Below are positions 1 to 64,000 of a DNA stretch of 64,000 nucleotides, in pieces. The number at the start of each line of letters is the position of its first letter. The first letter of the stretch is position 1. The stretch is taken from assembly GCA_009777155.1 (NCBI GenBank), contig WRMK01000001.1, forward strand, positions 1 through 64,000, read 5' to 3'. Source of the DNA: Oscillospiraceae bacterium (lineage in GTDB: Bacteria; Bacillota; Clostridia; Oscillospirales; Ruminococcaceae). The notes beneath the pieces are model-generated. The model saw nothing but the letters and a program-made list of their open reading frames with translations, made no database searches and was not told the origin of the DNA. The translations under genes were made by a program, and so were the position numbers.

Positions 1-34
1 GCCACTCGCGGCGCGTGAGCGAGGGTGTTTTTGC

Positions 35-200
35 CTACTTTTTGCACAAGCAAAAAGTAGGTGGGGGTTTGGGGGCAAAGCCCCCATTAAGGGACATGGG
101 GTTTGGGTTTTGCCCCCATTATAAGGGGGAGCGGGGGCGAAGCCCCCATTGTGCGGCGTAAGCCGCACCGATTGCGCGGCGTAGCCGCGCCCAAAGAAAA
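35..200. repeat. array of short perfect hairpins (cctactttttg..caaaaagtagg; gggggcaaagccccc; gggggcgaagccccc; gtgcggcgtaagccgcac; gcgcggcgtagccgcgc)
   Basis: Direct reading of self-complementary arms upstream of the GH9 gene. Confidence 0.7.
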
Positions 201-273
201 AATAAAAATACCCCTTGCAATTTCCAAAAACCTATGATACAATTGATAAAAACAATAAAGGTACATAAAACTT

Positions 274-2034
274 ATGAAACACACCCAAACAATCCATCTA
301 AACCAACTCGGCTACGCCCCGAACGCCGTTAAGAAGGCGGTCTTGCCTGTAGATGCAAGCGAGTTTTCAATTGTCTGCACTGTTGAAAACGCAGTTGTTT
401 TCAATGGCAAAGCCTCCGAAAAAGTCTACTCGGAGGGTTCGCGGGAGTGGGTGAGGATTGCCGACTTTACCGCTTTAACGCGGCAAGGCGAGTATGTGCT
501 GGTGGCGAAGTCGGGCGAATCGGCACAGTCGGCGCAATCGCCGCAGTCGTGCGAATTGGCGCAGTCGCCGCAGTCGTGCGAATCGCCGCAGTCGCCCGAA
601 ACGGCGCAGTCGCCCGAATCGGCACAGTCGCCGCAATCGCCGCAGTCGTGCGAATCACCGCAATCGGCGCGGTCGTGCGAATCGGCGCAATCGCCGCAAC
701 CGCCGCAGTCGTGCGAATCGCCGCAATTCAAAATCACCCCCACCCCCTACGCCGAACTCCGCCGCGCCTTGTTGGATTTTTACGAGTACCAAAAATGCGG
801 CGTTGCAGTTGACGCGGGGCCGTGGTCGCACCCGCCCTGCCATACCTCAATCGGCTTTGTAATCGACGAAAACGGCGCGAAAACCGGCGTGACGAAAGAC
901 GTTGCGGGGGGCTGGCACGATGCGGGCGATTACGGGCGGTACATAGTCCCGTCGGCGGCGACAGTCGCGCAGTTACTGCTTGCGAATAACCCCGACCTCC
1001 TCGACGTAGTATGGTTCGAGGTCGAGTGGATGCTGAAAATGCAGGACGAGGTCAGCGGCGGCATCTATCACAAGGTCAGTTGCCGCAATTTCAACCCGCT
1101 GAACGAAATGCCCCATGACGAGCATGACGAGTTGGTAATCTGCCCGATTTCAGCCGAGGCAACGGCCGATTTCGCCGCGTCTATGGCTTTGGCGGCGCGC
1201 TTTTACCCGCAGTATTCTCAAAAATTGCTCACATCGGCAACCTCGGCGTGGGATTGGTGCATGAAAAACTTGCACTTCGCCGAATCAAACAGCGGCTTCA
1301 AGAACCCGCCCACCGTCACAACAGGCCCGTACGGCAACACGAGCATCAAGAGCAAATACTTCTGGGCGGCGTGCGAGTTGTTTGGGGCTACGGGGGAACA
1401 GAAGTACCACGATTATATCAAGACCGCAGAGATTAGCGCGGGTGTACACTGGAAAGAGTCGGGGACTTTCGGGATTCTTGCCTATTTGCGGAGTGCCAAA
1501 GCCGATTCCGCAATCGCCGCCCGCATGAAAAAGACCCTTTTAGACAGGGCGGGCGAGATTATTACGGCCTGCAATGCCGACCCGTACGGGGTCTCGCTCG
1601 GCGTTGACTATAGGTGGGGTAGCAACGGCGACATCGGCAACAACGCCATGACCTTGCTACTCGCCGAGCAATTTGCCGACATTGCAAATAGTGCAAATAA
1701 ATACCGTGAATACGCGGCCGAACACCTGAATTATCTGCTGGGCAAGAACCCGCTCGGCAAGTGCTACGTCAGCGGATTCGGCGCAAACCCGCTCAAACAC
1801 CCGCACCATCGCCCGTCGGTGGCGGTGGGTGAGGCTGTACCCGGTATGGTGTCGGGCGGGCCGTGCGGCAACACAAGCTTCGAGCCGATTCTGCACAGCC
1901 ACTGCGCCAACCAACCCCCCATGAAGTGCTTCATCGACCACCACGAAAGTTTCTCGTCGAACGAGATAACTATATATTGGAACGCCCCATTCTATTTCTT
2001 GCTCTCCGAGCAAGAAATAATGAATAATGAATAG
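274..2034 (+). CDS. glycoside hydrolase family 9 (cellulase) with N-terminal Ig-like domain and a long Ser/Gln/Pro/Cys-rich insert
   Basis: QLGYxPxxxK N-terminus, GGWHDAGDYGRY, YLLGKNPLGKCYVSGFGANPLKHPHHRPS are GH9 hallmarks. Confidence 0.9.
   Translation: MKHTQTIHLNQLGYAPNAVKKAVLPVDASEFSIVCTVENAVVFNGKASEKVYSEGSREWVRIADFTALTRQGEYVLVAKSGESAQSAQSPQSCELAQSPQSCESPQSPETAQSPESAQSPQSPQSCESPQSARSCESAQSPQPPQSCESPQFKITPTPYAELRRALLDFYEYQKCGVAVDAGPWSHPPCHTSIGFVIDENGAKTGVTKDVAGGWHDAGDYGRYIVPSAATVAQLLLANNPDLLDVVWFEVEWMLKMQDEVSGGIYHKVSCRNFNPLNEMPHDEHDELVICPISAEATADFAASMALAARFYPQYSQKLLTSATSAWDWCMKNLHFAESNSGFKNPPTVTTGPYGNTSIKSKYFWAACELFGATGEQKYHDYIKTAEISAGVHWKESGTFGILAYLRSAKADSAIAARMKKTLLDRAGEIITACNADPYGVSLGVDYRWGSNGDIGNNAMTLLLAEQFADIANSANKYREYAAEHLNYLLGKNPLGKCYVSGFGANPLKHPHHRPSVAVGEAVPGMVSGGPCGNTSFEPILHSHCANQPPMKCFIDHHESFSSNEITIYWNAPFYFLLSEQEIMNNE
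507..732 (+). repeat. in-frame degenerate tandem repeat coding for (S)PQSCES/AQSPQS units inside the GH9 gene
   Basis: Repeated cagtcgccgcagtcgtgcgaatcg-like units. Confidence 0.9.
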
Positions 2035-2225
2035 TGAATAATGAATAATTGTGGAGGTCGCTCCGCGACGGTTTTCCGATTGAATAGCTTACAACTCGTA
2101 TGCAATCTTTTCACGATAATTAAACTAAATATCGCGAAAAATCGGTATACGAGTTGTCAGCTATTCAATCGGAAATCCGTCGCGGAGCGACACCTCAATT
2201 ATTCATTATTCCTTATTCACTATTA
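2016..2225. repeat. long inverted repeat bounded by GAATAAT/GAATAGT heptamers
   Basis: aataatgaataatgaatagtgaataatgaataattgtggaggtcgctccgcgacgg..attgaatagct.acaactcgtat mirrored by atacgagttgt.agctattcaat..ccgtcgcggagcgacacctcaattattcattattccttattcactatt. Confidence 0.9.
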
Positions 2226-3148
2226 CTTGAAACGCAGTTCCTCCCCGCGTTTTTCGCACTATAAAGTGCCTTATCCGCTCCGCCGATAAGTTCGTATACG
2301 GTCGTTTCGCCTTGCTCTTTTGTATCGGCCGCGTTTACACCTATGCTTATGGTAATTCTTGTGGGCGGTTGGTCGGGGTTGCAGATTTGTCGGATTGGAA
2401 CCTCCTCGACCTGCGCCCGCAACTGCTCCGCGACGCCTTTCGCGCCCTGTAGGTCAGTATTCGGCAACAGCACCACAAACTCCTCGCCGCCCCATCTCGC
2501 CGCAAAATCCCCCGACCGTTTCAGCACCTGCCGAAAGACTTCCGCAACGGTGCAAAGCGCGACGTCGCCCTGCTGATGCCCGTAGGTATCGTTGTAATGC
2601 TTGAAATTATCCACGTCAATCATCAACACACTTATCGGTATCTTCTCACGCTTGGCGCGCCGCCATTCCGAATTCATCTGTGTCTCGAAAAACCGCCGAT
2701 TGGGCAATTCGGTAAGGCGGTCGGTCATGCTCAGTCGTTCAATTATCCGCAGTTGCTCCAATATCATAATCTGATTACGCAGTCTAAGTTTAACAATCGC
2801 CGACGAAAACGGCTTGCTGATGTAATCCGCGGCCCCGAGCGACAACCCCTTTTCCTCGTCCTCGGAATTACGCAGGCCGGTGATGAAAATCACGGGTATG
2901 TCTTTCGTCAATTCGGTGCTTTTTAACACGGTGATAACTTCATAGCCGTCCATGTCGGGCATGATTATGTCGAGCAGAATCACGTCCGGCGCGTATTTCT
3001 CTGCCGCCGCAATCGCCGCCGCGCCGCTTTTCGCCGCATATGTAGTATACTCGCCGCTGAGTATTGAATTAAGCGCGATAATATTCGAGTTCTCGTCGTC
3101 CACAATCAAGACGGCGCGTTTTCTTGCGGATTCAATATTATTTGTCAT
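2213..3148 (-). CDS. response regulator with GGDEF domain (diguanylate cyclase)
   Basis: REC domain (LIVDDENSN, DVILLDIIMPDMDGYEV) and RWGGEEFVVLLP. Confidence 0.92.
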   Translation of the reverse strand: MTNNIESARKRAVLIVDDENSNIIALNSILSGEYTTYAAKSGAAAIAAAEKYAPDVILLDIIMPDMDGYEVITVLKSTELTKDIPVIFITGLRNSEDEEKGLSLGAADYISKPFSSAIVKLRLRNQIMILEQLRIIERLSMTDRLTELPNRRFFETQMNSEWRRAKREKIPISVLMIDVDNFKHYNDTYGHQQGDVALCTVAEVFRQVLKRSGDFAARWGGEEFVVLLPNTDLQGAKGVAEQLRAQVEEVPIRQICNPDQPPTRITISIGVNAADTKEQGETTVYELIGGADKALYSAKNAGRNCVSSNSE

Positions 3149-6100
3149 ACGTAATCCCCTTTAAGCTTATTTAGCTCGTCAACGGCTTCCTTAAATTCGT
3201 AGTTCTCAACCCGCGTAATCAGCACGTCCGCGCCCGGAACAGCCCGTAGTCGCTCGACAAGATTAAAGCTGTCGGGGTTAATATTCAACAGCAACGGCTC
3301 TAACTCGGCGAACAGCTCGGCAGTCTCGGACTTGGATAGCGGCCGAATATTTTCTTGCTGTGTCAATGCCGACTGCAACAGCGGCTCTAAGCCTTTGTGT
3401 ACCTCATCGAACGCGGTTTTGAGTTCACTCATTTTCTCAATCGGCGGCAATTCGTGCAACTTCAATAATCGTTCAACTTCCATTGCCGCGTTTTGCAGTT
3501 CGGGCTCGGCAATCTGCCCTGCGTTGCCTTTGAGAGTATGCGCCAATCGGTGGGCGAGGGTGAAGCTTTTGCCGTCAATAGCGGCCACGAGTTCATCGTA
3601 AGTCCCGCGGTTGTTCTTGGCGAACGCAATCCGCAGTTTCTCAAGGATTTCCGCCTTTTGCCGAAGTCGCTCGGCCTCGTCGTCGTCGCCCATGCTAATT
3701 GGAGTTAGGTACTTCAAGAGTATCAGCCACAATTCCTGCGCCGTGAACGGCTTTCCAAGGCAGTTCGGCATATTATTTTTGCGGTACTTCTCCAACTCGC
3801 CCGACATGACGTTTGCAGTCATGGCGACTATCGGCGTGCCTACGCCCAACTGGGTAATCCGCGACGCCGCCTCCATGCCGTCCATTACAGGCATGAACAT
3901 GTCCATGAAGATTAGGTCGAACGGCTTTTCGCCGTTTTCCATGCGTGTAATGACCGCCTCGAGGGCTTCCTTGCCGTTCTCGGTCTCGACCGACTGTAGC
4001 CCCACACGCGCCAAATGCTCGCATATAAGCTCACGGTTCATGAAATTATCGTCGCAAATCAGCACTAATTCTTGGTGAAAATTCGGCTTTTGAATCTTGT
4101 TCGCCTTTGACTTTTCGGGAGCATGGGATTCAGACTCGGTTGCGGCATTGGCAATGGTATCAAAATCAAGTTCAAAGCTGAACAGGCTGCCCGCGCCCGG
4201 CTCACTCACGACGTTCAGCTTGCCGCCCATGAGTTCAACCAAATTCGCGGTAATCGACAAGCCTAAGCCCGTGCCGCCGTAGTTGCGGGTCGTCCCCGAG
4301 TCCGCCTGCATGAACGGCTCGAAAATCCGCTCAATCTGCTTACTGTTCATACCTATGCCGTTGTCGCATACTTCAAAATAGACAATAGCCTTAGTGTCGC
4401 CCTGCTCGTCGGTCTTGATTGTCTTGACCACCGCCGATAGCTTTACCGAACCCATGTCGGTGAATTTCACCGCGTTCGACAACAGATTCATCAAGGCTTG
4501 ATAGAGCCGTACCGAGTCCCCGATAAGTTTCCGCCCCGCAATCGGTTCTGCATAGAGCCGCAAGTCCAATCCCTTTTCCTTAGCCGCCGGAAGTATCACC
4601 GACTGACACCGCGAGACGACTTCATGTAACTCAAACGGCGCATTATCGAAAGTCATCTTGCCCGCCTCGATTTTGGATATGTCAAGAATATCGTTGATTA
4701 TTCGGAGCAACCATTTTGCACTGTCGTTGATTTTGCCGAGGTAATCCTTGACTTGATAATCAATTGCGCGGTCAATCGCAAGCTCGGCAAATCCTAACAC
4801 GCTATTCATCGGGGTGCGAATTTCATGGCTCATTATCGCCAAAAACTCCGACTTGGCGCGGCTTGCGGCTTGTGCGGACTCGAGCAATCGCTGTTCGGTG
4901 ATGTCGCAGTAGTACCCTTCAACCAAGTGCGGCGTGCCGTCTGTTTTGGTCTCAATCACGCGGCTGCGCTCCCAGATAACCTTCTCGGTGCCGTCGGGAA
5001 CAGTAATCCTGTAGGTCGTCTCGTACGGCAGGCCTTTCGCGAGTGTCTGCTCGCTGATAATCATGACGTTTTCGGCGTCTTCAAGATTATTGATATTCAG
5101 ATACCGCACAGAGCTTTTCCCGATTAAATCCTCGGCGGCGTAGCCTATAAGCTCCTTTGAGCCCTTGCTTACGAAAGTATATGTATACTCGGGCGGGTCG
5201 TAAAGATGCTGAAACACCATGCCGGGCAGGTTGTCAATCATCGCTTCAATCCGCGCCGTCATGCTCTTGAGTTGGGTTAAATCCTGCACAGTCGAAAGGA
5301 GTACATTATCAAAGCCGTCCTTGTAATCGTCAATCCGCACAAGTGTCACCAAAACGGGGTGCGGAACCCCCAAAGTCGTCTGATACACCGCCTCAAAGCT
5401 ATTGTAACCCTTTTGGACGGCGACTTTTGCATACTTTTTAAGTTTCTCCAACGTATTTTCACCGTCGGGCTGTTTTTCGGGGAAGACTTTGTAATAATTA
5501 TCGAAAAACTCCTGCTTGGTCTTGCACCCCGAATGTTTGAAGGCGGTCTCGTTGCAGTCGATAACTGTTAAATCTTCCTTGATTAAAGCACAGACAATCG
5601 GGATTGCGTCGAGCATTGTCTTTATCCGCAGGTGTGTTTCCTCGGCGGCTTTTTCGGCGGTTTTGCGGACGGTAATATCGGTCGCAATGCCTAAAAGTCC
5701 GATTACGGTGTTGTTTTGGACAAGCGGCGTGCGGATAATCTGCATGGCTTTGCGGACACCGCCCGGGTAGGTATACCAGTTCTCGGTGACAATGGTCTCG
5801 CGTTCTTTCAAGACCCGCTGATTGCTCGCGTAGAACTCGGCGGGCGTGTTTTTATCGGTGGTGTACATTGCGTCATAATCCTGCCCGATTATGTCTTCCT
5901 TTGTCACGCCAAACTCCCGCTCGAAGGTACTGTTACAGCTTGTGTAGAGATTATTCAGGTCTTTAGTGAACACCAAAGCGGGAATCGAATTGTATATAGC
6001 GTGGAGCCGCGCCGTCTGCTCTGCCATGGCTTTGCGGGTTTTCAAAATCATCGTGTAGGACACCACAAGGATTGCAATAATCACAAAAAGCGCGATGAGT

Positions 6101-6225
6101 ACGCCGATGAACAGCGGGCGGTCATGGTGTTCGTGGTCGGTCATAACCACAGTAGCAGTCAGCGCAACCAAAATAACTATGACTGCCGCCACGGCGATGA
6201 ATAATAGCTTGTTAATACGATTCAT
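3145..6225 (-). CDS. hybrid sensor histidine kinase: TM segments, multiple PAS, HisKA (HEIRTPMNSVLG), HATPase, REC and Hpt domains
   Basis: HEIRTPMNSVLGF; GGTGLGLSI; DLIFMDMFMPVMDGMEA; AHTLKGNAGQ. Confidence 0.93.
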   Translation of the reverse strand: MNRINKLLFIAVAAVIVILVALTATVVMTDHEHHDRPLFIGVLIALFVIIAILVVSYTMILKTRKAMAEQTARLHAIYNSIPALVFTKDLNNLYTSCNSTFEREFGVTKEDIIGQDYDAMYTTDKNTPAEFYASNQRVLKERETIVTENWYTYPGGVRKAMQIIRTPLVQNNTVIGLLGIATDITVRKTAEKAAEETHLRIKTMLDAIPIVCALIKEDLTVIDCNETAFKHSGCKTKQEFFDNYYKVFPEKQPDGENTLEKLKKYAKVAVQKGYNSFEAVYQTTLGVPHPVLVTLVRIDDYKDGFDNVLLSTVQDLTQLKSMTARIEAMIDNLPGMVFQHLYDPPEYTYTFVSKGSKELIGYAAEDLIGKSSVRYLNINNLEDAENVMIISEQTLAKGLPYETTYRITVPDGTEKVIWERSRVIETKTDGTPHLVEGYYCDITEQRLLESAQAASRAKSEFLAIMSHEIRTPMNSVLGFAELAIDRAIDYQVKDYLGKINDSAKWLLRIINDILDISKIEAGKMTFDNAPFELHEVVSRCQSVILPAAKEKGLDLRLYAEPIAGRKLIGDSVRLYQALMNLLSNAVKFTDMGSVKLSAVVKTIKTDEQGDTKAIVYFEVCDNGIGMNSKQIERIFEPFMQADSGTTRNYGGTGLGLSITANLVELMGGKLNVVSEPGAGSLFSFELDFDTIANAATESESHAPEKSKANKIQKPNFHQELVLICDDNFMNRELICEHLARVGLQSVETENGKEALEAVITRMENGEKPFDLIFMDMFMPVMDGMEAASRITQLGVGTPIVAMTANVMSGELEKYRKNNMPNCLGKPFTAQELWLILLKYLTPISMGDDDEAERLRQKAEILEKLRIAFAKNNRGTYDELVAAIDGKSFTLAHRLAHTLKGNAGQIAEPELQNAAMEVERLLKLHELPPIEKMSELKTAFDEVHKGLEPLLQSALTQQENIRPLSKSETAELFAELEPLLLNINPDSFNLVERLRAVPGADVLITRVENYEFKEAVDELNKLKGDYV

Positions 6226-6243
6226 AGTGTGTCCCTTCAGAAT

Positions 6244-6275
6244 AATGCAGAATGCAGAATGCAGAATGCAGAAAT
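6244..6275. repeat. solo (GCAGAAT)n heptamer end
   Basis: aatgcagaatgcagaatgcagaatgcagaaat. Confidence 0.85.
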
Positions 6276-6310
6276 AGTTTGGATTTAATTAGCGGAGCAG
6301 TTGTTTGGGG

Positions 6311-6575
6311 GCAGTGGGGGTGCAGGGGTCTATGTCTGCGACACCGCAAAGAATCCGTGCGCCCGCGGCAGAGACCGTTCAGCCCACGCAACATCGACAA
6401 TGAGTGTTCCACTTGGCGGCTTGTGGGTTCGCTGTGCATAAGAAGTCTGCCCCCGAAAGGGGTTCTTCCGTCTACAAAATTTTTGGGACGAGAGGGTTAT
6501 GTTTCGCCAAGTGCAAGGGCGGGTCGCGCGGTTTCTTTGAGGTGGCGCAGACATAGACCCCTGCACCCCTACTGC
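6311..6575 (-). repeat. long-stem repeat element, copy A
   Basis: Arms gcagtgggggtgcaggggtctatgtctgcgacaccgcaaagaatccgtgcg / imperfect reverse complement ending cctgcacccctactgc; core resembles copy C on the opposite strand. Confidence 0.85.
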
Positions 6576-6679
6576 GATTCACGCCTTTAAGCCCTCGCGT
6601 TTCCGTGGGATTACGGGCGAACCCATAGTAACCCGCCCCTACAACATTGTGAATTATTAACGACATAAAAATTTTTTCA

Positions 6680-6787
6680 GTGTAGGGGCGAACTGTGTTC
6701 GCCCGCATGTACAGCAAGGTTTGTAAGTGCGATTTGGCGGGCGGGCGCATTGCGGTCTATATGCGGGCGCGCATTGCGCGCCCCTAC
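6680..6787. repeat. short palindromic repeats of the tgtaggggcg-[variable palindrome]-cgcccctaca type
   Basis: tgtaggggcgaactgtgttcgcccgcatgt and gcgggcgcgcattgcgcgcccctac. Confidence 0.75.
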
Positions 6788-6852
6788 AGCGTTCACGCCT
6801 TTTCGCCCAATCGGGTATGGGCGGGCGCGCCGTAGTAACCCGCCCCCACAAC

Positions 6853-8193
6853 CTATTTCAAACCTTTAACAAAATCCGCCAAAACATCCTCCATATCGGG
6901 TTTGCCGATTTCTTGCAGGCTGTATTCTACGCGGGTGTGCGGCTTGTTGATTTTTACGACGCGGCCTAAGTCTATGGGCGTGGCAATTACCACGGCATCG
7001 CAGTCTACGGCTTCGATTGTCGCGGTCAGGTCGCGCATTTGTTCCTCGCCGTAACCCATTGCAGGGAGTAACGTGCCTATGTTGGGGTAAATGCGATAAG
7101 TCTCCGCTAATTTCCCGACTGCGAACGGCCGCGGGTCGATAATTTCAGCCGCGCCGAACCGCTTCGCCGCTACAACTCCTGCGCCGATTTTCATTTCGCC
7201 GTGGGTTAAAGTCGGGCCGTCTTCTATGACTAACACCCGCTTACCTTTGATTAGCGCGGGGTCTTCAACGCTGATTGTACTCGCCGCATCAATCACGACT
7301 GCGCCCGGATTCACCCGTGCAATATTCTCGCGCACTGCCAAAATATTCGCAAAATCCGCGCTGTCAATCTTATTAATCACGATTACATCGGCAATCCGCG
7401 CCGTCACTTCGCCGGGGTAATACGCCAGCTCGTGGCCGGGCCTGTGCGGGTCGGTTACTGTTATCATTAAATCGGGCTTGTAGAACGGGAAGTCGTTGTT
7501 GCCGCCGTCCCACAGGATTACGTCGCAACCGTCGGGGTCGTTTTCGGCGGCGCGCAGAATCGCCTCGTAGTCCACACCTGCGTAGATTACGTTTCCGCGG
7601 GTAATATGCGGTTCGTATTCTTCCATTTCCTCAATTGTGCAATTGTGCTTTTTGAGGTCGTCTATAACTGCAAAACGCTGAACCTTCTGCGCCTCCAAGT
7701 CCCCATAAGGCATCGGGTGACGGATAGCAATGACTTTCAGCCCTTTTTGCATAAGAATCTCGACTATTCTGCGGGAAGTCTGGCTCTTGCCGCAACCGGT
7801 TCTCGACGCGCCGACCGCGATTAGCGGCTTGTTAGACTTAATCATGGTGTTCTTGTGGCCGAGCAAGGTGAAATCCGCGCCCGCCGCATTAACCATCGCG
7901 CCGATGCCCATGACGGTGTTGTAAGTCACGTCGCTGTAAGCAAAGACGCACTCGTCCGCATCTAAGTCTTTAATCAGCTTTTCAAGGTCTTTCTGTTCAT
8001 AAATCGGAATCCCGTCCGGGTACAGTCCGCCCGCCAACGACGCCGGGTATTTCCGCCCCGCAATATCGGGAATCTGCGCGGCCGTGAACGCCACGACTTT
8101 GTAAGCCGGGTTGTCCCTGTAAAAAGTGTTGAAGTTGTGAAAATCGCGCCCCGCCGCGCCTATGATTATGATTTTACGTGCCGAGTTTGACAT
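6853..8193 (-). CDS. cyclic 2,3-diphosphoglycerate synthetase-like P-loop protein
   Basis: RKIIIIGAAGRDFHNFNTFYRDNPAYKVVAFTAAQIP; ASRTGCGKSQTSR P-loop; GGNNDFPFYKPDL. Confidence 0.75.
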   Translation of the reverse strand: MSNSARKIIIIGAAGRDFHNFNTFYRDNPAYKVVAFTAAQIPDIAGRKYPASLAGGLYPDGIPIYEQKDLEKLIKDLDADECVFAYSDVTYNTVMGIGAMVNAAGADFTLLGHKNTMIKSNKPLIAVGASRTGCGKSQTSRRIVEILMQKGLKVIAIRHPMPYGDLEAQKVQRFAVIDDLKKHNCTIEEMEEYEPHITRGNVIYAGVDYEAILRAAENDPDGCDVILWDGGNNDFPFYKPDLMITVTDPHRPGHELAYYPGEVTARIADVIVINKIDSADFANILAVRENIARVNPGAVVIDAASTISVEDPALIKGKRVLVIEDGPTLTHGEMKIGAGVVAAKRFGAAEIIDPRPFAVGKLAETYRIYPNIGTLLPAMGYGEEQMRDLTATIEAVDCDAVVIATPIDLGRVVKINKPHTRVEYSLQEIGKPDMEDVLADFVKGLK

Positions 8194-8363
8194 GTTTTTT
8201 TCTTCCTTTCGTTTGTAAGATAGTCACATACTTTAATTATACATAATTTGGGGTGGGTTGTCAAGAATTTTGGGGAAATTTTTGGGGGTGGACGGCGAAT
8301 TGGAATTTTCGCCTTGACAAAAGCAAAAAAATAATGTATAATAGGCATAGGGAGAGTTGAAAA

Positions 8364-8873
8364 ATGCAGATAGATATTCAAATTGATGCGCTTACACCTT
8401 GTTTGGTGGAACGAGAAACCGAGAAAATCGTTGACACGACTATCGAGAGAATCAGACCCTTGAAAAAAGATTATTCGGGCTGGAACTTTGATTGGTCTGT
8501 TCCGCTGAGAAATAATTACGAAATTTACGCATTGAAAATCATGGGAACCCCACAAATACAGGGTTTGATAGCGTTAAAAATTGTCCCGGCAAACGCCGCC
8601 GTGCATATTGATATAATCGAAACTGCACCTCATAACTACGGCAGAACAGGGAAATATATTGGTGTCGGCGGGCATTTGTTCGCGTTTGCCTGCAAGTTGG
8701 CTCAAGACAACGGATATGATTATGTGTATTTTGATGCAAAGACCAATCTTATTGAGTACTACAAAAAAGCACTCGGCGCTGTTCAAATCGGGCGTTCTCA
8801 AAGAATGATAATCGAGGGAAAAAGTTTTGACGGTTTACTTAACAAGTATTATGGAGGAAATCAACATGAATAA
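8364..8873 (+). CDS. GNAT-fold N-acetyltransferase-like protein, possible toxin component
   Basis: GGHLFAFACKLAQDNGYDYVYFDAKTNLIEYYKKALGA resembles a GNAT acetyltransferase; directly followed by a small acidic ORF. Confidence 0.6.
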   Translation: MQIDIQIDALTPCLVERETEKIVDTTIERIRPLKKDYSGWNFDWSVPLRNNYEIYALKIMGTPQIQGLIALKIVPANAAVHIDIIETAPHNYGRTGKYIGVGGHLFAFACKLAQDNGYDYVYFDAKTNLIEYYKKALGAVQIGRSQRMIIEGKSFDGLLNKYYGGNQHE

Positions 8874-9048
8874 CGAATATTTACAACTCGACGAAATGGC
8901 AACCGACGGTATCTTTGCCGTCCCGTCTGACAAAGACTTTGACATGCTGGCTCTGCGCCGTTATTGCAAGGAGAAAAACAAGCCTTACGAGGAACTTTCC
9001 GATGAGGAGATTAGTTTTTTTGCTGTTACGAAGAAGGCGGTTATTTAA
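8866..9048 (+). CDS. small protein (60 aa) overlapping the GNAT gene, candidate antitoxin
   Basis: ATG at 8866 overlaps the upstream stop; SD ggagg just upstream; MNNEYLQLDEMATDGIFAVPSDKDFDML. Confidence 0.55.
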   Translation: MNNEYLQLDEMATDGIFAVPSDKDFDMLALRRYCKEKNKPYEELSDEEISFFAVTKKAVI

Positions 9049-9053
9049 TAGAA

Positions 9054-9081
9054 AACGGCGGCCCACAAGCCGCCGTTTCCT
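9054..9081. terminator. hairpin terminator between convergent genes
   Basis: acggcggcccacaagccgccgtttcc. Confidence 0.65.
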
Positions 9082-9091
9082 TATCCAACCC

Positions 9092-12000
9092 CTAAATCGT
9101 CCCCCCACTAACCGCATTCTCCTCCGCAAACCTATCATAATCCAAATCCTCACTCCGTGTCATATCCCTATTCCGATGTAGCAAATCATACATACAAGGC
9201 ACGACGAACAGCGTCATCAGCGTCGCGTAAATCAGCCCGCCGACTACCGTCACAGCCATCGGCTGAACCATTTCGGTGCCTACTCCCATGCCGATTGTCA
9301 TGGTGCTCATGGCGGCAATCGTAGTCAGCGCGGTCATTAGAATCGGGCGCAGACGGATTCGGCCGGCTTCGACTAAGGCGTCTTTCTTGGCGTAACCCTC
9401 CCGCCTAAGCCGGTTGACGCAGTCGATAAACACCACGCCGTTGTTAACGATAACACCTGTAAGCAGTATCAGCCCTATCATTGCCACGATTGAGAGTAAC
9501 ATATCGGTAATCAGCAGTGCCACAAACCCGCCCGTGAACGCCAACGGTATCGTAAACATTACGATAAACGGCGACAACAGCGACTGGAATTGTGCAACCA
9601 TTATCAGATAGATGAAAATCAATGCAAGCAACAGCATCAGATAAAGGTCGCGGAAGGCCGTCGCAATCGACTCCGCCTCGCCCCTCACCGACACGGTACA
9701 GCCCTCATGCGGGGTATAATCGGCGAGTAACCGCTCAATTTCAGCGTTCACAAGGCCCACGTTGTAGCCGTGCTCAATCTCGCCGCGTACGCTCATTGTC
9801 CGCGCTCCGTCGATTCTGCTGATTGACGAAAAACCGACGTCGTCATAGACTTCCGCAATGTCGCCGAGGATTACGATTTCGCCCTGCGGTGAGATAATTT
9901 CAAGGTTTTCAATCGCCTCGCGCCCCGGCTCGACCCAGTCGCTGTCTTGAATTATAATCTGATAATCATGCCCCGAAAAGCTCATTGACATCTTAGTTTC
10001 GGGATTGGCGACCGCCTCCATTGCTGCCATGTAGACCTGCGCGGTAGTCAAGCCTTTCGCCATTGCCGCGTCTTTGTCCACTCGTACCCGCAACTCAGGC
10101 GTAGCCTCGTCTGAGCCGTCGTCAATGTTAATCGCGCCGGGTACACCGCGGATAATCTCGGCGACATCAAGGGCGGTATCGCGAATGTTATCAAGCTCAC
10201 GCCCGGTTATCCGCACCGATATTGCGTCACCGGTCAGCATCGACATTTCCGCGCCCGAATCGTAGGTTACATTAATCTCAACGCCGAGTTCGGCCTCTTT
10301 TTGCATAATCTTCTCGGAAATCTCGTAATTCGACATAGTCCGTTCGCTCGAATCGACCAGTAGCAAATAAATATCCACGCCGTAATCGCCCCCGCCGCCC
10401 ATGCTGCCCATGCCAAACATCTCACCAATCATGCCCATCATGCCCCCGCTCGAGACATTGACCCCGACATGCTCAATATCGCTTATCGTAGTAATATGCG
10501 CGCTCAAGGCCTCGGCAATCTTCACGGCATCCTCAAAACTCGTGCCGTCCTCAAGCCCGACATTCACGCTGATTTCCTCCGAATCCATGCTCGGGAAGAA
10601 TTCAGTACCTTTTGAGTAGACCACCCAGCCCGAAAGCACAGTTGCCGCCATTGTCACCAAAACTATGGCGATTTTCGCCTTTAACGCACCGCGCAATAAC
10701 TTAGTGTAAAAGTCTGCAATACGGCTGAAAAACTTGCTGTCCTTAGGCTTCATCTTGCGGAACATGCCGCTCGACGCCGCCGGGATTACCGTCAAGGCAA
10801 TCAGCAGGCTTGCAAGCAGTGAGTATGCAATCGTAAGCCCTAAATCGGTAAACAACTGCCGCGTCAGCCCTTGTGTGAAGACGATTGGCAGGAATACCGC
10901 GATTGTGGTAAGTGTACTCGCGGTAATCGCGCTCGCAACCTCGCCCGCGCCTTGCACGGCGGCGCGCTTTGTCGCCAAGCCCTCGTTGCGAAGTCGGAAA
11001 ATGTTGTCGATTACTACAATAGAATTGTCCACCAACATCCCGACTCCCAGCGCAAGCCCCGACATCGAGATGATATTCAGCGAAATCCCCGTGAAATACA
11101 TCAGCGAAAACGCCAGCATTAAACTCACCGGTATCGAAATACTTACGATTAGCGTAGGCCGCAAATCCCGCAAGAATATCAGCAGAATTATGACCGCCAA
11201 AAGCCCGCCGTAGATTAGATTTCGCAGGATTGAATCGACTATAATATCTATGTAATGCCCTTGGTCCATCAGCACCGCAAATTCAAGGCCAATATCGCTG
11301 TTTCTGCTTGTCAATCGCTCCATTTCGGCGTTGATTCTGTTGCTCAAGTCCGATGTGGAAAATTCGGTCTGCTTTTGTATGGTAATCATGACTGCGGGGC
11401 TACCGTTAACCCGCGTGTAGAGCGTGTCGCCGTTGTCGGTTATGATAATATCGGCGACGTCCGACAAGCGGATTTCCCGCGTGCCAAGCTCACCGAGCGG
11501 CATTTCAAAGAGCAGTAGATTTTTCACGTCATCAGCAGAGCCGAGCCTGTCGCCGACACGCAGCATTAAGTCCTCGCCGTCGTCGTCAATGAACCCGGCG
11601 GGCATCGCGAAATTCTGTGCAAACAATATGCCTTGAATGGTCTCGATTGACAACATTTGCGCTATCATTTCATCGAAATCCATGTTACCCATGTCTCCAA
11701 AATCGCCCATCTCGCCAAATTCGCCACTGTCGCCAAACTCGCTCATATCAAACTCGCTCATGTCAAATTCGCCCATATCAAAATCTTGCGACTGCATTTC
11801 AAGCATCTGTTGCATTACCAACGCCTCGGCATCTTCGGGCGGCATGCCTTGCATTACGAGCTCGGTAATCTGCTCGGCGGCGCGTGCCTCCATTTCGGCG
11901 GCGGCGGCTTCGGTGGCGGCGGCGATTGCGTCTGCGGTGAACTGCGCGATTGCTGCCTCCATTGCCGCGTCAATGTCGGCTTTAATTGCCGCTTGAACCT

Positions 12001-12574
12001 GCTCGGTTTTGCTCTCGCTTAGAATTATGTAGACTTGGTTTTGGAGTAGGCCCGACGTTGACACCGATGCCACGCCCGGTACTGCCTCAAACGCAGGTAC
12101 AACGCGGTTTTTCGTGAAGTCGGACAACTCGCTCATGTTCAAGCCTTCTGCAAAGACCGACGCGACCATGACCGGCATCATATCGGGGTTAAGCCGCATG
12201 ATGAAAGGCTTTGCCGCACCGTCGGGCAGGGTAATCATGTCGATGGCTTCACGAATTTCAATCGAAGCGAAATCCATGTTTGTGCTGTCGGTGAATTCCA
12301 GAAACACCATCGAAACGTGCTCGCTTGAGGTGGACGTAACCTGCTGAATCCCGCTGATAGTCGCCATTCGCCCCTCAATCGGGGTGGTTACGTCGGCCTC
12401 GACCTGCTCGGGCGTTGCGCCGCCGTATTGGGTGACGATAATCGCGTAAGGCAGATTAATACTGGGGATAAGGTCGGTCGTGGTGTTCATGAACGACACC
12501 ACGCCGAGGACGGTAATCAGGATTACCATTACTAAAACCGTGAATGGTTTGCGTACGCTCATTTTTTGAATCAT
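9092..12574 (-). CDS. RND-family efflux transporter (AcrB/HAE1-like permease)
   Basis: MSVRKPFTVLVMVILITVLGVVSF, GGATPEQVEADVT, ALGVGMLVDNSIVVIDNI, GVIVNNGVVFIDCVNRLR. Confidence 0.92.
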   Translation of the reverse strand: MIQKMSVRKPFTVLVMVILITVLGVVSFMNTTTDLIPSINLPYAIIVTQYGGATPEQVEADVTTPIEGRMATISGIQQVTSTSSEHVSMVFLEFTDSTNMDFASIEIREAIDMITLPDGAAKPFIMRLNPDMMPVMVASVFAEGLNMSELSDFTKNRVVPAFEAVPGVASVSTSGLLQNQVYIILSESKTEQVQAAIKADIDAAMEAAIAQFTADAIAAATEAAAAEMEARAAEQITELVMQGMPPEDAEALVMQQMLEMQSQDFDMGEFDMSEFDMSEFGDSGEFGEMGDFGDMGNMDFDEMIAQMLSIETIQGILFAQNFAMPAGFIDDDGEDLMLRVGDRLGSADDVKNLLLFEMPLGELGTREIRLSDVADIIITDNGDTLYTRVNGSPAVMITIQKQTEFSTSDLSNRINAEMERLTSRNSDIGLEFAVLMDQGHYIDIIVDSILRNLIYGGLLAVIILLIFLRDLRPTLIVSISIPVSLMLAFSLMYFTGISLNIISMSGLALGVGMLVDNSIVVIDNIFRLRNEGLATKRAAVQGAGEVASAITASTLTTIAVFLPIVFTQGLTRQLFTDLGLTIAYSLLASLLIALTVIPAASSGMFRKMKPKDSKFFSRIADFYTKLLRGALKAKIAIVLVTMAATVLSGWVVYSKGTEFFPSMDSEEISVNVGLEDGTSFEDAVKIAEALSAHITTISDIEHVGVNVSSGGMMGMIGEMFGMGSMGGGGDYGVDIYLLLVDSSERTMSNYEISEKIMQKEAELGVEINVTYDSGAEMSMLTGDAISVRITGRELDNIRDTALDVAEIIRGVPGAINIDDGSDEATPELRVRVDKDAAMAKGLTTAQVYMAAMEAVANPETKMSMSFSGHDYQIIIQDSDWVEPGREAIENLEIISPQGEIVILGDIAEVYDDVGFSSISRIDGARTMSVRGEIEHGYNVGLVNAEIERLLADYTPHEGCTVSVRGEAESIATAFRDLYLMLLLALIFIYLIMVAQFQSLLSPFIVMFTIPLAFTGGFVALLITDMLLSIVAMIGLILLTGVIVNNGVVFIDCVNRLRREGYAKKDALVEAGRIRLRPILMTALTTIAAMSTMTIGMGVGTEMVQPMAVTVVGGLIYATLMTLFVVPCMYDLLHRNRDMTRSEDLDYDRFAEENAVSGGTI

Positions 12575-12650
12575 GGGGAAATTCCTTTCGTTTTGTTTAT
12601 ATTTATTATTTTTATGGTGTATACTTGATTAGGTTTACAGGGACTTTCGG

Positions 12651-12939
12651 GCGGTGTGTCGGCAGGGGGCAGGGGGTCTATGTCCGCGCCGAGTGCGGTT
12701 TCGCAGGCCCGCGTTTGCGATTGATAAAGTTTAACTTTCTCGAGCCGAACCGTTATCAGATAGCACAAACCCTATGCGAGTACGGACTTTTCAAGTAGAT
12801 AAAACCTATTAAGTCGTGAACTTATAAGTTTGCAATCGAGGAAGTGGGGCTTAAACAGTCTGTGTGTGCGGGCGGTGCAATGCACGCGACACCGCACTCG
12901 GCGCGGACATAGACCCCCTGCCCCCTGCCGACACACCGC
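12651..12939 (+). repeat. long-stem repeat element, copy B
   Basis: Perfect 49-bp inverted repeat: 12651-12699 gcggtgtgtcggcagggggcagggggtctatgtccgcgccgagtgcggt vs 12891-12939. Confidence 0.95.
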
Positions 12940-12955
12940 GTTCGCCCCTGCATAT

Positions 12956-13660
12956 CTATTCAATATAGGCGAGTAAAACTTTTTCAGCCGTGGGTGCATT
13001 TTCGTGGCATATGAGGTAGGCGTAGCCGTTCTTGTTGCCCACTTTCATGGCGTCGGCGGCGGTTTGCTGTAGCGGGTAGAAGGCCAACTCGTCTTTGAGT
13101 TTCGACTGCCGTGTCCGCAGAAAGTCCATAATGGCGTTCAGCTCGCCCGGTTGCGGTCTGATTACGATGATTTCCGCTAAATGCACTGTCAGAGCCTGTT
13201 GGTAGCAGGCGATTTCGGCTATGGCTTCAAAGTCAATCCCGGGTACGAAGACCTCGATGTCGTCTTGAGTTTCGTGCCGGGTCATGACGGGGAAGTCTAC
13301 ACTTTCTAAGATAATCTGCGCTAATTCGGCAGCTGTAAAGCTTTGTGGGTTGTCGGGGTTTTGCGGTGTAAATTCAGATGAGTTGTCAGAATTTGGGTCT
13401 GTAAAGCCGCTTGGGTTGTCGGATTCGGGGTCTGTAAAGCTATTTGGGTTGTCGGGATTTTGGGGTGTAAACTCGGACGAGTTGTCGGGGTTTTGTGGTG
13501 TAAAGTTGCTTGGGTTGTCAGGGTCGGAAGCTGTAAACCCCGACGAGTTGTCATCGTCAACGGACGGTGATTTCGCCCCGCAACTTGATAATATTGCGAC
13601 AATAACCAAGATACTTATTATTTTTACAACTAATTTCAACATAAACGCCAGTTCTCCCAC
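12956..13660 (-). CDS. secreted/lipoprotein with 11-aa tandem repeats and C-terminal DUF4358-like domain
   Basis: Lipobox-like IVAILSSCGAK; six FTPQNPDNSSE-like repeats; C-terminal ECF-regulated lipoprotein-type domain. Confidence 0.65.
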   Translation of the reverse strand: MGELAFMLKLVVKIISILVIVAILSSCGAKSPSVDDDNSSGFTASDPDNPSNFTPQNPDNSSEFTPQNPDNPNSFTDPESDNPSGFTDPNSDNSSEFTPQNPDNPQSFTAAELAQIILESVDFPVMTRHETQDDIEVFVPGIDFEAIAEIACYQQALTVHLAEIIVIRPQPGELNAIMDFLRTRQSKLKDELAFYPLQQTAADAMKVGNKNGYAYLICHENAPTAEKVLLAYIE

Positions 13661-14088
13661 AACTCGGGCATTGCCTGCGCGACTCTGCCCATTATTCTTA
13701 CATATTCTTTCGCGTCGCCCTCGCCCAACAATTGCAGGAACCGTGTGACTTCATCGACTATTTTCGAGTAGTACTTATCGGCGGAATCCTTGCCTTGCGG
13801 GGTGATTTCGACGATTATTTTCCTGCGGTCGCTCTTGTCGATTCGGCGGGTGACGAAGCCTTTGTTCTCCAAATTTTTCAGTGCCGCGGCGACCCGCGCC
13901 GAGCTTACGCTCATCTCAAGGCTGATGTCACCCGGCAAAACGCCGCCGTCGCGCCCGGTGTTCATGGCTATGTATTGCAGGATAAACGCCTCGCCGTGCA
14001 AGGCTTCGTTGATGTTCCTGTGCAGTTTTGACTTGTGAAGTGCCAGCATTTTTTCCATAAGCTCAACCGCTAATTTGTCGTAGTCCAT
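13636..14088 (-). CDS. MarR family transcriptional regulator
   Basis: winged-helix: VSSARVAAALKNLENKGFVTRRIDKSDRRKIIVEITPQG. Confidence 0.88.
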   Translation of the reverse strand: MDYDKLAVELMEKMLALHKSKLHRNINEALHGEAFILQYIAMNTGRDGGVLPGDISLEMSVSSARVAAALKNLENKGFVTRRIDKSDRRKIIVEITPQGKDSADKYYSKIVDEVTRFLQLLGEGDAKEYVRIMGRVAQAMPELWENWRLC

Positions 14089-14099
14089 GAGGCCCTCCT

Positions 14100-14206
14100 T
14101 GTCGATTGCGAAATCTGCGGACGCGCATTATGCGCCCCTACATTTTGGGTTCACCCTGTAACACGTCCGCATTATGTAGGGGCGGGCATTGCCCGTCCGC
14201 AAGTAT
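14100..14206. repeat. compound palindromic repeat
   Basis: gattgcgaaatctgcggacgcgcattatgcgcccctac..gtaggggcgggcattgcccgtccgc. Confidence 0.7.
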
Positions 14207-14423
14207 AGCAGATACTTGAATTTACCTAACACCGTTACATTGTATCACGGTTAGGAAAATAAGTCAAGAGTTTTTTGAAAAATATTTGCAATATCTGTAA
14301 AAATGTGTTATACTTAGACTTAGTATAGCCAAAATGGGGACGAAAACCTTGGAAATTAACCCCATTAGTGCGGGAAATAAAGCCGCAAGCGGCGCTCCCC
14401 TGCGGAAAGGGCTTAGTGAAAAT

Positions 14424-14951
14424 ATGAATTACACAAATAAGGTCTGCTCTTTTACGGGGTATCGCCTGCAAAAGCTTTACGAGGCGCTCGGCGACAACAG
14501 TATCGACGAGCTTAAAGCGGCGTTGCATGCCGAAATCGACCAATTGACCGACAACGACTTCACGGTTTTTCAGTGCGGAATGGCTCTGGGAGCGGATATG
14601 CTGTTCGGCGATGTTGTAATCGGCTTCAAACGGCGGTATCCGCGTGTGAAATTCAACGCGATTATCCCTTGCAGGGGGCAGGAACGCACTTGGAGCGCGG
14701 AACAGCAGGCGAAGTATCACAGCATGCTCGAGTACGCCGACTTGGTGCATTTCGTCAGTGATACGCCGTATTTTGACGGCTGTATGCAGCTCCGCAACCG
14801 CTATTTGGTGGACACCTGCGACCTGCTCTTGGCGGTCTACGACGGCAAACGCGGCGGGACTATGCAGACTGTGAGTTACGCAAAAAAGACCGGGCGCAAG
14901 TACCGAATTATCGACCCGGGGACGTTGTTACAGATTACTTTGTATGGATAA
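14424..14951 (+). CDS. SLOG/DUF1273 (YpsA-like) family protein
   Basis: [50 protein letters not shown]. Confidence 0.8.
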
Positions 14952-14961
14952 GGTGATATTT

Positions 14962-16011
14962 ATGTATGATAATGTTAAATTGTCGGAAGATGAGACTGCT
15001 GTTGTTATTTTGGACCAGACGAAATTACCCGGCAAAATCGAGTATCTCAACCTGAAAACTGCCGCCGAAATGAAAAACGCCATCATGACTTTGCAGGTTC
15101 GCGGTGCGCCCGCCATCGGGATTTTCGCGGGGTACGCGCTGTTTGTCTTGGCGAAAAGTATACCGCAAACCGCCAATTTCAGCGCGACTTTGAAGGAACT
15201 GCGGAACTACCTCAACGCCACCCGCCCCACCGCCGTGAACCTGAGCAAAGCGCTCGACCGCATGATGAATGTTGCGCGAAATACCGTGAAATCTTCGGGC
15301 AAAAACCGCGAGAAAATCCTTGAAGCATTGTGGCGGGAAGCCCGATTAATCCAGCACGAGGACGTCGCGACCTGCCGCAGTATCGCCGAGTATGCACTTT
15401 CGCTCGTGAAAGACAGGCAGGGAATCCTGACCTACTGCAATGCGGGCGCGCTGGCAACATCGCGCTACGGGACTGCGACCGGCGGGATTTTTCTCGGTGC
15501 CGAGCGGGGGTACAACTTCAAGGTCTACTGCTGCGAGACCCGCCCGCTCATGCAGGGGGCAAGGCTGACGGCGTTTGAGCTTGTCGAGGGCGGCATTGAC
15601 ACCACGCTGATTTGCGACTCGATGGCGAGCAAGGTCATGGCTGAGGGCAGGATTCACGCCTGTTTTGTCGGGTGCGACCGTGTCGCCGCGAACGGTGACA
15701 CCGCAAATAAAATCGGCACGAGCATGATTGCCGTCCTTGCAAAACACTACAGAATACCTTTTTATGTATTCTGCCCGACCTCTACGCTTGATTTGAGTTG
15801 CAAAAACGGCAAGGAAATACCGATTGAGACCCGCCCCGACGATGAGGTTCACAGCGGGTATTTCCGCGAGAGACTCGCCCCCGAGGACGTGAAAATTTAT
15901 AATCCGTCGTTCGATGTCACGCCTGCCGATTTGATTACGGCGATTGTTACGGAGAAGGGGGTTTGTCGTGCGCCTTATGGGGAGAGCCTCAAGAAGATTT
16001 CGGCGATGTGA
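14962..16011 (+). CDS. mtnA: S-methyl-5-thioribose-1-phosphate isomerase
   Basis: [71 protein letters not shown]. Confidence 0.92.
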
Positions 16012-16041
16012 GGAATTTTTGGCCACAGGAAAACATCTATG

Positions 16042-16553
16042 AATGTAGGGGCGGGATTTCCACGGCGCGTCCGCAAAACCCCGCATGACCGCCGCAGTCC
16101 TACCGATACACAGCGCGGTGTTATGTAGGGAACGGTTCGTAACCGTTCCGCATGTTTCAACGACCTCATAAACGGAACGGTTACAACGCCGCGAACCCCC
16201 CGCAACCGCCATGGAAACACCACCGAAACATACGGAACGATTACGAAATTGCGAAAATATACTGAACGGTTACGAACCGTTCCCTACAATAAAATTTACC
16301 GACGACAGGAAATACCACGCAATCTCAAAAAACCCCACGGACGACCGAGGGCGGTCGTCCCTACGTGAAAAATTTTCAACCACATGAAAAATATAATCGA
16401 ATGTAGGGGCGCGCATTGCGCGTCCGCAAAACCCCCACACGCCCGCCGCAAACCCACACAACCGCGGAAAATTTTTGGGCGATGCACGCCCCAAAACCCC
16501 CGCAACCACCATAAAACCAACGGGCGAACGCAGTTCGCCCCTACGTTGAAAAA
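16042..16553. repeat. cluster of palindromic repeats (gtagggaacggttcgtaaccgttcc, gacgaccgagggcggtcgtccctac, gtaggggcgcgcattgcgcgtccgc, cgggcgaacgcagttcgcccctacg)
   Basis: Direct reading; conserved flanks with different inner palindromes. Confidence 0.75.
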
Positions 16554-16592
16554 ATATACAAACAACCAAAAAATTAAACACGGTGAAAAATT

Positions 16593-17924
16593 ATGCAATT
16601 CCCCGAAAACGTCAACCAAATAATAACCACCCTCGAGACCGCCGGCTTTGAAGCCTACGCGGTCGGCGGCTGTGTGCGGGATATGCTGGCAGGGGCAGAA
16701 CCGCCCGACTACGACATCGCCACAAGCGCAGTTCCCGATGAAATCAAGCAGGTTTTCAGCGACTGCAAAACCATAGATATAGGTGCAAAACACGGCACGA
16801 TTGCCTTGATTACAGACACCTCCAAAATCGAAATCACCACCTTCCGCACCGACGGCGACTACAGCGACAGCCGCCGCCCCGACTCGGTGACCTTCACACG
16901 CGACTTGAAGTCCGATTTGGCGCGGCGCGACTTCACCGTCAACGCCATGGCCTACTCCGACAAGACCGGCCTGATTGACCTGTTCGGCGGCGAAAGTGAC
17001 TTGGGGCGCGGGATTCTGCGCTGTGTCGGCGAGCCGGAGAAACGCTTTACCGAAGATGCACTGCGGATTATGCGCGGTTTGCGGTTCATGGCGGAGCGCG
17101 GATTTTCATGTGAGCCCAAAACAGGAACAGCACTGCTCAAACTCAAAGACCGCCTGAATTTAATCGCTCCCGAAAGAATCCGCGCCGAGTTCGACCGAAT
17201 GTTGATGGGGCGTTATACCGAGAGTATAATTTTGCAGTATTATGACGTTTTGGGGGTCTTTGTGCCGGAAATACTCGCCTGTGTGAACTTCAATCAGCGC
17301 AATAATTACCACATCTACGACGTCCTAACCCATACTGCGAAGACAATCGCCGCGATTCCGCCGCTGCCCGAAAATCGGCTGCCCCGAATCGCGATGTTCT
17401 TCCACGATATTGCCAAGCCCGAGTGTTACCGGCTCGTGAATAACAGCGGCAGTTTCAAGGGCCACGCCGAGCGTAGCGCGGAGATTGCGCGGCGGGTAAT
17501 GCGCCGTTTGCGGTACGACAACGCCGCGATTGACCGCGTGAAACTGCTGGTTAAGCACCACGACGAGGAATTTTCGAGCGATGATGTAAGTGTCAAGAAA
17601 CTGCTGTGCAAATTTGGATTGGAGACAATCGAGCAGCTTTGCACGGTGAAAAAAGCCGACGACAGCGCGAAAGCCGACTTCGTAAAAACACAGCGGCAAT
17701 CGCAGTATATCTTAGCCGACAAAGCCCGCGCAATCATAGCCCGCGGCGACTGCTACTCCCTCGCACAGTTGGCAATCAACGGCGCGGATTTGCTCGAAGC
17801 GGGTTACAAAGGCGCACAAATCGGCGAAAAATTGCGGGAATTGTTACTGCTTGTGATTGAGGGGAAACTTGAAAACGACAAAACCGTTTTAATGCAGAAT
17901 GCAGAATGCAGAATGCAGAAATAA
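16593..17924 (+). CDS. cca: CCA tRNA nucleotidyltransferase with HD domain
   Basis: AYAVGGCVRDMLAGAEPPDYDIATSA; RRDFTVNAMAY; HDIAKPECY. Confidence 0.9.
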   Translation: MQFPENVNQIITTLETAGFEAYAVGGCVRDMLAGAEPPDYDIATSAVPDEIKQVFSDCKTIDIGAKHGTIALITDTSKIEITTFRTDGDYSDSRRPDSVTFTRDLKSDLARRDFTVNAMAYSDKTGLIDLFGGESDLGRGILRCVGEPEKRFTEDALRIMRGLRFMAERGFSCEPKTGTALLKLKDRLNLIAPERIRAEFDRMLMGRYTESIILQYYDVLGVFVPEILACVNFNQRNNYHIYDVLTHTAKTIAAIPPLPENRLPRIAMFFHDIAKPECYRLVNNSGSFKGHAERSAEIARRVMRRLRYDNAAIDRVKLLVKHHDEEFSSDDVSVKKLLCKFGLETIEQLCTVKKADDSAKADFVKTQRQSQYILADKARAIIARGDCYSLAQLAINGADLLEAGYKGAQIGEKLRELLLLVIEGKLENDKTVLMQNAECRMQK

Positions 17925-18006
17925 CTTGATTATCAGGTTGTTTGCCGACGGATATGTGGGTTGTAATTATATTTATTTCTGCATTCTGCATTATTATTTC
18001 TGCATT
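17891..18006. repeat. (GCAGAAT)n-bounded inverted-repeat element
   Basis: aatgcagaatgcagaatgcagaatgcagaaat ... atttctgcattctgcattattatttctgcatt. Confidence 0.9.
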
Positions 18007-18028
18007 AGATTAAGAAGGAGTATACGAG

Positions 18029-19039
18029 ATGGCTGTAGACATCGGAATGGACCTCGGCACTGCGAACGTAATCATCACCATCGGCGGCAAAGGCATCGTC
18101 CTTTCGGAGCCGAGCGTTGTCGCGTATGACAAGAAAAAGCGCAAGGTCATCGCGGTCGGGACCGAAGCCTACGACATGATTGGCAGAACCCCCGAGTACA
18201 TTATCGCCGCGTTCCCGCTCAGGGACGGGGTGATTTCCGACGATTACATGACCGAAATCATGGTGCGCGAGTTCATTCGCAAGGTCAGCGGAAACATGTT
18301 GGTCAAGCCGCGGGTGGTGCTTTGCGTGCCGTCTTTTGTCACCGAAGTTGAGAAACGCGCATTGGTCGAAACGGCACAGCTTGCGGGCGCACGGAAGGTC
18401 TACCTGATTGACGAGCCGGTGGCGGCGTTGCTCGGCGCGGGGGTGGACATAACCAAGCCCCAAGGCGTGATGGTGGTTGACATCGGCGGCGGTACAACCG
18501 ATATTGCAATCGCCTCTTTCAACGGCATTGTCAGTGCCGCCTCGATTAAAATGGGCGGCAACAAAATGGACGCCGCGATTATCCGATACATGCACCGCAA
18601 ATACGGCTTGATGATTGGCGAGAAGACCGCCGAGACCGCCAAGAAAACCCTCGCAAACGTCTTCGACCCCGACGGCTCGGAAAAGATGTTCGTCAAGGGC
18701 AGAAACGTCCTCACCGGCCTACCCGGCAGGGTGGAAATCAGCGACCTTGACGTGCACGAGGCCTTGTCGCCCGGGATTGACGATATTATAACGACAATTC
18801 GGGGTGTACTCGAGAAAACGCCCCCGGAATTGGTCGGCGATATACACACAAACGGCGTTATACTTACGGGCGGGGGCGCGCTTTTGGGCGGCTTGGACAG
18901 GCTGATTACGGCGTTTGTCGGCGCGCCCTGCATACCCGCAAGCAAGCCCGTGGAGTGCGTTGCGCGGGGTGTCAACAAGGCGTTCAAACACACAGGCGAG
19001 TTGCTTGATGGGTTTGAAAAAATCTCCGTCTATAAGTAG
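18029..19039 (+). CDS. mreB: MreB-like rod shape-determining protein
   Basis: DLGTANVIITIGGKGIVLSEPSVVAYD; VDIGGGTTDIAIAS; TGGGALLGGLD. Confidence 0.9.
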   Translation: MAVDIGMDLGTANVIITIGGKGIVLSEPSVVAYDKKKRKVIAVGTEAYDMIGRTPEYIIAAFPLRDGVISDDYMTEIMVREFIRKVSGNMLVKPRVVLCVPSFVTEVEKRALVETAQLAGARKVYLIDEPVAALLGAGVDITKPQGVMVVDIGGGTTDIAIASFNGIVSAASIKMGGNKMDAAIIRYMHRKYGLMIGEKTAETAKKTLANVFDPDGSEKMFVKGRNVLTGLPGRVEISDLDVHEALSPGIDDIITTIRGVLEKTPPELVGDIHTNGVILTGGGALLGGLDRLITAFVGAPCIPASKPVECVARGVNKAFKHTGELLDGFEKISVYK

Positions 19040-19106
19040 GGGCGCGCATTGCGCGCCCGCAATAGTGCAATGCGCGCCCGCAATAGTGCAATGCCCGCCC
19101 GCATTA
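19037..19106. repeat. tandem gcgcgcattgcgcgcccgcaatagt palindromic units
   Basis: Direct reading. Confidence 0.7.
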
Positions 19107-19147
19107 GATAGATGTTGCGTAAAATTAAATCAACGAAAGGTAAAACC

Positions 19148-20257
19148 ATGTTAGAATACGATGAAATCCGTGCGGAACTCACCGCCATGAAGCCCGAAAT
19201 AGCCGAACTTTCCGAGGCGTTGGGTTTGAAGCGGCTCGAAAAAGAAATAGCCGAGCTTGAGGAACTTTCGATGTCGCCCGATTTCTGGAGCGACACCGAA
19301 AACGCGCGGCTTGTCAACCAAAAATCGGGTGCAATGAAGAACACCCGCGACGCTTTCCTGCGGCTCAAAGCCGATTACGAGGACGTCGTCACCATGGTTG
19401 AGCTTGCCGAGGAGGACGGCGATATTTCGCTCGTCGCGGAAATCAAAGAGACCGCGGCGAAAGTCAAGGCCGAGCTTGACAAGCAGAAGATGACGACCCT
19501 GCTCTCGGGCGAGTACGACGGCAAAAACGCCATACTCGCTCTGCACGCGGGCGCAGGCGGCACCGAGGCCATGGACTGGGTCGAAATGCTCTACCGCATG
19601 TTCACGCGGTGGGCGGAGCGGCACGATTTCAAGGTCGTTTTGCTCGACTATTTGGACGGCGAAGAAGCGGGGATAAAGTCGGCATCGGTGCTGATTCAGG
19701 GGCAGAACGCCTACGGCTTGTTGAAGTCGGAGCATGGGGTTCACAGGCTTGTCAGAATCTCGCCGTTTGATTCTTCGGGGCGGCGGCACACGAGCTTTGC
19801 CAGTCTCGAAGTTATGCCCGAAATTGATGAAGATGTGGCGATTGAAATACGAGACGAGGACATAGATTTCGAGGTCTACAGAGCGAGCGGCGCGGGTGGG
19901 CAAAAGGTCAACAAAACCAGCTCGGCAGTGCGAATTACCCACAAGCCGACCGGCATTGTCTGCGCCTGCCAAACACAGCGCAGTCAACTGCAAAACCGCG
20001 AATACGCCATGCGTATGCTCAAGTCAAAATTGATTGAAATTAAAGAGCGCGAACATCTCGAAAAAATCTCCGACATCAAAGGTGAGCAGTTGCAAATCGC
20101 GTGGGGCGCGCAGATTCGCTCCTACGTTTTCATGCCGTACACGATGGCGAAAGACCACCGAACCGGCTTCGAGGTAGGCAACATAAACGCAGTCATGGAC
20201 GGGGATTTGGACGGGTTCATTAATGCTTATTTGAAGGCGAAAGCAATGCAGAAATAA
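19148..20257 (+). CDS. prfB: peptide chain release factor 2, continuous reading frame (no programmed frameshift seen)
   Basis: SPF tripeptide anticodon motif (ISPFDSSGRRHTSFAS) and GGQ (RASGAGGQKVNKTSSAVRI). Confidence 0.92.
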   Translation: MLEYDEIRAELTAMKPEIAELSEALGLKRLEKEIAELEELSMSPDFWSDTENARLVNQKSGAMKNTRDAFLRLKADYEDVVTMVELAEEDGDISLVAEIKETAAKVKAELDKQKMTTLLSGEYDGKNAILALHAGAGGTEAMDWVEMLYRMFTRWAERHDFKVVLLDYLDGEEAGIKSASVLIQGQNAYGLLKSEHGVHRLVRISPFDSSGRRHTSFASLEVMPEIDEDVAIEIRDEDIDFEVYRASGAGGQKVNKTSSAVRITHKPTGIVCACQTQRSQLQNREYAMRMLKSKLIEIKEREHLEKISDIKGEQLQIAWGAQIRSYVFMPYTMAKDHRTGFEVGNINAVMDGDLDGFINAYLKAKAMQK

Positions 20258-20397
20258 GAATGCAGAATGCAGAAATAATTAAATTTATCTGTTGTCCCCA
20301 ACAGCCATGCGCGTTGTAATTTATATAATTATACGGTCGATTTCCGTCGGAAAACGGCTTGAAAATTAAATTATTTCTGCATTCTGCATTCTGCATT
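20245..20397. repeat. (GCAGAAT)n-bounded inverted-repeat element
   Basis: aatgcagaaataagaatgcagaatgcagaaataatt ... atttctgcattctgcattctgcatt. Confidence 0.9.
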
Positions 20398-20425
20398 CTC
20401 ATTTATTTACGGGGGTGGAACTAAA

Positions 20426-21529
20426 ATTTACGACATTGCAATAATCGGTCTCGGCCCTGCCGGCTCGACTTTGGCGCGGTATCTGCCGCCGGGATTTAGG
20501 GTGATTGCGCTTGATAAAAAGTCCGCTGATACTGATACTGACTGCGATTGCGCCGACACCGACAACGGCTTCCGCAAGCCTTGCGGCGGTCTGCTTGCGC
20601 CGGACGCGCAAAAGGCTTTGGCGAGTTTTGGACTTACTTTGTCCAAAAATATTTTGGTGAACCCGCAGATTTTCAGCGTTCGTGTGATTGACACGAGCCG
20701 TTCGGGAAAACCGCTCGTGGGGCATTACCAGCGGTTTTACATCAACATTGACAGGCATAAGTTTGACCTGTGGTTACGGTCGCTGATACCCGAAAATGTT
20801 GAGGTCGTGGGCGGCTGTGTGGTTGTTGCGGTTGAGAAAGTCGGCGAGTTTTGGCGGGTTGTTTACAGCCGTAACGGCGAGAGCAAAACCGTGACGGCAC
20901 GGTATATTGTAGGTGCGGACGGCGCGAAATCGATAGTGCGAAACGCGGTATTTCCGCGCAAAAAAATCAAGACCTACCTTTCGATTCAGGAGTGGTTTAA
21001 GGCGGAAAATTCCTGCCCGTATTACTACAGCATTTTCGACTCGAAGCTGACCGACTGCTACGCGTGGGGGTTGTCGAAAGACGATTGTTTCATACTCGGC
21101 GGCGGTTTTACCCCGCAGAACGCCCGCCGAAATTTCGATGAATTGAAGCAAAAACTCACCCGCGATTACGGCGGATTGGGCGTTGACTTGAACGCGCCGA
21201 TTAAGACGACCGCCTGCCTCGTTCTGCGCCCGTCAAGCCCGTTGCAATTCTGCACCGCGAAAAATAACGCCTTTCTGATAGGCGAGGCGGCGGGGTTCAT
21301 CAGCCCGAGTTCGCTCGAGGGCATAAGTTACGCAATGCAGAGTGCAAGCCTGCTTGCGGGGGTTTTCGCGGGTAAAAAAACTTGCAATTATGCAAAAAAG
21401 TACACCGGCGCAACACGCGGCATAAGGTTCAAGCTGACCTTGAAACTTCTGAAATGCCCGTTCATGTATCAGCCGTTTTTGCGTAGAATAGTGATGAAAA
21501 GTGGACTTCGGCAGCTAATGCAGAAATGA
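20426..21529 (+). CDS. FAD-dependent oxidoreductase / geranylgeranyl reductase-like; probable AUU start upstream of the ORF-track start
   Basis: In-frame IYDIAIIGLGPAGSTLARYL (Rossmann GxGPAGS) lies upstream of TTG 20471; frame open from 20363 with no ATG/GTG/TTG. Confidence 0.75.
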   Translation: MYDIAIIGLGPAGSTLARYLPPGFRVIALDKKSADTDTDCDCADTDNGFRKPCGGLLAPDAQKALASFGLTLSKNILVNPQIFSVRVIDTSRSGKPLVGHYQRFYINIDRHKFDLWLRSLIPENVEVVGGCVVVAVEKVGEFWRVVYSRNGESKTVTARYIVGADGAKSIVRNAVFPRKKIKTYLSIQEWFKAENSCPYYYSIFDSKLTDCYAWGLSKDDCFILGGGFTPQNARRNFDELKQKLTRDYGGLGVDLNAPIKTTACLVLRPSSPLQFCTAKNNAFLIGEAAGFISPSSLEGISYAMQSASLLAGVFAGKKTCNYAKKYTGATRGIRFKLTLKLLKCPFMYQPFLRRIVMKSGLRQLMQK

Positions 21530-21701
21530 GAATGCAGAAACTATTTCTAATGCAGAAATGAGAATGCAGAATGCAGAAATAATTTCATTTTAAAGTTTTT
21601 TCCAACAGCCATGCGCCTTGAAATTTATACAATTATACGGTCGATTTCCGACGGAAATAAACGTTGTAATTTGCTTATTTCTGCATTCTGCATTCTGCAT
21701 T
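21517..21701. repeat. (GCAGAAT)n-bounded inverted-repeat element with duplicated left end
   Basis: aatgcagaaatgagaatgcagaaactatttctaatgcagaaatgagaatgcagaatgcagaaat...atttctgcattctgcattctgcatt. Confidence 0.9.
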
Positions 21702-21728
21702 TTTATTTATTAAAAGGGGGAAATTAAA

Positions 21729-21953
21729 ATGGAAAACAACTCAAAATTTCAACAGTTTTGGCAGAAATTCTCACGGTCTTTGGTTGCCGGGGTGATACTC
21801 GCCGTCCTCGGAATCGCAGCTGTAATCGGCTCTGCCTACTTCGGGCAACTTCCTGCCGCGGTGAATTTTATCGGCGGCGCAATCGGCGGGTTCATCGCCA
21901 CTGTGGGGGTTTTTGTGATTGCGAAATGCGCGAAAAAACCGCCCTCGGAATGA
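21729..21953 (+). CDS. small membrane protein (74 aa)
   Basis: Two hydrophobic segments; SD aaggggga upstream. Confidence 0.6.
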   Translation: MENNSKFQQFWQKFSRSLVAGVILAVLGIAAVIGSAYFGQLPAAVNFIGGAIGGFIATVGVFVIAKCAKKPPSE

Positions 21954-21961
21954 GGGCGGCA
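21932..21961 (-). terminator. intrinsic terminator for the minus-strand VOC gene, overlapping the 3' end of the plus-strand small membrane ORF
   Basis: minus strand ccgccctcattccgagggcggtttttt. Confidence 0.75.
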
Positions 21962-21967
21962 ATCGCA

Positions 21968-22429
21968 CTAATAACTTTCCAGCAACTCAACAAGGCACTT
22001 CAAATCCTTGTAGGCGTCTAAGTAGGCGTATTCGCCGCCGCCGTCGCCGTATTTGCCGCGCTGAACGCAGGTCATGCCGAAATTCTCGCAGTTCAAAATC
22101 ATCTTATCCATGCCACGGACCCCGAACGCAAGGTGGTGAATCCCCTCGCCCTTCTCGTTCAGAAAATCCCGCCAAACACTGGGTGTTTCGTTGGGCTGAA
22201 TAAGTTCAATCTGCAAGTTCGCGCCGACGTCGAAGAACGCCATAAGGCAGTTCGCCTCGGGTGCGGGCTTGCCTTTTACTTGTGTCTGTGTCACCTCAAA
22301 CTTGCCGCCGTCAAAATGCGGGGGTACAGGTAGACCTAAAAACTCCGCGAATTTCTGCTTGGTGGCTTCAATGTCCTCAACAATGAATCCAACTTGGGTT
22401 AAGATGTTTGTGCCGACTGTTCCTGCCAT
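21968..22429 (-). CDS. VOC (glyoxalase/bleomycin resistance) family protein
   Basis: QVGFIVEDIEATKQKFAEFLGLP; GEGIHHLAFGV. Confidence 0.8.
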   Translation of the reverse strand: MAGTVGTNILTQVGFIVEDIEATKQKFAEFLGLPVPPHFDGGKFEVTQTQVKGKPAPEANCLMAFFDVGANLQIELIQPNETPSVWRDFLNEKGEGIHHLAFGVRGMDKMILNCENFGMTCVQRGKYGDGGGEYAYLDAYKDLKCLVELLESY

Positions 22430-22459
22430 GATAATTCCTCCAATTTTATTTAATAAATA

Positions 22460-22590
22460 GGCGATTGCGAAATTCACGGACGCGCAATGCGCGCCCCTAC
22501 ATATGGCGATTTGGTTTTGTCGTTCGTCTGCATATTGTAGGGGCGGGCATTGCCCGTCCGCTAAACGACGAGTTTTGCAATCGACTATAT
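22460..22590. repeat. compound palindromic repeat with outer gattgcgaaa/ttttgcaatc arms
   Basis: Direct reading. Confidence 0.7.
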
Positions 22591-23343
22591 TTAATAAAGG
22601 TATTCTTCCAAGTCCGAGTAAGGCTCGTTGATGTACTCTACTATAAACTCGCCGTTGGGACTGCGCGCGAAATTGACGTGCACAATCAGCAGTTGCTCCT
22701 CGAGCGCGGTGCTTGAGAGCAGGTTGCTGTAAATTATGTCGTAGGTGTACTGAAACGTCATCGAACCCGCGCCGCTGATTAGGAAATTGTAACTTGAAAT
22801 ATTGTCCAACTCGACCGCAAGCGAACGCCCGTCCGCACTTAATACGGGGGTAATCGTCACCCTGTCGGTATCGGAATTTCCCGCGTTTTCGGGGCGCAAC
22901 TCAACGTCCGAAATCATCGGGCCGTTCGTGGTGACTTCGAGGTAGAGATTCGATATATTAAAGTTGAAGTCGTCCTGCCCGGGGGCTTGCTCCTGCCGCG
23001 TCATCGCCGTGAAGACAAACTCGTTTTCGGCAATATCGGGATTGTGCATACTGAAATAGAACGCGGGGAAAAACTCCGGTGTCCCCGAAGCCAACGCCGC
23101 CGCGAAAATCTCGTCGTCGGTGAAGTCGGCCGTGATTAACATGTCCTCGACCTTCTCAAAATAGGCGTCAATATCCACGCCCGAGTTGTAGAGTCGGCGT
23201 AGAACCATCTCGCGCCCGTCCGCCCACGAGTGAGTGGTGTCGTCGACGTAAACAATCTCCGGCACACGCAATTCAAGGTACGCCAAAAACCCCACCACGG
23301 CAACCACCGCCAAAATTAGAAAAACAAATAAAATTTTCCTCAT
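22591..23343 (-). CDS. hypothetical membrane-anchored extracytoplasmic protein
   Basis: Single N-terminal TM segment; no family recognised. Confidence 0.6.
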   Translation of the reverse strand: MRKILFVFLILAVVAVVGFLAYLELRVPEIVYVDDTTHSWADGREMVLRRLYNSGVDIDAYFEKVEDMLITADFTDDEIFAAALASGTPEFFPAFYFSMHNPDIAENEFVFTAMTRQEQAPGQDDFNFNISNLYLEVTTNGPMISDVELRPENAGNSDTDRVTITPVLSADGRSLAVELDNISSYNFLISGAGSMTFQYTYDIIYSNLLSSTALEEQLLIVHVNFARSPNGEFIVEYINEPYSDLEEYLY

Positions 23344-23455
23344 ATTTTCCCCTCCGTACCGCCCCCGCTCGCAAAACCTTAAAGGAATTTTGCGGCACGG
23401 GGCGTCCCTTCTGCAAATTTATTATCAATTTTTATTTTCCTGTATCAAAAAACTT

Positions 23456-24874
23456 TTATAAACCTTTGAGCCATGCAAGTATATCCTCCAACGGCTCTTT
23501 TTCAACATGCGAACCCGCGATGTAATCAGCGGTCGTCGGGGATTCCATTGTTGAGATTGTAAACATGTGGCCGAGATTTTCGTAGAGCTTAAACGTAAAA
23601 TTCGCGCGGTCTCCCGCGATTTCTTTGTACAAGCCGAAATCGGAATCGGTGTAGACCTGAAAATCCTTATCGCCGTGCAAAATCAGGTACGGCTTTTCGG
23701 TTACAGCGAGAATTTCAGCGGGCGGATTCGCTTCCATTTCGTCGATATACACAGCGGGCAAGCCGAAGTACGCCCCCGCCTCCTCAAGCTGCGCCAATAC
23801 CGCACCGCGCTCCTCCTCGGACTCCATGAGACTTATAAAATACATGTTTTGGTCGTAAATTATTTCACGCAGACTGCGCGGACTGCCCGCCATAATTACC
23901 GCCCCTGCAAACGCTTCTTCGAGGATACGAGGCGCAAGCATGCCGCCCAAACTGTGCCCGATTACGAAGATTCTGTCGGGGTCAATTCGTGCATCTTTTT
24001 GCAGAAATTCAGCGGCTAAGACTGCATCGTCAATGGTTTCTTCGCGGACTGTCAAGTTCTCGCCGTACTTTTCCACCAACGCCGCGCCATGCTGAAAGGT
24101 CCGCTTGTTGTACCGCAAAACCGCCACGCCGTTCGCCGCCAAATACTCGGCAATGTCCTCATAAGGCGTCATGCCATACACCGCGCCGTCCATGTCTATG
24201 GGCCCGGAACCGTGTACGATTACGACTGCGGTCATGGGCGAATCGACATTATCAGGCACCGAGAGTATGCCGTTGAGCGGAAACTCGCCGCCCTCGCCGA
24301 TAATTACGGGGACATCGACAAAACCGTCACGCTGAATCGGCTCTGTGTCGGCTTTTTCAAGCACAGGATAGCCTTGTATGAAAAGCCCCGCAATAAGCCC
24401 GCCCTCGTCAAAAACAAGCCGCAAAATCACCCCGGAATTTTCATGCCGCGAGGTCACATCGCTGATGAAATAGCCGTCCGCTTCGAGATTGTCAAAGTCC
24501 AGCACTTCATGGAACGGCCCCGCTTGCAACTCGATAGCTTCCCAAATCCCCTGCAAAGCCGCGCTGTCAACGCCATGTTGCCGCATTTCGGCGTTAAGCC
24601 CGGACTCGGCCGCCGCAAAATCCCCGTCTGCACAAAACCGCACGAATTTCTCGGCCGCCTCGTTGTAAATTCCCCACGGGTCGAGGTTTTCCTCGACTGC
24701 CAAAGGTTCGTCTTGCTCGTCAATTGTTAACGGTTCATCTTGCTCGTATGGCTCATCAATTGTCAATTGTCCATTGTCAATTGTCAATTGTCCGTCACTG
24801 TCATTGTCGTTGTTACAAGCCGTCAGCGTAAACACTAACGCCAACAGCACCGCCGCAAATCTAAATTTTTTCAT
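23456..24874 (-). CDS. lipoprotein alpha/beta hydrolase with N-terminal DUF3887-like region
   Basis: lipobox LVFTLTACNND; VVIVHGSGPIDMDG; FVIGHSLGGMLAPRI. Confidence 0.82.
   Translation of the reverse strand: MKKFRFAAVLLALVFTLTACNNDNDSDGQLTIDNGQLTIDEPYEQDEPLTIDEQDEPLAVEENLDPWGIYNEAAEKFVRFCADGDFAAAESGLNAEMRQHGVDSAALQGIWEAIELQAGPFHEVLDFDNLEADGYFISDVTSRHENSGVILRLVFDEGGLIAGLFIQGYPVLEKADTEPIQRDGFVDVPVIIGEGGEFPLNGILSVPDNVDSPMTAVVIVHGSGPIDMDGAVYGMTPYEDIAEYLAANGVAVLRYNKRTFQHGAALVEKYGENLTVREETIDDAVLAAEFLQKDARIDPDRIFVIGHSLGGMLAPRILEEAFAGAVIMAGSPRSLREIIYDQNMYFISLMESEEERGAVLAQLEEAGAYFGLPAVYIDEMEANPPAEILAVTEKPYLILHGDKDFQVYTDSDFGLYKEIAGDRANFTFKLYENLGHMFTISTMESPTTADYIAGSHVEKEPLEDILAWLKGL
24757..24793. repeat. 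TTGTCAA/TTGTCCA heptamer array inside the lipoprotein-hydrolase CDS
   Basis: caattgtcaattgtccattgtcaattgtcaattgtcc. Confidence 0.85.
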
Positions 24875-24983
24875 GGTAAAGCCCTCCTAAATGTAAATTA
24901 TATTTACATTTTACCACAGCGAATCTGTCTTGTCAATAGTGTAGGGGCGCGCATTGCGCGTCCGCTAATTTATACTGTGCGTA

Positions 24984-26066
24984 TTACACACAGTATAAAT
25001 TAATATCCCACGCCGGGATATACTCGTGCCGCCGCAGATACATCTTGTATTTACTGTTGCTCCCACTAATCAAAAGCGGCAGGTCCAACAAGTCCTCGTT
25101 GCGGTGGTAGAGCGAGACGGCGAGTTTCGGCTTGTGCTTTTTCAGCAGTTCCGCTGCGCCCGTAAGCGCGGCTTTTTCGCCGCCCTCGACGTCGAATTTT
25201 ATATAGTCGGGCTTGATTGCGCGGTGTTCCGAGAAGGAATCCGCGCTGATTGTCACGACTTTTTTAGTCTTCCCGACATTCGGCGACAACGCCGACTGCC
25301 GCCCGCCCGCACTGTTGAAGTCTTCTGCACCGTCCTTGTCGGCGGCGGCGGCGTTGACCGCCTCAAGCTTGTCCGGCTCGAGCAGGTAGTGCCGACGGCG
25401 AAGCTTGCAGAAATTCCGAAAGTCCGGCTCAAAGGCGTAGATTTTGCTGAAATTCCCGCCTGTAATCTCGATGAATTCCTGCACCGTATCGCCGTCATAC
25501 GCGCCGAAGTCGAAGAAAATTTCACTGCCGTTTTTCTTCAGACACAGCAGGTCAATCGCGGCGTCGCGGCAAGATACCGTCTCTTGCAGGTAGTTCAGCT
25601 TGCCGCTGATTTTGTAGTTAATCAGCGCGTCGAAGGTCTTTTTAGACTGCTCGTCCGCAAAAAGCCCCCGCACTTGCGCGATTTTTTGGGCGTTGCTCTC
25701 GACGAATTGTTCATCAAACAAGCCCATATGAACATCTCCGTAAACAGGCACGTCGGGGGCAAGCACCTCGTATTTATTACCGAGAGTATAAATTTTTTGG
25801 ACTACTGCGGGTAAATTCGTGCCGAATGCAACGAGTATTATAAAATCGCCGAACTGCGCCTCAATATCGCCGAGTTTCCGTACCTCAAAGCCCCTGAACG
25901 AATGGCCGCGCACAAATTCATCGCTCGCCATGAACGCCGCAGGGGTAATCCCGCGCCGCTCCATAACCGCCAAAATCTTATCCGCGCCATTGCCCATGCC
26001 GTAAATGACAATAGGCTTGGGGGTGTCTTTGAGGTAATTCCAGATACTAACACTCTCATTAAACAT
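24984..26066 (-). CDS. FkbM family methyltransferase
   Basis: IYAFEPDFRNFCKLRRR; YIKFDVEGGEKAALTGA. Confidence 0.82.
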   Translation of the reverse strand: MFNESVSIWNYLKDTPKPIVIYGMGNGADKILAVMERRGITPAAFMASDEFVRGHSFRGFEVRKLGDIEAQFGDFIILVAFGTNLPAVVQKIYTLGNKYEVLAPDVPVYGDVHMGLFDEQFVESNAQKIAQVRGLFADEQSKKTFDALINYKISGKLNYLQETVSCRDAAIDLLCLKKNGSEIFFDFGAYDGDTVQEFIEITGGNFSKIYAFEPDFRNFCKLRRRHYLLEPDKLEAVNAAAADKDGAEDFNSAGGRQSALSPNVGKTKKVVTISADSFSEHRAIKPDYIKFDVEGGEKAALTGAAELLKKHKPKLAVSLYHRNEDLLDLPLLISGSNSKYKMYLRRHEYIPAWDINLYCV

Positions 26067-26226
26067 AGTATTTACTCCGATATTTTCACAGATACATTTA
26101 TTATAACATAGAATTTCGCTTTTTGCAATACAGAAAAAAACCAAGAATTTCGGCGTTTTATTGTCTAAATTACCGTGTTGACATTTGTCCTTGCTTGTGG
26201 TAGAATTTTTAGTAATACACTACATA

Positions 26227-26334
26227 AATGCAGAAATGAGAATGCAGAATGCAGAAATAATTTATTTTTCAAGCCGTTTTCCGACGGAAATAAACGTTGT
26301 AATTTGCTTATTTCTGCATTTTGCATTCTGCATT
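26227..26334. repeat. (GCAGAAT)n-bounded inverted-repeat element
   Basis: aatgcagaaatgagaatgcagaatgcagaaat ... atttctgcattttgcattctgcatt. Confidence 0.9.
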
Positions 26335-26367
26335 ATCATTTATTTATAAAGGAAGGGGTAAACTGCT

Positions 26368-27876
26368 ATGGCTTACTTTACCAACGATGTCTCCCGCACA
26401 TTCGGCGAGTATCTGATTATTCCGGGGTATTCCTCGGCGAACTGCATACCGTCCGATGTCTCGCTCAAAACCCCGCTTGTTAAGTTTAAGAGGGGTGAAA
26501 GTCCTCACGTTTCCTTGAATGTTCCGCTCACCTCAGCGATTATGCAATCGGTATCAGACGACAACATGGCGGTTGCACTTGCGCGGGAAGGCGGGATTTC
26601 GTTTATTTTCGGCTCACAGTCGATTGAGGACGAGGCGGGAATGGTCGCCAAGGTAAAGGGCTACAAGGCGGGCTATGTCGTGAGCAATTCCAATCTGCGC
26701 CCCGATATGACGCTGCAAGATGTCCTGCGATTGAAAGAGCGCACCGGCCATTCCACGATGGCGGTGACAAAGGACGGCACGGAACATTCTGAGCTTTTGG
26801 GAATTGTCACGGGGCGGGATTACAGGGTCTCGCGTATGAACGGAAACGAGGCTGTGAGCAGTTTTATGACACCTTTCGACAAGCTGATTACTGCCCCTGC
26901 CGATATTTCGTTGTCCGAGGCCAATGACATTATTTGGGAGCACAAGCTTAACGCCTTACCGTTGATTGATAATAACAAAAAGTTGGTTTTCTTTGTATTT
27001 CGTAAGGATTACGAGGTGCATAAGGAAAACGCGAACGAGCTTTTGGACGACAACAAGCGGTATATAGTCGGCGCCGGGATTAACACTCGCGACTATACCG
27101 AGCGTGTCCCCGCCCTCGTAAAGGCAGGCGCAGACGTGCTTTGCATCGACAGCTCCGAGGGGTACACCGAGTGGCAAAAATTAACAATCGCCTACATTCG
27201 CAAGGAATATGGCGAGGAGGTCAAGGTCGGCGCGGGGAACGTGGTTGACAAGGAGGGATTCCTGTATTTGGCGAATGCGGGCGCGGATTTCGTCAAGGTC
27301 GGCATTGGCGGCGGCGCGATTTGCATTACACGTGAGCAAAAAGGCATCGGCAGGGGGCAAGCCAGCGCGGTAATCGAGGTTGCCGAGGCGCGCAATAAAT
27401 ACTTTGAGGAGACCGGAATTTACATCCCGATTTGCTCCGACGGCGGGATTGTCCACGATTATCACATTACGCTTGCATTGGCTATGGGAGCGGATTTCGT
27501 AATGCTCGGGCGGTATTTCGCGAGGTTCGATGAGGCCCCCGGAAACAAGGTCATGATGGGCGGGAATTACGTCAAGGAATACTGGGGCGAGGGCACAAAC
27601 CGCGCCCGCAACTGGCAGCGGTACGAGACCGACGGCAGCGGGCGGCTCTCGTTCGAGGAGGGCGTGGACAGCTATGTGCCGTACGCCGGCCCGCTCAAGG
27701 ACAACGTAACCCGCTCGTTGTCTAAGGTACGGAGCACTATGTGCAATTGCGGGGCGATGTCGATTCCCGACCTGCAAAAGAACGCAAAACTCACCCTCGT
27801 CTCGTCTACGGGGATAATTGAGGGCGGTTCGCATGATGTTATTTTGAAGGAGGCTATGCGGGGGGTTAATCAATAA
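26368..27876 (+). CDS. guaB: IMP dehydrogenase (with CBS domains)
   Basis: [55 protein letters not shown]. Confidence 0.92.
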
Positions 27877-27900
27877 TTGATAATTGACAATGGATAATTG
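27872..27900. repeat. heptamer array ataattg/acaatgg beginning at the guaB stop codon
   Basis: aataattgataattgacaatggataattg. Confidence 0.8.
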
Positions 27901-27929
27901 TATTAGGCTGTTAGGTTTTGTGTCTTTTT

Positions 27930-28480
27930 GTAGGGGCGGGCTTCCATGCCCGCCCGTAAATCTCGCACAATCACGGTATTTTATGTTGTGTAAATGTTTT
28001 GGTGTAGGGAACGGTTCTTAACCGTTCCGTTGATGAAGCCATGCAAATTCGCATAGGTTAAAAAGCTTGCGGAGACTTTGCGGAACGGTTATGAACCGTT
28101 CCCTACATGACATCGCGCCGCGTTTCGGGGGGCGAACGCCGCACCCCGCACGACCGCCGAAACACCCACGGGCGCGCAATGCGCGCCCCTACAGCAAAAA
28201 TTTTCAACCACATGAAAATATTATCGTATGTAGGGGCGAACTGTGTTCGCCCGTATGTTTTGCGGGCGTTGGGTTATGTGGGTTTTTGGTATTTTATGTT
28301 GTGTAAATGTTTTGGTGTAGGGAACGGTTCTTAACCGTTCCGTTGATGGAGCCTTGCAAATTCGCATGGATTAAAAAGCTTGCGGAGACTTTGCGGAACG
28401 GTTACGAACCGTTCCCTACATGACACCGCGCCACGTTTCGCGGGTTCGCGGGCGGGCGTGGAAGCCCGCCCCTACGCACC
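27930..28480. repeat. palindromic repeat cluster containing a 153-bp direct duplication (27975-28127 and 28288-28440)
   Basis: ggtattttatgttgtgtaaatgttttggtgtagggaacggttcttaaccgttccgttgatg...ccctacatgacacgcgcc-cgtttcg occurs twice, offset 313 bp. Confidence 0.85.
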
Positions 28481-28491
28481 ACAAACCAACA

Positions 28492-28896
28492 CTATTCAAC
28501 AACAATAAACTCCTTTATCCCCCCAAGAACCCTCTCCCCAATCCCCTGCACCTGCAACAGCTCCTCCACGGACTTAAAATCCCCGTGTTCCTCCCGAAAA
28601 TCTATAATCCGCTGACCGAGTGCGGGGCCGATGCCGCGTAGAGCGGTCAATTCGTCGAGGGTGGCGCGGTTGATGTTGAGCGGCGTGAATTCGGCGTCGG
28701 ATTCGGCGTCGGAATCGGCGTCCGAACCCTCTTGGTGGCCGCCTTTGCCGTCGTATTCGCCGGATTGGTTCATGTTGCTTGCAAACTCGACATAAGTCGG
28801 CGCGGCATTGCGATGTAAATAAACAAAAGCCGCGCATGAAGTTATAAATACAACGCAGAGCAACGGAAACAAATATCTTTTCACGTTAATGTTCAT
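28492..28896 (-). CDS. ComEA-like helix-hairpin-helix DNA-binding protein
   Basis: NINRATLDELTALRGIGPALGQRIIDFREEHGDFKSVEELLQVQGIG. Confidence 0.85.
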   Translation of the reverse strand: MNINVKRYLFPLLCVVFITSCAAFVYLHRNAAPTYVEFASNMNQSGEYDGKGGHQEGSDADSDAESDAEFTPLNINRATLDELTALRGIGPALGQRIIDFREEHGDFKSVEELLQVQGIGERVLGGIKEFIVVE

Positions 28897-29090
28897 ACAA
28901 GCACCCCCTCGTCTTCCTCAAATTCAAGCGCGATTTTGCCGTGCTGCTCCTCAAATTCGGCGACGTAATCGGTGACTAATTTTATCAGCGCACCGTTCAT
29001 AGAGCGGTTTTCGTAGTTCGACACATACCCAAACTTGCCCAGCAAATCGGGGTTTATTCTGAAAGATAGGTGTTTCAAGTCTTTTTTCAT
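28893..29090 (-). CDS. ribbon-helix-helix-like small protein
   Basis: LKHLSFRINPDLLGKFGYVSNYENRSMNGALIKLVTDYV. Confidence 0.6.
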   Translation of the reverse strand: MKKDLKHLSFRINPDLLGKFGYVSNYENRSMNGALIKLVTDYVAEFEEQHGKIALEFEEDEGVLV

Positions 29091-29151
29091 ATGCTCCTCC
29101 AAGTTGTGTACTTTTAATTAATTATACAGGGAAAAGCGGTAAAAAGATATA

Positions 29152-29182
29152 AAGTGAACCCATTATGGGTTCACTTTTTTGA
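29152..29182. terminator. bidirectional hairpin terminator
   Basis: aaagtgaacccattatgggttcactttttt. Confidence 0.75.
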
Positions 29183-29487
29183 AAAAATTTATTTGTGGCT
29201 AATTTATTCGATAAATTAGCGGATTAAATCAATGGTCTCAAGCCCTTTATCTACGCTTTTTCTGGCACTCCGTTTTCGAGTTTCTACTACTTCACCCCCG
29301 CATAATTCACAAATAGGTCTCTAATTGTTGGTTGTTGTGTTAATGGCTTGTTATTCGGCTGTATTCATCAACTATTAGTTCATCAAATGATTATTCCGTT
29401 TGATTTAATTGTTGCGAGATGACATCGACGAGTCGCGGAGGCGGTTAAGGCGAGGGGGTGGGTTTGAGGTTACGGCAATTTTGTAAG

Positions 29488-30165
29488 CTACACCAAAAAC
29501 GCCCCAACACCGCTCATCAAATTCCACACAAAATGCGCCGCCATCACTATCCTTATATCTTTGAACAGCAGATAAGCACAAGCGTAGATTGCGCCCGACG
29601 CCAGGTAAAACAGATTGTCCGCTATAGAAAAATTTGCGGTGTGAATAAACGCAAACAGGCAGGGTGTAATCGCGACAAATAAAATTCCGTTTTTCAGTAA
29701 ATTTTTCCCCGCCAATCGAAAAACAATTTCTTCCCATATGGGCGCGAAGATGACCATTGAGATAAAAGCTCCGAGCATAAAAACCTCTTGAAACTCCGCG
29801 GCGACCAATGCCGCAGGTGCCTTTGCCATCAGGTCCGGCAGGGGTTGGCCGTCGATTGAAACGACTATAATTAAAACAGTAATTATCACAAAATCGGCGA
29901 CAATTAACAACGCGATTTTGCCAACATCTTTGAGTGTAAACTTTCTTGAAAAAGCTTCTTTTAATTCTTTTTTATTCAAGAAAATCACAGAAACGGTAAC
30001 TATTAAATCTAATATAACCGCCAAAATTACTATGCCCATTGTTATGTCAGTGTTAGTCGGCAAAATCACGCGCCACAACACGACCGACATTCCCAAAATG
30101 AGGGTGAGCCCCCATCTCACTTTGTCACTTGACATGAAACTTGTTTTTTCTTTTTTCACGCCCAT
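29488..30165 (-). CDS. CPBP family intramembrane metalloprotease
   Basis: IWEEIVFRLAGKNLL (EExxxR) and HTANFSIADN, HFVWN. Confidence 0.82.
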   Translation of the reverse strand: MGVKKEKTSFMSSDKVRWGLTLILGMSVVLWRVILPTNTDITMGIVILAVILDLIVTVSVIFLNKKELKEAFSRKFTLKDVGKIALLIVADFVIITVLIIVVSIDGQPLPDLMAKAPAALVAAEFQEVFMLGAFISMVIFAPIWEEIVFRLAGKNLLKNGILFVAITPCLFAFIHTANFSIADNLFYLASGAIYACAYLLFKDIRIVMAAHFVWNLMSGVGAFLV

Positions 30166-30245
30166 ATCACGCCACCTCCGATTGAATTAATATACTAATA
30201 AAATTGCGATTAAATTGTTTGCAAAGCGAGCAATCATCAGTGTTT

Positions 30246-30332
30246 CTAAAGCACAATCGCCAAAACAACAACAATAACAGCAAGCACAAAAATAACAACA
30301 GACACGACTTTAAGTATCTTGTTTTTCATCAT
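30246..30332 (-). CDS. 28-aa hydrophobic peptide MMKNKILKVVSVVIFVLAVIVVVLAIVL
   Basis: Own reading; SD ggaggggataa immediately upstream of ATGATG; below the ORF-track cutoff. Confidence 0.6.
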   Translation of the reverse strand: MMKNKILKVVSVVIFVLAVIVVVLAIVL

Positions 30333-30372
30333 TTATCCCCTCCTTTTTCATTATTCCGATGTCACTTATTTT

Positions 30373-30567
30373 CTACTTTTTACTAATTTTTATCACCGAA
30401 AAATAGCCGCCGATAACTATAAAACATGTGATAAGTGTCCAGATGAAACCGGTGTCACTGAGCGGTTCGCCGTCAAATATAGCACTGCGCGCGGAAATTA
30501 ACAACGAGAGCACACAAGCGACAATGATGATAACCCAACCGATGATAATTTTACTTTTACTTGACAT
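30373..30567 (-). CDS. small two-TM membrane protein (64 aa)
   Basis: SD ggaggac upstream; two hydrophobic segments. Confidence 0.6.
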   Translation of the reverse strand: MSSKSKIIIGWVIIIVACVLSLLISARSAIFDGEPLSDTGFIWTLITCFIVIGGYFSVIKISKK

Positions 30568-30608
30568 TTTCGTGTCCTCCTTTTTGTTTTACTTGACAAA
30601 ATAAAGTC

Positions 30609-30733
30609 TATAGTAAATTAACTTAAAAAACACTAAAACCTCTCGCCACAAAACCCATACAGCAAAACGGAAAGTCCGCTCCAAGCTTTTGCGCCGATTT
30701 ATTTTGTGTTTTTATTAAGTTAATTTACTATAC
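30609..30733. mobile_element. MITE-like element, copy 1
   Basis: tatagtaaattaacttaaaaaacacta ... gtgtttttattaagttaatttactata; TA at ends; second copy at 46185. Confidence 0.75.
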
Positions 30734-30901
30734 CACAGGCGAAATTACCTTTGTTGAATTTAGACTTAAATAACGAAAATTACTACTAAACGACATAAAA
30801 CTCTACCGTTTATCCAAAATAATATACCGTTCTTCCAAAGTATTGACATCTCGATTTTTTTGTGATATAATAGTTATAAATTCAAAAAAGCGAGGCTTCT
30901 A

Positions 30902-32236
30902 ATGACAATATTAATGCTTGCGGGGGCGTTTTGCTTCAGCGTTTTTATAATTTTTTGCATGGATAACATGCAAATTTTCAACGTCGGTAAAGAGAAGAAA
31001 TTGATATATGCGGTGGGCGGAATTATTATAGCTGCGACTGCCATTATCGCCAGAGCAGTTGCGGGTTTGAGCGGTCAGGCGACGGTGATTTTATGCTTGT
31101 TTTTAATGATAATATTGTGGTTTGTGATATACAAAAATCCGCCAAAAGTTGCAATGCTCACGGTTTACATCGCGGCAATTTATTTCGGCGTCGAGGGCAT
31201 GTACACTTTGTCGTGTACCTTGATTGGACGCGAACCCGCGCCGCCTTTTGAATACGCCGCGCATACTGATATAAAAATAGCCGCGATTTGCTGGTGTGCA
31301 GTTATTTTAGCAACAATTTTTCTGAAAAAGCCGCTCAAAAAGCGCATCGACATGAATATTCTAAACAATCGTGCAATGTATTTTATGGTGATAAGTGCCT
31401 GTATTTCGCTGTTTTTTATCTACCTCAACTTTACAATTAGCGACACTTTATTCACTATTGGACAGCAGAAAATTAACTTTAGCGACATAGCTTACTTACT
31501 ATTTTTCGTGTCAAGTATAGTCATGTTTGTGATTACACTGCGGTATATTTCAAAAGAAACTGCAATGAGAACTGAGAAATTGTTAATTGAATCGTCTAAA
31601 AAATACATTCGCGACTTGGAAGAATCTTATAACGCACTCCGCACCATAAAGCATGACTACGTGAACATTCTAACCTCGCTCAAACTGCATATTGATGCGG
31701 GTGACATGGAAAATCTTGAGAAATATTATTACGGCGAACTTACAGAAATTAATAGAGATTTACTTTGTCAAGACCGGCTAATGAGCAGTCTGCAAAATGT
31801 TCAAGTAAGTGAAATAAAAAGCGTGTTAATTTACAAAACATCGGCCGCCGCCGGGCAGGAAATTGACACCTGCATAGAGGTTAGTGAGCCGGTTGAAAAA
31901 TTAGGTGTGTCAACTGCAATTGTTTGTCAAGTTCTCGGTATACTTTTAGATAATGCAATCGAAGCCGCCGCTGAAATTGAGACGGGTAAAAAGTGTCTGA
32001 ATATTGCCATAATTAACAACCCTAATTCCAAAACATTTATCATAAAAAACACTTGGCAAAGCCGAGAATTTCCTATAAGTAAGCTGTTTGAATTAGGGTT
32101 TTCGACAAAGGGAGAAGGCCGCGGAATCGGGCTTTACACCGTGCGAAACTTGACAGAAAAAATTAAAGGTTTGTACCTCGAAACAGATGTTTCAGACGAA
32201 TTTTTCACCCAAATATTCACAGTAAAAAACGACTGA
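30902..32236 (+). CDS. GHKL-domain sensor histidine kinase (AgrC/CitA-like)
   Basis: Multiple N-terminal TM; ESYNALRTIKHDYVNILTSLK; LLDNAIEAA; GEGRGIGLYTVRNL. Confidence 0.85.
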   Translation: MTILMLAGAFCFSVFIIFCMDNMQIFNVGKEKKLIYAVGGIIIAATAIIARAVAGLSGQATVILCLFLMIILWFVIYKNPPKVAMLTVYIAAIYFGVEGMYTLSCTLIGREPAPPFEYAAHTDIKIAAICWCAVILATIFLKKPLKKRIDMNILNNRAMYFMVISACISLFFIYLNFTISDTLFTIGQQKINFSDIAYLLFFVSSIVMFVITLRYISKETAMRTEKLLIESSKKYIRDLEESYNALRTIKHDYVNILTSLKLHIDAGDMENLEKYYYGELTEINRDLLCQDRLMSSLQNVQVSEIKSVLIYKTSAAAGQEIDTCIEVSEPVEKLGVSTAIVCQVLGILLDNAIEAAAEIETGKKCLNIAIINNPNSKTFIIKNTWQSREFPISKLFELGFSTKGEGRGIGLYTVRNLTEKIKGLYLETDVSDEFFTQIFTVKND

Positions 32237-32284
32237 AACGTGAAGTTTTTTTGGCGCAAATTTCAAGGAGGAAACAGTAAAATT

Positions 32285-33007
32285 ATGTTAGATATTTACG
32301 TCTGCGAAGATAATAAAAAAACCTGCGAATTTATAAGCAACTTTATATCGGATTACTGCATATTCCGCAATTTAGACGCGGGAATTGTTTTAGCCACGCC
32401 GTATCCAGACGAAATATTAGACAAATATATCGCTTCAGAAACTCCCGCGTTGTTCTTTTTAGACATTGACTTGAAAACAAAAATAAACGGCATTGAATTG
32501 GCGAGCCACATTAGAAAACAAGGCAGGAAAGCCTTTATCGTCTTCGTAACCACCCACTCGGAAATGACACTTTTGACCTTTCAATATAAAGTAGAAGCGT
32601 TAGATTTTATCATAAAAGATAATCAAAGTGACATGAAAAAAAAGATTGGGGATTGTATCAGCACGGCTGTAAATCGGCTGAACGAAAACCCCAATTCGAG
32701 AGCTATAAAAGTTAACGTAGATGACAAAATTATTTTTGTAGACATGGACGAAATTATATTTATTGAGTCCACTCATATCCGCCACAAACTCCGTCTACAC
32801 GCGAAAAAACGCACATTAGAATTTAACGGAGAATTGAAAATAATGCAGCAGCAATTAGATGATAAATTCATACGTTGCCATAAGTCGTATATTGTTAATA
32901 AAGATAAAATTTCGAGCATTAATAAACGGGAAAATACGATTACTTTGATTAATAAAATTGATTGTCCGATTTCTCGGAGCGGGAAAAAATTGTTGTTGCA
33001 ATTATAG
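32285..33007 (+). CDS. LytTR DNA-binding response regulator (AgrA-like)
   Basis: REC domain DIYVCEDNKKTCEF / ALFFLDIDLKTKINGIELA; C-terminal FIRCHKSYIVNKDKISSINKRENTITL. Confidence 0.88.
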   Translation: MLDIYVCEDNKKTCEFISNFISDYCIFRNLDAGIVLATPYPDEILDKYIASETPALFFLDIDLKTKINGIELASHIRKQGRKAFIVFVTTHSEMTLLTFQYKVEALDFIIKDNQSDMKKKIGDCISTAVNRLNENPNSRAIKVNVDDKIIFVDMDEIIFIESTHIRHKLRLHAKKRTLEFNGELKIMQQQLDDKFIRCHKSYIVNKDKISSINKRENTITLINKIDCPISRSGKKLLLQL

Positions 33008-33016
33008 CGATTAACT

Positions 33017-34102
33017 TTAATTAAATTCCACATACCCCCCGCCCCGATGAACGGTAATCCTCGCCCCCGTCATAAGCTCCAAATCCGAGAGCGTCGGCTG
33101 AATTATCCCGACAATTCCGGGTGTTTTTATGTCAAGTTTCTCGCCGTTTTTATAGACTTCAAAACTGATAATTGTACCCGCATCATTTGTCGTTATAACC
33201 GACGTCCAGGTGTCCGAACCGATTGTCCATTCGGCGGTCTCGTCGCCCATTTCGTGGCTGCCGCCGAGTGCGGTAATGATAGTCTTGAAGCCGCCTTCAA
33301 CGCTGTAATTCGCTTGGCTGTCCGGATACGCGCCGAAGTTTAATTGAGGGTTGAAATTAACCAAAAAATCGTCATGTTCCTCGTGAAAAACTATTATAAA
33401 ATCCTCGAAAAATTCGTCGCCTATTTTAATTTTTTCTAATCTTGAGGGGGTGTATTTTTCAAACAAATTTTCATCTAAATTTTCGTCCGATTCTATCCGG
33501 CCCCACTCAATATATTTCAAAAATTGCTGTTCCAATTCGGTGTAAATATAATCCAAAGTCGGCGGGTTTTCATCGTGATACAAAAAATCAAAACCCCTAA
33601 TATGCGTGTCGGCCCACACTTCAACTTGAAGCCTGCTAAGGTCAATGTACGTCCCGTTTTTTCGGTTAATCGGCAACGGTGAAATCGTCGAAATTATACT
33701 GTAAATTATTTCCGAAACAGGCATTAAATCATCGTAGTTTTCAATGAAAATTCTAACTTCGGTGCTCGCAAATTCACTGCTGTAATCACTGCCGATAATG
33801 CCCTCAATAACGCTCTGATTCCGCTCTAACCAGCGTTCCGGATACAAACATCTCCCCCACAACGAATCGCCGTAATCGCCCTTGAGAATCGACGCATTTA
33901 CCGCAAAATCCACCCCGTCCGCCGCCGTATAATTATAGTTGGTATACCGCTCGCCCTCCTGCGTCGATGTGTGGGTAAAACCGATTGTAAAAACCTCGTC
34001 TAACCCGCTCTGTATCTCGTTTTGCGGCGGTATCTCAACAGGAACACAACCCGCAAAACAAATACAATAGAGTAGAATAATTGCGGCCGCGAAAATCCTC
34101 AT
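33017..34102 (-). CDS. hypothetical lipoprotein, paralogue of the 42666-43928 product
   Basis: lipobox LYCICFAGC; shared YNYxAxDGVxF, EWTIGSDTW, PTLSDLELMTGARITV motifs. Confidence 0.65.
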   Translation of the reverse strand: MRIFAAAIILLYCICFAGCVPVEIPPQNEIQSGLDEVFTIGFTHTSTQEGERYTNYNYTAADGVDFAVNASILKGDYGDSLWGRCLYPERWLERNQSVIEGIIGSDYSSEFASTEVRIFIENYDDLMPVSEIIYSIISTISPLPINRKNGTYIDLSRLQVEVWADTHIRGFDFLYHDENPPTLDYIYTELEQQFLKYIEWGRIESDENLDENLFEKYTPSRLEKIKIGDEFFEDFIIVFHEEHDDFLVNFNPQLNFGAYPDSQANYSVEGGFKTIITALGGSHEMGDETAEWTIGSDTWTSVITTNDAGTIISFEVYKNGEKLDIKTPGIVGIIQPTLSDLELMTGARITVHRGGGYVEFN

Positions 34103-34503
34103 AATGTGCCGCCCTTGTGCTTGTTTTTCGCCGCAAAATAAATTTCGGTGACACAGGAAAAAAGCGACTGTTTGTCGTCTTCCGAGAGCTTGTCGCCGCC
34201 GAAAATCTCCCGCGATTTATCGAGGTAATACCTCGCGTCCAAAACCCCGCGCCCCTCGGAAGTCGCGCCGAAGTAAAACCGCTCCTCGCTTGTCAGGACG
34301 AGGCTTCGCGCGTCGTCGGTCAGGAAGACCATGTCGGTGTCGAGGGCCTCCGCAATTCGCAAAAGTACCGCCTGCTTAGGTTCGCGCGAACCCGAAATGT
34401 AGTTCGCGAGTGCGCGGTAGGTTATGCCGATTTGCTCGGCGAATTCGGTTTTTTTCAAGCCGTTGCGCCTAATTAAAACCTCCAATTTCTCACTAAACCT
34501 CAT
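34099..34503 (-). CDS. XRE-family (Cro/CI HTH) regulator
   Basis: RRNGLKKTEFAEQIGITYRALANYISGSREPKQAVLLRIAEAL. Confidence 0.85.
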   Translation of the reverse strand: MRFSEKLEVLIRRNGLKKTEFAEQIGITYRALANYISGSREPKQAVLLRIAEALDTDMVFLTDDARSLVLTSEERFYFGATSEGRGVLDARYYLDKSREIFGGDKLSEDDKQSLFSCVTEIYFAAKNKHKGGTL

Positions 34504-34719
34504 ATTTTTATACCTCGTTCTTAATAATAATGTTCATACTTATATTATAACCATGAACAAATAAAAAGTCAATATCTGTCGCAAAAAAATTTATTTATGC
34601 AGTGTTTATGCAGTATTTTGTGTATAATATGCGGTTACATTCATATTATACCTTGACATTTGCGGAATAGTGATGTATAATATATGTATGCAGACTTTAC
34701 TCGAATAAGGAACAGGGAA

Positions 34720-35142
34720 ATGATAGTAAGAAAATTTACACCCGCCGATTACAACGCCGCGTTGTTGCTGTGGCGGGAGACCCCCGGCGTGGTCGTGCGC
34801 GGCTGTGACGACTCCGAGGCAGTGACCGTAAAATTCCTCGAAAGGAACCCGAATACTTGTTTTGTCGCCATTGAAAATGACAAAATTATCGGGACAATTC
34901 TCGGCGGAAATGACGGCAGACGCGGCTATATTTATCACCTCACAGTCGCGGAAAGTCACCGCAATCGCGGCATCGGAAAGGCACTTGCGGACAAAACGAT
35001 TGCGGCTTTGCGGGCGGACGGCGTACCGAAAATCTCGCTGTTCTGCCTCAACGAAAACACAGGCGGGAACGCCTTTTGGGAGCGGCTCGGCTTCACGGTG
35101 ATGGACGAGGCGGTTACGTGGGCGAAACGCTTTGTAGAGTGA
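34720..35142 (+). CDS. GNAT family N-acetyltransferase
   Basis: IYHLTVAESHRNRGIGKALADKTIAAL. Confidence 0.85.
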   Translation: MIVRKFTPADYNAALLLWRETPGVVVRGCDDSEAVTVKFLERNPNTCFVAIENDKIIGTILGGNDGRRGYIYHLTVAESHRNRGIGKALADKTIAALRADGVPKISLFCLNENTGGNAFWERLGFTVMDEAVTWAKRFVE

Positions 35143-35168
35143 TTAGCGAGAACGCATAGAAAATTTTA

Positions 35169-35237
35169 GAAAGGTCTGCCCCATGCCGCAAAACAACTTT
35201 GGTTTTCTGCGAGTTATGGCGGCATGGAATTGAAAAA
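35169..35237 (+). promoter_or_regulatory. hairpin 5' leader motif, copy L1 (argH)
   Basis: GAAAGG-TCTGCC-[CCATGCCGC..GCGGCATGG]-AATTGAAAAAATG. Confidence 0.6.
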
Positions 35238-36581
35238 ATGAAACTTTGGAAAGGTCGATTCGCAAAAGAAATTGATAGTAAAGTTAACGATTTTAATTCG
35301 TCGATTGCCTTTGATTGCAGAATGTTTCGTGAGGATATTGAGGTAAGTTTGGCGCACGCCGAAATGCTCGGCAAAACCGGGATAATCCCGCAAAGTGACA
35401 GCGAAAAAATTGTCGCCGAGCTTCAGAAAATCCGCGCCGAAATTGACAACGGCGAGTTGTTATTTGATTACGAAGCCGAGGATATTCACACTTTTATTGA
35501 AGCCGAATTGACAAAGCGAATCGGCGATGCGGGCAAAAAATTGCACACCGCTCGTTCGCGAAACGACCAAGTCGCGACGGGATTGCGGCTGTATCTGCGG
35601 CGCGAAATCAGCGCGGTGCAAGACCTGCTGATTGCTTTGGTAGACACGCTTTGCAAGACTGCAAACCCGCATTTCGACACGATTATGCCCGGTTACACAC
35701 ATTTGCAACGAGCGCAACCGGTCACTTTCGGGCATCATTTAATGGCGTACGTCATGATGTTTTCGAGGGATATTGCCCGACTCCGAGACGCGAAAACTCG
35801 CATGGACGAATTCTGCCCGCTTGGGAGCGGCGCACTCGCCGGCACGACTTACCCGATTGACAGAAAACTAACTGCCCAGAGGCTCGGATTTTTCGGTGAC
35901 GCCGAACTTACAAACTCCATCGACGGCGTGTCCGACCGCGATTTTTGCTTGGAAATTGCAAGCGGCTTATCAATAATAATGGTGCATTTGTCGCGGTTTT
36001 CGGAGGAGATAATTCTGTGGTGTTCGCAAGAATTTAACTTCATCGAACTCGACGACGCCTACTCGACAGGCTCAAGCATTATGCCGCAGAAAAAAAACCC
36101 CGACGTCGCAGAACTTGTCCGCGGAAAAGCCGGCCGAGTTTTCGGGAGCAATATCGCGTTGCTGACTGTGATGAAAGGCCTTCCGCTTGCCTATAATAAG
36201 GATATGCAGGAGGACAAGGAAGCGATTTTCGACGCGATTGACACCGTGAAACTTTGTCTGGAAGTTTTCGCCCCAATGATTCACACCATGAAAATTAACA
36301 AGGAAACTATGCAATTTGCCGCGACTTCGGGCTTTCTGAACGCGACCGATTGCGCCGATTATCTCGTGAAAAAAGGCATGCCGTTTCGCGATGCTTACAG
36401 GATTACGGGCGAGTTGGTGGCGGTTTGTATCGAGAAAAAGACAGGTTTGGAAAACTTGCCGCTTGAAGAATTTAAGGTCAAGTGCGAGTTGTTCGGCGAG
36501 GATATTTTCACGGCTTTGAAGTTGGAAAATTGCGTGCATAACAGGAACTGCGAGGGTGCGCCGGGGCGGCGGGGGCGGTAG
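35238..36581 (+). CDS. argH: argininosuccinate lyase
   Basis: MKLWKGRFAKEIDSKVNDFNSSI; SSIMPQKKNPDVAELVRGKAGRVFG. Confidence 0.95.
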   Translation: MKLWKGRFAKEIDSKVNDFNSSIAFDCRMFREDIEVSLAHAEMLGKTGIIPQSDSEKIVAELQKIRAEIDNGELLFDYEAEDIHTFIEAELTKRIGDAGKKLHTARSRNDQVATGLRLYLRREISAVQDLLIALVDTLCKTANPHFDTIMPGYTHLQRAQPVTFGHHLMAYVMMFSRDIARLRDAKTRMDEFCPLGSGALAGTTYPIDRKLTAQRLGFFGDAELTNSIDGVSDRDFCLEIASGLSIIMVHLSRFSEEIILWCSQEFNFIELDDAYSTGSSIMPQKKNPDVAELVRGKAGRVFGSNIALLTVMKGLPLAYNKDMQEDKEAIFDAIDTVKLCLEVFAPMIHTMKINKETMQFAATSGFLNATDCADYLVKKGMPFRDAYRITGELVAVCIEKKTGLENLPLEEFKVKCELFGEDIFTALKLENCVHNRNCEGAPGRRGR

Positions 36582-36840
36582 GTGTACGGGGGTCTATGTC
36601 TGCGACACTGCAAGAATCGCACGACCCGCGCTTGCACTTGTTGAAGCATAACTTTCTCGTCCCCAAGACTTTGTAGATAGAAGAAACTTTAGTGCGTATA
36701 GACTTTTTAATTATTGCGAACCCACAAGTCGCCAAGGGGATAAGTCTCATATCGAGAAAGCGGAATATGAGAGGTTTGTGTGGCGGGCGTGCGATTCTTT
36801 CAGTGTCGCAGACATAGACCCCCGTACACCTACCGCCCCC
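36571..36840 (+). repeat. long-stem repeat element, copy C
   Basis: 53-bp arms with one mismatch: gggggcggtaggtgtacgggggtctatgtctgcgacactgcaagaatcgcacg vs 36788-36840. Confidence 0.95.
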
Positions 36841-36859
36841 TTTTAGAAAGAGGTAAAAA

Positions 36860-37288
36860 ATGAATTTAACTTACGAAAAAACTATAACTTACGAGGATTA
36901 CAAGGCACTGCGGGACGCTGTGAAGTGGAAAAATGTTTCCGAGCGGCAGTTTGAGGCGGGCTTGAAAAATGCCCTATATATCTCGATAATCAAGGATAAT
37001 GACAGGGCCGTGGGGCTTATCAAAGGCCTTGGAGACGGCGGTTATTACTGGCTTTTGGCGGAATTAATCGTCCACCCCGACTATCAAGGTCACGGCTTTG
37101 GCAAGGCATTGGTCGAGGGGTTTTTGAAACATGTTGACGGCTTGGCGGTGGCGGGCGAAAGTCTGCACATAACCACGGCTTCGGCCAAGGGCAAAGAAAG
37201 CTTCTACGAGAAATTCGGGTTCAAAATACGGCCGTTTCCGGAGGGAATACAAGGCGCGGGAATGACTTTACTTTATGAAAAAAGGTGA
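36860..37288 (+). CDS. GNAT family N-acetyltransferase
   Basis: LIVHPDYQGHGFGKALVEGFLKH. Confidence 0.85.
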   Translation: MNLTYEKTITYEDYKALRDAVKWKNVSERQFEAGLKNALYISIIKDNDRAVGLIKGLGDGGYYWLLAELIVHPDYQGHGFGKALVEGFLKHVDGLAVAGESLHITTASAKGKESFYEKFGFKIRPFPEGIQGAGMTLLYEKR

Positions 37289-37293
37289 AAAAA

Positions 37294-38199
37294 ATGAGAG
37301 TATTTATTGATGGCGAGTCGGGTACAGTTGGGCTTAATATTCGTGAAAGGTTAAATAAATACACCGATATTGAGCTGCTCAAAATCGACCCCGAACTGAG
37401 CGAAAATGCAGACGAGCGCAAGAAATTTCTGAACCGAGCGGACATTGCGTTTTTGTGCTTACCGGACGAAATTGCAAAGGAATCGGTTGCGCTGATTGAC
37501 AGCACGGGGAATATTACAACCCGCATAATCGACGCGTCAACAGCCCACAGAACCCACCCCGACTGGACTTACGGCTTCCCTGAATTGTCAAAAGCGCATG
37601 AGGAGCAAATTCGCACTTCTAAGCGCGTTGCAACGCCGGGGTGCTATGCGAGCGGCTTTATCGCGTTGGTCTACCCGCTTGTTTCGGGCGGTTTGCTAAG
37701 TGCGGATTCGTTGATAAGTTGTTTCGGGATTTCAGGGTACAGCGGCGCGGGTAAGGCGTTCATTGACGAGTATCAGGGTGACTTAATGACAAGGAATCCC
37801 GAACTCGCAAGCGCGAGATTGTACGCTCTTGCACAGTCGCACAAGCACCAACCCGAAATGCGCGCGGTCTGCGGATTGACTTACGACCCGATGTTCAATC
37901 CCGTGATTGATGATTACTACAGCGGAATGATTGTCAATATCCCGCTTATGAAGCCGAATTTTACTGCTTGTGATGTTCGGGAATTGTACAAAAAACACTA
38001 CTCGGGAACTCGCGTTGAGCTTAAAAACAGCGACGTAACTTTCCTCGCCGCGAATACTTTAGCAGGCTCGGACGGCATGGAGCTGTACGTTTTCAGCGAC
38101 CCGAACAGTGAACGGATTCTGCTGAGTGCAAGGTTCGATAATCTCGGCAAAGGGGCGAGTGGTGCGGCAGTACAGTGCTTTGAGATAATGCAGAAATAA
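37294..38199 (+). CDS. argC: N-acetyl-gamma-glutamyl-phosphate reductase
   Basis: FIDGESGTVGLNIRERL; ATPGCYASGFIALVYPLVSGGL. Confidence 0.93.
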   Translation: MRVFIDGESGTVGLNIRERLNKYTDIELLKIDPELSENADERKKFLNRADIAFLCLPDEIAKESVALIDSTGNITTRIIDASTAHRTHPDWTYGFPELSKAHEEQIRTSKRVATPGCYASGFIALVYPLVSGGLLSADSLISCFGISGYSGAGKAFIDEYQGDLMTRNPELASARLYALAQSHKHQPEMRAVCGLTYDPMFNPVIDDYYSGMIVNIPLMKPNFTACDVRELYKKHYSGTRVELKNSDVTFLAANTLAGSDGMELYVFSDPNSERILLSARFDNLGKGASGAAVQCFEIMQK

Positions 38200-38631
38200 A
38201 AATGCAGAATGCAGAAATGGGTTAGATTATGAAAGAAAATATAATTCTTGAAAAAACTATGAACTTTTCTGTTAGGATTATCAACTTGTACAAATACCTA
38301 TGTTCAGAAAAAAACGAATATATAATGTCAAAGCAATTGTTGCGATGCGGAACGAGTATTGGAGCAAATGCCCATGAAGCCCATAACGGGCAATCGAGCA
38401 GAGACTTTTTGTCTAAAATGTATGTTGCTTTGAAAGAGGCTTCCGAAACTGAATATTGGTTGAAATTGCTCACAAAAACAGACTATTTAACCGAAAAACA
38501 AGGTGAAAATATATTATATGATTGCGTGGAAATCAAAAAGATTCTCACGTCGATAATAAAGACAACGAAATCAAATATATAAGGGGGTTTGTAGGGATAA
38601 TTTCTGCATTCTGCATTATTATTTCTGCATT
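38187..38631 (+). mobile_element. (GCAGAAT)n-bounded inverted-repeat element carrying a four-helix-bundle protein gene
   Basis: Left aatgcagaaataaaaatgcagaatgcagaaat; right end reverse complement aatgcagaaataataatgcagaatgcagaaat (31/32 match). Confidence 0.75.
38229..38582 (+). CDS. four helix bundle protein (23S rRNA intervening-sequence / S23-type)
   Basis: SKQLLRCGTSIGANAHEAHNGQSSRDFLSKMYVALKEASETEYWLKLL is the family signature. Confidence 0.88.
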   Translation: MKENIILEKTMNFSVRIINLYKYLCSEKNEYIMSKQLLRCGTSIGANAHEAHNGQSSRDFLSKMYVALKEASETEYWLKLLTKTDYLTEKQGENILYDCVEIKKILTSIIKTTKSNI

Positions 38632-38638
38632 AAATGAA

Positions 38639-39877
38639 ATGATTGAGTTTGAAGGCTTCACGCCCGTATACGGCGGCGTTTGCGCCGCGCAAGGCTTCAC
38701 AGCCGGGAGCGTTCGCGCGGGCATTAAGGCAGGTAGCGGCAAGGACGACCTCGCCATGATTTATTGCGTGAAAAAATGCACGGCGGCGGCGGTTTACACC
38801 CAAAACGTCGTAAAAGGCGCGCCGATAATCGTCACACAGCGGCACTTGCAAGACGGCTTTGCACAGGCAGTTGTCGTCAATTCGGGCAACGCAAACACCT
38901 GCAATTCAAACGGCGTGGAAATTGCCGAACTGATGTGCAACTTGACCGCCGAGAACTTAAAACTCGACCCGCAAGACGTGATTGTCGCGTCAACCGGCGT
39001 AATCGGGCAGAAACTTTCGGCGGAAATTTTCGAGCAGAACATACCCTTGTTGTCTTGTTGTTTGAGCGAAGTTGGCAGTACCGATGCTTGCAAGGCGATT
39101 ATGACTACCGACACGCGGCTGAAAGAATTCGCGTTCGAGTTTGAAATTGGCGGCAAAACTTGCAGTATCGGCGGCATTTCCAAGGGTAGCGGCATGATAA
39201 ATCCTGCAATGGCGACACTGCTTTGTTTCATCACAACCGATGTCAACATATCCGCCGAAATGCTCCAAAAAGCCTTAAATGAAGCCAACATCGACTCCTA
39301 CAGCAGGGTTAATATAGACGGAGATACATCCACCAACGACATGGCGTGCATACTCGCATCGGGCATGGCGGGCAACGCCGAAATCACTGATGCCAATGAG
39401 GATTACGCGGTTTTCCTTGACGGGCTTTGCGCGGTTATGGTTAACTTAGCGCGCGAGACTGCGCGTGACGGCGAAGGCGCGACAAAGCTAATCGAGTGCC
39501 TTGTCAAAAACGCGCCAAGTCTGCAAGCCGCCGAGTTAATTTCGCGCTCGGTCATTTCGTCAAGCCTTGTTAAAGCGGCAGTTTTCGCCGCCGATGCAAA
39601 CTGGGGCAGAATCTTATGTGCGGCGGGGTATTCGGGCGCAGATTTCGACCCGCTGAAAGTTTCGGTGAAAATGCTATCCGCAAATGGCGAGGTGCTTGTA
39701 TGTCAAAACGGTGTCGGTGTTGATTACTGTGAGGAGGCGGCGCATGAGGTTTTGTCGGCTGACGAGGTTGTAATTGTCATTGATTTGCAGGGCGATAATC
39801 CCGATAACCAAGCCATCGCTTGGGGTTGCGATTTGACTTATGATTATGTGAAAATTAACGCGGAGTACAGGACTTAA
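38639..39877 (+). CDS. argJ: bifunctional glutamate N-acetyltransferase / amino-acid acetyltransferase
   Basis: GFTAGSVRAGIK; VVNSGNANTCN; VASTGVIGQKLSAEIFEQNIPLL; NIDGDTSTNDMACILAS. Confidence 0.93.
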   Translation: MIEFEGFTPVYGGVCAAQGFTAGSVRAGIKAGSGKDDLAMIYCVKKCTAAAVYTQNVVKGAPIIVTQRHLQDGFAQAVVVNSGNANTCNSNGVEIAELMCNLTAENLKLDPQDVIVASTGVIGQKLSAEIFEQNIPLLSCCLSEVGSTDACKAIMTTDTRLKEFAFEFEIGGKTCSIGGISKGSGMINPAMATLLCFITTDVNISAEMLQKALNEANIDSYSRVNIDGDTSTNDMACILASGMAGNAEITDANEDYAVFLDGLCAVMVNLARETARDGEGATKLIECLVKNAPSLQAAELISRSVISSSLVKAAVFAADANWGRILCAAGYSGADFDPLKVSVKMLSANGEVLVCQNGVGVDYCEEAAHEVLSADEVVIVIDLQGDNPDNQAIAWGCDLTYDYVKINAEYRT

Positions 39878-39889
39878 AGGAGAGCTACA

Positions 39890-40762
39890 GTGAAAATAAA
39901 AAACAACACAAGGGCGAAAATTCTTAACGAAGCCTTGCCCTATATTCAGAAATATTACGGAAAGTTTATAGTCGTCAAGTACGGCGGGAACGCCATGGTT
40001 AACGAGAAGTTGAAACAGGCGGTCATGTCGGACATTGTGCTACTGTCGCTGTGTGGGATTAAAATCGTGCTGGTTCACGGCGGCGGCCCGGAAATTGATG
40101 CAGTACTCAAAAAAATGGGCAAAAAGCCTAAGTTCATAAACGGCTTGCGTTGCACCGACAAAGAGACCGCCGAGATTGTGCAGATGGTACTAAGCGGGAA
40201 GGTCAATAAAGACTTGGTGGATTTGCTGTGCATGAACGGCGGCAAGGCGATTGGGCTCTGCGGGCTTGACGGCGGCTTGCTCAAGGCGCGGCAGTTGAGC
40301 GCGGAATTAGGCTACGTCGGCGAGATTACCAAGGTGCACCCCGAGATTATTTCCGATATAACCGACAAGGGATATATCCCCGTGATTTCTACGATTGCGG
40401 GCAGTGAAACTAATGCAAAAGACGAAATTTTCAACGTCAACGCCGACATTGCGGCGGCGGAAATTGCAAACGCAATCGGCGCGGAAAACCTAATCTTGAT
40501 GACCGATATTGCGGGGTTGCTCAGAGACCCCAAAGATGAATCCACGCTGATTTCAAACATAAAACTAAGCGAAATCCCGCTGCTAAAAGAACAAGGTGTA
40601 ATCTCGGGCGGCATGATTCCGAAAATCGACTGCTGTGTCAAGGCAGTCCGCGAAAAGGTTCAAAAAGCCAATATAATCGACGGCAGAATCGCACATTCCA
40701 TACTGTTGGAATTGCTGACCGACGAGGGTATGGGTACAATGATTGTTAAGGAGGCGTTATGA
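39890..40762 (+). CDS. argB: acetylglutamate kinase
   Basis: YYGKFIVVKYGGNAM; VLVHGGGPEIDAVL; GTMIVKEAL; GTG start with SD aaaggagag. Confidence 0.95.
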   Translation: MKIKNNTRAKILNEALPYIQKYYGKFIVVKYGGNAMVNEKLKQAVMSDIVLLSLCGIKIVLVHGGGPEIDAVLKKMGKKPKFINGLRCTDKETAEIVQMVLSGKVNKDLVDLLCMNGGKAIGLCGLDGGLLKARQLSAELGYVGEITKVHPEIISDITDKGYIPVISTIAGSETNAKDEIFNVNADIAAAEIANAIGAENLILMTDIAGLLRDPKDESTLISNIKLSEIPLLKEQGVISGGMIPKIDCCVKAVREKVQKANIIDGRIAHSILLELLTDEGMGTMIVKEAL

Positions 40763-41922
40763 ATACAATTCAGAAATATGACACTTATGTCATGAAATCT
40801 TACGGGCGGGTGCCGCTTGCTGTGGAGACGGCGGCGGGTACAAGCGCGGTCGGCGAGGGCGGCAAAACTTATATCGACTTCGGGTCGGGCATAGGTACAA
40901 ACTCGCTCGGGTACTGCGATGCAGACTGGGTTAACGCGGTCTGTAAGCAGGTGCAAACTTTGCAGCACAACTCGAATTATTACTACAACAAACCCGGCGC
41001 GGAATTTGCAGAAAAACTTGCAAAACTCACCGGTTACACCAACATGTTTTTCGGCAATAGCGGCGCGGAAGCCAACGAGTGCGCCATTAAACTTGCACGG
41101 AAATACAGCTTCGACAAATACGGCAAAAACCGCCATAATATTATCGCGCTGAAAGGTTCATTTCACGGCAGGACTTTAGCGACACTTTCGGCGACAGGGC
41201 AAGCCGATATGCACAACTACTTTTTCCCGTTCGTGCAAGGATTCATTCACGCCGAGCCTAATGACACGGCTGACTTAGCCGCGAAACTTGACGATTCTGT
41301 TTGCGCTATTATGCTCGAATACATTCAAGGCGAGGGCGGCGTAGTCGAGCTTGAAAAGGCGTATGTAGACGAGGTTTACAGGCTTGCCGCCGAGAAAGAT
41401 GTGCTTGTAATTGCCGACGAAGTGCAAACAGGTGCAGGGCGTACGGGTAAGTTTTTGGCGGGTGAGCATTTTAATAAAAAAGCCGACATTACTACTATGG
41501 CAAAAGGCCTTTTCGGTGGGCTTCCGGCGGGGGTTTGCCTTGCGAATGAGAAATGCGCCGACGTATTCACCGCGGGCACTCACGGCTCTACTTTCGGCGG
41601 GAATCCGGTGGTTCTAAGCGGCGGCTTGGTGGTACTTGACAAAGTTTCCGACCCCGCTTTCTTAGCCGAAGTCGTGAAAAAAGGCGAGTATATCCGCGAG
41701 AAATTGTCGGGGCTTGACGAGGTCGTTGCGATTAGCGGAAAAGGCTTGATGCTTGGAATCACGCTGAAAAATAAAAAGGCAGTGGACGTCATGAAAGCCG
41801 CACTCGAAAAGGGTTTGCTGGCATTGACCGCGAAAGAAAAACTGCGGCTTTTGCCGCCGCTTGTGATTGATTATAAGAGCCTTGATTTGGGGTTGGGGGT
41901 TATTGGGGAGATATTATTATGA
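40759..41922 (+). CDS. argD: acetylornithine aminotransferase
   Basis: MFFGNSGAEANECAIKLARKY; VLVIADEVQTGAGRTGKF; TTMAKGLFGGLPAGV. Confidence 0.94.
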   Translation: MNTIQKYDTYVMKSYGRVPLAVETAAGTSAVGEGGKTYIDFGSGIGTNSLGYCDADWVNAVCKQVQTLQHNSNYYYNKPGAEFAEKLAKLTGYTNMFFGNSGAEANECAIKLARKYSFDKYGKNRHNIIALKGSFHGRTLATLSATGQADMHNYFFPFVQGFIHAEPNDTADLAAKLDDSVCAIMLEYIQGEGGVVELEKAYVDEVYRLAAEKDVLVIADEVQTGAGRTGKFLAGEHFNKKADITTMAKGLFGGLPAGVCLANEKCADVFTAGTHGSTFGGNPVVLSGGLVVLDKVSDPAFLAEVVKKGEYIREKLSGLDEVVAISGKGLMLGITLKNKKAVDVMKAALEKGLLALTAKEKLRLLPPLVIDYKSLDLGLGVIGEILL

Positions 41923-42200
41923 TGTATCCGTATATTACTTTAGCAGATGAAACTTTAGTTACACATTCTCACCTCAAAGAGGAGAACGAGTTGAAGTCTG
42001 TGAACGTCCACTTTGAACGCCCGAAGCCTCACGGCTTTGATTCCGCGAGAATAAGTCTGCCGTCATATGCGTGGATAATGAGAGACGGCTTTACGGACGA
42101 GGAAATTAGAGACTTTGAAGCCTTTGCAAGCAATAATGCCCACCTACTCTTTAAGTATGCGGAAAAAGGGGGGCTTGGTATTGCGAAACTCGCCGTTTAG
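41919..42200 (+). CDS. hypothetical protein (93 aa), translationally coupled to argD
   Basis: ATG overlaps the argD stop; C-terminus encoded by a gcgaaactc palindromic repeat. Confidence 0.55.
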   Translation: MMYPYITLADETLVTHSHLKEENELKSVNVHFERPKPHGFDSARISLPSYAWIMRDGFTDEEIRDFEAFASNNAHLLFKYAEKGGLGIAKLAV

Positions 42201-42229
42201 CGGACGCGCAATCAACCCCCTGCCGTAAC

Positions 42230-42304
42230 AAAACTTTGCTTTAGCAAAGTTTTAATAGCCGCCAACTTTGTTTATAATTAAATAAAGCAGAAAGGGCGGC
42301 TATT
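42230..42304 (-). repeat. double-hairpin module, copy F1 (reverse orientation of F2 at 50456)
   Basis: aaaactttgctttagcaaagttttaatagccgcc...ggcggctatt. Confidence 0.8.
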
Positions 42305-42314
42305 GGACTTAGTG

Positions 42315-42577
42315 GGGGGTAGAGGGGGGTAGTAGGGGTACGGCGGGCGCAAATAACCGCCAGCCCGCCACACAAACCGTTCAGACTCCACTTCCTCGAT
42401 TGCGACCTTACAAGTTCACGACTTGACAGGTTTTATCTATTTGAAAAGTCTGCACTCGCATAGGGTTTGTGCTACGTGATAACGGTTCGGCTCGAGAAGG
42501 TTAGACTTTATCAAGCGTAGAACGCGGGCGTGCGGTTATTTGCGCCCGCCGTACCCCTACTACCCCCCCTCTACCCC
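42315..42577 (-). repeat. long-stem repeat element, copy D
   Basis: ggtagaggggggtagtaggggtacggcgggcgcaaataaccgc mirrored at the right end; core reverse-complementary to copies B and E. Confidence 0.93.
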
Positions 42578-42665
42578 GACTGCTCCCCACACTCGCAAAA
42601 ATTTTGCTGTATGTAGTGGGTTTCGCAATCACCTATATTGTTAATAAGATGGGAGAATATTTAGC

Positions 42666-43928
42666 ATGAAGTTAAAACTGAAATTAACACTATTAACACT
42701 CGCAACCCTCATAAATTTCACCGCCTGCGATGCCGATTTTAACACCGAAGCCGAACTTCACGCAATGTTAAAATTCGCAATGGAAATCGGTTTTGAGTCT
42801 GTCGGTTTGGAAAGCCAAGACCACGCAAGCACCGTCTACAACTACCTCGCAGAGGACGGTGTGAAATTCACTGCAACCAGCTATCTCTACAGAACCGATT
42901 ACAGTATTCGCGACCGTATAGGCATAAAATTCGACTATCCGCTAAAGTGGTTTGGGGCAAAGCAGGGTGAAGTTGAGAGAATTGTCGGGGACTTGTTCGA
43001 GTACGATTTTCATTGGTTCGGCATGATATTTTTCGTGAATCATCAGGCAGACTTAGAGCCTTTGTCGGAGTTGATTCACTCGTTGCTGACCGAATTCGAG
43101 CCTATAAGCGTCAATGCCGACGGCAAGGATTATTACTATCACATTCCGCATATTTTTGTCTACGCCCTTGAAGCAAATCCAAACCTTGACGAGTTACAGG
43201 ATTCATACCACATTGACGACATGGGAAACTTGAAAGACCCGTATTTCGGCTATGGCGGGACCCTATACAGCAGTAGGCCCGAACACGGCACCTTCCTCAA
43301 CGATACAAAAGGTTTTTTGTTCCCGATTATCGGCGAAGAATCCCTCACAGTAGACGAGATTTTCGATATTATGCAGGGGAATTTACTGACCGCGGTTGAG
43401 CAGGGACTGCTTCAAGATTTCGGGGTTGAAGAAGAAATGTTTGCCGACCACCCTAAGTCCTACTTGGCGAACTTTGTAATTAACGGCGAAGTTATTCTGT
43501 TGCGCCGATTCAGCTACGTTGAGGACCTTGACGATTATTGCATGGATTTCACCACCTACCGTTATGTGGGGCAAGATACAGTTTACAGTTACACCTTGAA
43601 TGAGGGCAGTTTCCGCGAGGTAATTGAGGCGTTGGGCGGTGAATTGACTATAGAAGAATCCGCTGTTGAGTGGGTAATTGGCGAGAATACTTGGCGGGCT
43701 GAACTCACTCTTGTGGACGTTCCCGCGCCTGCCCCCTTCCATGAAACGGACACTTATGAGCATATTGCAGGGTTTGCCGTCTACAAGAACGGCGAAGAAT
43801 CGCCACTGCCGCTGTCAAGGGCGAGCGCGTTCGGCGCGTTTTGCTTCACTATTCCCGACTTGGAACTCATATTCGGGAGTGAAGTTATAATCGAGAGAGC
43901 GAACGGGCGAGTTGTAATAAACAATTAA
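42666..43928 (+). CDS. hypothetical lipoprotein, paralogue of the 33017-34102 product
   Basis: lipobox LINFTACDAD; YNYLAEDGVKF; VEWVIGENTW; IPDLELIFGSEVII. Confidence 0.65.
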   Translation: MKLKLKLTLLTLATLINFTACDADFNTEAELHAMLKFAMEIGFESVGLESQDHASTVYNYLAEDGVKFTATSYLYRTDYSIRDRIGIKFDYPLKWFGAKQGEVERIVGDLFEYDFHWFGMIFFVNHQADLEPLSELIHSLLTEFEPISVNADGKDYYYHIPHIFVYALEANPNLDELQDSYHIDDMGNLKDPYFGYGGTLYSSRPEHGTFLNDTKGFLFPIIGEESLTVDEIFDIMQGNLLTAVEQGLLQDFGVEEEMFADHPKSYLANFVINGEVILLRRFSYVEDLDDYCMDFTTYRYVGQDTVYSYTLNEGSFREVIEALGGELTIEESAVEWVIGENTWRAELTLVDVPAPAPFHETDTYEHIAGFAVYKNGEESPLPLSRASAFGAFCFTIPDLELIFGSEVIIERANGRVVINN

Positions 43929-43954
43929 ATTAATATAGCGAAAGGAATTTGCAC

Positions 43955-44872
43955 ATGAAACACTTACTAAAACTGCTCGACTTAGACGGCAAGGACATCA
44001 TAGATATTTTGAACCTTGCCGACCAGTTGAAGTACGAGCAGAAGCACGGGATTGCACACCGTCACTTGGAGGGGAAAACCCTCGGAATGATTTTCGAGAA
44101 GTCGTCCACGCGGACTCGCGTATCGTTTGAAGTCGGTATGTATCAACTCGGCGGGCATGCCCTGTTCTTGTCGGCACAGGAACTGCAAATGGGCAGGGGC
44201 GAGCCGATTGAAGACACGGCGCGGGTGCTGTCGCGCTACCTTGACGGCATCATGATACGTACCTACAAGCAATCGGTGGTTGAGGGCTTGGCGAAGTACG
44301 GCAGTATCCCGATTATCAACGGCTTGACCGACGACTGGCACCCCTGCCAAGTTTTGGCGGATTTAATGACAATCCGTGAGCATAAAAACAAGCTTGAAGA
44401 CCTGAAACTCTGCTTTATCGGCGATGGGCATAATATGGCGAACTCGCTGATTGTCGGCGGTTTGAAGGTCGGCATGAGCGTGACTATCTGCGTCCCCAAA
44501 GGCTACGAGCCGTTCCCGGCCGCGCTCGATTTTGCAAAGGAATACGCGGCTACCGGCAAGTTTGAGTTGGTGCACGGGCCGCTCGAGGCGGCGAAAAACG
44601 CAGATGTACTCGTGACCGATGTCTGGTCGTCAATGGGGCAGGAGTCCGAGGCCGCTAAACGCCAACAAGACTTTGCGGGGTTCTGCGTTGACGATGAGAT
44701 GATTGCGGTTGCAAAGCCGGACGTCATGGTTCAGCACTGCCTTCCCGCACACAAGGGCGAGGAGATTACCGCGAAAGTTTTCGAGGAACACGCCGCGGAA
44801 ATTTTCGACGAGGCCGAGAACAGGCTACACGCGCAAAAGGCCGTGATGGTGAAATTGATGGGGAGTAATTGA
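43955..44872 (+). CDS. argF: ornithine carbamoyltransferase
   Basis: IFEKSSTRTRVSFEVGMYQLGGHALFL; NGLTDDWHPCQVLADLMTI; VMVQHCLPAHKGEEI. Confidence 0.95.
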   Translation: MKHLLKLLDLDGKDIIDILNLADQLKYEQKHGIAHRHLEGKTLGMIFEKSSTRTRVSFEVGMYQLGGHALFLSAQELQMGRGEPIEDTARVLSRYLDGIMIRTYKQSVVEGLAKYGSIPIINGLTDDWHPCQVLADLMTIREHKNKLEDLKLCFIGDGHNMANSLIVGGLKVGMSVTICVPKGYEPFPAALDFAKEYAATGKFELVHGPLEAAKNADVLVTDVWSSMGQESEAAKRQQDFAGFCVDDEMIAVAKPDVMVQHCLPAHKGEEITAKVFEEHAAEIFDEAENRLHAQKAVMVKLMGSN

Positions 44873-44941
44873 CAAATAATTTAACTTGTGTTATACTAAA
44901 ATTAACAGAAACCCGAGGGGTTAAAATATGTAAAAAATTAT

Positions 44942-44985
44942 GAAAGGTCTGCCCCTATGCCGTGTTTGCGGCGGGCGGCATGGTA
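44942..44985 (+). promoter_or_regulatory. hairpin 5' leader motif, copy L2 (hpf)
   Basis: GAAAGG-TCTGCC-[CCTATGCC..GGCATGG]-TAATGAAAATG. Confidence 0.6.
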
Positions 44986-45513
44986 ATGAAAATGAATGTA
45001 AAAGTAACCGCGAAGAAAATGCAGGTCGATGGATTAATCGAATATGCCGAGGCGAGACTTAGAAAGCTCGAACGGTTTTTCGGCGAGGATTTCGACGCGA
45101 AAATAACCGCGTCGTCACAGCGCGGCATGGTAACGCTGGAGCTGACGGTCAAGCACGACAATTTAATTTTCCGCGCCGAGCAATCCGCGCAGAACAAAAA
45201 CGACGCGCTCGACGCCTGCGTTGACCGCATTATCAGGCAAATCCGCAAAAACAAAACCCGCATTGAAAAACGCCTGCAATCGACCGCCTTCAACAACGGA
45301 TTCGGCGACGACGTCGAGGAGCAAGCCGACTATGAGGTCATTAGGAGAAAACAATTTATTCTGCGGCCAATGAGCGTTGAGGAGGCGATTTTGCAGATGA
45401 ATATGCTCGGTCACAGCTTTTTCATGTTCAAGAACGGCGAGACCGGCGAGACGAACGTAGTCTACAAGCGCGACGACGGGAATTACGCGGTTATGGAACC
45501 GGGGTATGATTGA
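44986..45513 (+). CDS. hpf: ribosome hibernation promoting factor (long form)
   Basis: KVTAKKMQVDGLIEYAEARLRKLERFF; C-terminal RRKQFILRPMSVEEAILQMNMLGHSFFMFKN. Confidence 0.93.
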   Translation: MKMNVKVTAKKMQVDGLIEYAEARLRKLERFFGEDFDAKITASSQRGMVTLELTVKHDNLIFRAEQSAQNKNDALDACVDRIIRQIRKNKTRIEKRLQSTAFNNGFGDDVEEQADYEVIRRKQFILRPMSVEEAILQMNMLGHSFFMFKNGETGETNVVYKRDDGNYAVMEPGYD

Positions 45514-46202
45514 TAGGCGATAAAAAGTATGTCAGGGCATCTCTGAATCAATTTAGAGATGCCCGTAATGTAGTTTTAGGGAGAAAAAAATTGTTTGTAG
45601 ATGAATTAATTAGAGCCGTGTTTCAGATTCTTGCACTGTCGGCGATACCTTTCATTTGGTGGCTGATTGCCGCAAGAAAAGAGCCGTTTTTCGCGTGGGT
45701 CGGCTTGAAAAAACCGAGGGTTGAGGATAAAAAACGGTTCATTATTTTTGTTTTTGTGGCGTTAATAGTAGCTTTTTTGATGTCGTTTGTTTTAGACCCG
45801 ATTTTGCCCGACGATATTCAATTAGCCAACGAGCGATTCCGCGGGCAAGGCATAAGCGCGTTAATTCCGGCGATTATATTTGCGTTTTTCGCAACCGCAC
45901 TCGGCGAAGAAATATTATTTCGCGGGTTTATCGGCAATCGTTTGTGCGGAAAAATCGGCTTTTGGGGCGGTAATACAATCCAAGCGGTGCTGTTCGGGCT
46001 GCTCCACGGCGCAACCATGTTCCCGACGCTCGGCATCGCTGTACCGTTACTCGTCATCGCGTTTACGGCAACGCTCGGTTGGCTGATGGGTTATATCAAC
46101 GAAAAAGCCGGCGGCTCGATAATCCCGAGTTGGGGATTGCACGGGGCTTCTAATTTGTATGCGGCGATGATTTTGGCGGGTTTGTATAGTAAATTAACTT
46201 AA
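45510..46202 (+). CDS. CPBP family intramembrane metalloprotease
   Basis: ALGEEILFRGFIGNRL; AVLFGLLHGATMFP; SWGLHGASNLYAA. Confidence 0.87.
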   Translation: MIGDKKYVRASLNQFRDARNVVLGRKKLFVDELIRAVFQILALSAIPFIWWLIAARKEPFFAWVGLKKPRVEDKKRFIIFVFVALIVAFLMSFVLDPILPDDIQLANERFRGQGISALIPAIIFAFFATALGEEILFRGFIGNRLCGKIGFWGGNTIQAVLFGLLHGATMFPTLGIAVPLLVIAFTATLGWLMGYINEKAGGSIIPSWGLHGASNLYAAMILAGLYSKLT

Positions 46203-46290
46203 AAAACACTAAAACCTCTCGCCACAAAACCCATACAGCAAAGGTTTTGCGGCGATTTGTTTTGTGTTTTTAATAAGTTAATTTGCTATA
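46185..46290. mobile_element. MITE-like element, copy 2
   Basis: tatagtaaattaacttaaaaaacactaaaacctctcgccacaaaacccatacagcaaa...gtgtttttaataagttaatttgctata. Confidence 0.75.
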
Positions 46291-46437
46291 GTATAAACCC
46301 ACATTAGAGCATGTTGACACTATCCAAATTTTGTACAACATCAACAAATTATCGAAAAACGATAAATCCTTATTGACATTCGATATATTTTATGTTATAC
46401 TCGATATATCAAATAATTTATCGGGAGGTTTTATCAC

Positions 46438-46926
46438 ATGAACAAGAACAAGACTTTGGAGCAGAAAATCAAGGAAGAAAGCAGATTCATATGGGTTGCG
46501 ATGAGAATTATGAGTGTCATGGCGGCGATGTTGGCGTTTTTGCTGGTGTTTGCTGTAATCGGCTTTGTAACAACGGACTATTGGGGCGATTTATGGTGGA
46601 TTGGTCTGTTGGGGTTGAGCGGTGCCGGTCTGGCGGTCGTGTTTGACAGCGTTGCGCGGGTTTTCCGTGACGTGCGGCGCGGCGAATCGCCATTCACTTT
46701 AGTCAACGCGAATCGGCTGAAACGCATCTCGGTCGTGCTGTTAATCACAACCTTGAGCCTGTATCTCTACCAATTAATTCTAAGCGTTGCGGGGGTCTAC
46801 AATGACGGTTTAGTGATGATGTTCACGGGGATTGCCTACGCGCTGTTCAGCGGTGTCGTCGGTGGGATTGCGTTGATTTTCCAATACGGAGTGCAACTGC
46901 AAGAACAAGCCGACGAGACTTTATGA
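46438..46926 (+). CDS. DUF2975-like membrane protein
   Basis: Four predicted TM segments; paired with a small XRE regulator. Confidence 0.65.
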   Translation: MNKNKTLEQKIKEESRFIWVAMRIMSVMAAMLAFLLVFAVIGFVTTDYWGDLWWIGLLGLSGAGLAVVFDSVARVFRDVRRGESPFTLVNANRLKRISVVLLITTLSLYLYQLILSVAGVYNDGLVMMFTGIAYALFSGVVGGIALIFQYGVQLQEQADETL

Positions 46927-46949
46927 GGTGAAGTTTGAAAATAATTAAA

Positions 46950-47038
46950 GAAAGGCGTGCCCCTATGCCCGGTAATTCGCGGAATTACGCAATTTTCATT
47001 GAAATTTGTGCCGGTGTGGGCGGCATGGTATTAAAAAT
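46950..47038 (+). promoter_or_regulatory. hairpin 5' leader motif, copy L3 (XRE gene)
   Basis: GAAAGG-CGTGCC-[CCTATGCC..GGCATGG]-TATTAAAAATATG. Confidence 0.6.
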
Positions 47039-47257
47039 ATGGCTATAATTTTACGGCTCGACCGTGTCATGGCGGACAGGAAAATGCCGCTTAACGAGCT
47101 CGCCGAAAGGGTCGGCATTACAAACGCCAACCTTTCCAATATAAAAACAGGGAAAATTAGCGCGATTCGCTTTTCTACATTAGAAAAAATCTGTGAGGTT
47201 TTGGAGTGTCAACCGGGTGATATTTTGGAGTATCAAGGAGACTTCTTCGGGAACTAA
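47039..47257 (+). CDS. small XRE-family regulator (YozG-like)
   Basis: DRVMADRKMPLNELAERVGITNANLSNIKTGKISAIRFSTLEKICEVLECQPGDILEY. Confidence 0.88.
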   Translation: MAIILRLDRVMADRKMPLNELAERVGITNANLSNIKTGKISAIRFSTLEKICEVLECQPGDILEYQGDFFGN

Positions 47258-47408
47258 CCACGAGTGGATTTGCGTGCAGATTTTTCGTCATACAAGGCAA
47301 AAATTTCCGTAATGCTTTGTGCATTGCGGAAATTTTTAACGCAGTATGGCGGAAAAGCTGTGCGTAAAGCCGCCGTGCGTTAGTTTCCGAAGATGTCTAT
47401 TGAAAATA

Positions 47409-47969
47409 TTACGACCGCGTAGCCTTTTTCAACACAGGGAGTATCGCAATTGCAATCGCCCCGCCGATTGCCGCCGTGATTATCTGCGGGTATGAGAACA
47501 TGGTTGTAATCATCGTGGCTTGTTGCGGGGTTAAGTCTAATAAAAAAGGTATCGCAACCAGCACGACGCCGACATAAAGCACGGCGAATTTCCCGAGCGC
47601 GCCCGCAATCAGCGCGGTTATGTGCGCGGTTATAACTTTTTTTGCCGCCTTGTTCCCGATAACGTGCCACAACGCGACAAGTGTCAAGTTGCCGAGGCAT
47701 ACGAAAGGTATGATAAACGGAAACTGCGGCCCTACCGGGATTGGCAACATAAACGCCATTACGGGCGAAAGCACCGCGACCGCCGCCCCGCATGCCAAGC
47801 CGCCGGTCATCACCGAAACGATTAGAATTAGGTTAACCACCGAGCCGGTCACGAGGGTGTTGAACGGTGGCGGAGCCGCCGCGGTGAGCGAGCCTGTGCC
47901 CCATTGGAGCGCGACTAATAGTGCGATTAGGACGCCTGTTCGTGCGATGAGTAGGATTTTGTTGTTCAT
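47409..47969 (-). CDS. ECF transporter S component-like membrane protein
   Basis: Multiple TM helices, N-terminal RTGVLIALLVALQW. Confidence 0.72.
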   Translation of the reverse strand: MNNKILLIARTGVLIALLVALQWGTGSLTAAAPPPFNTLVTGSVVNLILIVSVMTGGLACGAAVAVLSPVMAFMLPIPVGPQFPFIIPFVCLGNLTLVALWHVIGNKAAKKVITAHITALIAGALGKFAVLYVGVVLVAIPFLLDLTPQQATMITTMFSYPQIITAAIGGAIAIAILPVLKKATRS

Positions 47970-47986
47970 GGTGGGTTCTTCTTTCT

Positions 47987-48745
47987 TTAGTGTATTAGGC
48001 AGTTGGGCAAAGCTACTCGCAGTTCGTCGGCTTGCCCATCACTGATTGGGTTATCGCTTAAATTTAAGTAGACTAAATTTGCCAACTCGCTCAAAGGTGA
48101 TATATCGCTGATTTGATTATCGGACAAGGATAAAACTTGCAAATTTTCTAACCCGCTCAAAGGCGATATATCATTTATTTGATTATCTCGCAAGTATAAA
48201 TGATTCAAATTCGTCAGCCCGCTCAAAGGTGAGACGTTACTAATTTGATTAAAACCCAAGTCCAAAAAGTCTAAGTTTGTTAAGCCGCTCAAAGCTGAAA
48301 TATCGCTTACTTGACTTTCAAACAAGTTCAAAAACTTCAAATTAGGCAACCCGCTCAAAGGCGATATATCGCTGATTTGATTGCCGCCTAACCACAGGCT
48401 GTTCAAATTTGTCAACCCGCTCAAGGTTGAAATATCGTTGATTTGGTTGCCGCACAAATTCAAACTCGTCAAACTTTTCAGCTCTTTGAGCGATGATATG
48501 TCGCTGATTTGCGTGTCCACCAACCATAATCTTGCCACGTTCTGCGGAATTTCGCCGCTTGTAATCATTTCAACGAGCCGCTCGTTGGTTATGTCCTGCC
48601 CGCTTAGAACGACTTCGATTGTTTCGTCGGGTGCGGGCGGCTGTGTGATTTCCGACGTTTCGGAGGTCTCGCTTTCGGTGACACCCGCGCCGCCGCATGC
48701 GGTAAGCAGAACCACGCAAAGAATCAAATATATGATAGATTTCAT
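47987..48745 (-). CDS. leucine-rich-repeat lipoprotein (internalin-like 22-aa repeats)
   Basis: lipobox LCVVLLTACGG; repeated LTNLxxLxLxxNQISDISPLSG. Confidence 0.88.
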   Translation of the reverse strand: MKSIIYLILCVVLLTACGGAGVTESETSETSEITQPPAPDETIEVVLSGQDITNERLVEMITSGEIPQNVARLWLVDTQISDISSLKELKSLTSLNLCGNQINDISTLSGLTNLNSLWLGGNQISDISPLSGLPNLKFLNLFESQVSDISALSGLTNLDFLDLGFNQISNVSPLSGLTNLNHLYLRDNQINDISPLSGLENLQVLSLSDNQISDISPLSELANLVYLNLSDNPISDGQADELRVALPNCLIH

Positions 48746-48962
48746 GTTCGTAGCACCTCGGTTATTATTATACAGCATTTCGGCGGGTTTGTCAAGGTTT
48801 TTCTCACACAGGCTTGCAAAAAACGCAAACTCATGCTATAATTACTGCAAACGCAACCCCAAGTTGCGTAAATGCAAGCAGGGTTTGGTAGAGTGCAACC
48901 GCGGGAAATGATATATTAGAATTACACCGCTACCTCAAAAGGGACAGCGTGAAAAAATTCAA

Positions 48963-49053
48963 GGAAGGATTGCCCCGTTGCCTTGTAATTCGCGGAATTA
49001 CGCAAATTTTCGTCGAAAATTTCTGCAAGCAGGGGCGGCAAGGTATCAAAATT
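48963..49053 (+). promoter_or_regulatory. hairpin 5' leader motif, copy L4 (XRE gene)
   Basis: GGAAGG-ATTGCC-[CCGTTGCC..GGCAAGG]-TATCAAAATTATG; compensatory TTGCC/GGCAA versus ATGCC/GGCAT. Confidence 0.6.
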
Positions 49054-49611
49054 ATGAACTTTTCAGAAAATCTAAAAAACATGCGCCGTGACAAAAACCT
49101 ATCGCAGGAGCAGTTGGCGGAACTGCTCGGCGTGTCGCGGCAGGCGGTCTCAAAGTGGGAGCAGGACAGCGGTTCGCCCAATTACCCGGAGACAGAAAAG
49201 CTGATTCAGCTTGCCCAAAAGCTCGATGTCTCGCTCGATGCGCTGTTGCTGAACCGCCGCCCCGAAGCCAAAACTTCCGCGCCCGCGCCCTTGCCGGACG
49301 GGAAAATTTTTATTAAGACCAACCTGCTCGATTCGGCGTATACCTCCTACAATAAGTTTGCGATTCAGAAAAACTTTTTCCCGGGTAAGAATCAGGCGAA
49401 ATTTTTCCTGAACGGCGTAGAGTGCCACGGGGTCGGCTTTTGGGGCAAGAGCGAGACCCTCACTGTGCTCGGTGTCTACGTAACCCGCAAGGAAGCCGAG
49501 CGGGAACTCGCCGAAATACACAAGGCTATTCAGTGCGGCGAGACGGCTTACGAAATCAAGTACAGCGCGAAGGTTAAGGAAGAATGGCACGGGTATGTCT
49601 TAGATGATTAA
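49054..49611 (+). CDS. XRE-family regulator with C-terminal extension
   Basis: LKNMRRDKNLSQEQLAELLGVSRQAVSKWEQDSGSPNYPETEKLIQLAQKLDVSLDALL. Confidence 0.9.
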   Translation: MNFSENLKNMRRDKNLSQEQLAELLGVSRQAVSKWEQDSGSPNYPETEKLIQLAQKLDVSLDALLLNRRPEAKTSAPAPLPDGKIFIKTNLLDSAYTSYNKFAIQKNFFPGKNQAKFFLNGVECHGVGFWGKSETLTVLGVYVTRKEAERELAEIHKAIQCGETAYEIKYSAKVKEEWHGYVLDD

Positions 49612-49674
49612 ATTTTTTGGTAAATACTATTGACATTGCTTGAATATAATGGTATAATGAAGGTATTACTACCA

Positions 49675-50081
49675 GACGATTGCGAAACTCACGGGCGAAC
49701 CGTGGTGAATCGCCCCTACATACTGCGCCTACATATTGTAGGTAGAGGGTTTCATGGACTTGAGCGGGGGCAGAGGGGGGTAGTAGGGGTACGGCGGCAC
49801 AAGGAATCGCACGCCCGCGTTCTACGCTTGATAAAGCTTAACCTTCTCGAGCCGAACCGTTATCACGTAGCACAAACCCTATGCGAGAGCAGACTTTTCA
49901 AATAGATGAAACCTGTCAAGTCGTCAACTTGTAAGGTCGCAATCGAGAAAGTGGAGTCTGAACAGCCTGTGTGGCGGGCTGGCGATTCCTTGTGCCGCCG
50001 TACCCCTACTACCCCCCTCTGCCACGACTGCCGCCTCATATTTGCAAAAAATTTGCGGTATGTATGAGTTTCGCAATCGTC
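49675..50081. repeat. compound nested palindrome: outer 17-bp gacgattgcgaaactca/tgagtttcgcaatcgtc enclosing copy E
   Basis: Direct reading. Confidence 0.85.
49769..50023 (+). repeat. long-stem repeat element, copy E
   Basis: ggcagaggggggtagtaggggtacggcggcacaaggaatcgc mirrored at the right end; core nearly identical to copy D reversed. Confidence 0.93.
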
Positions 50082-50111
50082 TAATATTACTGCTTAAAGG
50101 AGAAATTCAAC

Positions 50112-50423
50112 ATGATTTTAGTTAACACCGATTTTATCACCGGCAAAAATTTGCATACCATCTCACTCGTAAAGGGCAGCGTTGTGCAATCCAAGCACAT
50201 GGGCAAGGACATTATGGCGGGCTTCAAGACTATGGTTGGCGGCGAAATCAAAGGCTACACCGAGATGATTGACGAGGCGCGGGAGATTGCAACCAAGCGA
50301 ATGATTGGCGAGGCGCAAACCTTAGGCGCGGACGGCATTATAAACGTCCGCTACGCTTCGTCGGCAATCCAGCAGGGCATGGCGGAGCTTTTGGCAGTCG
50401 GTACGGCGGTAAAGTTTATCTAA
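50112..50423 (+). CDS. YbjQ/DUF74 family protein
   Basis: LHTISLVKGSVVQSKHMGKDIMAGFKTMVGGEIKGYTEMIDEAREIATKRMIGEAQTLGADGIINVRY. Confidence 0.87.
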   Translation: MILVNTDFITGKNLHTISLVKGSVVQSKHMGKDIMAGFKTMVGGEIKGYTEMIDEAREIATKRMIGEAQTLGADGIINVRYASSAIQQGMAELLAVGTAVKFI

Positions 50424-50440
50424 ACTTAGACAAAAATAAA

Positions 50441-50568
50441 AACAACAGCTTACCGAATAGCCGCCCATTCAGTTTCATTTAATTATGAAAAAGATGGGCG
50501 GCTATTAAAACTTTGCTAAAGCAAAGTTTTCTCACGTCAGTGAGGAGAAGGGTAAGCTGTTGTTTTTT
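50441..50568 (+). terminator. multi-branched terminator-like structure (outer stem enclosing three hairpins, then T-run)
   Basis: aacaacagcttacc/ggtaagctgttgtt outer 14 bp; aatagccgcccat/atgggcggctatt; aaaactttgc/gcaaagtttt; ctcacgtcagtgag; then tttt. Confidence 0.75.
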
Positions 50569-50593
50569 GGAGGTATATCGCTATGAAATTGGC

Positions 50594-51532
50594 TTAATCG
50601 TATTCAACCGCAATCATCTGCAAGTTCGTGCCCGCCTTGCCGACCAACCAGAATGTTCGGTCGTCGAGGCTGATGAAATTCTCTTGCGGTACATGCTCTA
50701 AGTTTGTCTGCATGGTGTAAATCATGTCTTGATAATAGAGTCCGTGCGGTTGTTGCAGGTAATACGGCATGATTATATTGCGATTGTCGATATAGCTCAG
50801 GCCGTTGTTTGCGACACCCGCCATTTGAGAATTGAGCGGGGACAATGTCCCGTAGTTGAGGGAAACACTTCCGTAGCGACTGTCACGCTGTCCGTCTTTC
50901 CTGTAAACGACACCGCCGCCCGAAAATATATTTGCTTGATTGGTTAATGGGACGCTCGTCATTCCGCAATACTCGGCATCAGGGGCTTGCTCCGACGTTT
51001 TGATTAGGTCGGTGAATAATAAATTGGCAATGACTTCTTGCGAGTTCGCCCCTTGAAAATGTTTCGTCTGAATGAAAGTATTTGTGCCTTTGCGGGCGAT
51101 TGTAAGATGAATCTGATGGTTCTGCGGATAGGCGTGTTGCAAGGTTGCAATTGCCAGGGTCTGCGGCATCGATTGATAAATCGGCGCGGTCTCGTCATTG
51201 CGGTAACTCTGCAATTGTATCGCGTTTGAACCCGAGGCGGGATTGTAAACTACATACAAGTTATACCCGCCCCCCGGCGACAACAAGCGAATTTGAGTTG
51301 CAATGGACGTGTCAAGCATGTTGGTTGAATTGTAGAGAACATTTTGGTATACCCACGGATTGGTCGCCGTTTGATAAGAGTTGCCGTTTACCGGGCCTCT
51401 GCTGTAGGTTATCGAGAAGCCCAAGGTTTGAAAGTATGATGCAACTTGTGTCATGAAATTCCAGATATAAGCGTTACTGCCGCTGGTATCCGGTTGCATC
51501 GAGTTAATAATTTTTGTGTTTTCTAAAGACAT
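50594..51532 (-). CDS. phage-cluster distal structural protein, function unknown
   Basis: Last co-directional ORF in the tail module; no family recognised. Confidence 0.5.
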   Translation of the reverse strand: MSLENTKIINSMQPDTSGSNAYIWNFMTQVASYFQTLGFSITYSRGPVNGNSYQTATNPWVYQNVLYNSTNMLDTSIATQIRLLSPGGGYNLYVVYNPASGSNAIQLQSYRNDETAPIYQSMPQTLAIATLQHAYPQNHQIHLTIARKGTNTFIQTKHFQGANSQEVIANLLFTDLIKTSEQAPDAEYCGMTSVPLTNQANIFSGGGVVYRKDGQRDSRYGSVSLNYGTLSPLNSQMAGVANNGLSYIDNRNIIMPYYLQQPHGLYYQDMIYTMQTNLEHVPQENFISLDDRTFWLVGKAGTNLQMIAVEYD

Positions 51533-51783
51533 TAGTGTAAACCTCCTGCATGATTTAATATAGTGACAATATCTTGCGGCAGTTTTATTTCAATCAGCTC
51601 GCCGTCAACGGTCAGTATGCGTGTTTCGATTTCGTGTGTGAATAATTCCATGGAATCAAATATCTCGATTAGCGGGTGATAATCGCCGCCGCTGTTCATC
51701 GCCGAAACTATGATTCCGTTAATCATTAGGCCGATAATTAAGCCGTCGCACTGGCCCCTCATGTAATCGCTCGTCATTCCCAT
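51532..51783 (-). CDS. small phage-cluster protein
   Basis: Overlaps neighbouring ORFs; co-directional. Confidence 0.5.
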   Translation of the reverse strand: MGMTSDYMRGQCDGLIIGLMINGIIVSAMNSGGDYHPLIEIFDSMELFTHEIETRILTVDGELIEIKLPQDIVTILNHAGGLH

Positions 51784-52940
51784 ATCACCTTCCTGCTCTT
51801 TCCCTCCCCGTCAACCGAAGTAATCCTGCCCGAAGTGTCGCGGGGAGTTGTAAAGTTAAATGTTCTTGCACCGATTTTCACATCGAAGCCGGTCGGCCTG
51901 ATGTATAACTCGTCGAAGCCCCTGTAATCCCCCTCCGACCCGGGCAACCCGCCCGCAGTGTCAATATCGTCAAGAGGGTTCTTGGACTTTGCCGTGAGTG
52001 TAGCGCGGAGCCCGCCGTCGTAATGCAACGTGTACTCACTTATGACGGTCGAGAAAAACCCGAATTGGAAATCGTCTTGTATCCATATCCCGTCGCCCGC
52101 CTCCAGGTACGGCAGACCCTGCATTTTCATGGTAAGCCCGAAATAGGAGTAGTTGTCCCACTCGTCCAAGACCCGCCGCGCAATCGCCTCGCTCCCGAAC
52201 GGGTTGAATTGGCGGCAGGTCTCTTTTGCAGTGCCGTCGCCCGCCCCCATTATTTCACCGTTCACAACGTATTCGATTCTCCGTATTCTGTTAATATCGG
52301 GCTTGAGAGATAGGTTGAATATTTGGTAACTTTCGATGGTGAAAAAGGCGCGTTCAAACTTTTTGAGTTGCAAAATACCGTAGCGGTCGAACCTTGCGAC
52401 GCCGCCGTTTAAGCCCGCGATATAGCCGATTAATTCGCGGACGGTTGCGTTGCCGTGGATGTTTTCGATTGTGTCGGGTTTTGGGTAGAAGCCTACGTGG
52501 AGGTCATACTCCGAAGCAATGTTTGAAAGCAAAGTCGCCGCGGTGCAAGGAAACGAAATATTCCGCGGCTTGTAACGGACATCAAGGCGCGACATGTAAT
52601 CATGGCAAGTGATAGTCTGGCGGTTGCGTTGCCTGCTTCGCCTTGATATAAAAAATTCCCCGAGCATGCACGGCTCGGAAAGTACGCCGTTTTCCTCAAA
52701 CATAATGTACGGGCGCACTCGCGAGGTCAGCGATATACTGTGATTGCCCCAAAGCTCAAAACTGAACCGCCTTGAGCACGCCGTCCCGAAATTCATATCC
52801 TCGGGGTGAACCACATCGTTTAATTCAAACGATATAATTTCTGCGTTGGTGTATGCGCGCGGGCCGACTTCGATTTCGCACCGTACTATGCGGCCGCGCT
52901 TTCGTGCCATATCCATAAATTCTTGTGAAACATCAAACAT
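51774..52940 (-). CDS. phage tail hub/baseplate-like protein
   Basis: Position after tail tape-measure and Dit-like genes; INRIRRIEYVVNGEIMG..LPYLEAGDGIWIQD pattern typical of tail-hub proteins. Confidence 0.55.
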   Translation of the reverse strand: MFDVSQEFMDMARKRGRIVRCEIEVGPRAYTNAEIISFELNDVVHPEDMNFGTACSRRFSFELWGNHSISLTSRVRPYIMFEENGVLSEPCMLGEFFISRRSRQRNRQTITCHDYMSRLDVRYKPRNISFPCTAATLLSNIASEYDLHVGFYPKPDTIENIHGNATVRELIGYIAGLNGGVARFDRYGILQLKKFERAFFTIESYQIFNLSLKPDINRIRRIEYVVNGEIMGAGDGTAKETCRQFNPFGSEAIARRVLDEWDNYSYFGLTMKMQGLPYLEAGDGIWIQDDFQFGFFSTVISEYTLHYDGGLRATLTAKSKNPLDDIDTAGGLPGSEGDYRGFDELYIRPTGFDVKIGARTFNFTTPRDTSGRITSVDGEGKSRKVIWE

Positions 52941-52957
52941 TTTTAGTCCTTTCTTAT

Positions 52958-53344
52958 CTAAAGCTCCTCTAAAACTAACTTAAAAGCTTTATAATAGGTG
53001 ATACCGTCCAAAACATAATTAGTTTCGGCGACTTGTTCTTTCAAGAAAAAATTTGCAGTTGTAAGCTCGGTCATCGGGCTGTCAAAAGTTACCGAAATAT
53101 ATGGATTGTTTGCAAAAGAAAAGATATAATATAACTGCTCGGAATCGAGCCCGCCGAGGTGCAAAGTCAGCAGATGTTTTCTGTTAATAAAGTCAATTAA
53201 CATATCTCCGCGCGAGTTATAATCTGTGCGGGTATTGCGTGCCGCGCGTTTTACCGTGCAGGATAAAATGCCGGGTATCGGTTGGTGGTTGAAGTATACA
53301 TTCATCTGAGCTACCCTCCTTATTTTAACGGTCTTGCTCCCCAT
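52958..53344 (-). CDS. phage tail protein (distal-tail position)
   Basis: Synteny. Confidence 0.45.
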   Translation of the reverse strand: MGSKTVKIRRVAQMNVYFNHQPIPGILSCTVKRAARNTRTDYNSRGDMLIDFINRKHLLTLHLGGLDSEQLYYIFSFANNPYISVTFDSPMTELTTANFFLKEQVAETNYVLDGITYYKAFKLVLEEL

Positions 53345-54033
53345 TGTCGGTGAAGATTGTTCATAGTTTCGGCAATAATTTGCGTAAATTCATACTCGCC
53401 GATTCTAAGAGAAACTTCAACGGGGCGTTGTGCGAAGTCGTCGCCGCCTGCTGAATTTTCATCATTTTTCACGATAATGGGTTGAATTGCACCGATTGAA
53501 TTAATGCCTCCCGCGTTCTTTAAAGCGGCGTTTTCGGAAGCGGTCAGCACTGCCTCGCCCTTGTGCAAAAGTGCGGGGAAATCGTCGTACGGAATGTAAT
53601 TTGTACCGCTCGCAAACGACGGTATATCCCCGAACGAAAAGGGATTCGCGCCGTTTGAATTAGACACGGAAGCCGCCGCCGATTTTGCCGATGACGACGA
53701 GGCTTTTCCGAGAAGTTCGCCGAGATTTGCACCCCCCGCACTTGAAATTTTTGTCAGTTCCTGCGTTATTGGCGTGAGTACACTGAGCAAAGGTGCGGCG
53801 AAATTTTTCAAGTTTACAAACGCCGCCCCAAGGCGGGTTAGAGCGTTTTCGGCTTGGGTTACACTGCCGGCGAAAATCTCACTTAGCATCTGCCCGAAAG
53901 TCTGCGCCGTGCTGCTTGCCAAGTTCTTGATATTTGCCGAGCCTTTTTCAAGCAACAAACCGGCGCGAAGCACGTCGTCTTCTACGTTTGAGCTGTCTAC
54001 CCGAACCTCATATACAATACTGCCATCTGCCAT
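53320..54033 (-). CDS. very short tail tape-measure-like protein
   Basis: C-terminal IPYDDFPALLHKGEAVLTASENA is typical of tape-measure proteins; only about 237 aa. Confidence 0.6.
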   Translation of the reverse strand: MADGSIVYEVRVDSSNVEDDVLRAGLLLEKGSANIKNLASSTAQTFGQMLSEIFAGSVTQAENALTRLGAAFVNLKNFAAPLLSVLTPITQELTKISSAGGANLGELLGKASSSSAKSAAASVSNSNGANPFSFGDIPSFASGTNYIPYDDFPALLHKGEAVLTASENAALKNAGGINSIGAIQPIIVKNDENSAGGDDFAQRPVEVSLRIGEYEFTQIIAETMNNLHRQWGARPLK

Positions 54034-54099
54034 TTTTTCCTCCTTACTTGACACTCTCCGAAAATATTTTTTGTAATTTTCGGAGAGCGTCTTTCTAAC

Positions 54100-54696
54100 T
54101 TAACTTGCTAACTTTTCAAACAATTTTTCCAATTGTTTTTGGTAATTTTCGGGCGTGGAAACATCGTTGTCAAGCGAGTAAGTCCGCTTTAAGGCGTAGA
54201 TTTTTTCTGCATCTTCCGCACTTAGGTTTGCGGGAATTTCCATAGCGCGAATTTTCATCACGTTATAAATTGCAGTGCCTTCGGGGAGCGCGGAAATCAA
54301 CGCGCAAAATTCGCTCCATTGCAGTTCATCTTTGTGCAAATTTATACCGTATGCTTGTAAAAATCCGCCGTAAATTAACCCGGCGTCTTTCTCAAGCGAG
54401 AGAACCTGTAAAACCCGTTCACCGCTTGCTTTTTCGCAGTTGCCTTTCGGATTTAACGCCTCGAATATTTTGTCTAAAAGTGCGATTTTTTCAGGTTGTT
54501 TTAGTCGGTTTGCGCGGTAAAAAGAAAACCGTTTCAGCAACAAAAAAAGTGCGGTGTTTATGCGGGCGGCCTCGGAAATTGCGGGGTCTTTCAAAAGCAG
54601 TGATGATTTTATTACGTTTTTGAAAGTTGGATTTGCGGTGTAGGTATTTTTGTTGAAGGGGATAGGTTCTTGGGTTTGTATTCCTAATCTAAACAT
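54100..54696 (-). CDS. phage tail assembly protein-like
   Basis: Synteny upstream of tape measure. Confidence 0.45.
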   Translation of the reverse strand: MFRLGIQTQEPIPFNKNTYTANPTFKNVIKSSLLLKDPAISEAARINTALFLLLKRFSFYRANRLKQPEKIALLDKIFEALNPKGNCEKASGERVLQVLSLEKDAGLIYGGFLQAYGINLHKDELQWSEFCALISALPEGTAIYNVMKIRAMEIPANLSAEDAEKIYALKRTYSLDNDVSTPENYQKQLEKLFEKLAS

Positions 54697-55015
54697 ACTT
54701 TTTCACTCCCCGTTTATCCTCGTATTTCCTTTGTTTAACCGCCATCGGGAGGAGTTTGCGTGTGATAATATGTCTAATTATTTTCATAGTTTTTTCGGGA
54801 TTATTTTTACAATCAAGTAGTAATTTTTCTGTAATTTCTTCGCCGAAAATTTCCATAAACATATCAATCACATCAAGCCCCAGTTCATGAGTTTCACCCG
54901 CTTGAAAAAGCCTTGTGTGAAGCTTTTCAAGTGCGGTTTTTGCCTGCTGCCCGCTTATTTCGACACTGATTTTTTCGCCGCCTGTTTTAAGGCGAATTTT
55001 TCTAATTTTAGACAT
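54689..55015 (-). CDS. phage tail assembly chaperone-like
   Basis: Synteny between major tail protein and tape measure. Confidence 0.5.
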   Translation of the reverse strand: MSKIRKIRLKTGGEKISVEISGQQAKTALEKLHTRLFQAGETHELGLDVIDMFMEIFGEEITEKLLLDCKNNPEKTMKIIRHIITRKLLPMAVKQRKYEDKRGVKKYV

Positions 55016-55018
55016 AGT

Positions 55019-55450
55019 TTACACACTTGCGACTTCGGGTTTTCCCGCGCCTTTTAATTCAAGTGTAACACCATTTGGCTCGTTTGCATCGCCGCCGATT
55101 TCCTGAATTTTTGTCATCGTAACATTCCAAGTTACAACTTTTTCGCCCTTTGAAATTCGCAGTTTTGTCTTCCTTGCATCGCCCACACCGTAAAGCACAA
55201 CATTAGAAAAAATGTAGTTAATTACGGGGTCGTCATTGATGTAATCGCCCCTGAAAGTGACGGTGAAATTTAAGCCGGTAACTTCACTTGAAGAAAAGCC
55301 GCTGTCGCTCAAGTAACTCGCGGTGTAAACGTTCTCCCCGAGCGACTGCGTGACGCTTTTGAAGGCGTTTCCGAGGCTTTTCCAATTGCGTGTTTCTGCG
55401 TTTGGCGTGATGTCAAGTTCCGCAGTTATTTGGTTGTTTAATTCTAACAT
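55019..55450 (-). CDS. phage major tail tube protein-like
   Basis: GVTLELKGAGKPEVASV; position. Confidence 0.55.
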   Translation of the reverse strand: MLELNNQITAELDITPNAETRNWKSLGNAFKSVTQSLGENVYTASYLSDSGFSSSEVTGLNFTVTFRGDYINDDPVINYIFSNVVLYGVGDARKTKLRISKGEKVVTWNVTMTKIQEIGGDANEPNGVTLELKGAGKPEVASV

Positions 55451-55483
55451 TTTTATAGTCCTTTCTGTGAAAATTATTTTGCA

Positions 55484-55867
55484 TTATTTTGATAAATAAT
55501 CAATATTAAAGATTAGGCTGTAGAAATAATCCGCGCCTTTTCTTTGGACAAATTCGGGGCCTGTACCCATGCTTATTCCCGAAACTGCTGTGTGAATTTC
55601 GCGGTTTTTTGCATTTTTTCTTACGGTGTCGGCAAGGGAAAAAGCCGTTTCCATAGCGGTTTTGTGGGTTTTGTTTTTTACAACAAGTAACACCGCCATT
55701 CGCTGAAAAACACTGCCGTCTAAATAAACCGATTTCGCGTAACCGGGTGCAATTTCCGCGCTAATTCCTTCCTCGGAAATGCTGCCGATTGTTATATCGG
55801 CAAAGGGCCGTGAACCCTCATTTAGACACTCGATAACTGCCGTAAGAATTTGAATTTCTAATGTCAT
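55484..55867 (-). CDS. phage tail terminator/minor protein-like
   Basis: Position between gp10-like and tail tube genes. Confidence 0.5.
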   Translation of the reverse strand: MTLEIQILTAVIECLNEGSRPFADITIGSISEEGISAEIAPGYAKSVYLDGSVFQRMAVLLVVKNKTHKTAMETAFSLADTVRKNAKNREIHTAVSGISMGTGPEFVQRKGADYFYSLIFNIDYLSK

Positions 55868-55869
55868 TT

Positions 55870-56226
55870 TTACTGTTCCCCTTTCAAACTAAGCAGTGAT
55901 GAAACGAATTTTGCCTTTGCAACTTGCCGCCATTTTTCCGCATAAATCGCGGCCGTTTTATGCGCCCAAAGCTTGGATGCAAGCGGGTTTACGCTTGTAT
56001 CTGCTTCTCCGATATAATAGGCGTAACGCGCATGTTTTGTGTTCCAAACTAACTTTCCGGTTTGCAAATCGCTTGCGTTAAAACTTGACATTAAAGTTTC
56101 GCCGGTGTCAACTTTACAAAACTTATTGCAATCTTCAAGTGCGGTACTTGACAATTCAAGTTGCGCTTGAATAGCGGCAGAGACAATGTTTTCTCCATGT
56201 TTCATCATGCTCATAAAAACACTCAC
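55870..56226 (-). CDS. HK97 gp10-like head-tail protein (minor capsid)
   Basis: Size and synteny; VDTGETLMSSFN..GKLVWNTKHARYAYYIGEA. Confidence 0.6.
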   Translation of the reverse strand: MSVFMSMMKHGENIVSAAIQAQLELSSTALEDCNKFCKVDTGETLMSSFNASDLQTGKLVWNTKHARYAYYIGEADTSVNPLASKLWAHKTAAIYAEKWRQVAKAKFVSSLLSLKGEQ

Positions 56227-56582
56227 TATATCACCTCGACTTTATAGTGATGAATTTTATCGCCCGCCATCACACTTTTCACCCCGTCGATTTTGTAAGT
56301 TTCGCCGCAAAAAGTTACTGTTTGGTTTGTATTAAATTGCAGTTTGTCAATGCCAAAATCGCCGTCTGCACTTGAATTTACACAGTCAAAATAAAACCGT
56401 GCGCCCTTTGAACGAACATCGCCGGATTTAGTTTGACGTGCCTTTTCATCCCGCTCAAAACGGACATTAAAAAGTGTAATTTCCTCGTAGTCACCGTCCG
56501 CGAAAATGCCTGATTTCATCGGGGTTTTCAGCGTTATGGTGTGCGGCAGCAATGCCCTTGGAATCGGTTGTGATAAGTTCAT
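56226..56582 (-). CDS. phage head-tail adaptor/minor capsid protein
   Basis: Synteny; PIPRALLPHTITLKTP start typical of head completion proteins. Confidence 0.55.
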   Translation of the reverse strand: MNLSQPIPRALLPHTITLKTPMKSGIFADGDYEEITLFNVRFERDEKARQTKSGDVRSKGARFYFDCVNSSADGDFGIDKLQFNTNQTVTFCGETYKIDGVKSVMAGDKIHHYKVEVI

Positions 56583-56643
56583 GTAAATTTTTCACCTTTT
56601 CCTTTCAAAATATAAGTTTCTTCGATTTTTGCGGTATTTTTTT

Positions 56644-57006
56644 CTAATTTTTGACCTCCGTGCCCGCATAAACCAAGCCCGATAATTTCAAAATAGCCGC
56701 CGCCGCAGGTGCTAAATCGTTTGTCACGCCGTTGTTTTTGCTCTCGTATGAAAAATCGCCGATTTTCACTTTGTGGTCGAGTTGAACCTCGTTAAAACCG
56801 TTGATAATGTAGCTTTCGGCTTGTTCGCAAATCGCGGTTTTTACGTGAGATTGCGCCGTCGGGTGCAGGCTACAGAGCGCGTCGCATTTCCCACCGGTAA
56901 AGAGGTTAATAACCCGTTCGGCTTTTTCAAGAGCCCGCCCGACCTCATCAGGCGAATTACCGCAATTAAACCCCATTTCGGTATAAAAATTAATGTCTAC
57001 TATCAT
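56644..57006 (-). CDS. phage head-tail connector (gp6-like)
   Basis: Position after capsid gene; all-helical small protein. Confidence 0.5.
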   Translation of the reverse strand: MIVDINFYTEMGFNCGNSPDEVGRALEKAERVINLFTGGKCDALCSLHPTAQSHVKTAICEQAESYIINGFNEVQLDHKVKIGDFSYESKNNGVTNDLAPAAAAILKLSGLVYAGTEVKN

Positions 57007-57019
57007 GTTAATTCCTTTC

Positions 57020-57120
57020 CGGTTCGTCGGGCGGGATTTTCTAATTTTTTACCCCTGCACCAAACAATAGACATTTTTGCTTGTCTACTGTTTGGTGCAG
57101 GGGTAACACCCGCCCCGAAC
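57020..57120. repeat. long nested hairpin between capsid and connector genes
   Basis: ttacccctgcaccaaacaatagaca/tgtctactgtttggtgcaggggtaa with outer ggttcg..gcggg/cccgccccgaacc. Confidence 0.85.
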
Positions 57121-57134
57121 CGCAAAATTGCTAT

Positions 57135-58025
57135 TTATTTTGTTGAAACTGCGACTACATTTTGCTTATTTTTTGGTAAAAATAAGTCGTGGTATTTTCT
57201 GTAATCAACGTCCCACGCATCGGCGAATTGGTTGTTTTCCGGTGCGATAATTTTCACGTTATCGGTCTTGGAAACTGCAATCGGCGCGCTTTTCGGGCAG
57301 ATAATCCAGTTAATATCTTTTGCAGTTGCAGTCGGCACAAAACCGCCTTCGTCGCCGCTTCTGAAGGTGTACGCGGTCTTCATTCTCGCACTCGGAACGG
57401 GAATTATGCAGGCGCCGTTGAGGTACTTGACTTCAAAGTCAAGTTCACCTTGTTTGAAATTGCCGACTTCGATAGTTTTCAGAATTTCGTCGGAGGAAAG
57501 CAAGGTGTCATAAACCGGCCTTGACATTATAACTATCAGCTCGCCCTCGCCGCCGATTATATCACTTACCTCGCCAAGTTGCGCCGATAATTCCGAAAGA
57601 ATATCGCCCGAATCGGGAGTGTAAGTGCTTTCAATTTCCGCCAAAGATGCTAATTTTGAGTACCTGTAAGCGTCAATTTCCGGTATCACTTTTGTGCGTT
57701 GAAATTCCTCCGCGACATTGGCCGCAGATAGTGCGAATGCGGTTTCATCGACGTCAACTGCGTCTAATCTGAAACGTCTTCCGCGGTCCTGACTCATCTT
57801 GTAAGTTTCGTAACTAAAGGTAATCGCGCCGGTTGAATAACCAGTGTCGCGGTCATAATCGGCGAGGCCTTGTGTGGAAATGAGCGGCATTTTTATCTCC
57901 TTGCCGCCGTTATAAATCACCTGTCCCGCGTTTTCTTCCATCCAACCGGAAGTCGAGCTTTCTAAAATTTGTTTGTCAAGTTCCTTCTGAAAAACACTTG
58001 CGTATTCTACTGTATTGATTGCCAT
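57135..58025 (-). CDS. phage major capsid protein
   Basis: MSQDRGRRFRLDAVDVDETAFALSAANVAEEFQRTKVIPEIDAYRYSKLA is typical of a Firmicutes phage capsid family. Confidence 0.75.
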   Translation of the reverse strand: MAINTVEYASVFQKELDKQILESSTSGWMEENAGQVIYNGGKEIKMPLISTQGLADYDRDTGYSTGAITFSYETYKMSQDRGRRFRLDAVDVDETAFALSAANVAEEFQRTKVIPEIDAYRYSKLASLAEIESTYTPDSGDILSELSAQLGEVSDIIGGEGELIVIMSRPVYDTLLSSDEILKTIEVGNFKQGELDFEVKYLNGACIIPVPSARMKTAYTFRSGDEGGFVPTATAKDINWIICPKSAPIAVSKTDNVKIIAPENNQFADAWDVDYRKYHDLFLPKNKQNVVAVSTK

Positions 58026-58100
58026 AATTATTTTTCCTTTCTGTTAATTTCCCGTTATTTTCGGGAAATATTTTTTGTTTAGTGACACTTTTTTATTGCA

Positions 58101-58424
58101 TCACCTGCGTTTTTTGAACGCCTCGCGGACGTCACTGTACTTGTCTTCGCAAGACTCCGTCTTGACCGAAAACTCCGGCAAAACCGACCTCGCCAGAAGC
58201 AATTCTTCGGTTTTTGCGCGGAGCGCAAGGTTGTCTGAAATTAATTCGGCGTTGTCTTTTGTGAGCATGTCAATCCGCGCTTGCTGCGCGGATATTTCCG
58301 CTTTTAATGCGTCTAATTCAAGACACTCCTCGCAAGATTTCGGCGATAATTCCGGCGTCTCAATTAAATCCGATTCGACATTTTCGTCTTCAAAAAATTG
58401 CATTTCTTCATTCAAATTTCTCAC
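58101..58424 (-). CDS. phage scaffold-like protein
   Basis: Coiled-coil acidic protein between portal and capsid. Confidence 0.55.
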   Translation of the reverse strand: MRNLNEEMQFFEDENVESDLIETPELSPKSCEECLELDALKAEISAQQARIDMLTKDNAELISDNLALRAKTEELLLARSVLPEFSVKTESCEDKYSDVREAFKKRR

Positions 58425-59799
58425 CTCCTTTCAAGGCTTCATCAGCAACTGACACTGCGTTTAACTCGTCTGCCGAAAGCCCGTAAACCTCCATTAATGC
58501 TCGGTTTTTGTCGATGATTCCCGCCTTGAAAAGTTTCACCGCGTTGTCAATTCTCGCGCTGTTGTCCTGCATAACGCTGTCTGCAAAAACTACGTTAACT
58601 TTACAATCATCGCGGCTTAAAGTGAACGGCAACGCGCCTGTCAACTTGCCGAGCAAAGCGATATTTTCGAGCAAATCTGTCAACCCTTCGCGAATTAACT
58701 GTTGATGTGCAGTTTTTGTGCGATGAGTTTTTGTGCCTTGATTAATTACCTCGGTCGCCGTGCGAATACTGTTGCTTTTGAAGGACATTGCGCCCGGCGA
58801 TAAACCCGCTTGCATACAGAGTAAATCCAGTAATTCCTCAATCGCTTCAACGTGCTCTCGTACTCGCAGTTCGGTTGAGTTGTCAACTATTTTCAACTCC
58901 TCGCGGTCGTTAGCCGAAAACGCTTGATAAACTTCGTCGCCGGTGTCAAAAAATCTGTGCAGTTTTCCGTCGTCGCCGTACTCGCCTTTAATCGCGGAAA
59001 CAGGCACTATAATGCGCTTTCTGCCGAGTATAAATTCACGTTCCATGCTGTCAAAAATTATGTCAAGACTCTTTAAAACATCAGCAGAATTTGCCAAAAC
59101 TGACATACCGAGCGGCGAATCGCAGACATTGTTCACGGAAGACGGCCGAAAGTATACAAATAACGGCTTTTTCAAGTTGCTGATTCTTGTCTCTTTTTGC
59201 AGTTTCGGGAAAATGTCACTAAGCTCAATTTCCTTATCGCTATCGCCGTCGTAGAGCGTGTTTGTGATGATGTAGTCATTGCCGAATTTCTCATGTTTCT
59301 CGTGCAAATAGTAACGTCTGCCGTCAATTTCAAACCGTGAAATAATTATACCGCCGTAGACCCCGCGCTCGTCGTATTGAGTGGGTATAAACTTGTCGCC
59401 GCCAATGTAATTTAGACGAATTTCGTTATTTTCGCTGTAAACTTTAATTACACCGCTTCCAAGCGCGAACATTTTTTCAAGAAACAGCGGAAAACACCGC
59501 CAGAATCCGTTATCGCGCAGAGTGTCACTAACGAATTTTTCCGCTTCATTTGAAGCAAAACCGAAGTCTGCTTGTTCGCAAAAGCAAAGCGCGGAAAGCT
59601 CGGCGCAGAGCGACTTTGCCGCCCCTAAAGAATTAACCCGCCTCATGCCGCCCTCGATGCCGCCTTTGCGCGCATATCTCCATTCGCCGCCACCCGCGTA
59701 GATGTGTTTCCAGCGTTCGGCGTCGGTCGCGAACGGAATCGGCGGCCTCGGAGCCGGCGTTATACTTGTGTTTTTCCTGAAAATGTTTTTGATGTTCAT
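58408..59799 (-). CDS. phage portal protein
   Basis: AYQAFSANDREELKIVDNSTELRVREHVEAIEELLDLLCMQAGLSPGAMSF; synteny. Confidence 0.8.
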   Translation of the reverse strand: MNIKNIFRKNTSITPAPRPPIPFATDAERWKHIYAGGGEWRYARKGGIEGGMRRVNSLGAAKSLCAELSALCFCEQADFGFASNEAEKFVSDTLRDNGFWRCFPLFLEKMFALGSGVIKVYSENNEIRLNYIGGDKFIPTQYDERGVYGGIIISRFEIDGRRYYLHEKHEKFGNDYIITNTLYDGDSDKEIELSDIFPKLQKETRISNLKKPLFVYFRPSSVNNVCDSPLGMSVLANSADVLKSLDIIFDSMEREFILGRKRIIVPVSAIKGEYGDDGKLHRFFDTGDEVYQAFSANDREELKIVDNSTELRVREHVEAIEELLDLLCMQAGLSPGAMSFKSNSIRTATEVINQGTKTHRTKTAHQQLIREGLTDLLENIALLGKLTGALPFTLSRDDCKVNVVFADSVMQDNSARIDNAVKLFKAGIIDKNRALMEVYGLSADELNAVSVADEALKGGEKFE

Positions 59800-59819
59800 T
59801 GCGTTTTCCTTTCTTTTTT

Positions 59820-59880
59820 TACTCCGCAAATCCTTGCGGATTTGCTTCGCGGGGCAGGGGAACCCTGCCCCCTTGACATT
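59820..59880. repeat. host-style hairpins between terminase and portal genes
   Basis: ccgcaaatccttgcggatttgcttcgcgg and ggggcaggggaaccctgcccc. Confidence 0.75.
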
Positions 59881-59881
59881 T

Positions 59882-61225
59882 TTAGAACTTGAATAATTCC
59901 CTCTCGTACCGCTCAATTGCGTACTCGAAAGCATCGAGAGAATCAATGTTGACACTTCCGTCGTCAAGGCGGGCGTCTTTGCCGTTTTTGTCGGTTTTTC
60001 CGCTGTCCCAGACTGCGTTTTCAATTGCTTCAATAAAATTTACGCAACTTGAATCCACAAAAAAACGCCCCGCAGAAATTAGTCTGCACAGCATTGCAAT
60101 TCTCTGATTTATCGGGCGTTTAAGCGCGTTTTTCACGTCAATCGAGACGGCGCGGCGGAAACTTTTTACTAATAATTGCTCCGCGCTGTCGCAGTAAATT
60201 GCTTTCAGTGGTGAAAATTCTTCGCGCCATTCGGCAGTTTTTTGGGTGAAATCTGCGATTAAACTTTCGGCGGATTTGTTCTCTTTGTCGTAGTGTTCGC
60301 GGAGCAAGTAGACATTCCTGAAGCCTTTGTCAAAGCCGACAAGACTGAATACGCTCGCGCTTTTGTTGCCGCCGTAATCCACGCCCATGACCGCGAAAAG
60401 TAAGGGGTTTGCGTTAAGTTTTTCGCGCATTTTTTTGTCACTAAGCACCATTTTTGTTTTGTCAAATTCGCCGTAAATTCTGCCCTCTGCCGCCACCCAA
60501 AGCCCTAAAATAAACCTGTCGTAAAACATGCCCGTGAATTCTTTTTTTAGACTTTCGACGTATTTTTTATCGAGATGAATGTTATCATCAAGTGTGAATT
60601 TTATGTCAAGTAAGTCTAAATCCGGGCTGTCGAGATAATCGCGTTTAAGCCAGTGATTCGGGTGGTCCGGGTTGGTTGTTGCGAAAAGTTTTGCGTCTTT
60701 TTCCGAGAGCCGCGACAACAACATTTTGAAAAATTCTTCCTCGAAAAGTGACAACTCGTCGCAGTAGGCACCATCGAGTGTAAGCCCGCGAATTTTGCCC
60801 TCACTGCGGGCGTCACTTACACCTTCTAAGTAAATTCGCCGCCCGAAAAGTGAGGCTTCTTTTTTAGCGAGAGAGTAAGTAAATTTGCCGTCGAAAATGT
60901 CCGATAGCGGCTCGAGAACATTGCGTTTTAGTGTCATGAGAGTTTTCGCCGTCATCATAAACTTACAATTTACATCCTTTGTAACAACCCAAAAACCCCA
61001 TAAAAGCAGGGAAACATACGTCTTTCCCGAACGCACGCTCCCCTCTAAAATATTTATTCTTTTCAGTGTTCCGTTTTTGAGATGTTCTAAGCAGGCGGTC
61101 TGTTTTTTAGACAACGAATCTTTTTTGCAGGATTTTTCACTCAATAAATTTGTCACCTTCTTTCTTAAATATTTCCAAGATTTCTTCGAGCAGATGGTTT
61201 TGCTCTTTTTCCTTGTTGTCTTCAC
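59882..61225 (-). CDS. PBSX-type phage terminase large subunit
   Basis: ILEGSVRSGKTYVSLLLWG Walker A; GLTLDGAYCDELSLFEEEFFKMLLSRLSEKDAKLFATTNPDHPNHWLKRDYL. Confidence 0.9.
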   Translation of the reverse strand: MKTTRKKSKTICSKKSWKYLRKKVTNLLSEKSCKKDSLSKKQTACLEHLKNGTLKRINILEGSVRSGKTYVSLLLWGFWVVTKDVNCKFMMTAKTLMTLKRNVLEPLSDIFDGKFTYSLAKKEASLFGRRIYLEGVSDARSEGKIRGLTLDGAYCDELSLFEEEFFKMLLSRLSEKDAKLFATTNPDHPNHWLKRDYLDSPDLDLLDIKFTLDDNIHLDKKYVESLKKEFTGMFYDRFILGLWVAAEGRIYGEFDKTKMVLSDKKMREKLNANPLLFAVMGVDYGGNKSASVFSLVGFDKGFRNVYLLREHYDKENKSAESLIADFTQKTAEWREEFSPLKAIYCDSAEQLLVKSFRRAVSIDVKNALKRPINQRIAMLCRLISAGRFFVDSSCVNFIEAIENAVWDSGKTDKNGKDARLDDGSVNIDSLDAFEYAIERYERELFKF

Positions 61226-61391
61226 TTGCGAATCCCTTGTCGAACATCAACTTGAAAATACGCGCTAATTTTTCGAGGTCTTTTTCGGCTAAGTTGTCTA
61301 ACAGCTCGCTGTCCGAAAGTTTCCCCAAAAAATACTCGCCGAACGCGAGGATTTTGTCTCTGTTTTCCGAGAAGAATTTTTCCTTCTTCAT
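61137..61391 (-). CDS. small protein at terminase-small-subunit position
   Basis: Upstream of and overlapping terL; SD gggaggag. Confidence 0.5.
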   Translation of the reverse strand: MKKEKFFSENRDKILAFGEYFLGKLSDSELLDNLAEKDLEKLARIFKLMFDKGFASEDNKEKEQNHLLEEILEIFKKEGDKFIE

Positions 61392-61529
61392 CTTTTCACT
61401 CCTCCCATGATACATCATAACACACATGTATAGTGCAATGCAATGACAATTTCAAAAAACACTTGAAAATTAATAAAAACTATGTTATAATATTATTAAT
61501 ACAAGTAATTATGGAAGGAAAAACGCCCG

Positions 61530-62195
61530 ATGAAACACATTTTGATTGTCGAAGACGACCGCAGTATAGCCAAAAACTTGTCAATTTTGCTGTCCGGTGA
61601 GGGCTATTTTGTAACCTCGGCGCATACCCAAAAACAAGCGATTAATTCGCTTGAAAATAATCGTTTTGATTTAATTTTGCTCGATATTTCACTCCCGGAT
61701 GGCAACGGATTCGCTGTTTGTACCGCCGCAAAACGCGTTAGTGACGCACCTGTAATTTTTCTGACCGCGATGGACGACGAAATTAACGCAGTGACCGGAC
61801 TTGACATGGGCGCGGACGATTATATCACTAAACCTTTTCGCCCGATGGAGTTACTTTCGCGCATAAAAAGCGTGCTTCGGCGCAGTAATAAAGCGGAAGC
61901 TGTGGTGGAACTTGACAATTTGAAAATCGACACAATCCGCGGAACTGTACACAAAAATGGCTCTGAATTATTCCTTTCTGCATTAGAATATCGCCTGTTA
62001 CTTGTATTTGTCAACAACCGCGGAATTGTTTTGTCGCGTGAGAAATTACTCGCGGAAATTTGGGACATCGCGGGTGAATTTGTCAACGATAACACGCTCA
62101 CAGTCTACATAAAACGTATTCGCGACAAAATTGAAAACAACCCCGCTACACCCACAATTATTAAAACTATAAGGGGTTTGGGCTATAAAATGTGA
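61530..62195 (+). CDS. OmpR-family response regulator
   Basis: HILIVEDDRSIAKNL; LDISLPDGNGFAVC; winged-helix C-terminus GLGYKM. Confidence 0.92.
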   Translation: MKHILIVEDDRSIAKNLSILLSGEGYFVTSAHTQKQAINSLENNRFDLILLDISLPDGNGFAVCTAAKRVSDAPVIFLTAMDDEINAVTGLDMGADDYITKPFRPMELLSRIKSVLRRSNKAEAVVELDNLKIDTIRGTVHKNGSELFLSALEYRLLLVFVNNRGIVLSREKLLAEIWDIAGEFVNDNTLTVYIKRIRDKIENNPATPTIIKTIRGLGYKM

Positions 62196-62244
62196 GATAT
62201 TTATACCTTTAATAATACAGTTATTTAGAAAGGCCGGTGAAAAA

Positions 62245-63096
62245 ATGTTAATAGGAAAATCGAAGAAAATGATTGCGGAATTGAACGGGCAAATTGACAG
62301 AATACTTCACGGTGACGACAGTATTGACATTCAAATGTTCAAGGAAGGCGAGATGTATATTTTGCAAAATCAGATTAATAAAATGACTGTGAGATTGCGC
62401 GAAAATGCGTCTTTACTGAAGAAAGACAAGACTTATTTGGCGGATTCACTCGCGGATATTTCGCACCAACTGCGAACGCCCATGACCTCGTTGCAAATTC
62501 TACTTACATTTTTGTCTAAATCAACCTTAAATGAGACAGAACGCGCGAATTATTCGCGCGAAGCAGAGGCGTTATTGTCGCGCATGGACTGGCTTTTGTC
62601 GGCACTGTTGAAGATATCGAAAATTGACACCGGAACTGCCGTTTTCGCACATGAAAAAGTCAAAGTCAGCGAGTTAATTAAGCGCAGTACTGAGCCTTTT
62701 GCTATCCCGCTTGAGTTGCAAAATATCGAGTTAAAAATTAATTGCGATGAGTCACTTTCTTTTGTCGGCGACATAAATTGGACGGCGGAGGCGGTCGGAA
62801 ATATACTCAAAAATTGCATTGAACATACGAGAAATTTGATTGAAATTAACTGTACGGAAAATGCAATTTACACCGAAATTATCATCAGCGATAACGGCGC
62901 GGGAATTGATAAAACCGACCTTCCGCATATCTTCGAGCGGTTTTACCGCGGCGAGAATTACAGCGAAAATAATTACGGAATCGGCCTCGCACTTTGCCGA
63001 ATGATTTTGTCAAAACAAAACGCAACCGTCAAGGCAGAAAACTCCGAAAAAGGCGCGAAATTTATCATAAAATTTTACAAAGTGACAGATTTGTAA
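62245..63096 (+). CDS. sensor histidine kinase lacking TM/sensor domain
   Basis: LADISHQLRTPMTSLQILL; DNGAGIDKTDLPHIFERFYRGE; NYGIGLALCRMI; no N-terminal hydrophobic segment. Confidence 0.88.
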   Translation: MLIGKSKKMIAELNGQIDRILHGDDSIDIQMFKEGEMYILQNQINKMTVRLRENASLLKKDKTYLADSLADISHQLRTPMTSLQILLTFLSKSTLNETERANYSREAEALLSRMDWLLSALLKISKIDTGTAVFAHEKVKVSELIKRSTEPFAIPLELQNIELKINCDESLSFVGDINWTAEAVGNILKNCIEHTRNLIEINCTENAIYTEIIISDNGAGIDKTDLPHIFERFYRGENYSENNYGIGLALCRMILSKQNATVKAENSEKGAKFIIKFYKVTDL

Positions 63097-63164
63097 TGAA
63101 AAAGTCACCGAGATGTAACATTAATGGTATAAAATAGAGAAAACATCATCGGGAGGATTAGAAA

Positions 63165-63851
63165 ATGGAAATTTTAAGAGTAGAAAATTTGTGCAAAACT
63201 TATGGGCTTATGGGAAATGAGAATATTGTCCGCGCTTTGGACGATGTTTCGTTCTCGGTTCAGAAAGGCGAATTTATTGCAATCGTCGGGCCCTCGGGTT
63301 CGGGAAAATCCACGCTGCTGCACATTTTAGGCGGTGTTGACACGCCGACGTCGGGGAAAGTTTCCGTTGACGGAATTGATGTTTACGCGCAAAATAATGA
63401 GCAACTTGCTATATTTCGGCGGCGGCAAGTCGGGTTAATTTATCAGTTTTATAACTTGATTCCCGTGCTCACCGTCGCCGAAAATATAACGTTGCCATTG
63501 CTTATGGACGGCAGAAAAGTTAACACCGAACGCCTAAATGAACTGCTCGAAACTTTACATCTTGAGGACCGCGCCGCGCATTTGCCGAACCAGCTTTCGG
63601 GCGGGCAGCAACAGCGCGCTTCCATTGGCCGTGCGCTGATTAACGCGCCTGCGATTGTGCTCGCGGACGAACCTACAGGCAACCTTGACACGAAAAACAG
63701 CCGCGCAATTACCGACTTGTTGAAACTAAGCAATAAAAAATATAAACAAACATTAATTTTGATTACTCATGATGAAAATATCGCGCTTCAGGCCGACCGA
63801 ATTATCGGAATTGAGGACGGAAAAATCGCAAGAGATGAGGTGATTAGATGA
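63165..63851 (+). CDS. ABC transporter ATP-binding protein (LolD/MacB-type)
   Basis: [50 protein letters not shown]. Confidence 0.94.
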
Positions 63852-64000
63852 ATGTTTTTTCAAAAATCACACTAAAATCTCTATTGAAAAATCGCACTCG
63901 AACTATCGTTACGATTGTCGGTGTAATCCTTTCTGCATCTATGTTAACCGCAGTTACCACCTTCATCTCGTCACTGCAAAATCAACTCATGCGAACCGCA
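63848..64000 (+). CDS. FtsX-like ABC permease, N-terminal fragment truncated by window edge
   Basis: [44 protein letters not shown]. Confidence 0.85.
   Translation, partial: MNVFSKITLKSLLKNRTRTIVTIVGVILSASMLTAVTTFISSLQNQLMRTA

Follow-up and report, generated by a model that had tools for sequence, protein, structure and literature searches.

MITEs and repeats of the Correia and RUP types are short, have inverted ends, reach high copy number and lie between genes. To our knowledge, what the S23p/IVP protein and the rRNA intervening sequences do, and whether they are mobile, has been an open question since about 1990. In Coxiella burnetii the 23S rRNA intervening sequence (IVS) has tandem heptamers, GACAGAT, ahead of its S23p ORF and is excised by RNase III (PMC4990558). 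Tandem heptamers of another sequence, TAACTGA, occur in marine Beggiatoaceae and cyanobacteria (PMC4679880), and PF05635 homology has been reported for the Avd protein of diversity-generating retroelements (PMC10053308). In the open-access literature, the closest published parallels found are the IVS analogy and the heptamers of Beggiatoaceae (PMC4679880); no paper found there connects IVP genes in general with stop codons or inverted heptamer arrays.

The elements described here come from the window, the whole 64-kb stretch of DNA that was analysed, and from the genome to which it belongs. They share with the IVS of C. burnetii (PMC4990558) an IVP/S23p ORF (PF05635), stem-forming terminal inverted repeats and tandem heptamers before the ORF, but they lie at the stop codons of protein operons, number hundreds of copies and mostly lack an ORF. 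Because all copies in the window are located between protein genes and none in a 23S rRNA helix, they are called only IVS-like. As in the TAACTGA repeats (PMC4679880), the heptamers are tandem, lie in spacers, can overlap the end of an ORF and offer stops in all frames, whereas the TAACTGA repeats are found mostly just before start codons, in a single orientation, and no inverted pair or IVP is reported for them. Like MITEs and Correia or RUP repeats, the elements are short, multi-copy and intergenic with terminal inverted repeats, but their ends are period-7 arrays, they are placed at stop codons, and no transposase parent was found in the 59% of the genome that was examined. They are also short palindromic intergenic repeats like REP/BIME sequences; the GTAG hairpin that marks the latter is absent from the arms and core of the main family, and the genome's own REP-like family is separate and not stop-proximal. 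Avd retroelements differ in that the reverse transcriptase domain PF00078 was not found in this genome.

Ten stop codons inside repeat ends had been listed in a preliminary description of the window, and all ten positions and C-terminal peptides match the sequence. Elements with heptamer arms account for seven of the ten (Table 1). Four stops, those of cca, prfB, the FAD oxidoreductase gene and argC, belong to the AATGCAG family (HEPT1), whose arms at these genes consist of AATGCAG and AAATAAT units; two, those of the GH9 and GGDEF genes, are in the two arms of a single element of the GAATAAT family (HEPT2); and one, that of guaB, belongs to the ATTGACA/ATTGATA family (HEPT3). The exceptions are argH, orf 41919-42200 and the CPBP gene. 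The argH stop is in a long-stem element, which is probably coincidence, since the long-stem family is not enriched at stops; the other two are in or near other repeats, which were either not evaluated as families for stop enrichment or not enriched.

Table 1. Repeat elements, arms and the IVP reading frame in the window, with the gene ends that they touch
Feature	Position	Strand	Remarks
HEPT1 element, 116 bp	17891..18006	+	left arm supplies cca stop TAA 17922-17924
HEPT1 element, 160 bp	20245..20404	+	outer unit ATG CAG AAA TAA terminates prfB (20257)
HEPT1 element, left arm duplicated, 192 bp	21517..21708	+	supplies FAD oxidoreductase stop TGA 21527-21529
HEPT1 element upstream of guaB	26227..26341		right arm ~26 nt from guaB ATG; contains no gene end
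HEPT1 element, 445 bp, between argC and argJ	38187..38631	+	left arm supplies argC stop 38197-38199
117-aa ORF within the 38187..38631 element	38229..38582	+	23S_rRNA_IVP / four-helix bundle, PF05635
Lone AATGCAG arm, four units	6242..6279	+	adjoins long-stem element; faces start of minus-strand gene 3145-6225
HEPT2 element	2016..2227		GH9 stop 2032-2034 in one arm; GGDEF stop 2213-2215 (minus strand) in the other
HEPT3 tract ATTGATA/ATTGACA/ATGGATA	27872..27900	+	at guaB stop 27874-27876
Long-stem element	36571..36840		overlaps argH stop

The source genome comprises 2.36 Mb in 209 contigs, of which 1.40 Mb (59%) was examined with gene models built from hexamer coding potential (1235 genes). 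The sequence AATGCAGAATGCAGAAATAA, allowing up to two mismatches, has 255 matches in the genome, and its reversed control none. Within the 1.40 Mb lie 178 AATGCAG arms, 78 of which face the 3' end of a gene; 47 of these contain the stop, 26 begin 1-15 nt after it and 5 lie farther off, and the distance d from an arm to the stop that it faces is between -41 and +15 in 73/78. Values of d are quantised by frame, with 26 arms at -1/-2, where a T followed by AATGCAG reads TAA, 11 at -13 (ATG CAG AAA TAA), 6 between -34 and -41, and 26 from +1 to +15; they correspond to one arm read in three frames, together with copies just past an intact stop. A stop lies within -45 to +15 nt of 73/78 3'-facing arms of HEPT1 (94%), 30/32 of HEPT2 (94%) and 56/70 of HEPT3 (80%), as against 52/231 (22%) for REP-like repeats and 5/18 (28%) for long-stem edges in the same genome, whose median distances from the stop are +72 and +71 nt, respectively (Fisher p versus REP-like: 2.6e-30, 2.5e-15 and 4e-18 for the three heptamer families). 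Because the REP-like and long-stem repeats of the same genome are not enriched, placement at stops is a property of heptamer-armed elements and not of repeats generally. The association of repeats with stops set out in the preliminary description is upheld, far beyond chance, by the genome-wide distances, this within-genome control and the congener null considered below; it is much stronger genome-wide than the window could reveal, and repeat ends do re-create stops. Its attribution of the effect to several unrelated repeat families was mistaken, the effect being confined to the heptamer-armed elements.

The paired HEPT1 copies, 66 in number, have arms that enclose mostly 102-219 bp, with a modal length of 116 bp, and share an invariant centre, CCGACGGA. 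As RNA, HEPT1 elements fold into a long hairpin (z about -8.8); the predicted energies are -48.5 kcal/mol for the element at cca (z -8.8), the right arm of which ends ~20 nt ahead of the next gene, and -59.4 kcal/mol for that at prfB (z -8.8). The copy between argC and argJ encloses the sole PF05635 gene of the genome (E 1.7e-27 against PF05635 and 6e-41 against PDB 2rld), and the other HEPT1 copies are non-coding. The arms of the AATGCAG family vary so little that no covariation was seen within it. AATGCAG elements are absent from 24 congeners, one near-match excepted.

PF05635 is present in 85/292 genomes of the class. From named genomes spanning Clostridia, Bacteroidetes, Planctomycetes and others, 80 IVP loci were taken, 68 of them with both flanks. 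The closest relative, from an Oscillospiraceae MAG (L213), has the same AATGCAG arms. The median period-7 score of the 68 loci is 18 upstream and 19 downstream (of 21), compared with a median of 10 and a 95th percentile of 13 for ordinary DNA of IVP loci; a clear period-7 array lies upstream of the IVP gene in 65/68, and the inverted-repeat score of the flanks is 19.5 versus 8 for mismatched flank pairs. The heptamer varies among genomes, mostly in the frame AAT[TG]NNN, yet upstream and downstream heptamers agree to within 2 nt in 50/55 loci; complementarity is therefore kept while the sequence changes between lineages. The gene upstream is co-directional in 63/68 loci, and the arm abuts or overlaps its stop (d -51 to +6) in 49/69, a count in which arm edges are fuzzy by a few nt and a few loci are near-duplicates, where uniform placement in the spacers of these loci predicts ~5%. 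The heptamer read inward contains a stop in 46/65 cases, versus 22/65 when reversed (p 8e-6); the AAT[TG]NNN frame alone predicts 57% and 40%, and the comparison weakly supports selection of heptamers to hold a stop. Since about one third of the inward-read heptamers have none, the unit need not supply a stop.

Taken alone, an in-arm stop is weak evidence, because insertion would leave one in any gene that it truncated, and comparison with orthologues was therefore needed. By prfB, the nearest of the sampled congeners (G072, 78% DNA identity) had no abundant repeats in the 800 kb that were read. In 33 orthologue pairs, counted by hand from alignments after exclusion of three poor ones, the present stop and that of the orthologue are no more than two codons apart in 23 and no more than three in 27; all nine usable cases with d of -2 keep to the two-codon limit. 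The prfB product ends here in LKAKAMQK and in relatives in LKAKSLEKSFGK; the FAD oxidoreductase is ~10 residues shorter than its G072 orthologue; argC ends in CFEIMQK with the element between it and the next gene, where relatives have CFEIMKT or similar and the next gene usually close behind; and guaB of G072 ends one residue past the same Asn. The exceptions prfB and the FAD oxidoreductase gene show tails replaced by element sequence. The question raised in the preliminary description, whether orthologues without repeats have identical tails, thus receives a divided answer: they do where the arm starts just past the stop, and they do not for prfB, the FAD oxidoreductase gene and argC, in which the last residues are element-encoded. 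That most of the ancestral stops are at the arm or within two codons of it favours stop-proximal insertion, although selection acting in short operon spacers could contribute.

The architecture, the positional bias, the agreement with orthologue stops and the presence across phyla are the observations to be explained, and the elements probably belong with the 23S rRNA IVSs as one kind of small mobile element, here resident in protein operons. Each ends in inverted arrays of a 7-nt unit, and its interior is an IVP gene (S23p, four-helix bundle) or, mostly, a short palindromic non-coding core, MITE-like in character; transposition itself, processing of the RNA and a part for IVP in mobility are what we infer from this. 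The elements take up the short spacer that runs from the upstream gene's stop codon to the following ribosome binding site. Seven and three share no factor, so that a unit with a single stop yields stops in every frame; with TAA or TGA in the arms, a ribosome that reads into one is halted within ~14 codons whatever its frame. When an element inserts at the stop or a few codons ahead of it, the protein thus keeps its full length and only a short tail is changed; the arithmetic of the unit would thus make insertion tolerable. The arms pair in RNA as a long hairpin, a possible RNase III substrate, which could be cut as in the 23S IVS of Coxiella.

The tolerance of the arms might by itself suffice, if insertion is indifferent in transcribed DNA and copies last only in spacers or last codons where translation again meets a stop in the arm and the following ribosome binding site is left intact. 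This account has a substantial, though less than even, chance of being right. In-arm stops occur in all three frames, both in this genome and in Ruminococcus albus 8; the arm lies 10-30 nt from a start in 54/89 cases, sparing the binding site; and several genes tolerate C-terminal loss or gain, a few having gained or lost about 6-18 residues relative to their orthologues. The REP-like and long-stem repeats, however, are under the same selection and are not stop-proximal. Moreover, in 29 syntenic spacers compared with and without an element, the empty spacer has a median of ~33 nt; random TA insertion into the G072 syntenic spacers predicts a median of 152 nt against the 33 nt observed, and d of 15 or less in 26% against 16/17 observed (both on a small sample). 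Even with congener spacers of 60-190 nt, the arm is still no more than 9 nt from the stop. The within-genome contrast and the nearness of arms to stops despite long congener spacers would lean towards insertion directed to stops rather than survival there.

The arrays might instead have evolved in place at the ends and starts of genes, as sites with a regulatory or terminator-like function, and not be the ends of mobile elements. R. albus 8 has 265 matches to an AATTCAT array, with 16/18 sampled arms within -45 to +15 of a stop and tails such as IHNS. Between it and a close relative (L293-L322 versus L333-L348) the arms are at the same stops, the interiors are replaced and the number of units varies, as fixed sites would have it; no fresh insertion or excision (clean empty sites) was found in the relative, the arms being shared. 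The TAACTGA heptamers of Beggiatoaceae have likewise been proposed as regulator sites (PMC4679880). Against this stand the inverted pairing round a common core, the species-specific heptamers, the IVP cargo gene and the lack of arrays, one near-match apart, in the 24 congeners, so that evolution in place seems unlikely. With insertion of mobile elements as the preferred reading, the comparison with the relative means that arms can outlast turnover of the inside.

A derivative of a TA-targeting DNA transposon (Tc1/mariner/IS630-like) would insert at TA within a TAA or TAG stop, duplicate the TA and regenerate TAA. A T precedes AATGCAG in 137/177 arms, 24 stops at -2 read T followed by AA, and TAG and TGA are among the orthologous stops at -2 sites. 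But a TA flanks both ends no more often than expected of independent ends, no target-site duplication longer than 2 bp was found, and a duplicated TA is indistinguishable from the element ends. In the 59% of the genome examined, no transposase ORF was seen between paired arms, only IVP, which is no transposase, and the ends of IVP elements elsewhere are different; such an origin is accordingly quite improbable. Chance overlap of AT-rich repeats with stops, to which a compact, very repeat-rich genome with short spacers might lend itself, has practically no standing, being refuted by the within-genome control of heptamer-armed against REP-like and long-stem repeats (p down to 1e-30), with replication in other genomes.

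A broader generalisation is offered tentatively and may well prove wrong: IVP-heptamer elements might form a class of mobile elements, widespread and so far undescribed, that reside in operons and prefer to insert at stops in sense orientation, possibly coupled to transcription or RNA and with IVP serving for mobility; the classic 23S rRNA IVS would then be one special landing site and the hundreds of heptamer MITEs derivatives. IVP genes within inverted heptamer arrays at operon stops, in several phyla, provide a defined element with boundaries and an insertion rule to test, and its MITE-like relatives run to hundreds of copies. Many annotated proteins, with tails in MQK or IHNS, end in repeat-element sequence, and the heptamer tracts of many draft genomes may share one explanation.

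Several minor features were noted. Downstream of the IVP element, argJ has no clear ribosome binding site (window 38600-38660); several relatives have one within the short argC-argJ gap. Whole AATGCAG elements occur in tandem with a 108-bp period at L058:8395-9760. Some REP or long-stem arrays elsewhere (L096, L042, L044, L045 and others) have a single heptamer arm at one end, next to a ribosome binding site, and such single-arm arrays are composite elements. Long-stem elements lie at 6311-6575, 12651-12939, 36571-36840, 42311-42581 and 49769-50023 of the window; they have a common core of ~150-200 nt and arms of ~50 bp that differ among copies and are 86-98% complementary within a copy. REP-like hairpins beginning GTAGGG (GTAGGGGCGGGC.., GTAGGGAACGGTT..) are found at 14164, 16391, 16124, 28003 and 28316 and are very abundant, with 611 matches across 1.4 Mb. 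Tandem repeats of 9, 33 and 66 nt, coding or near-coding, occupy 477-737, 13324-13554 and 48041-48514.
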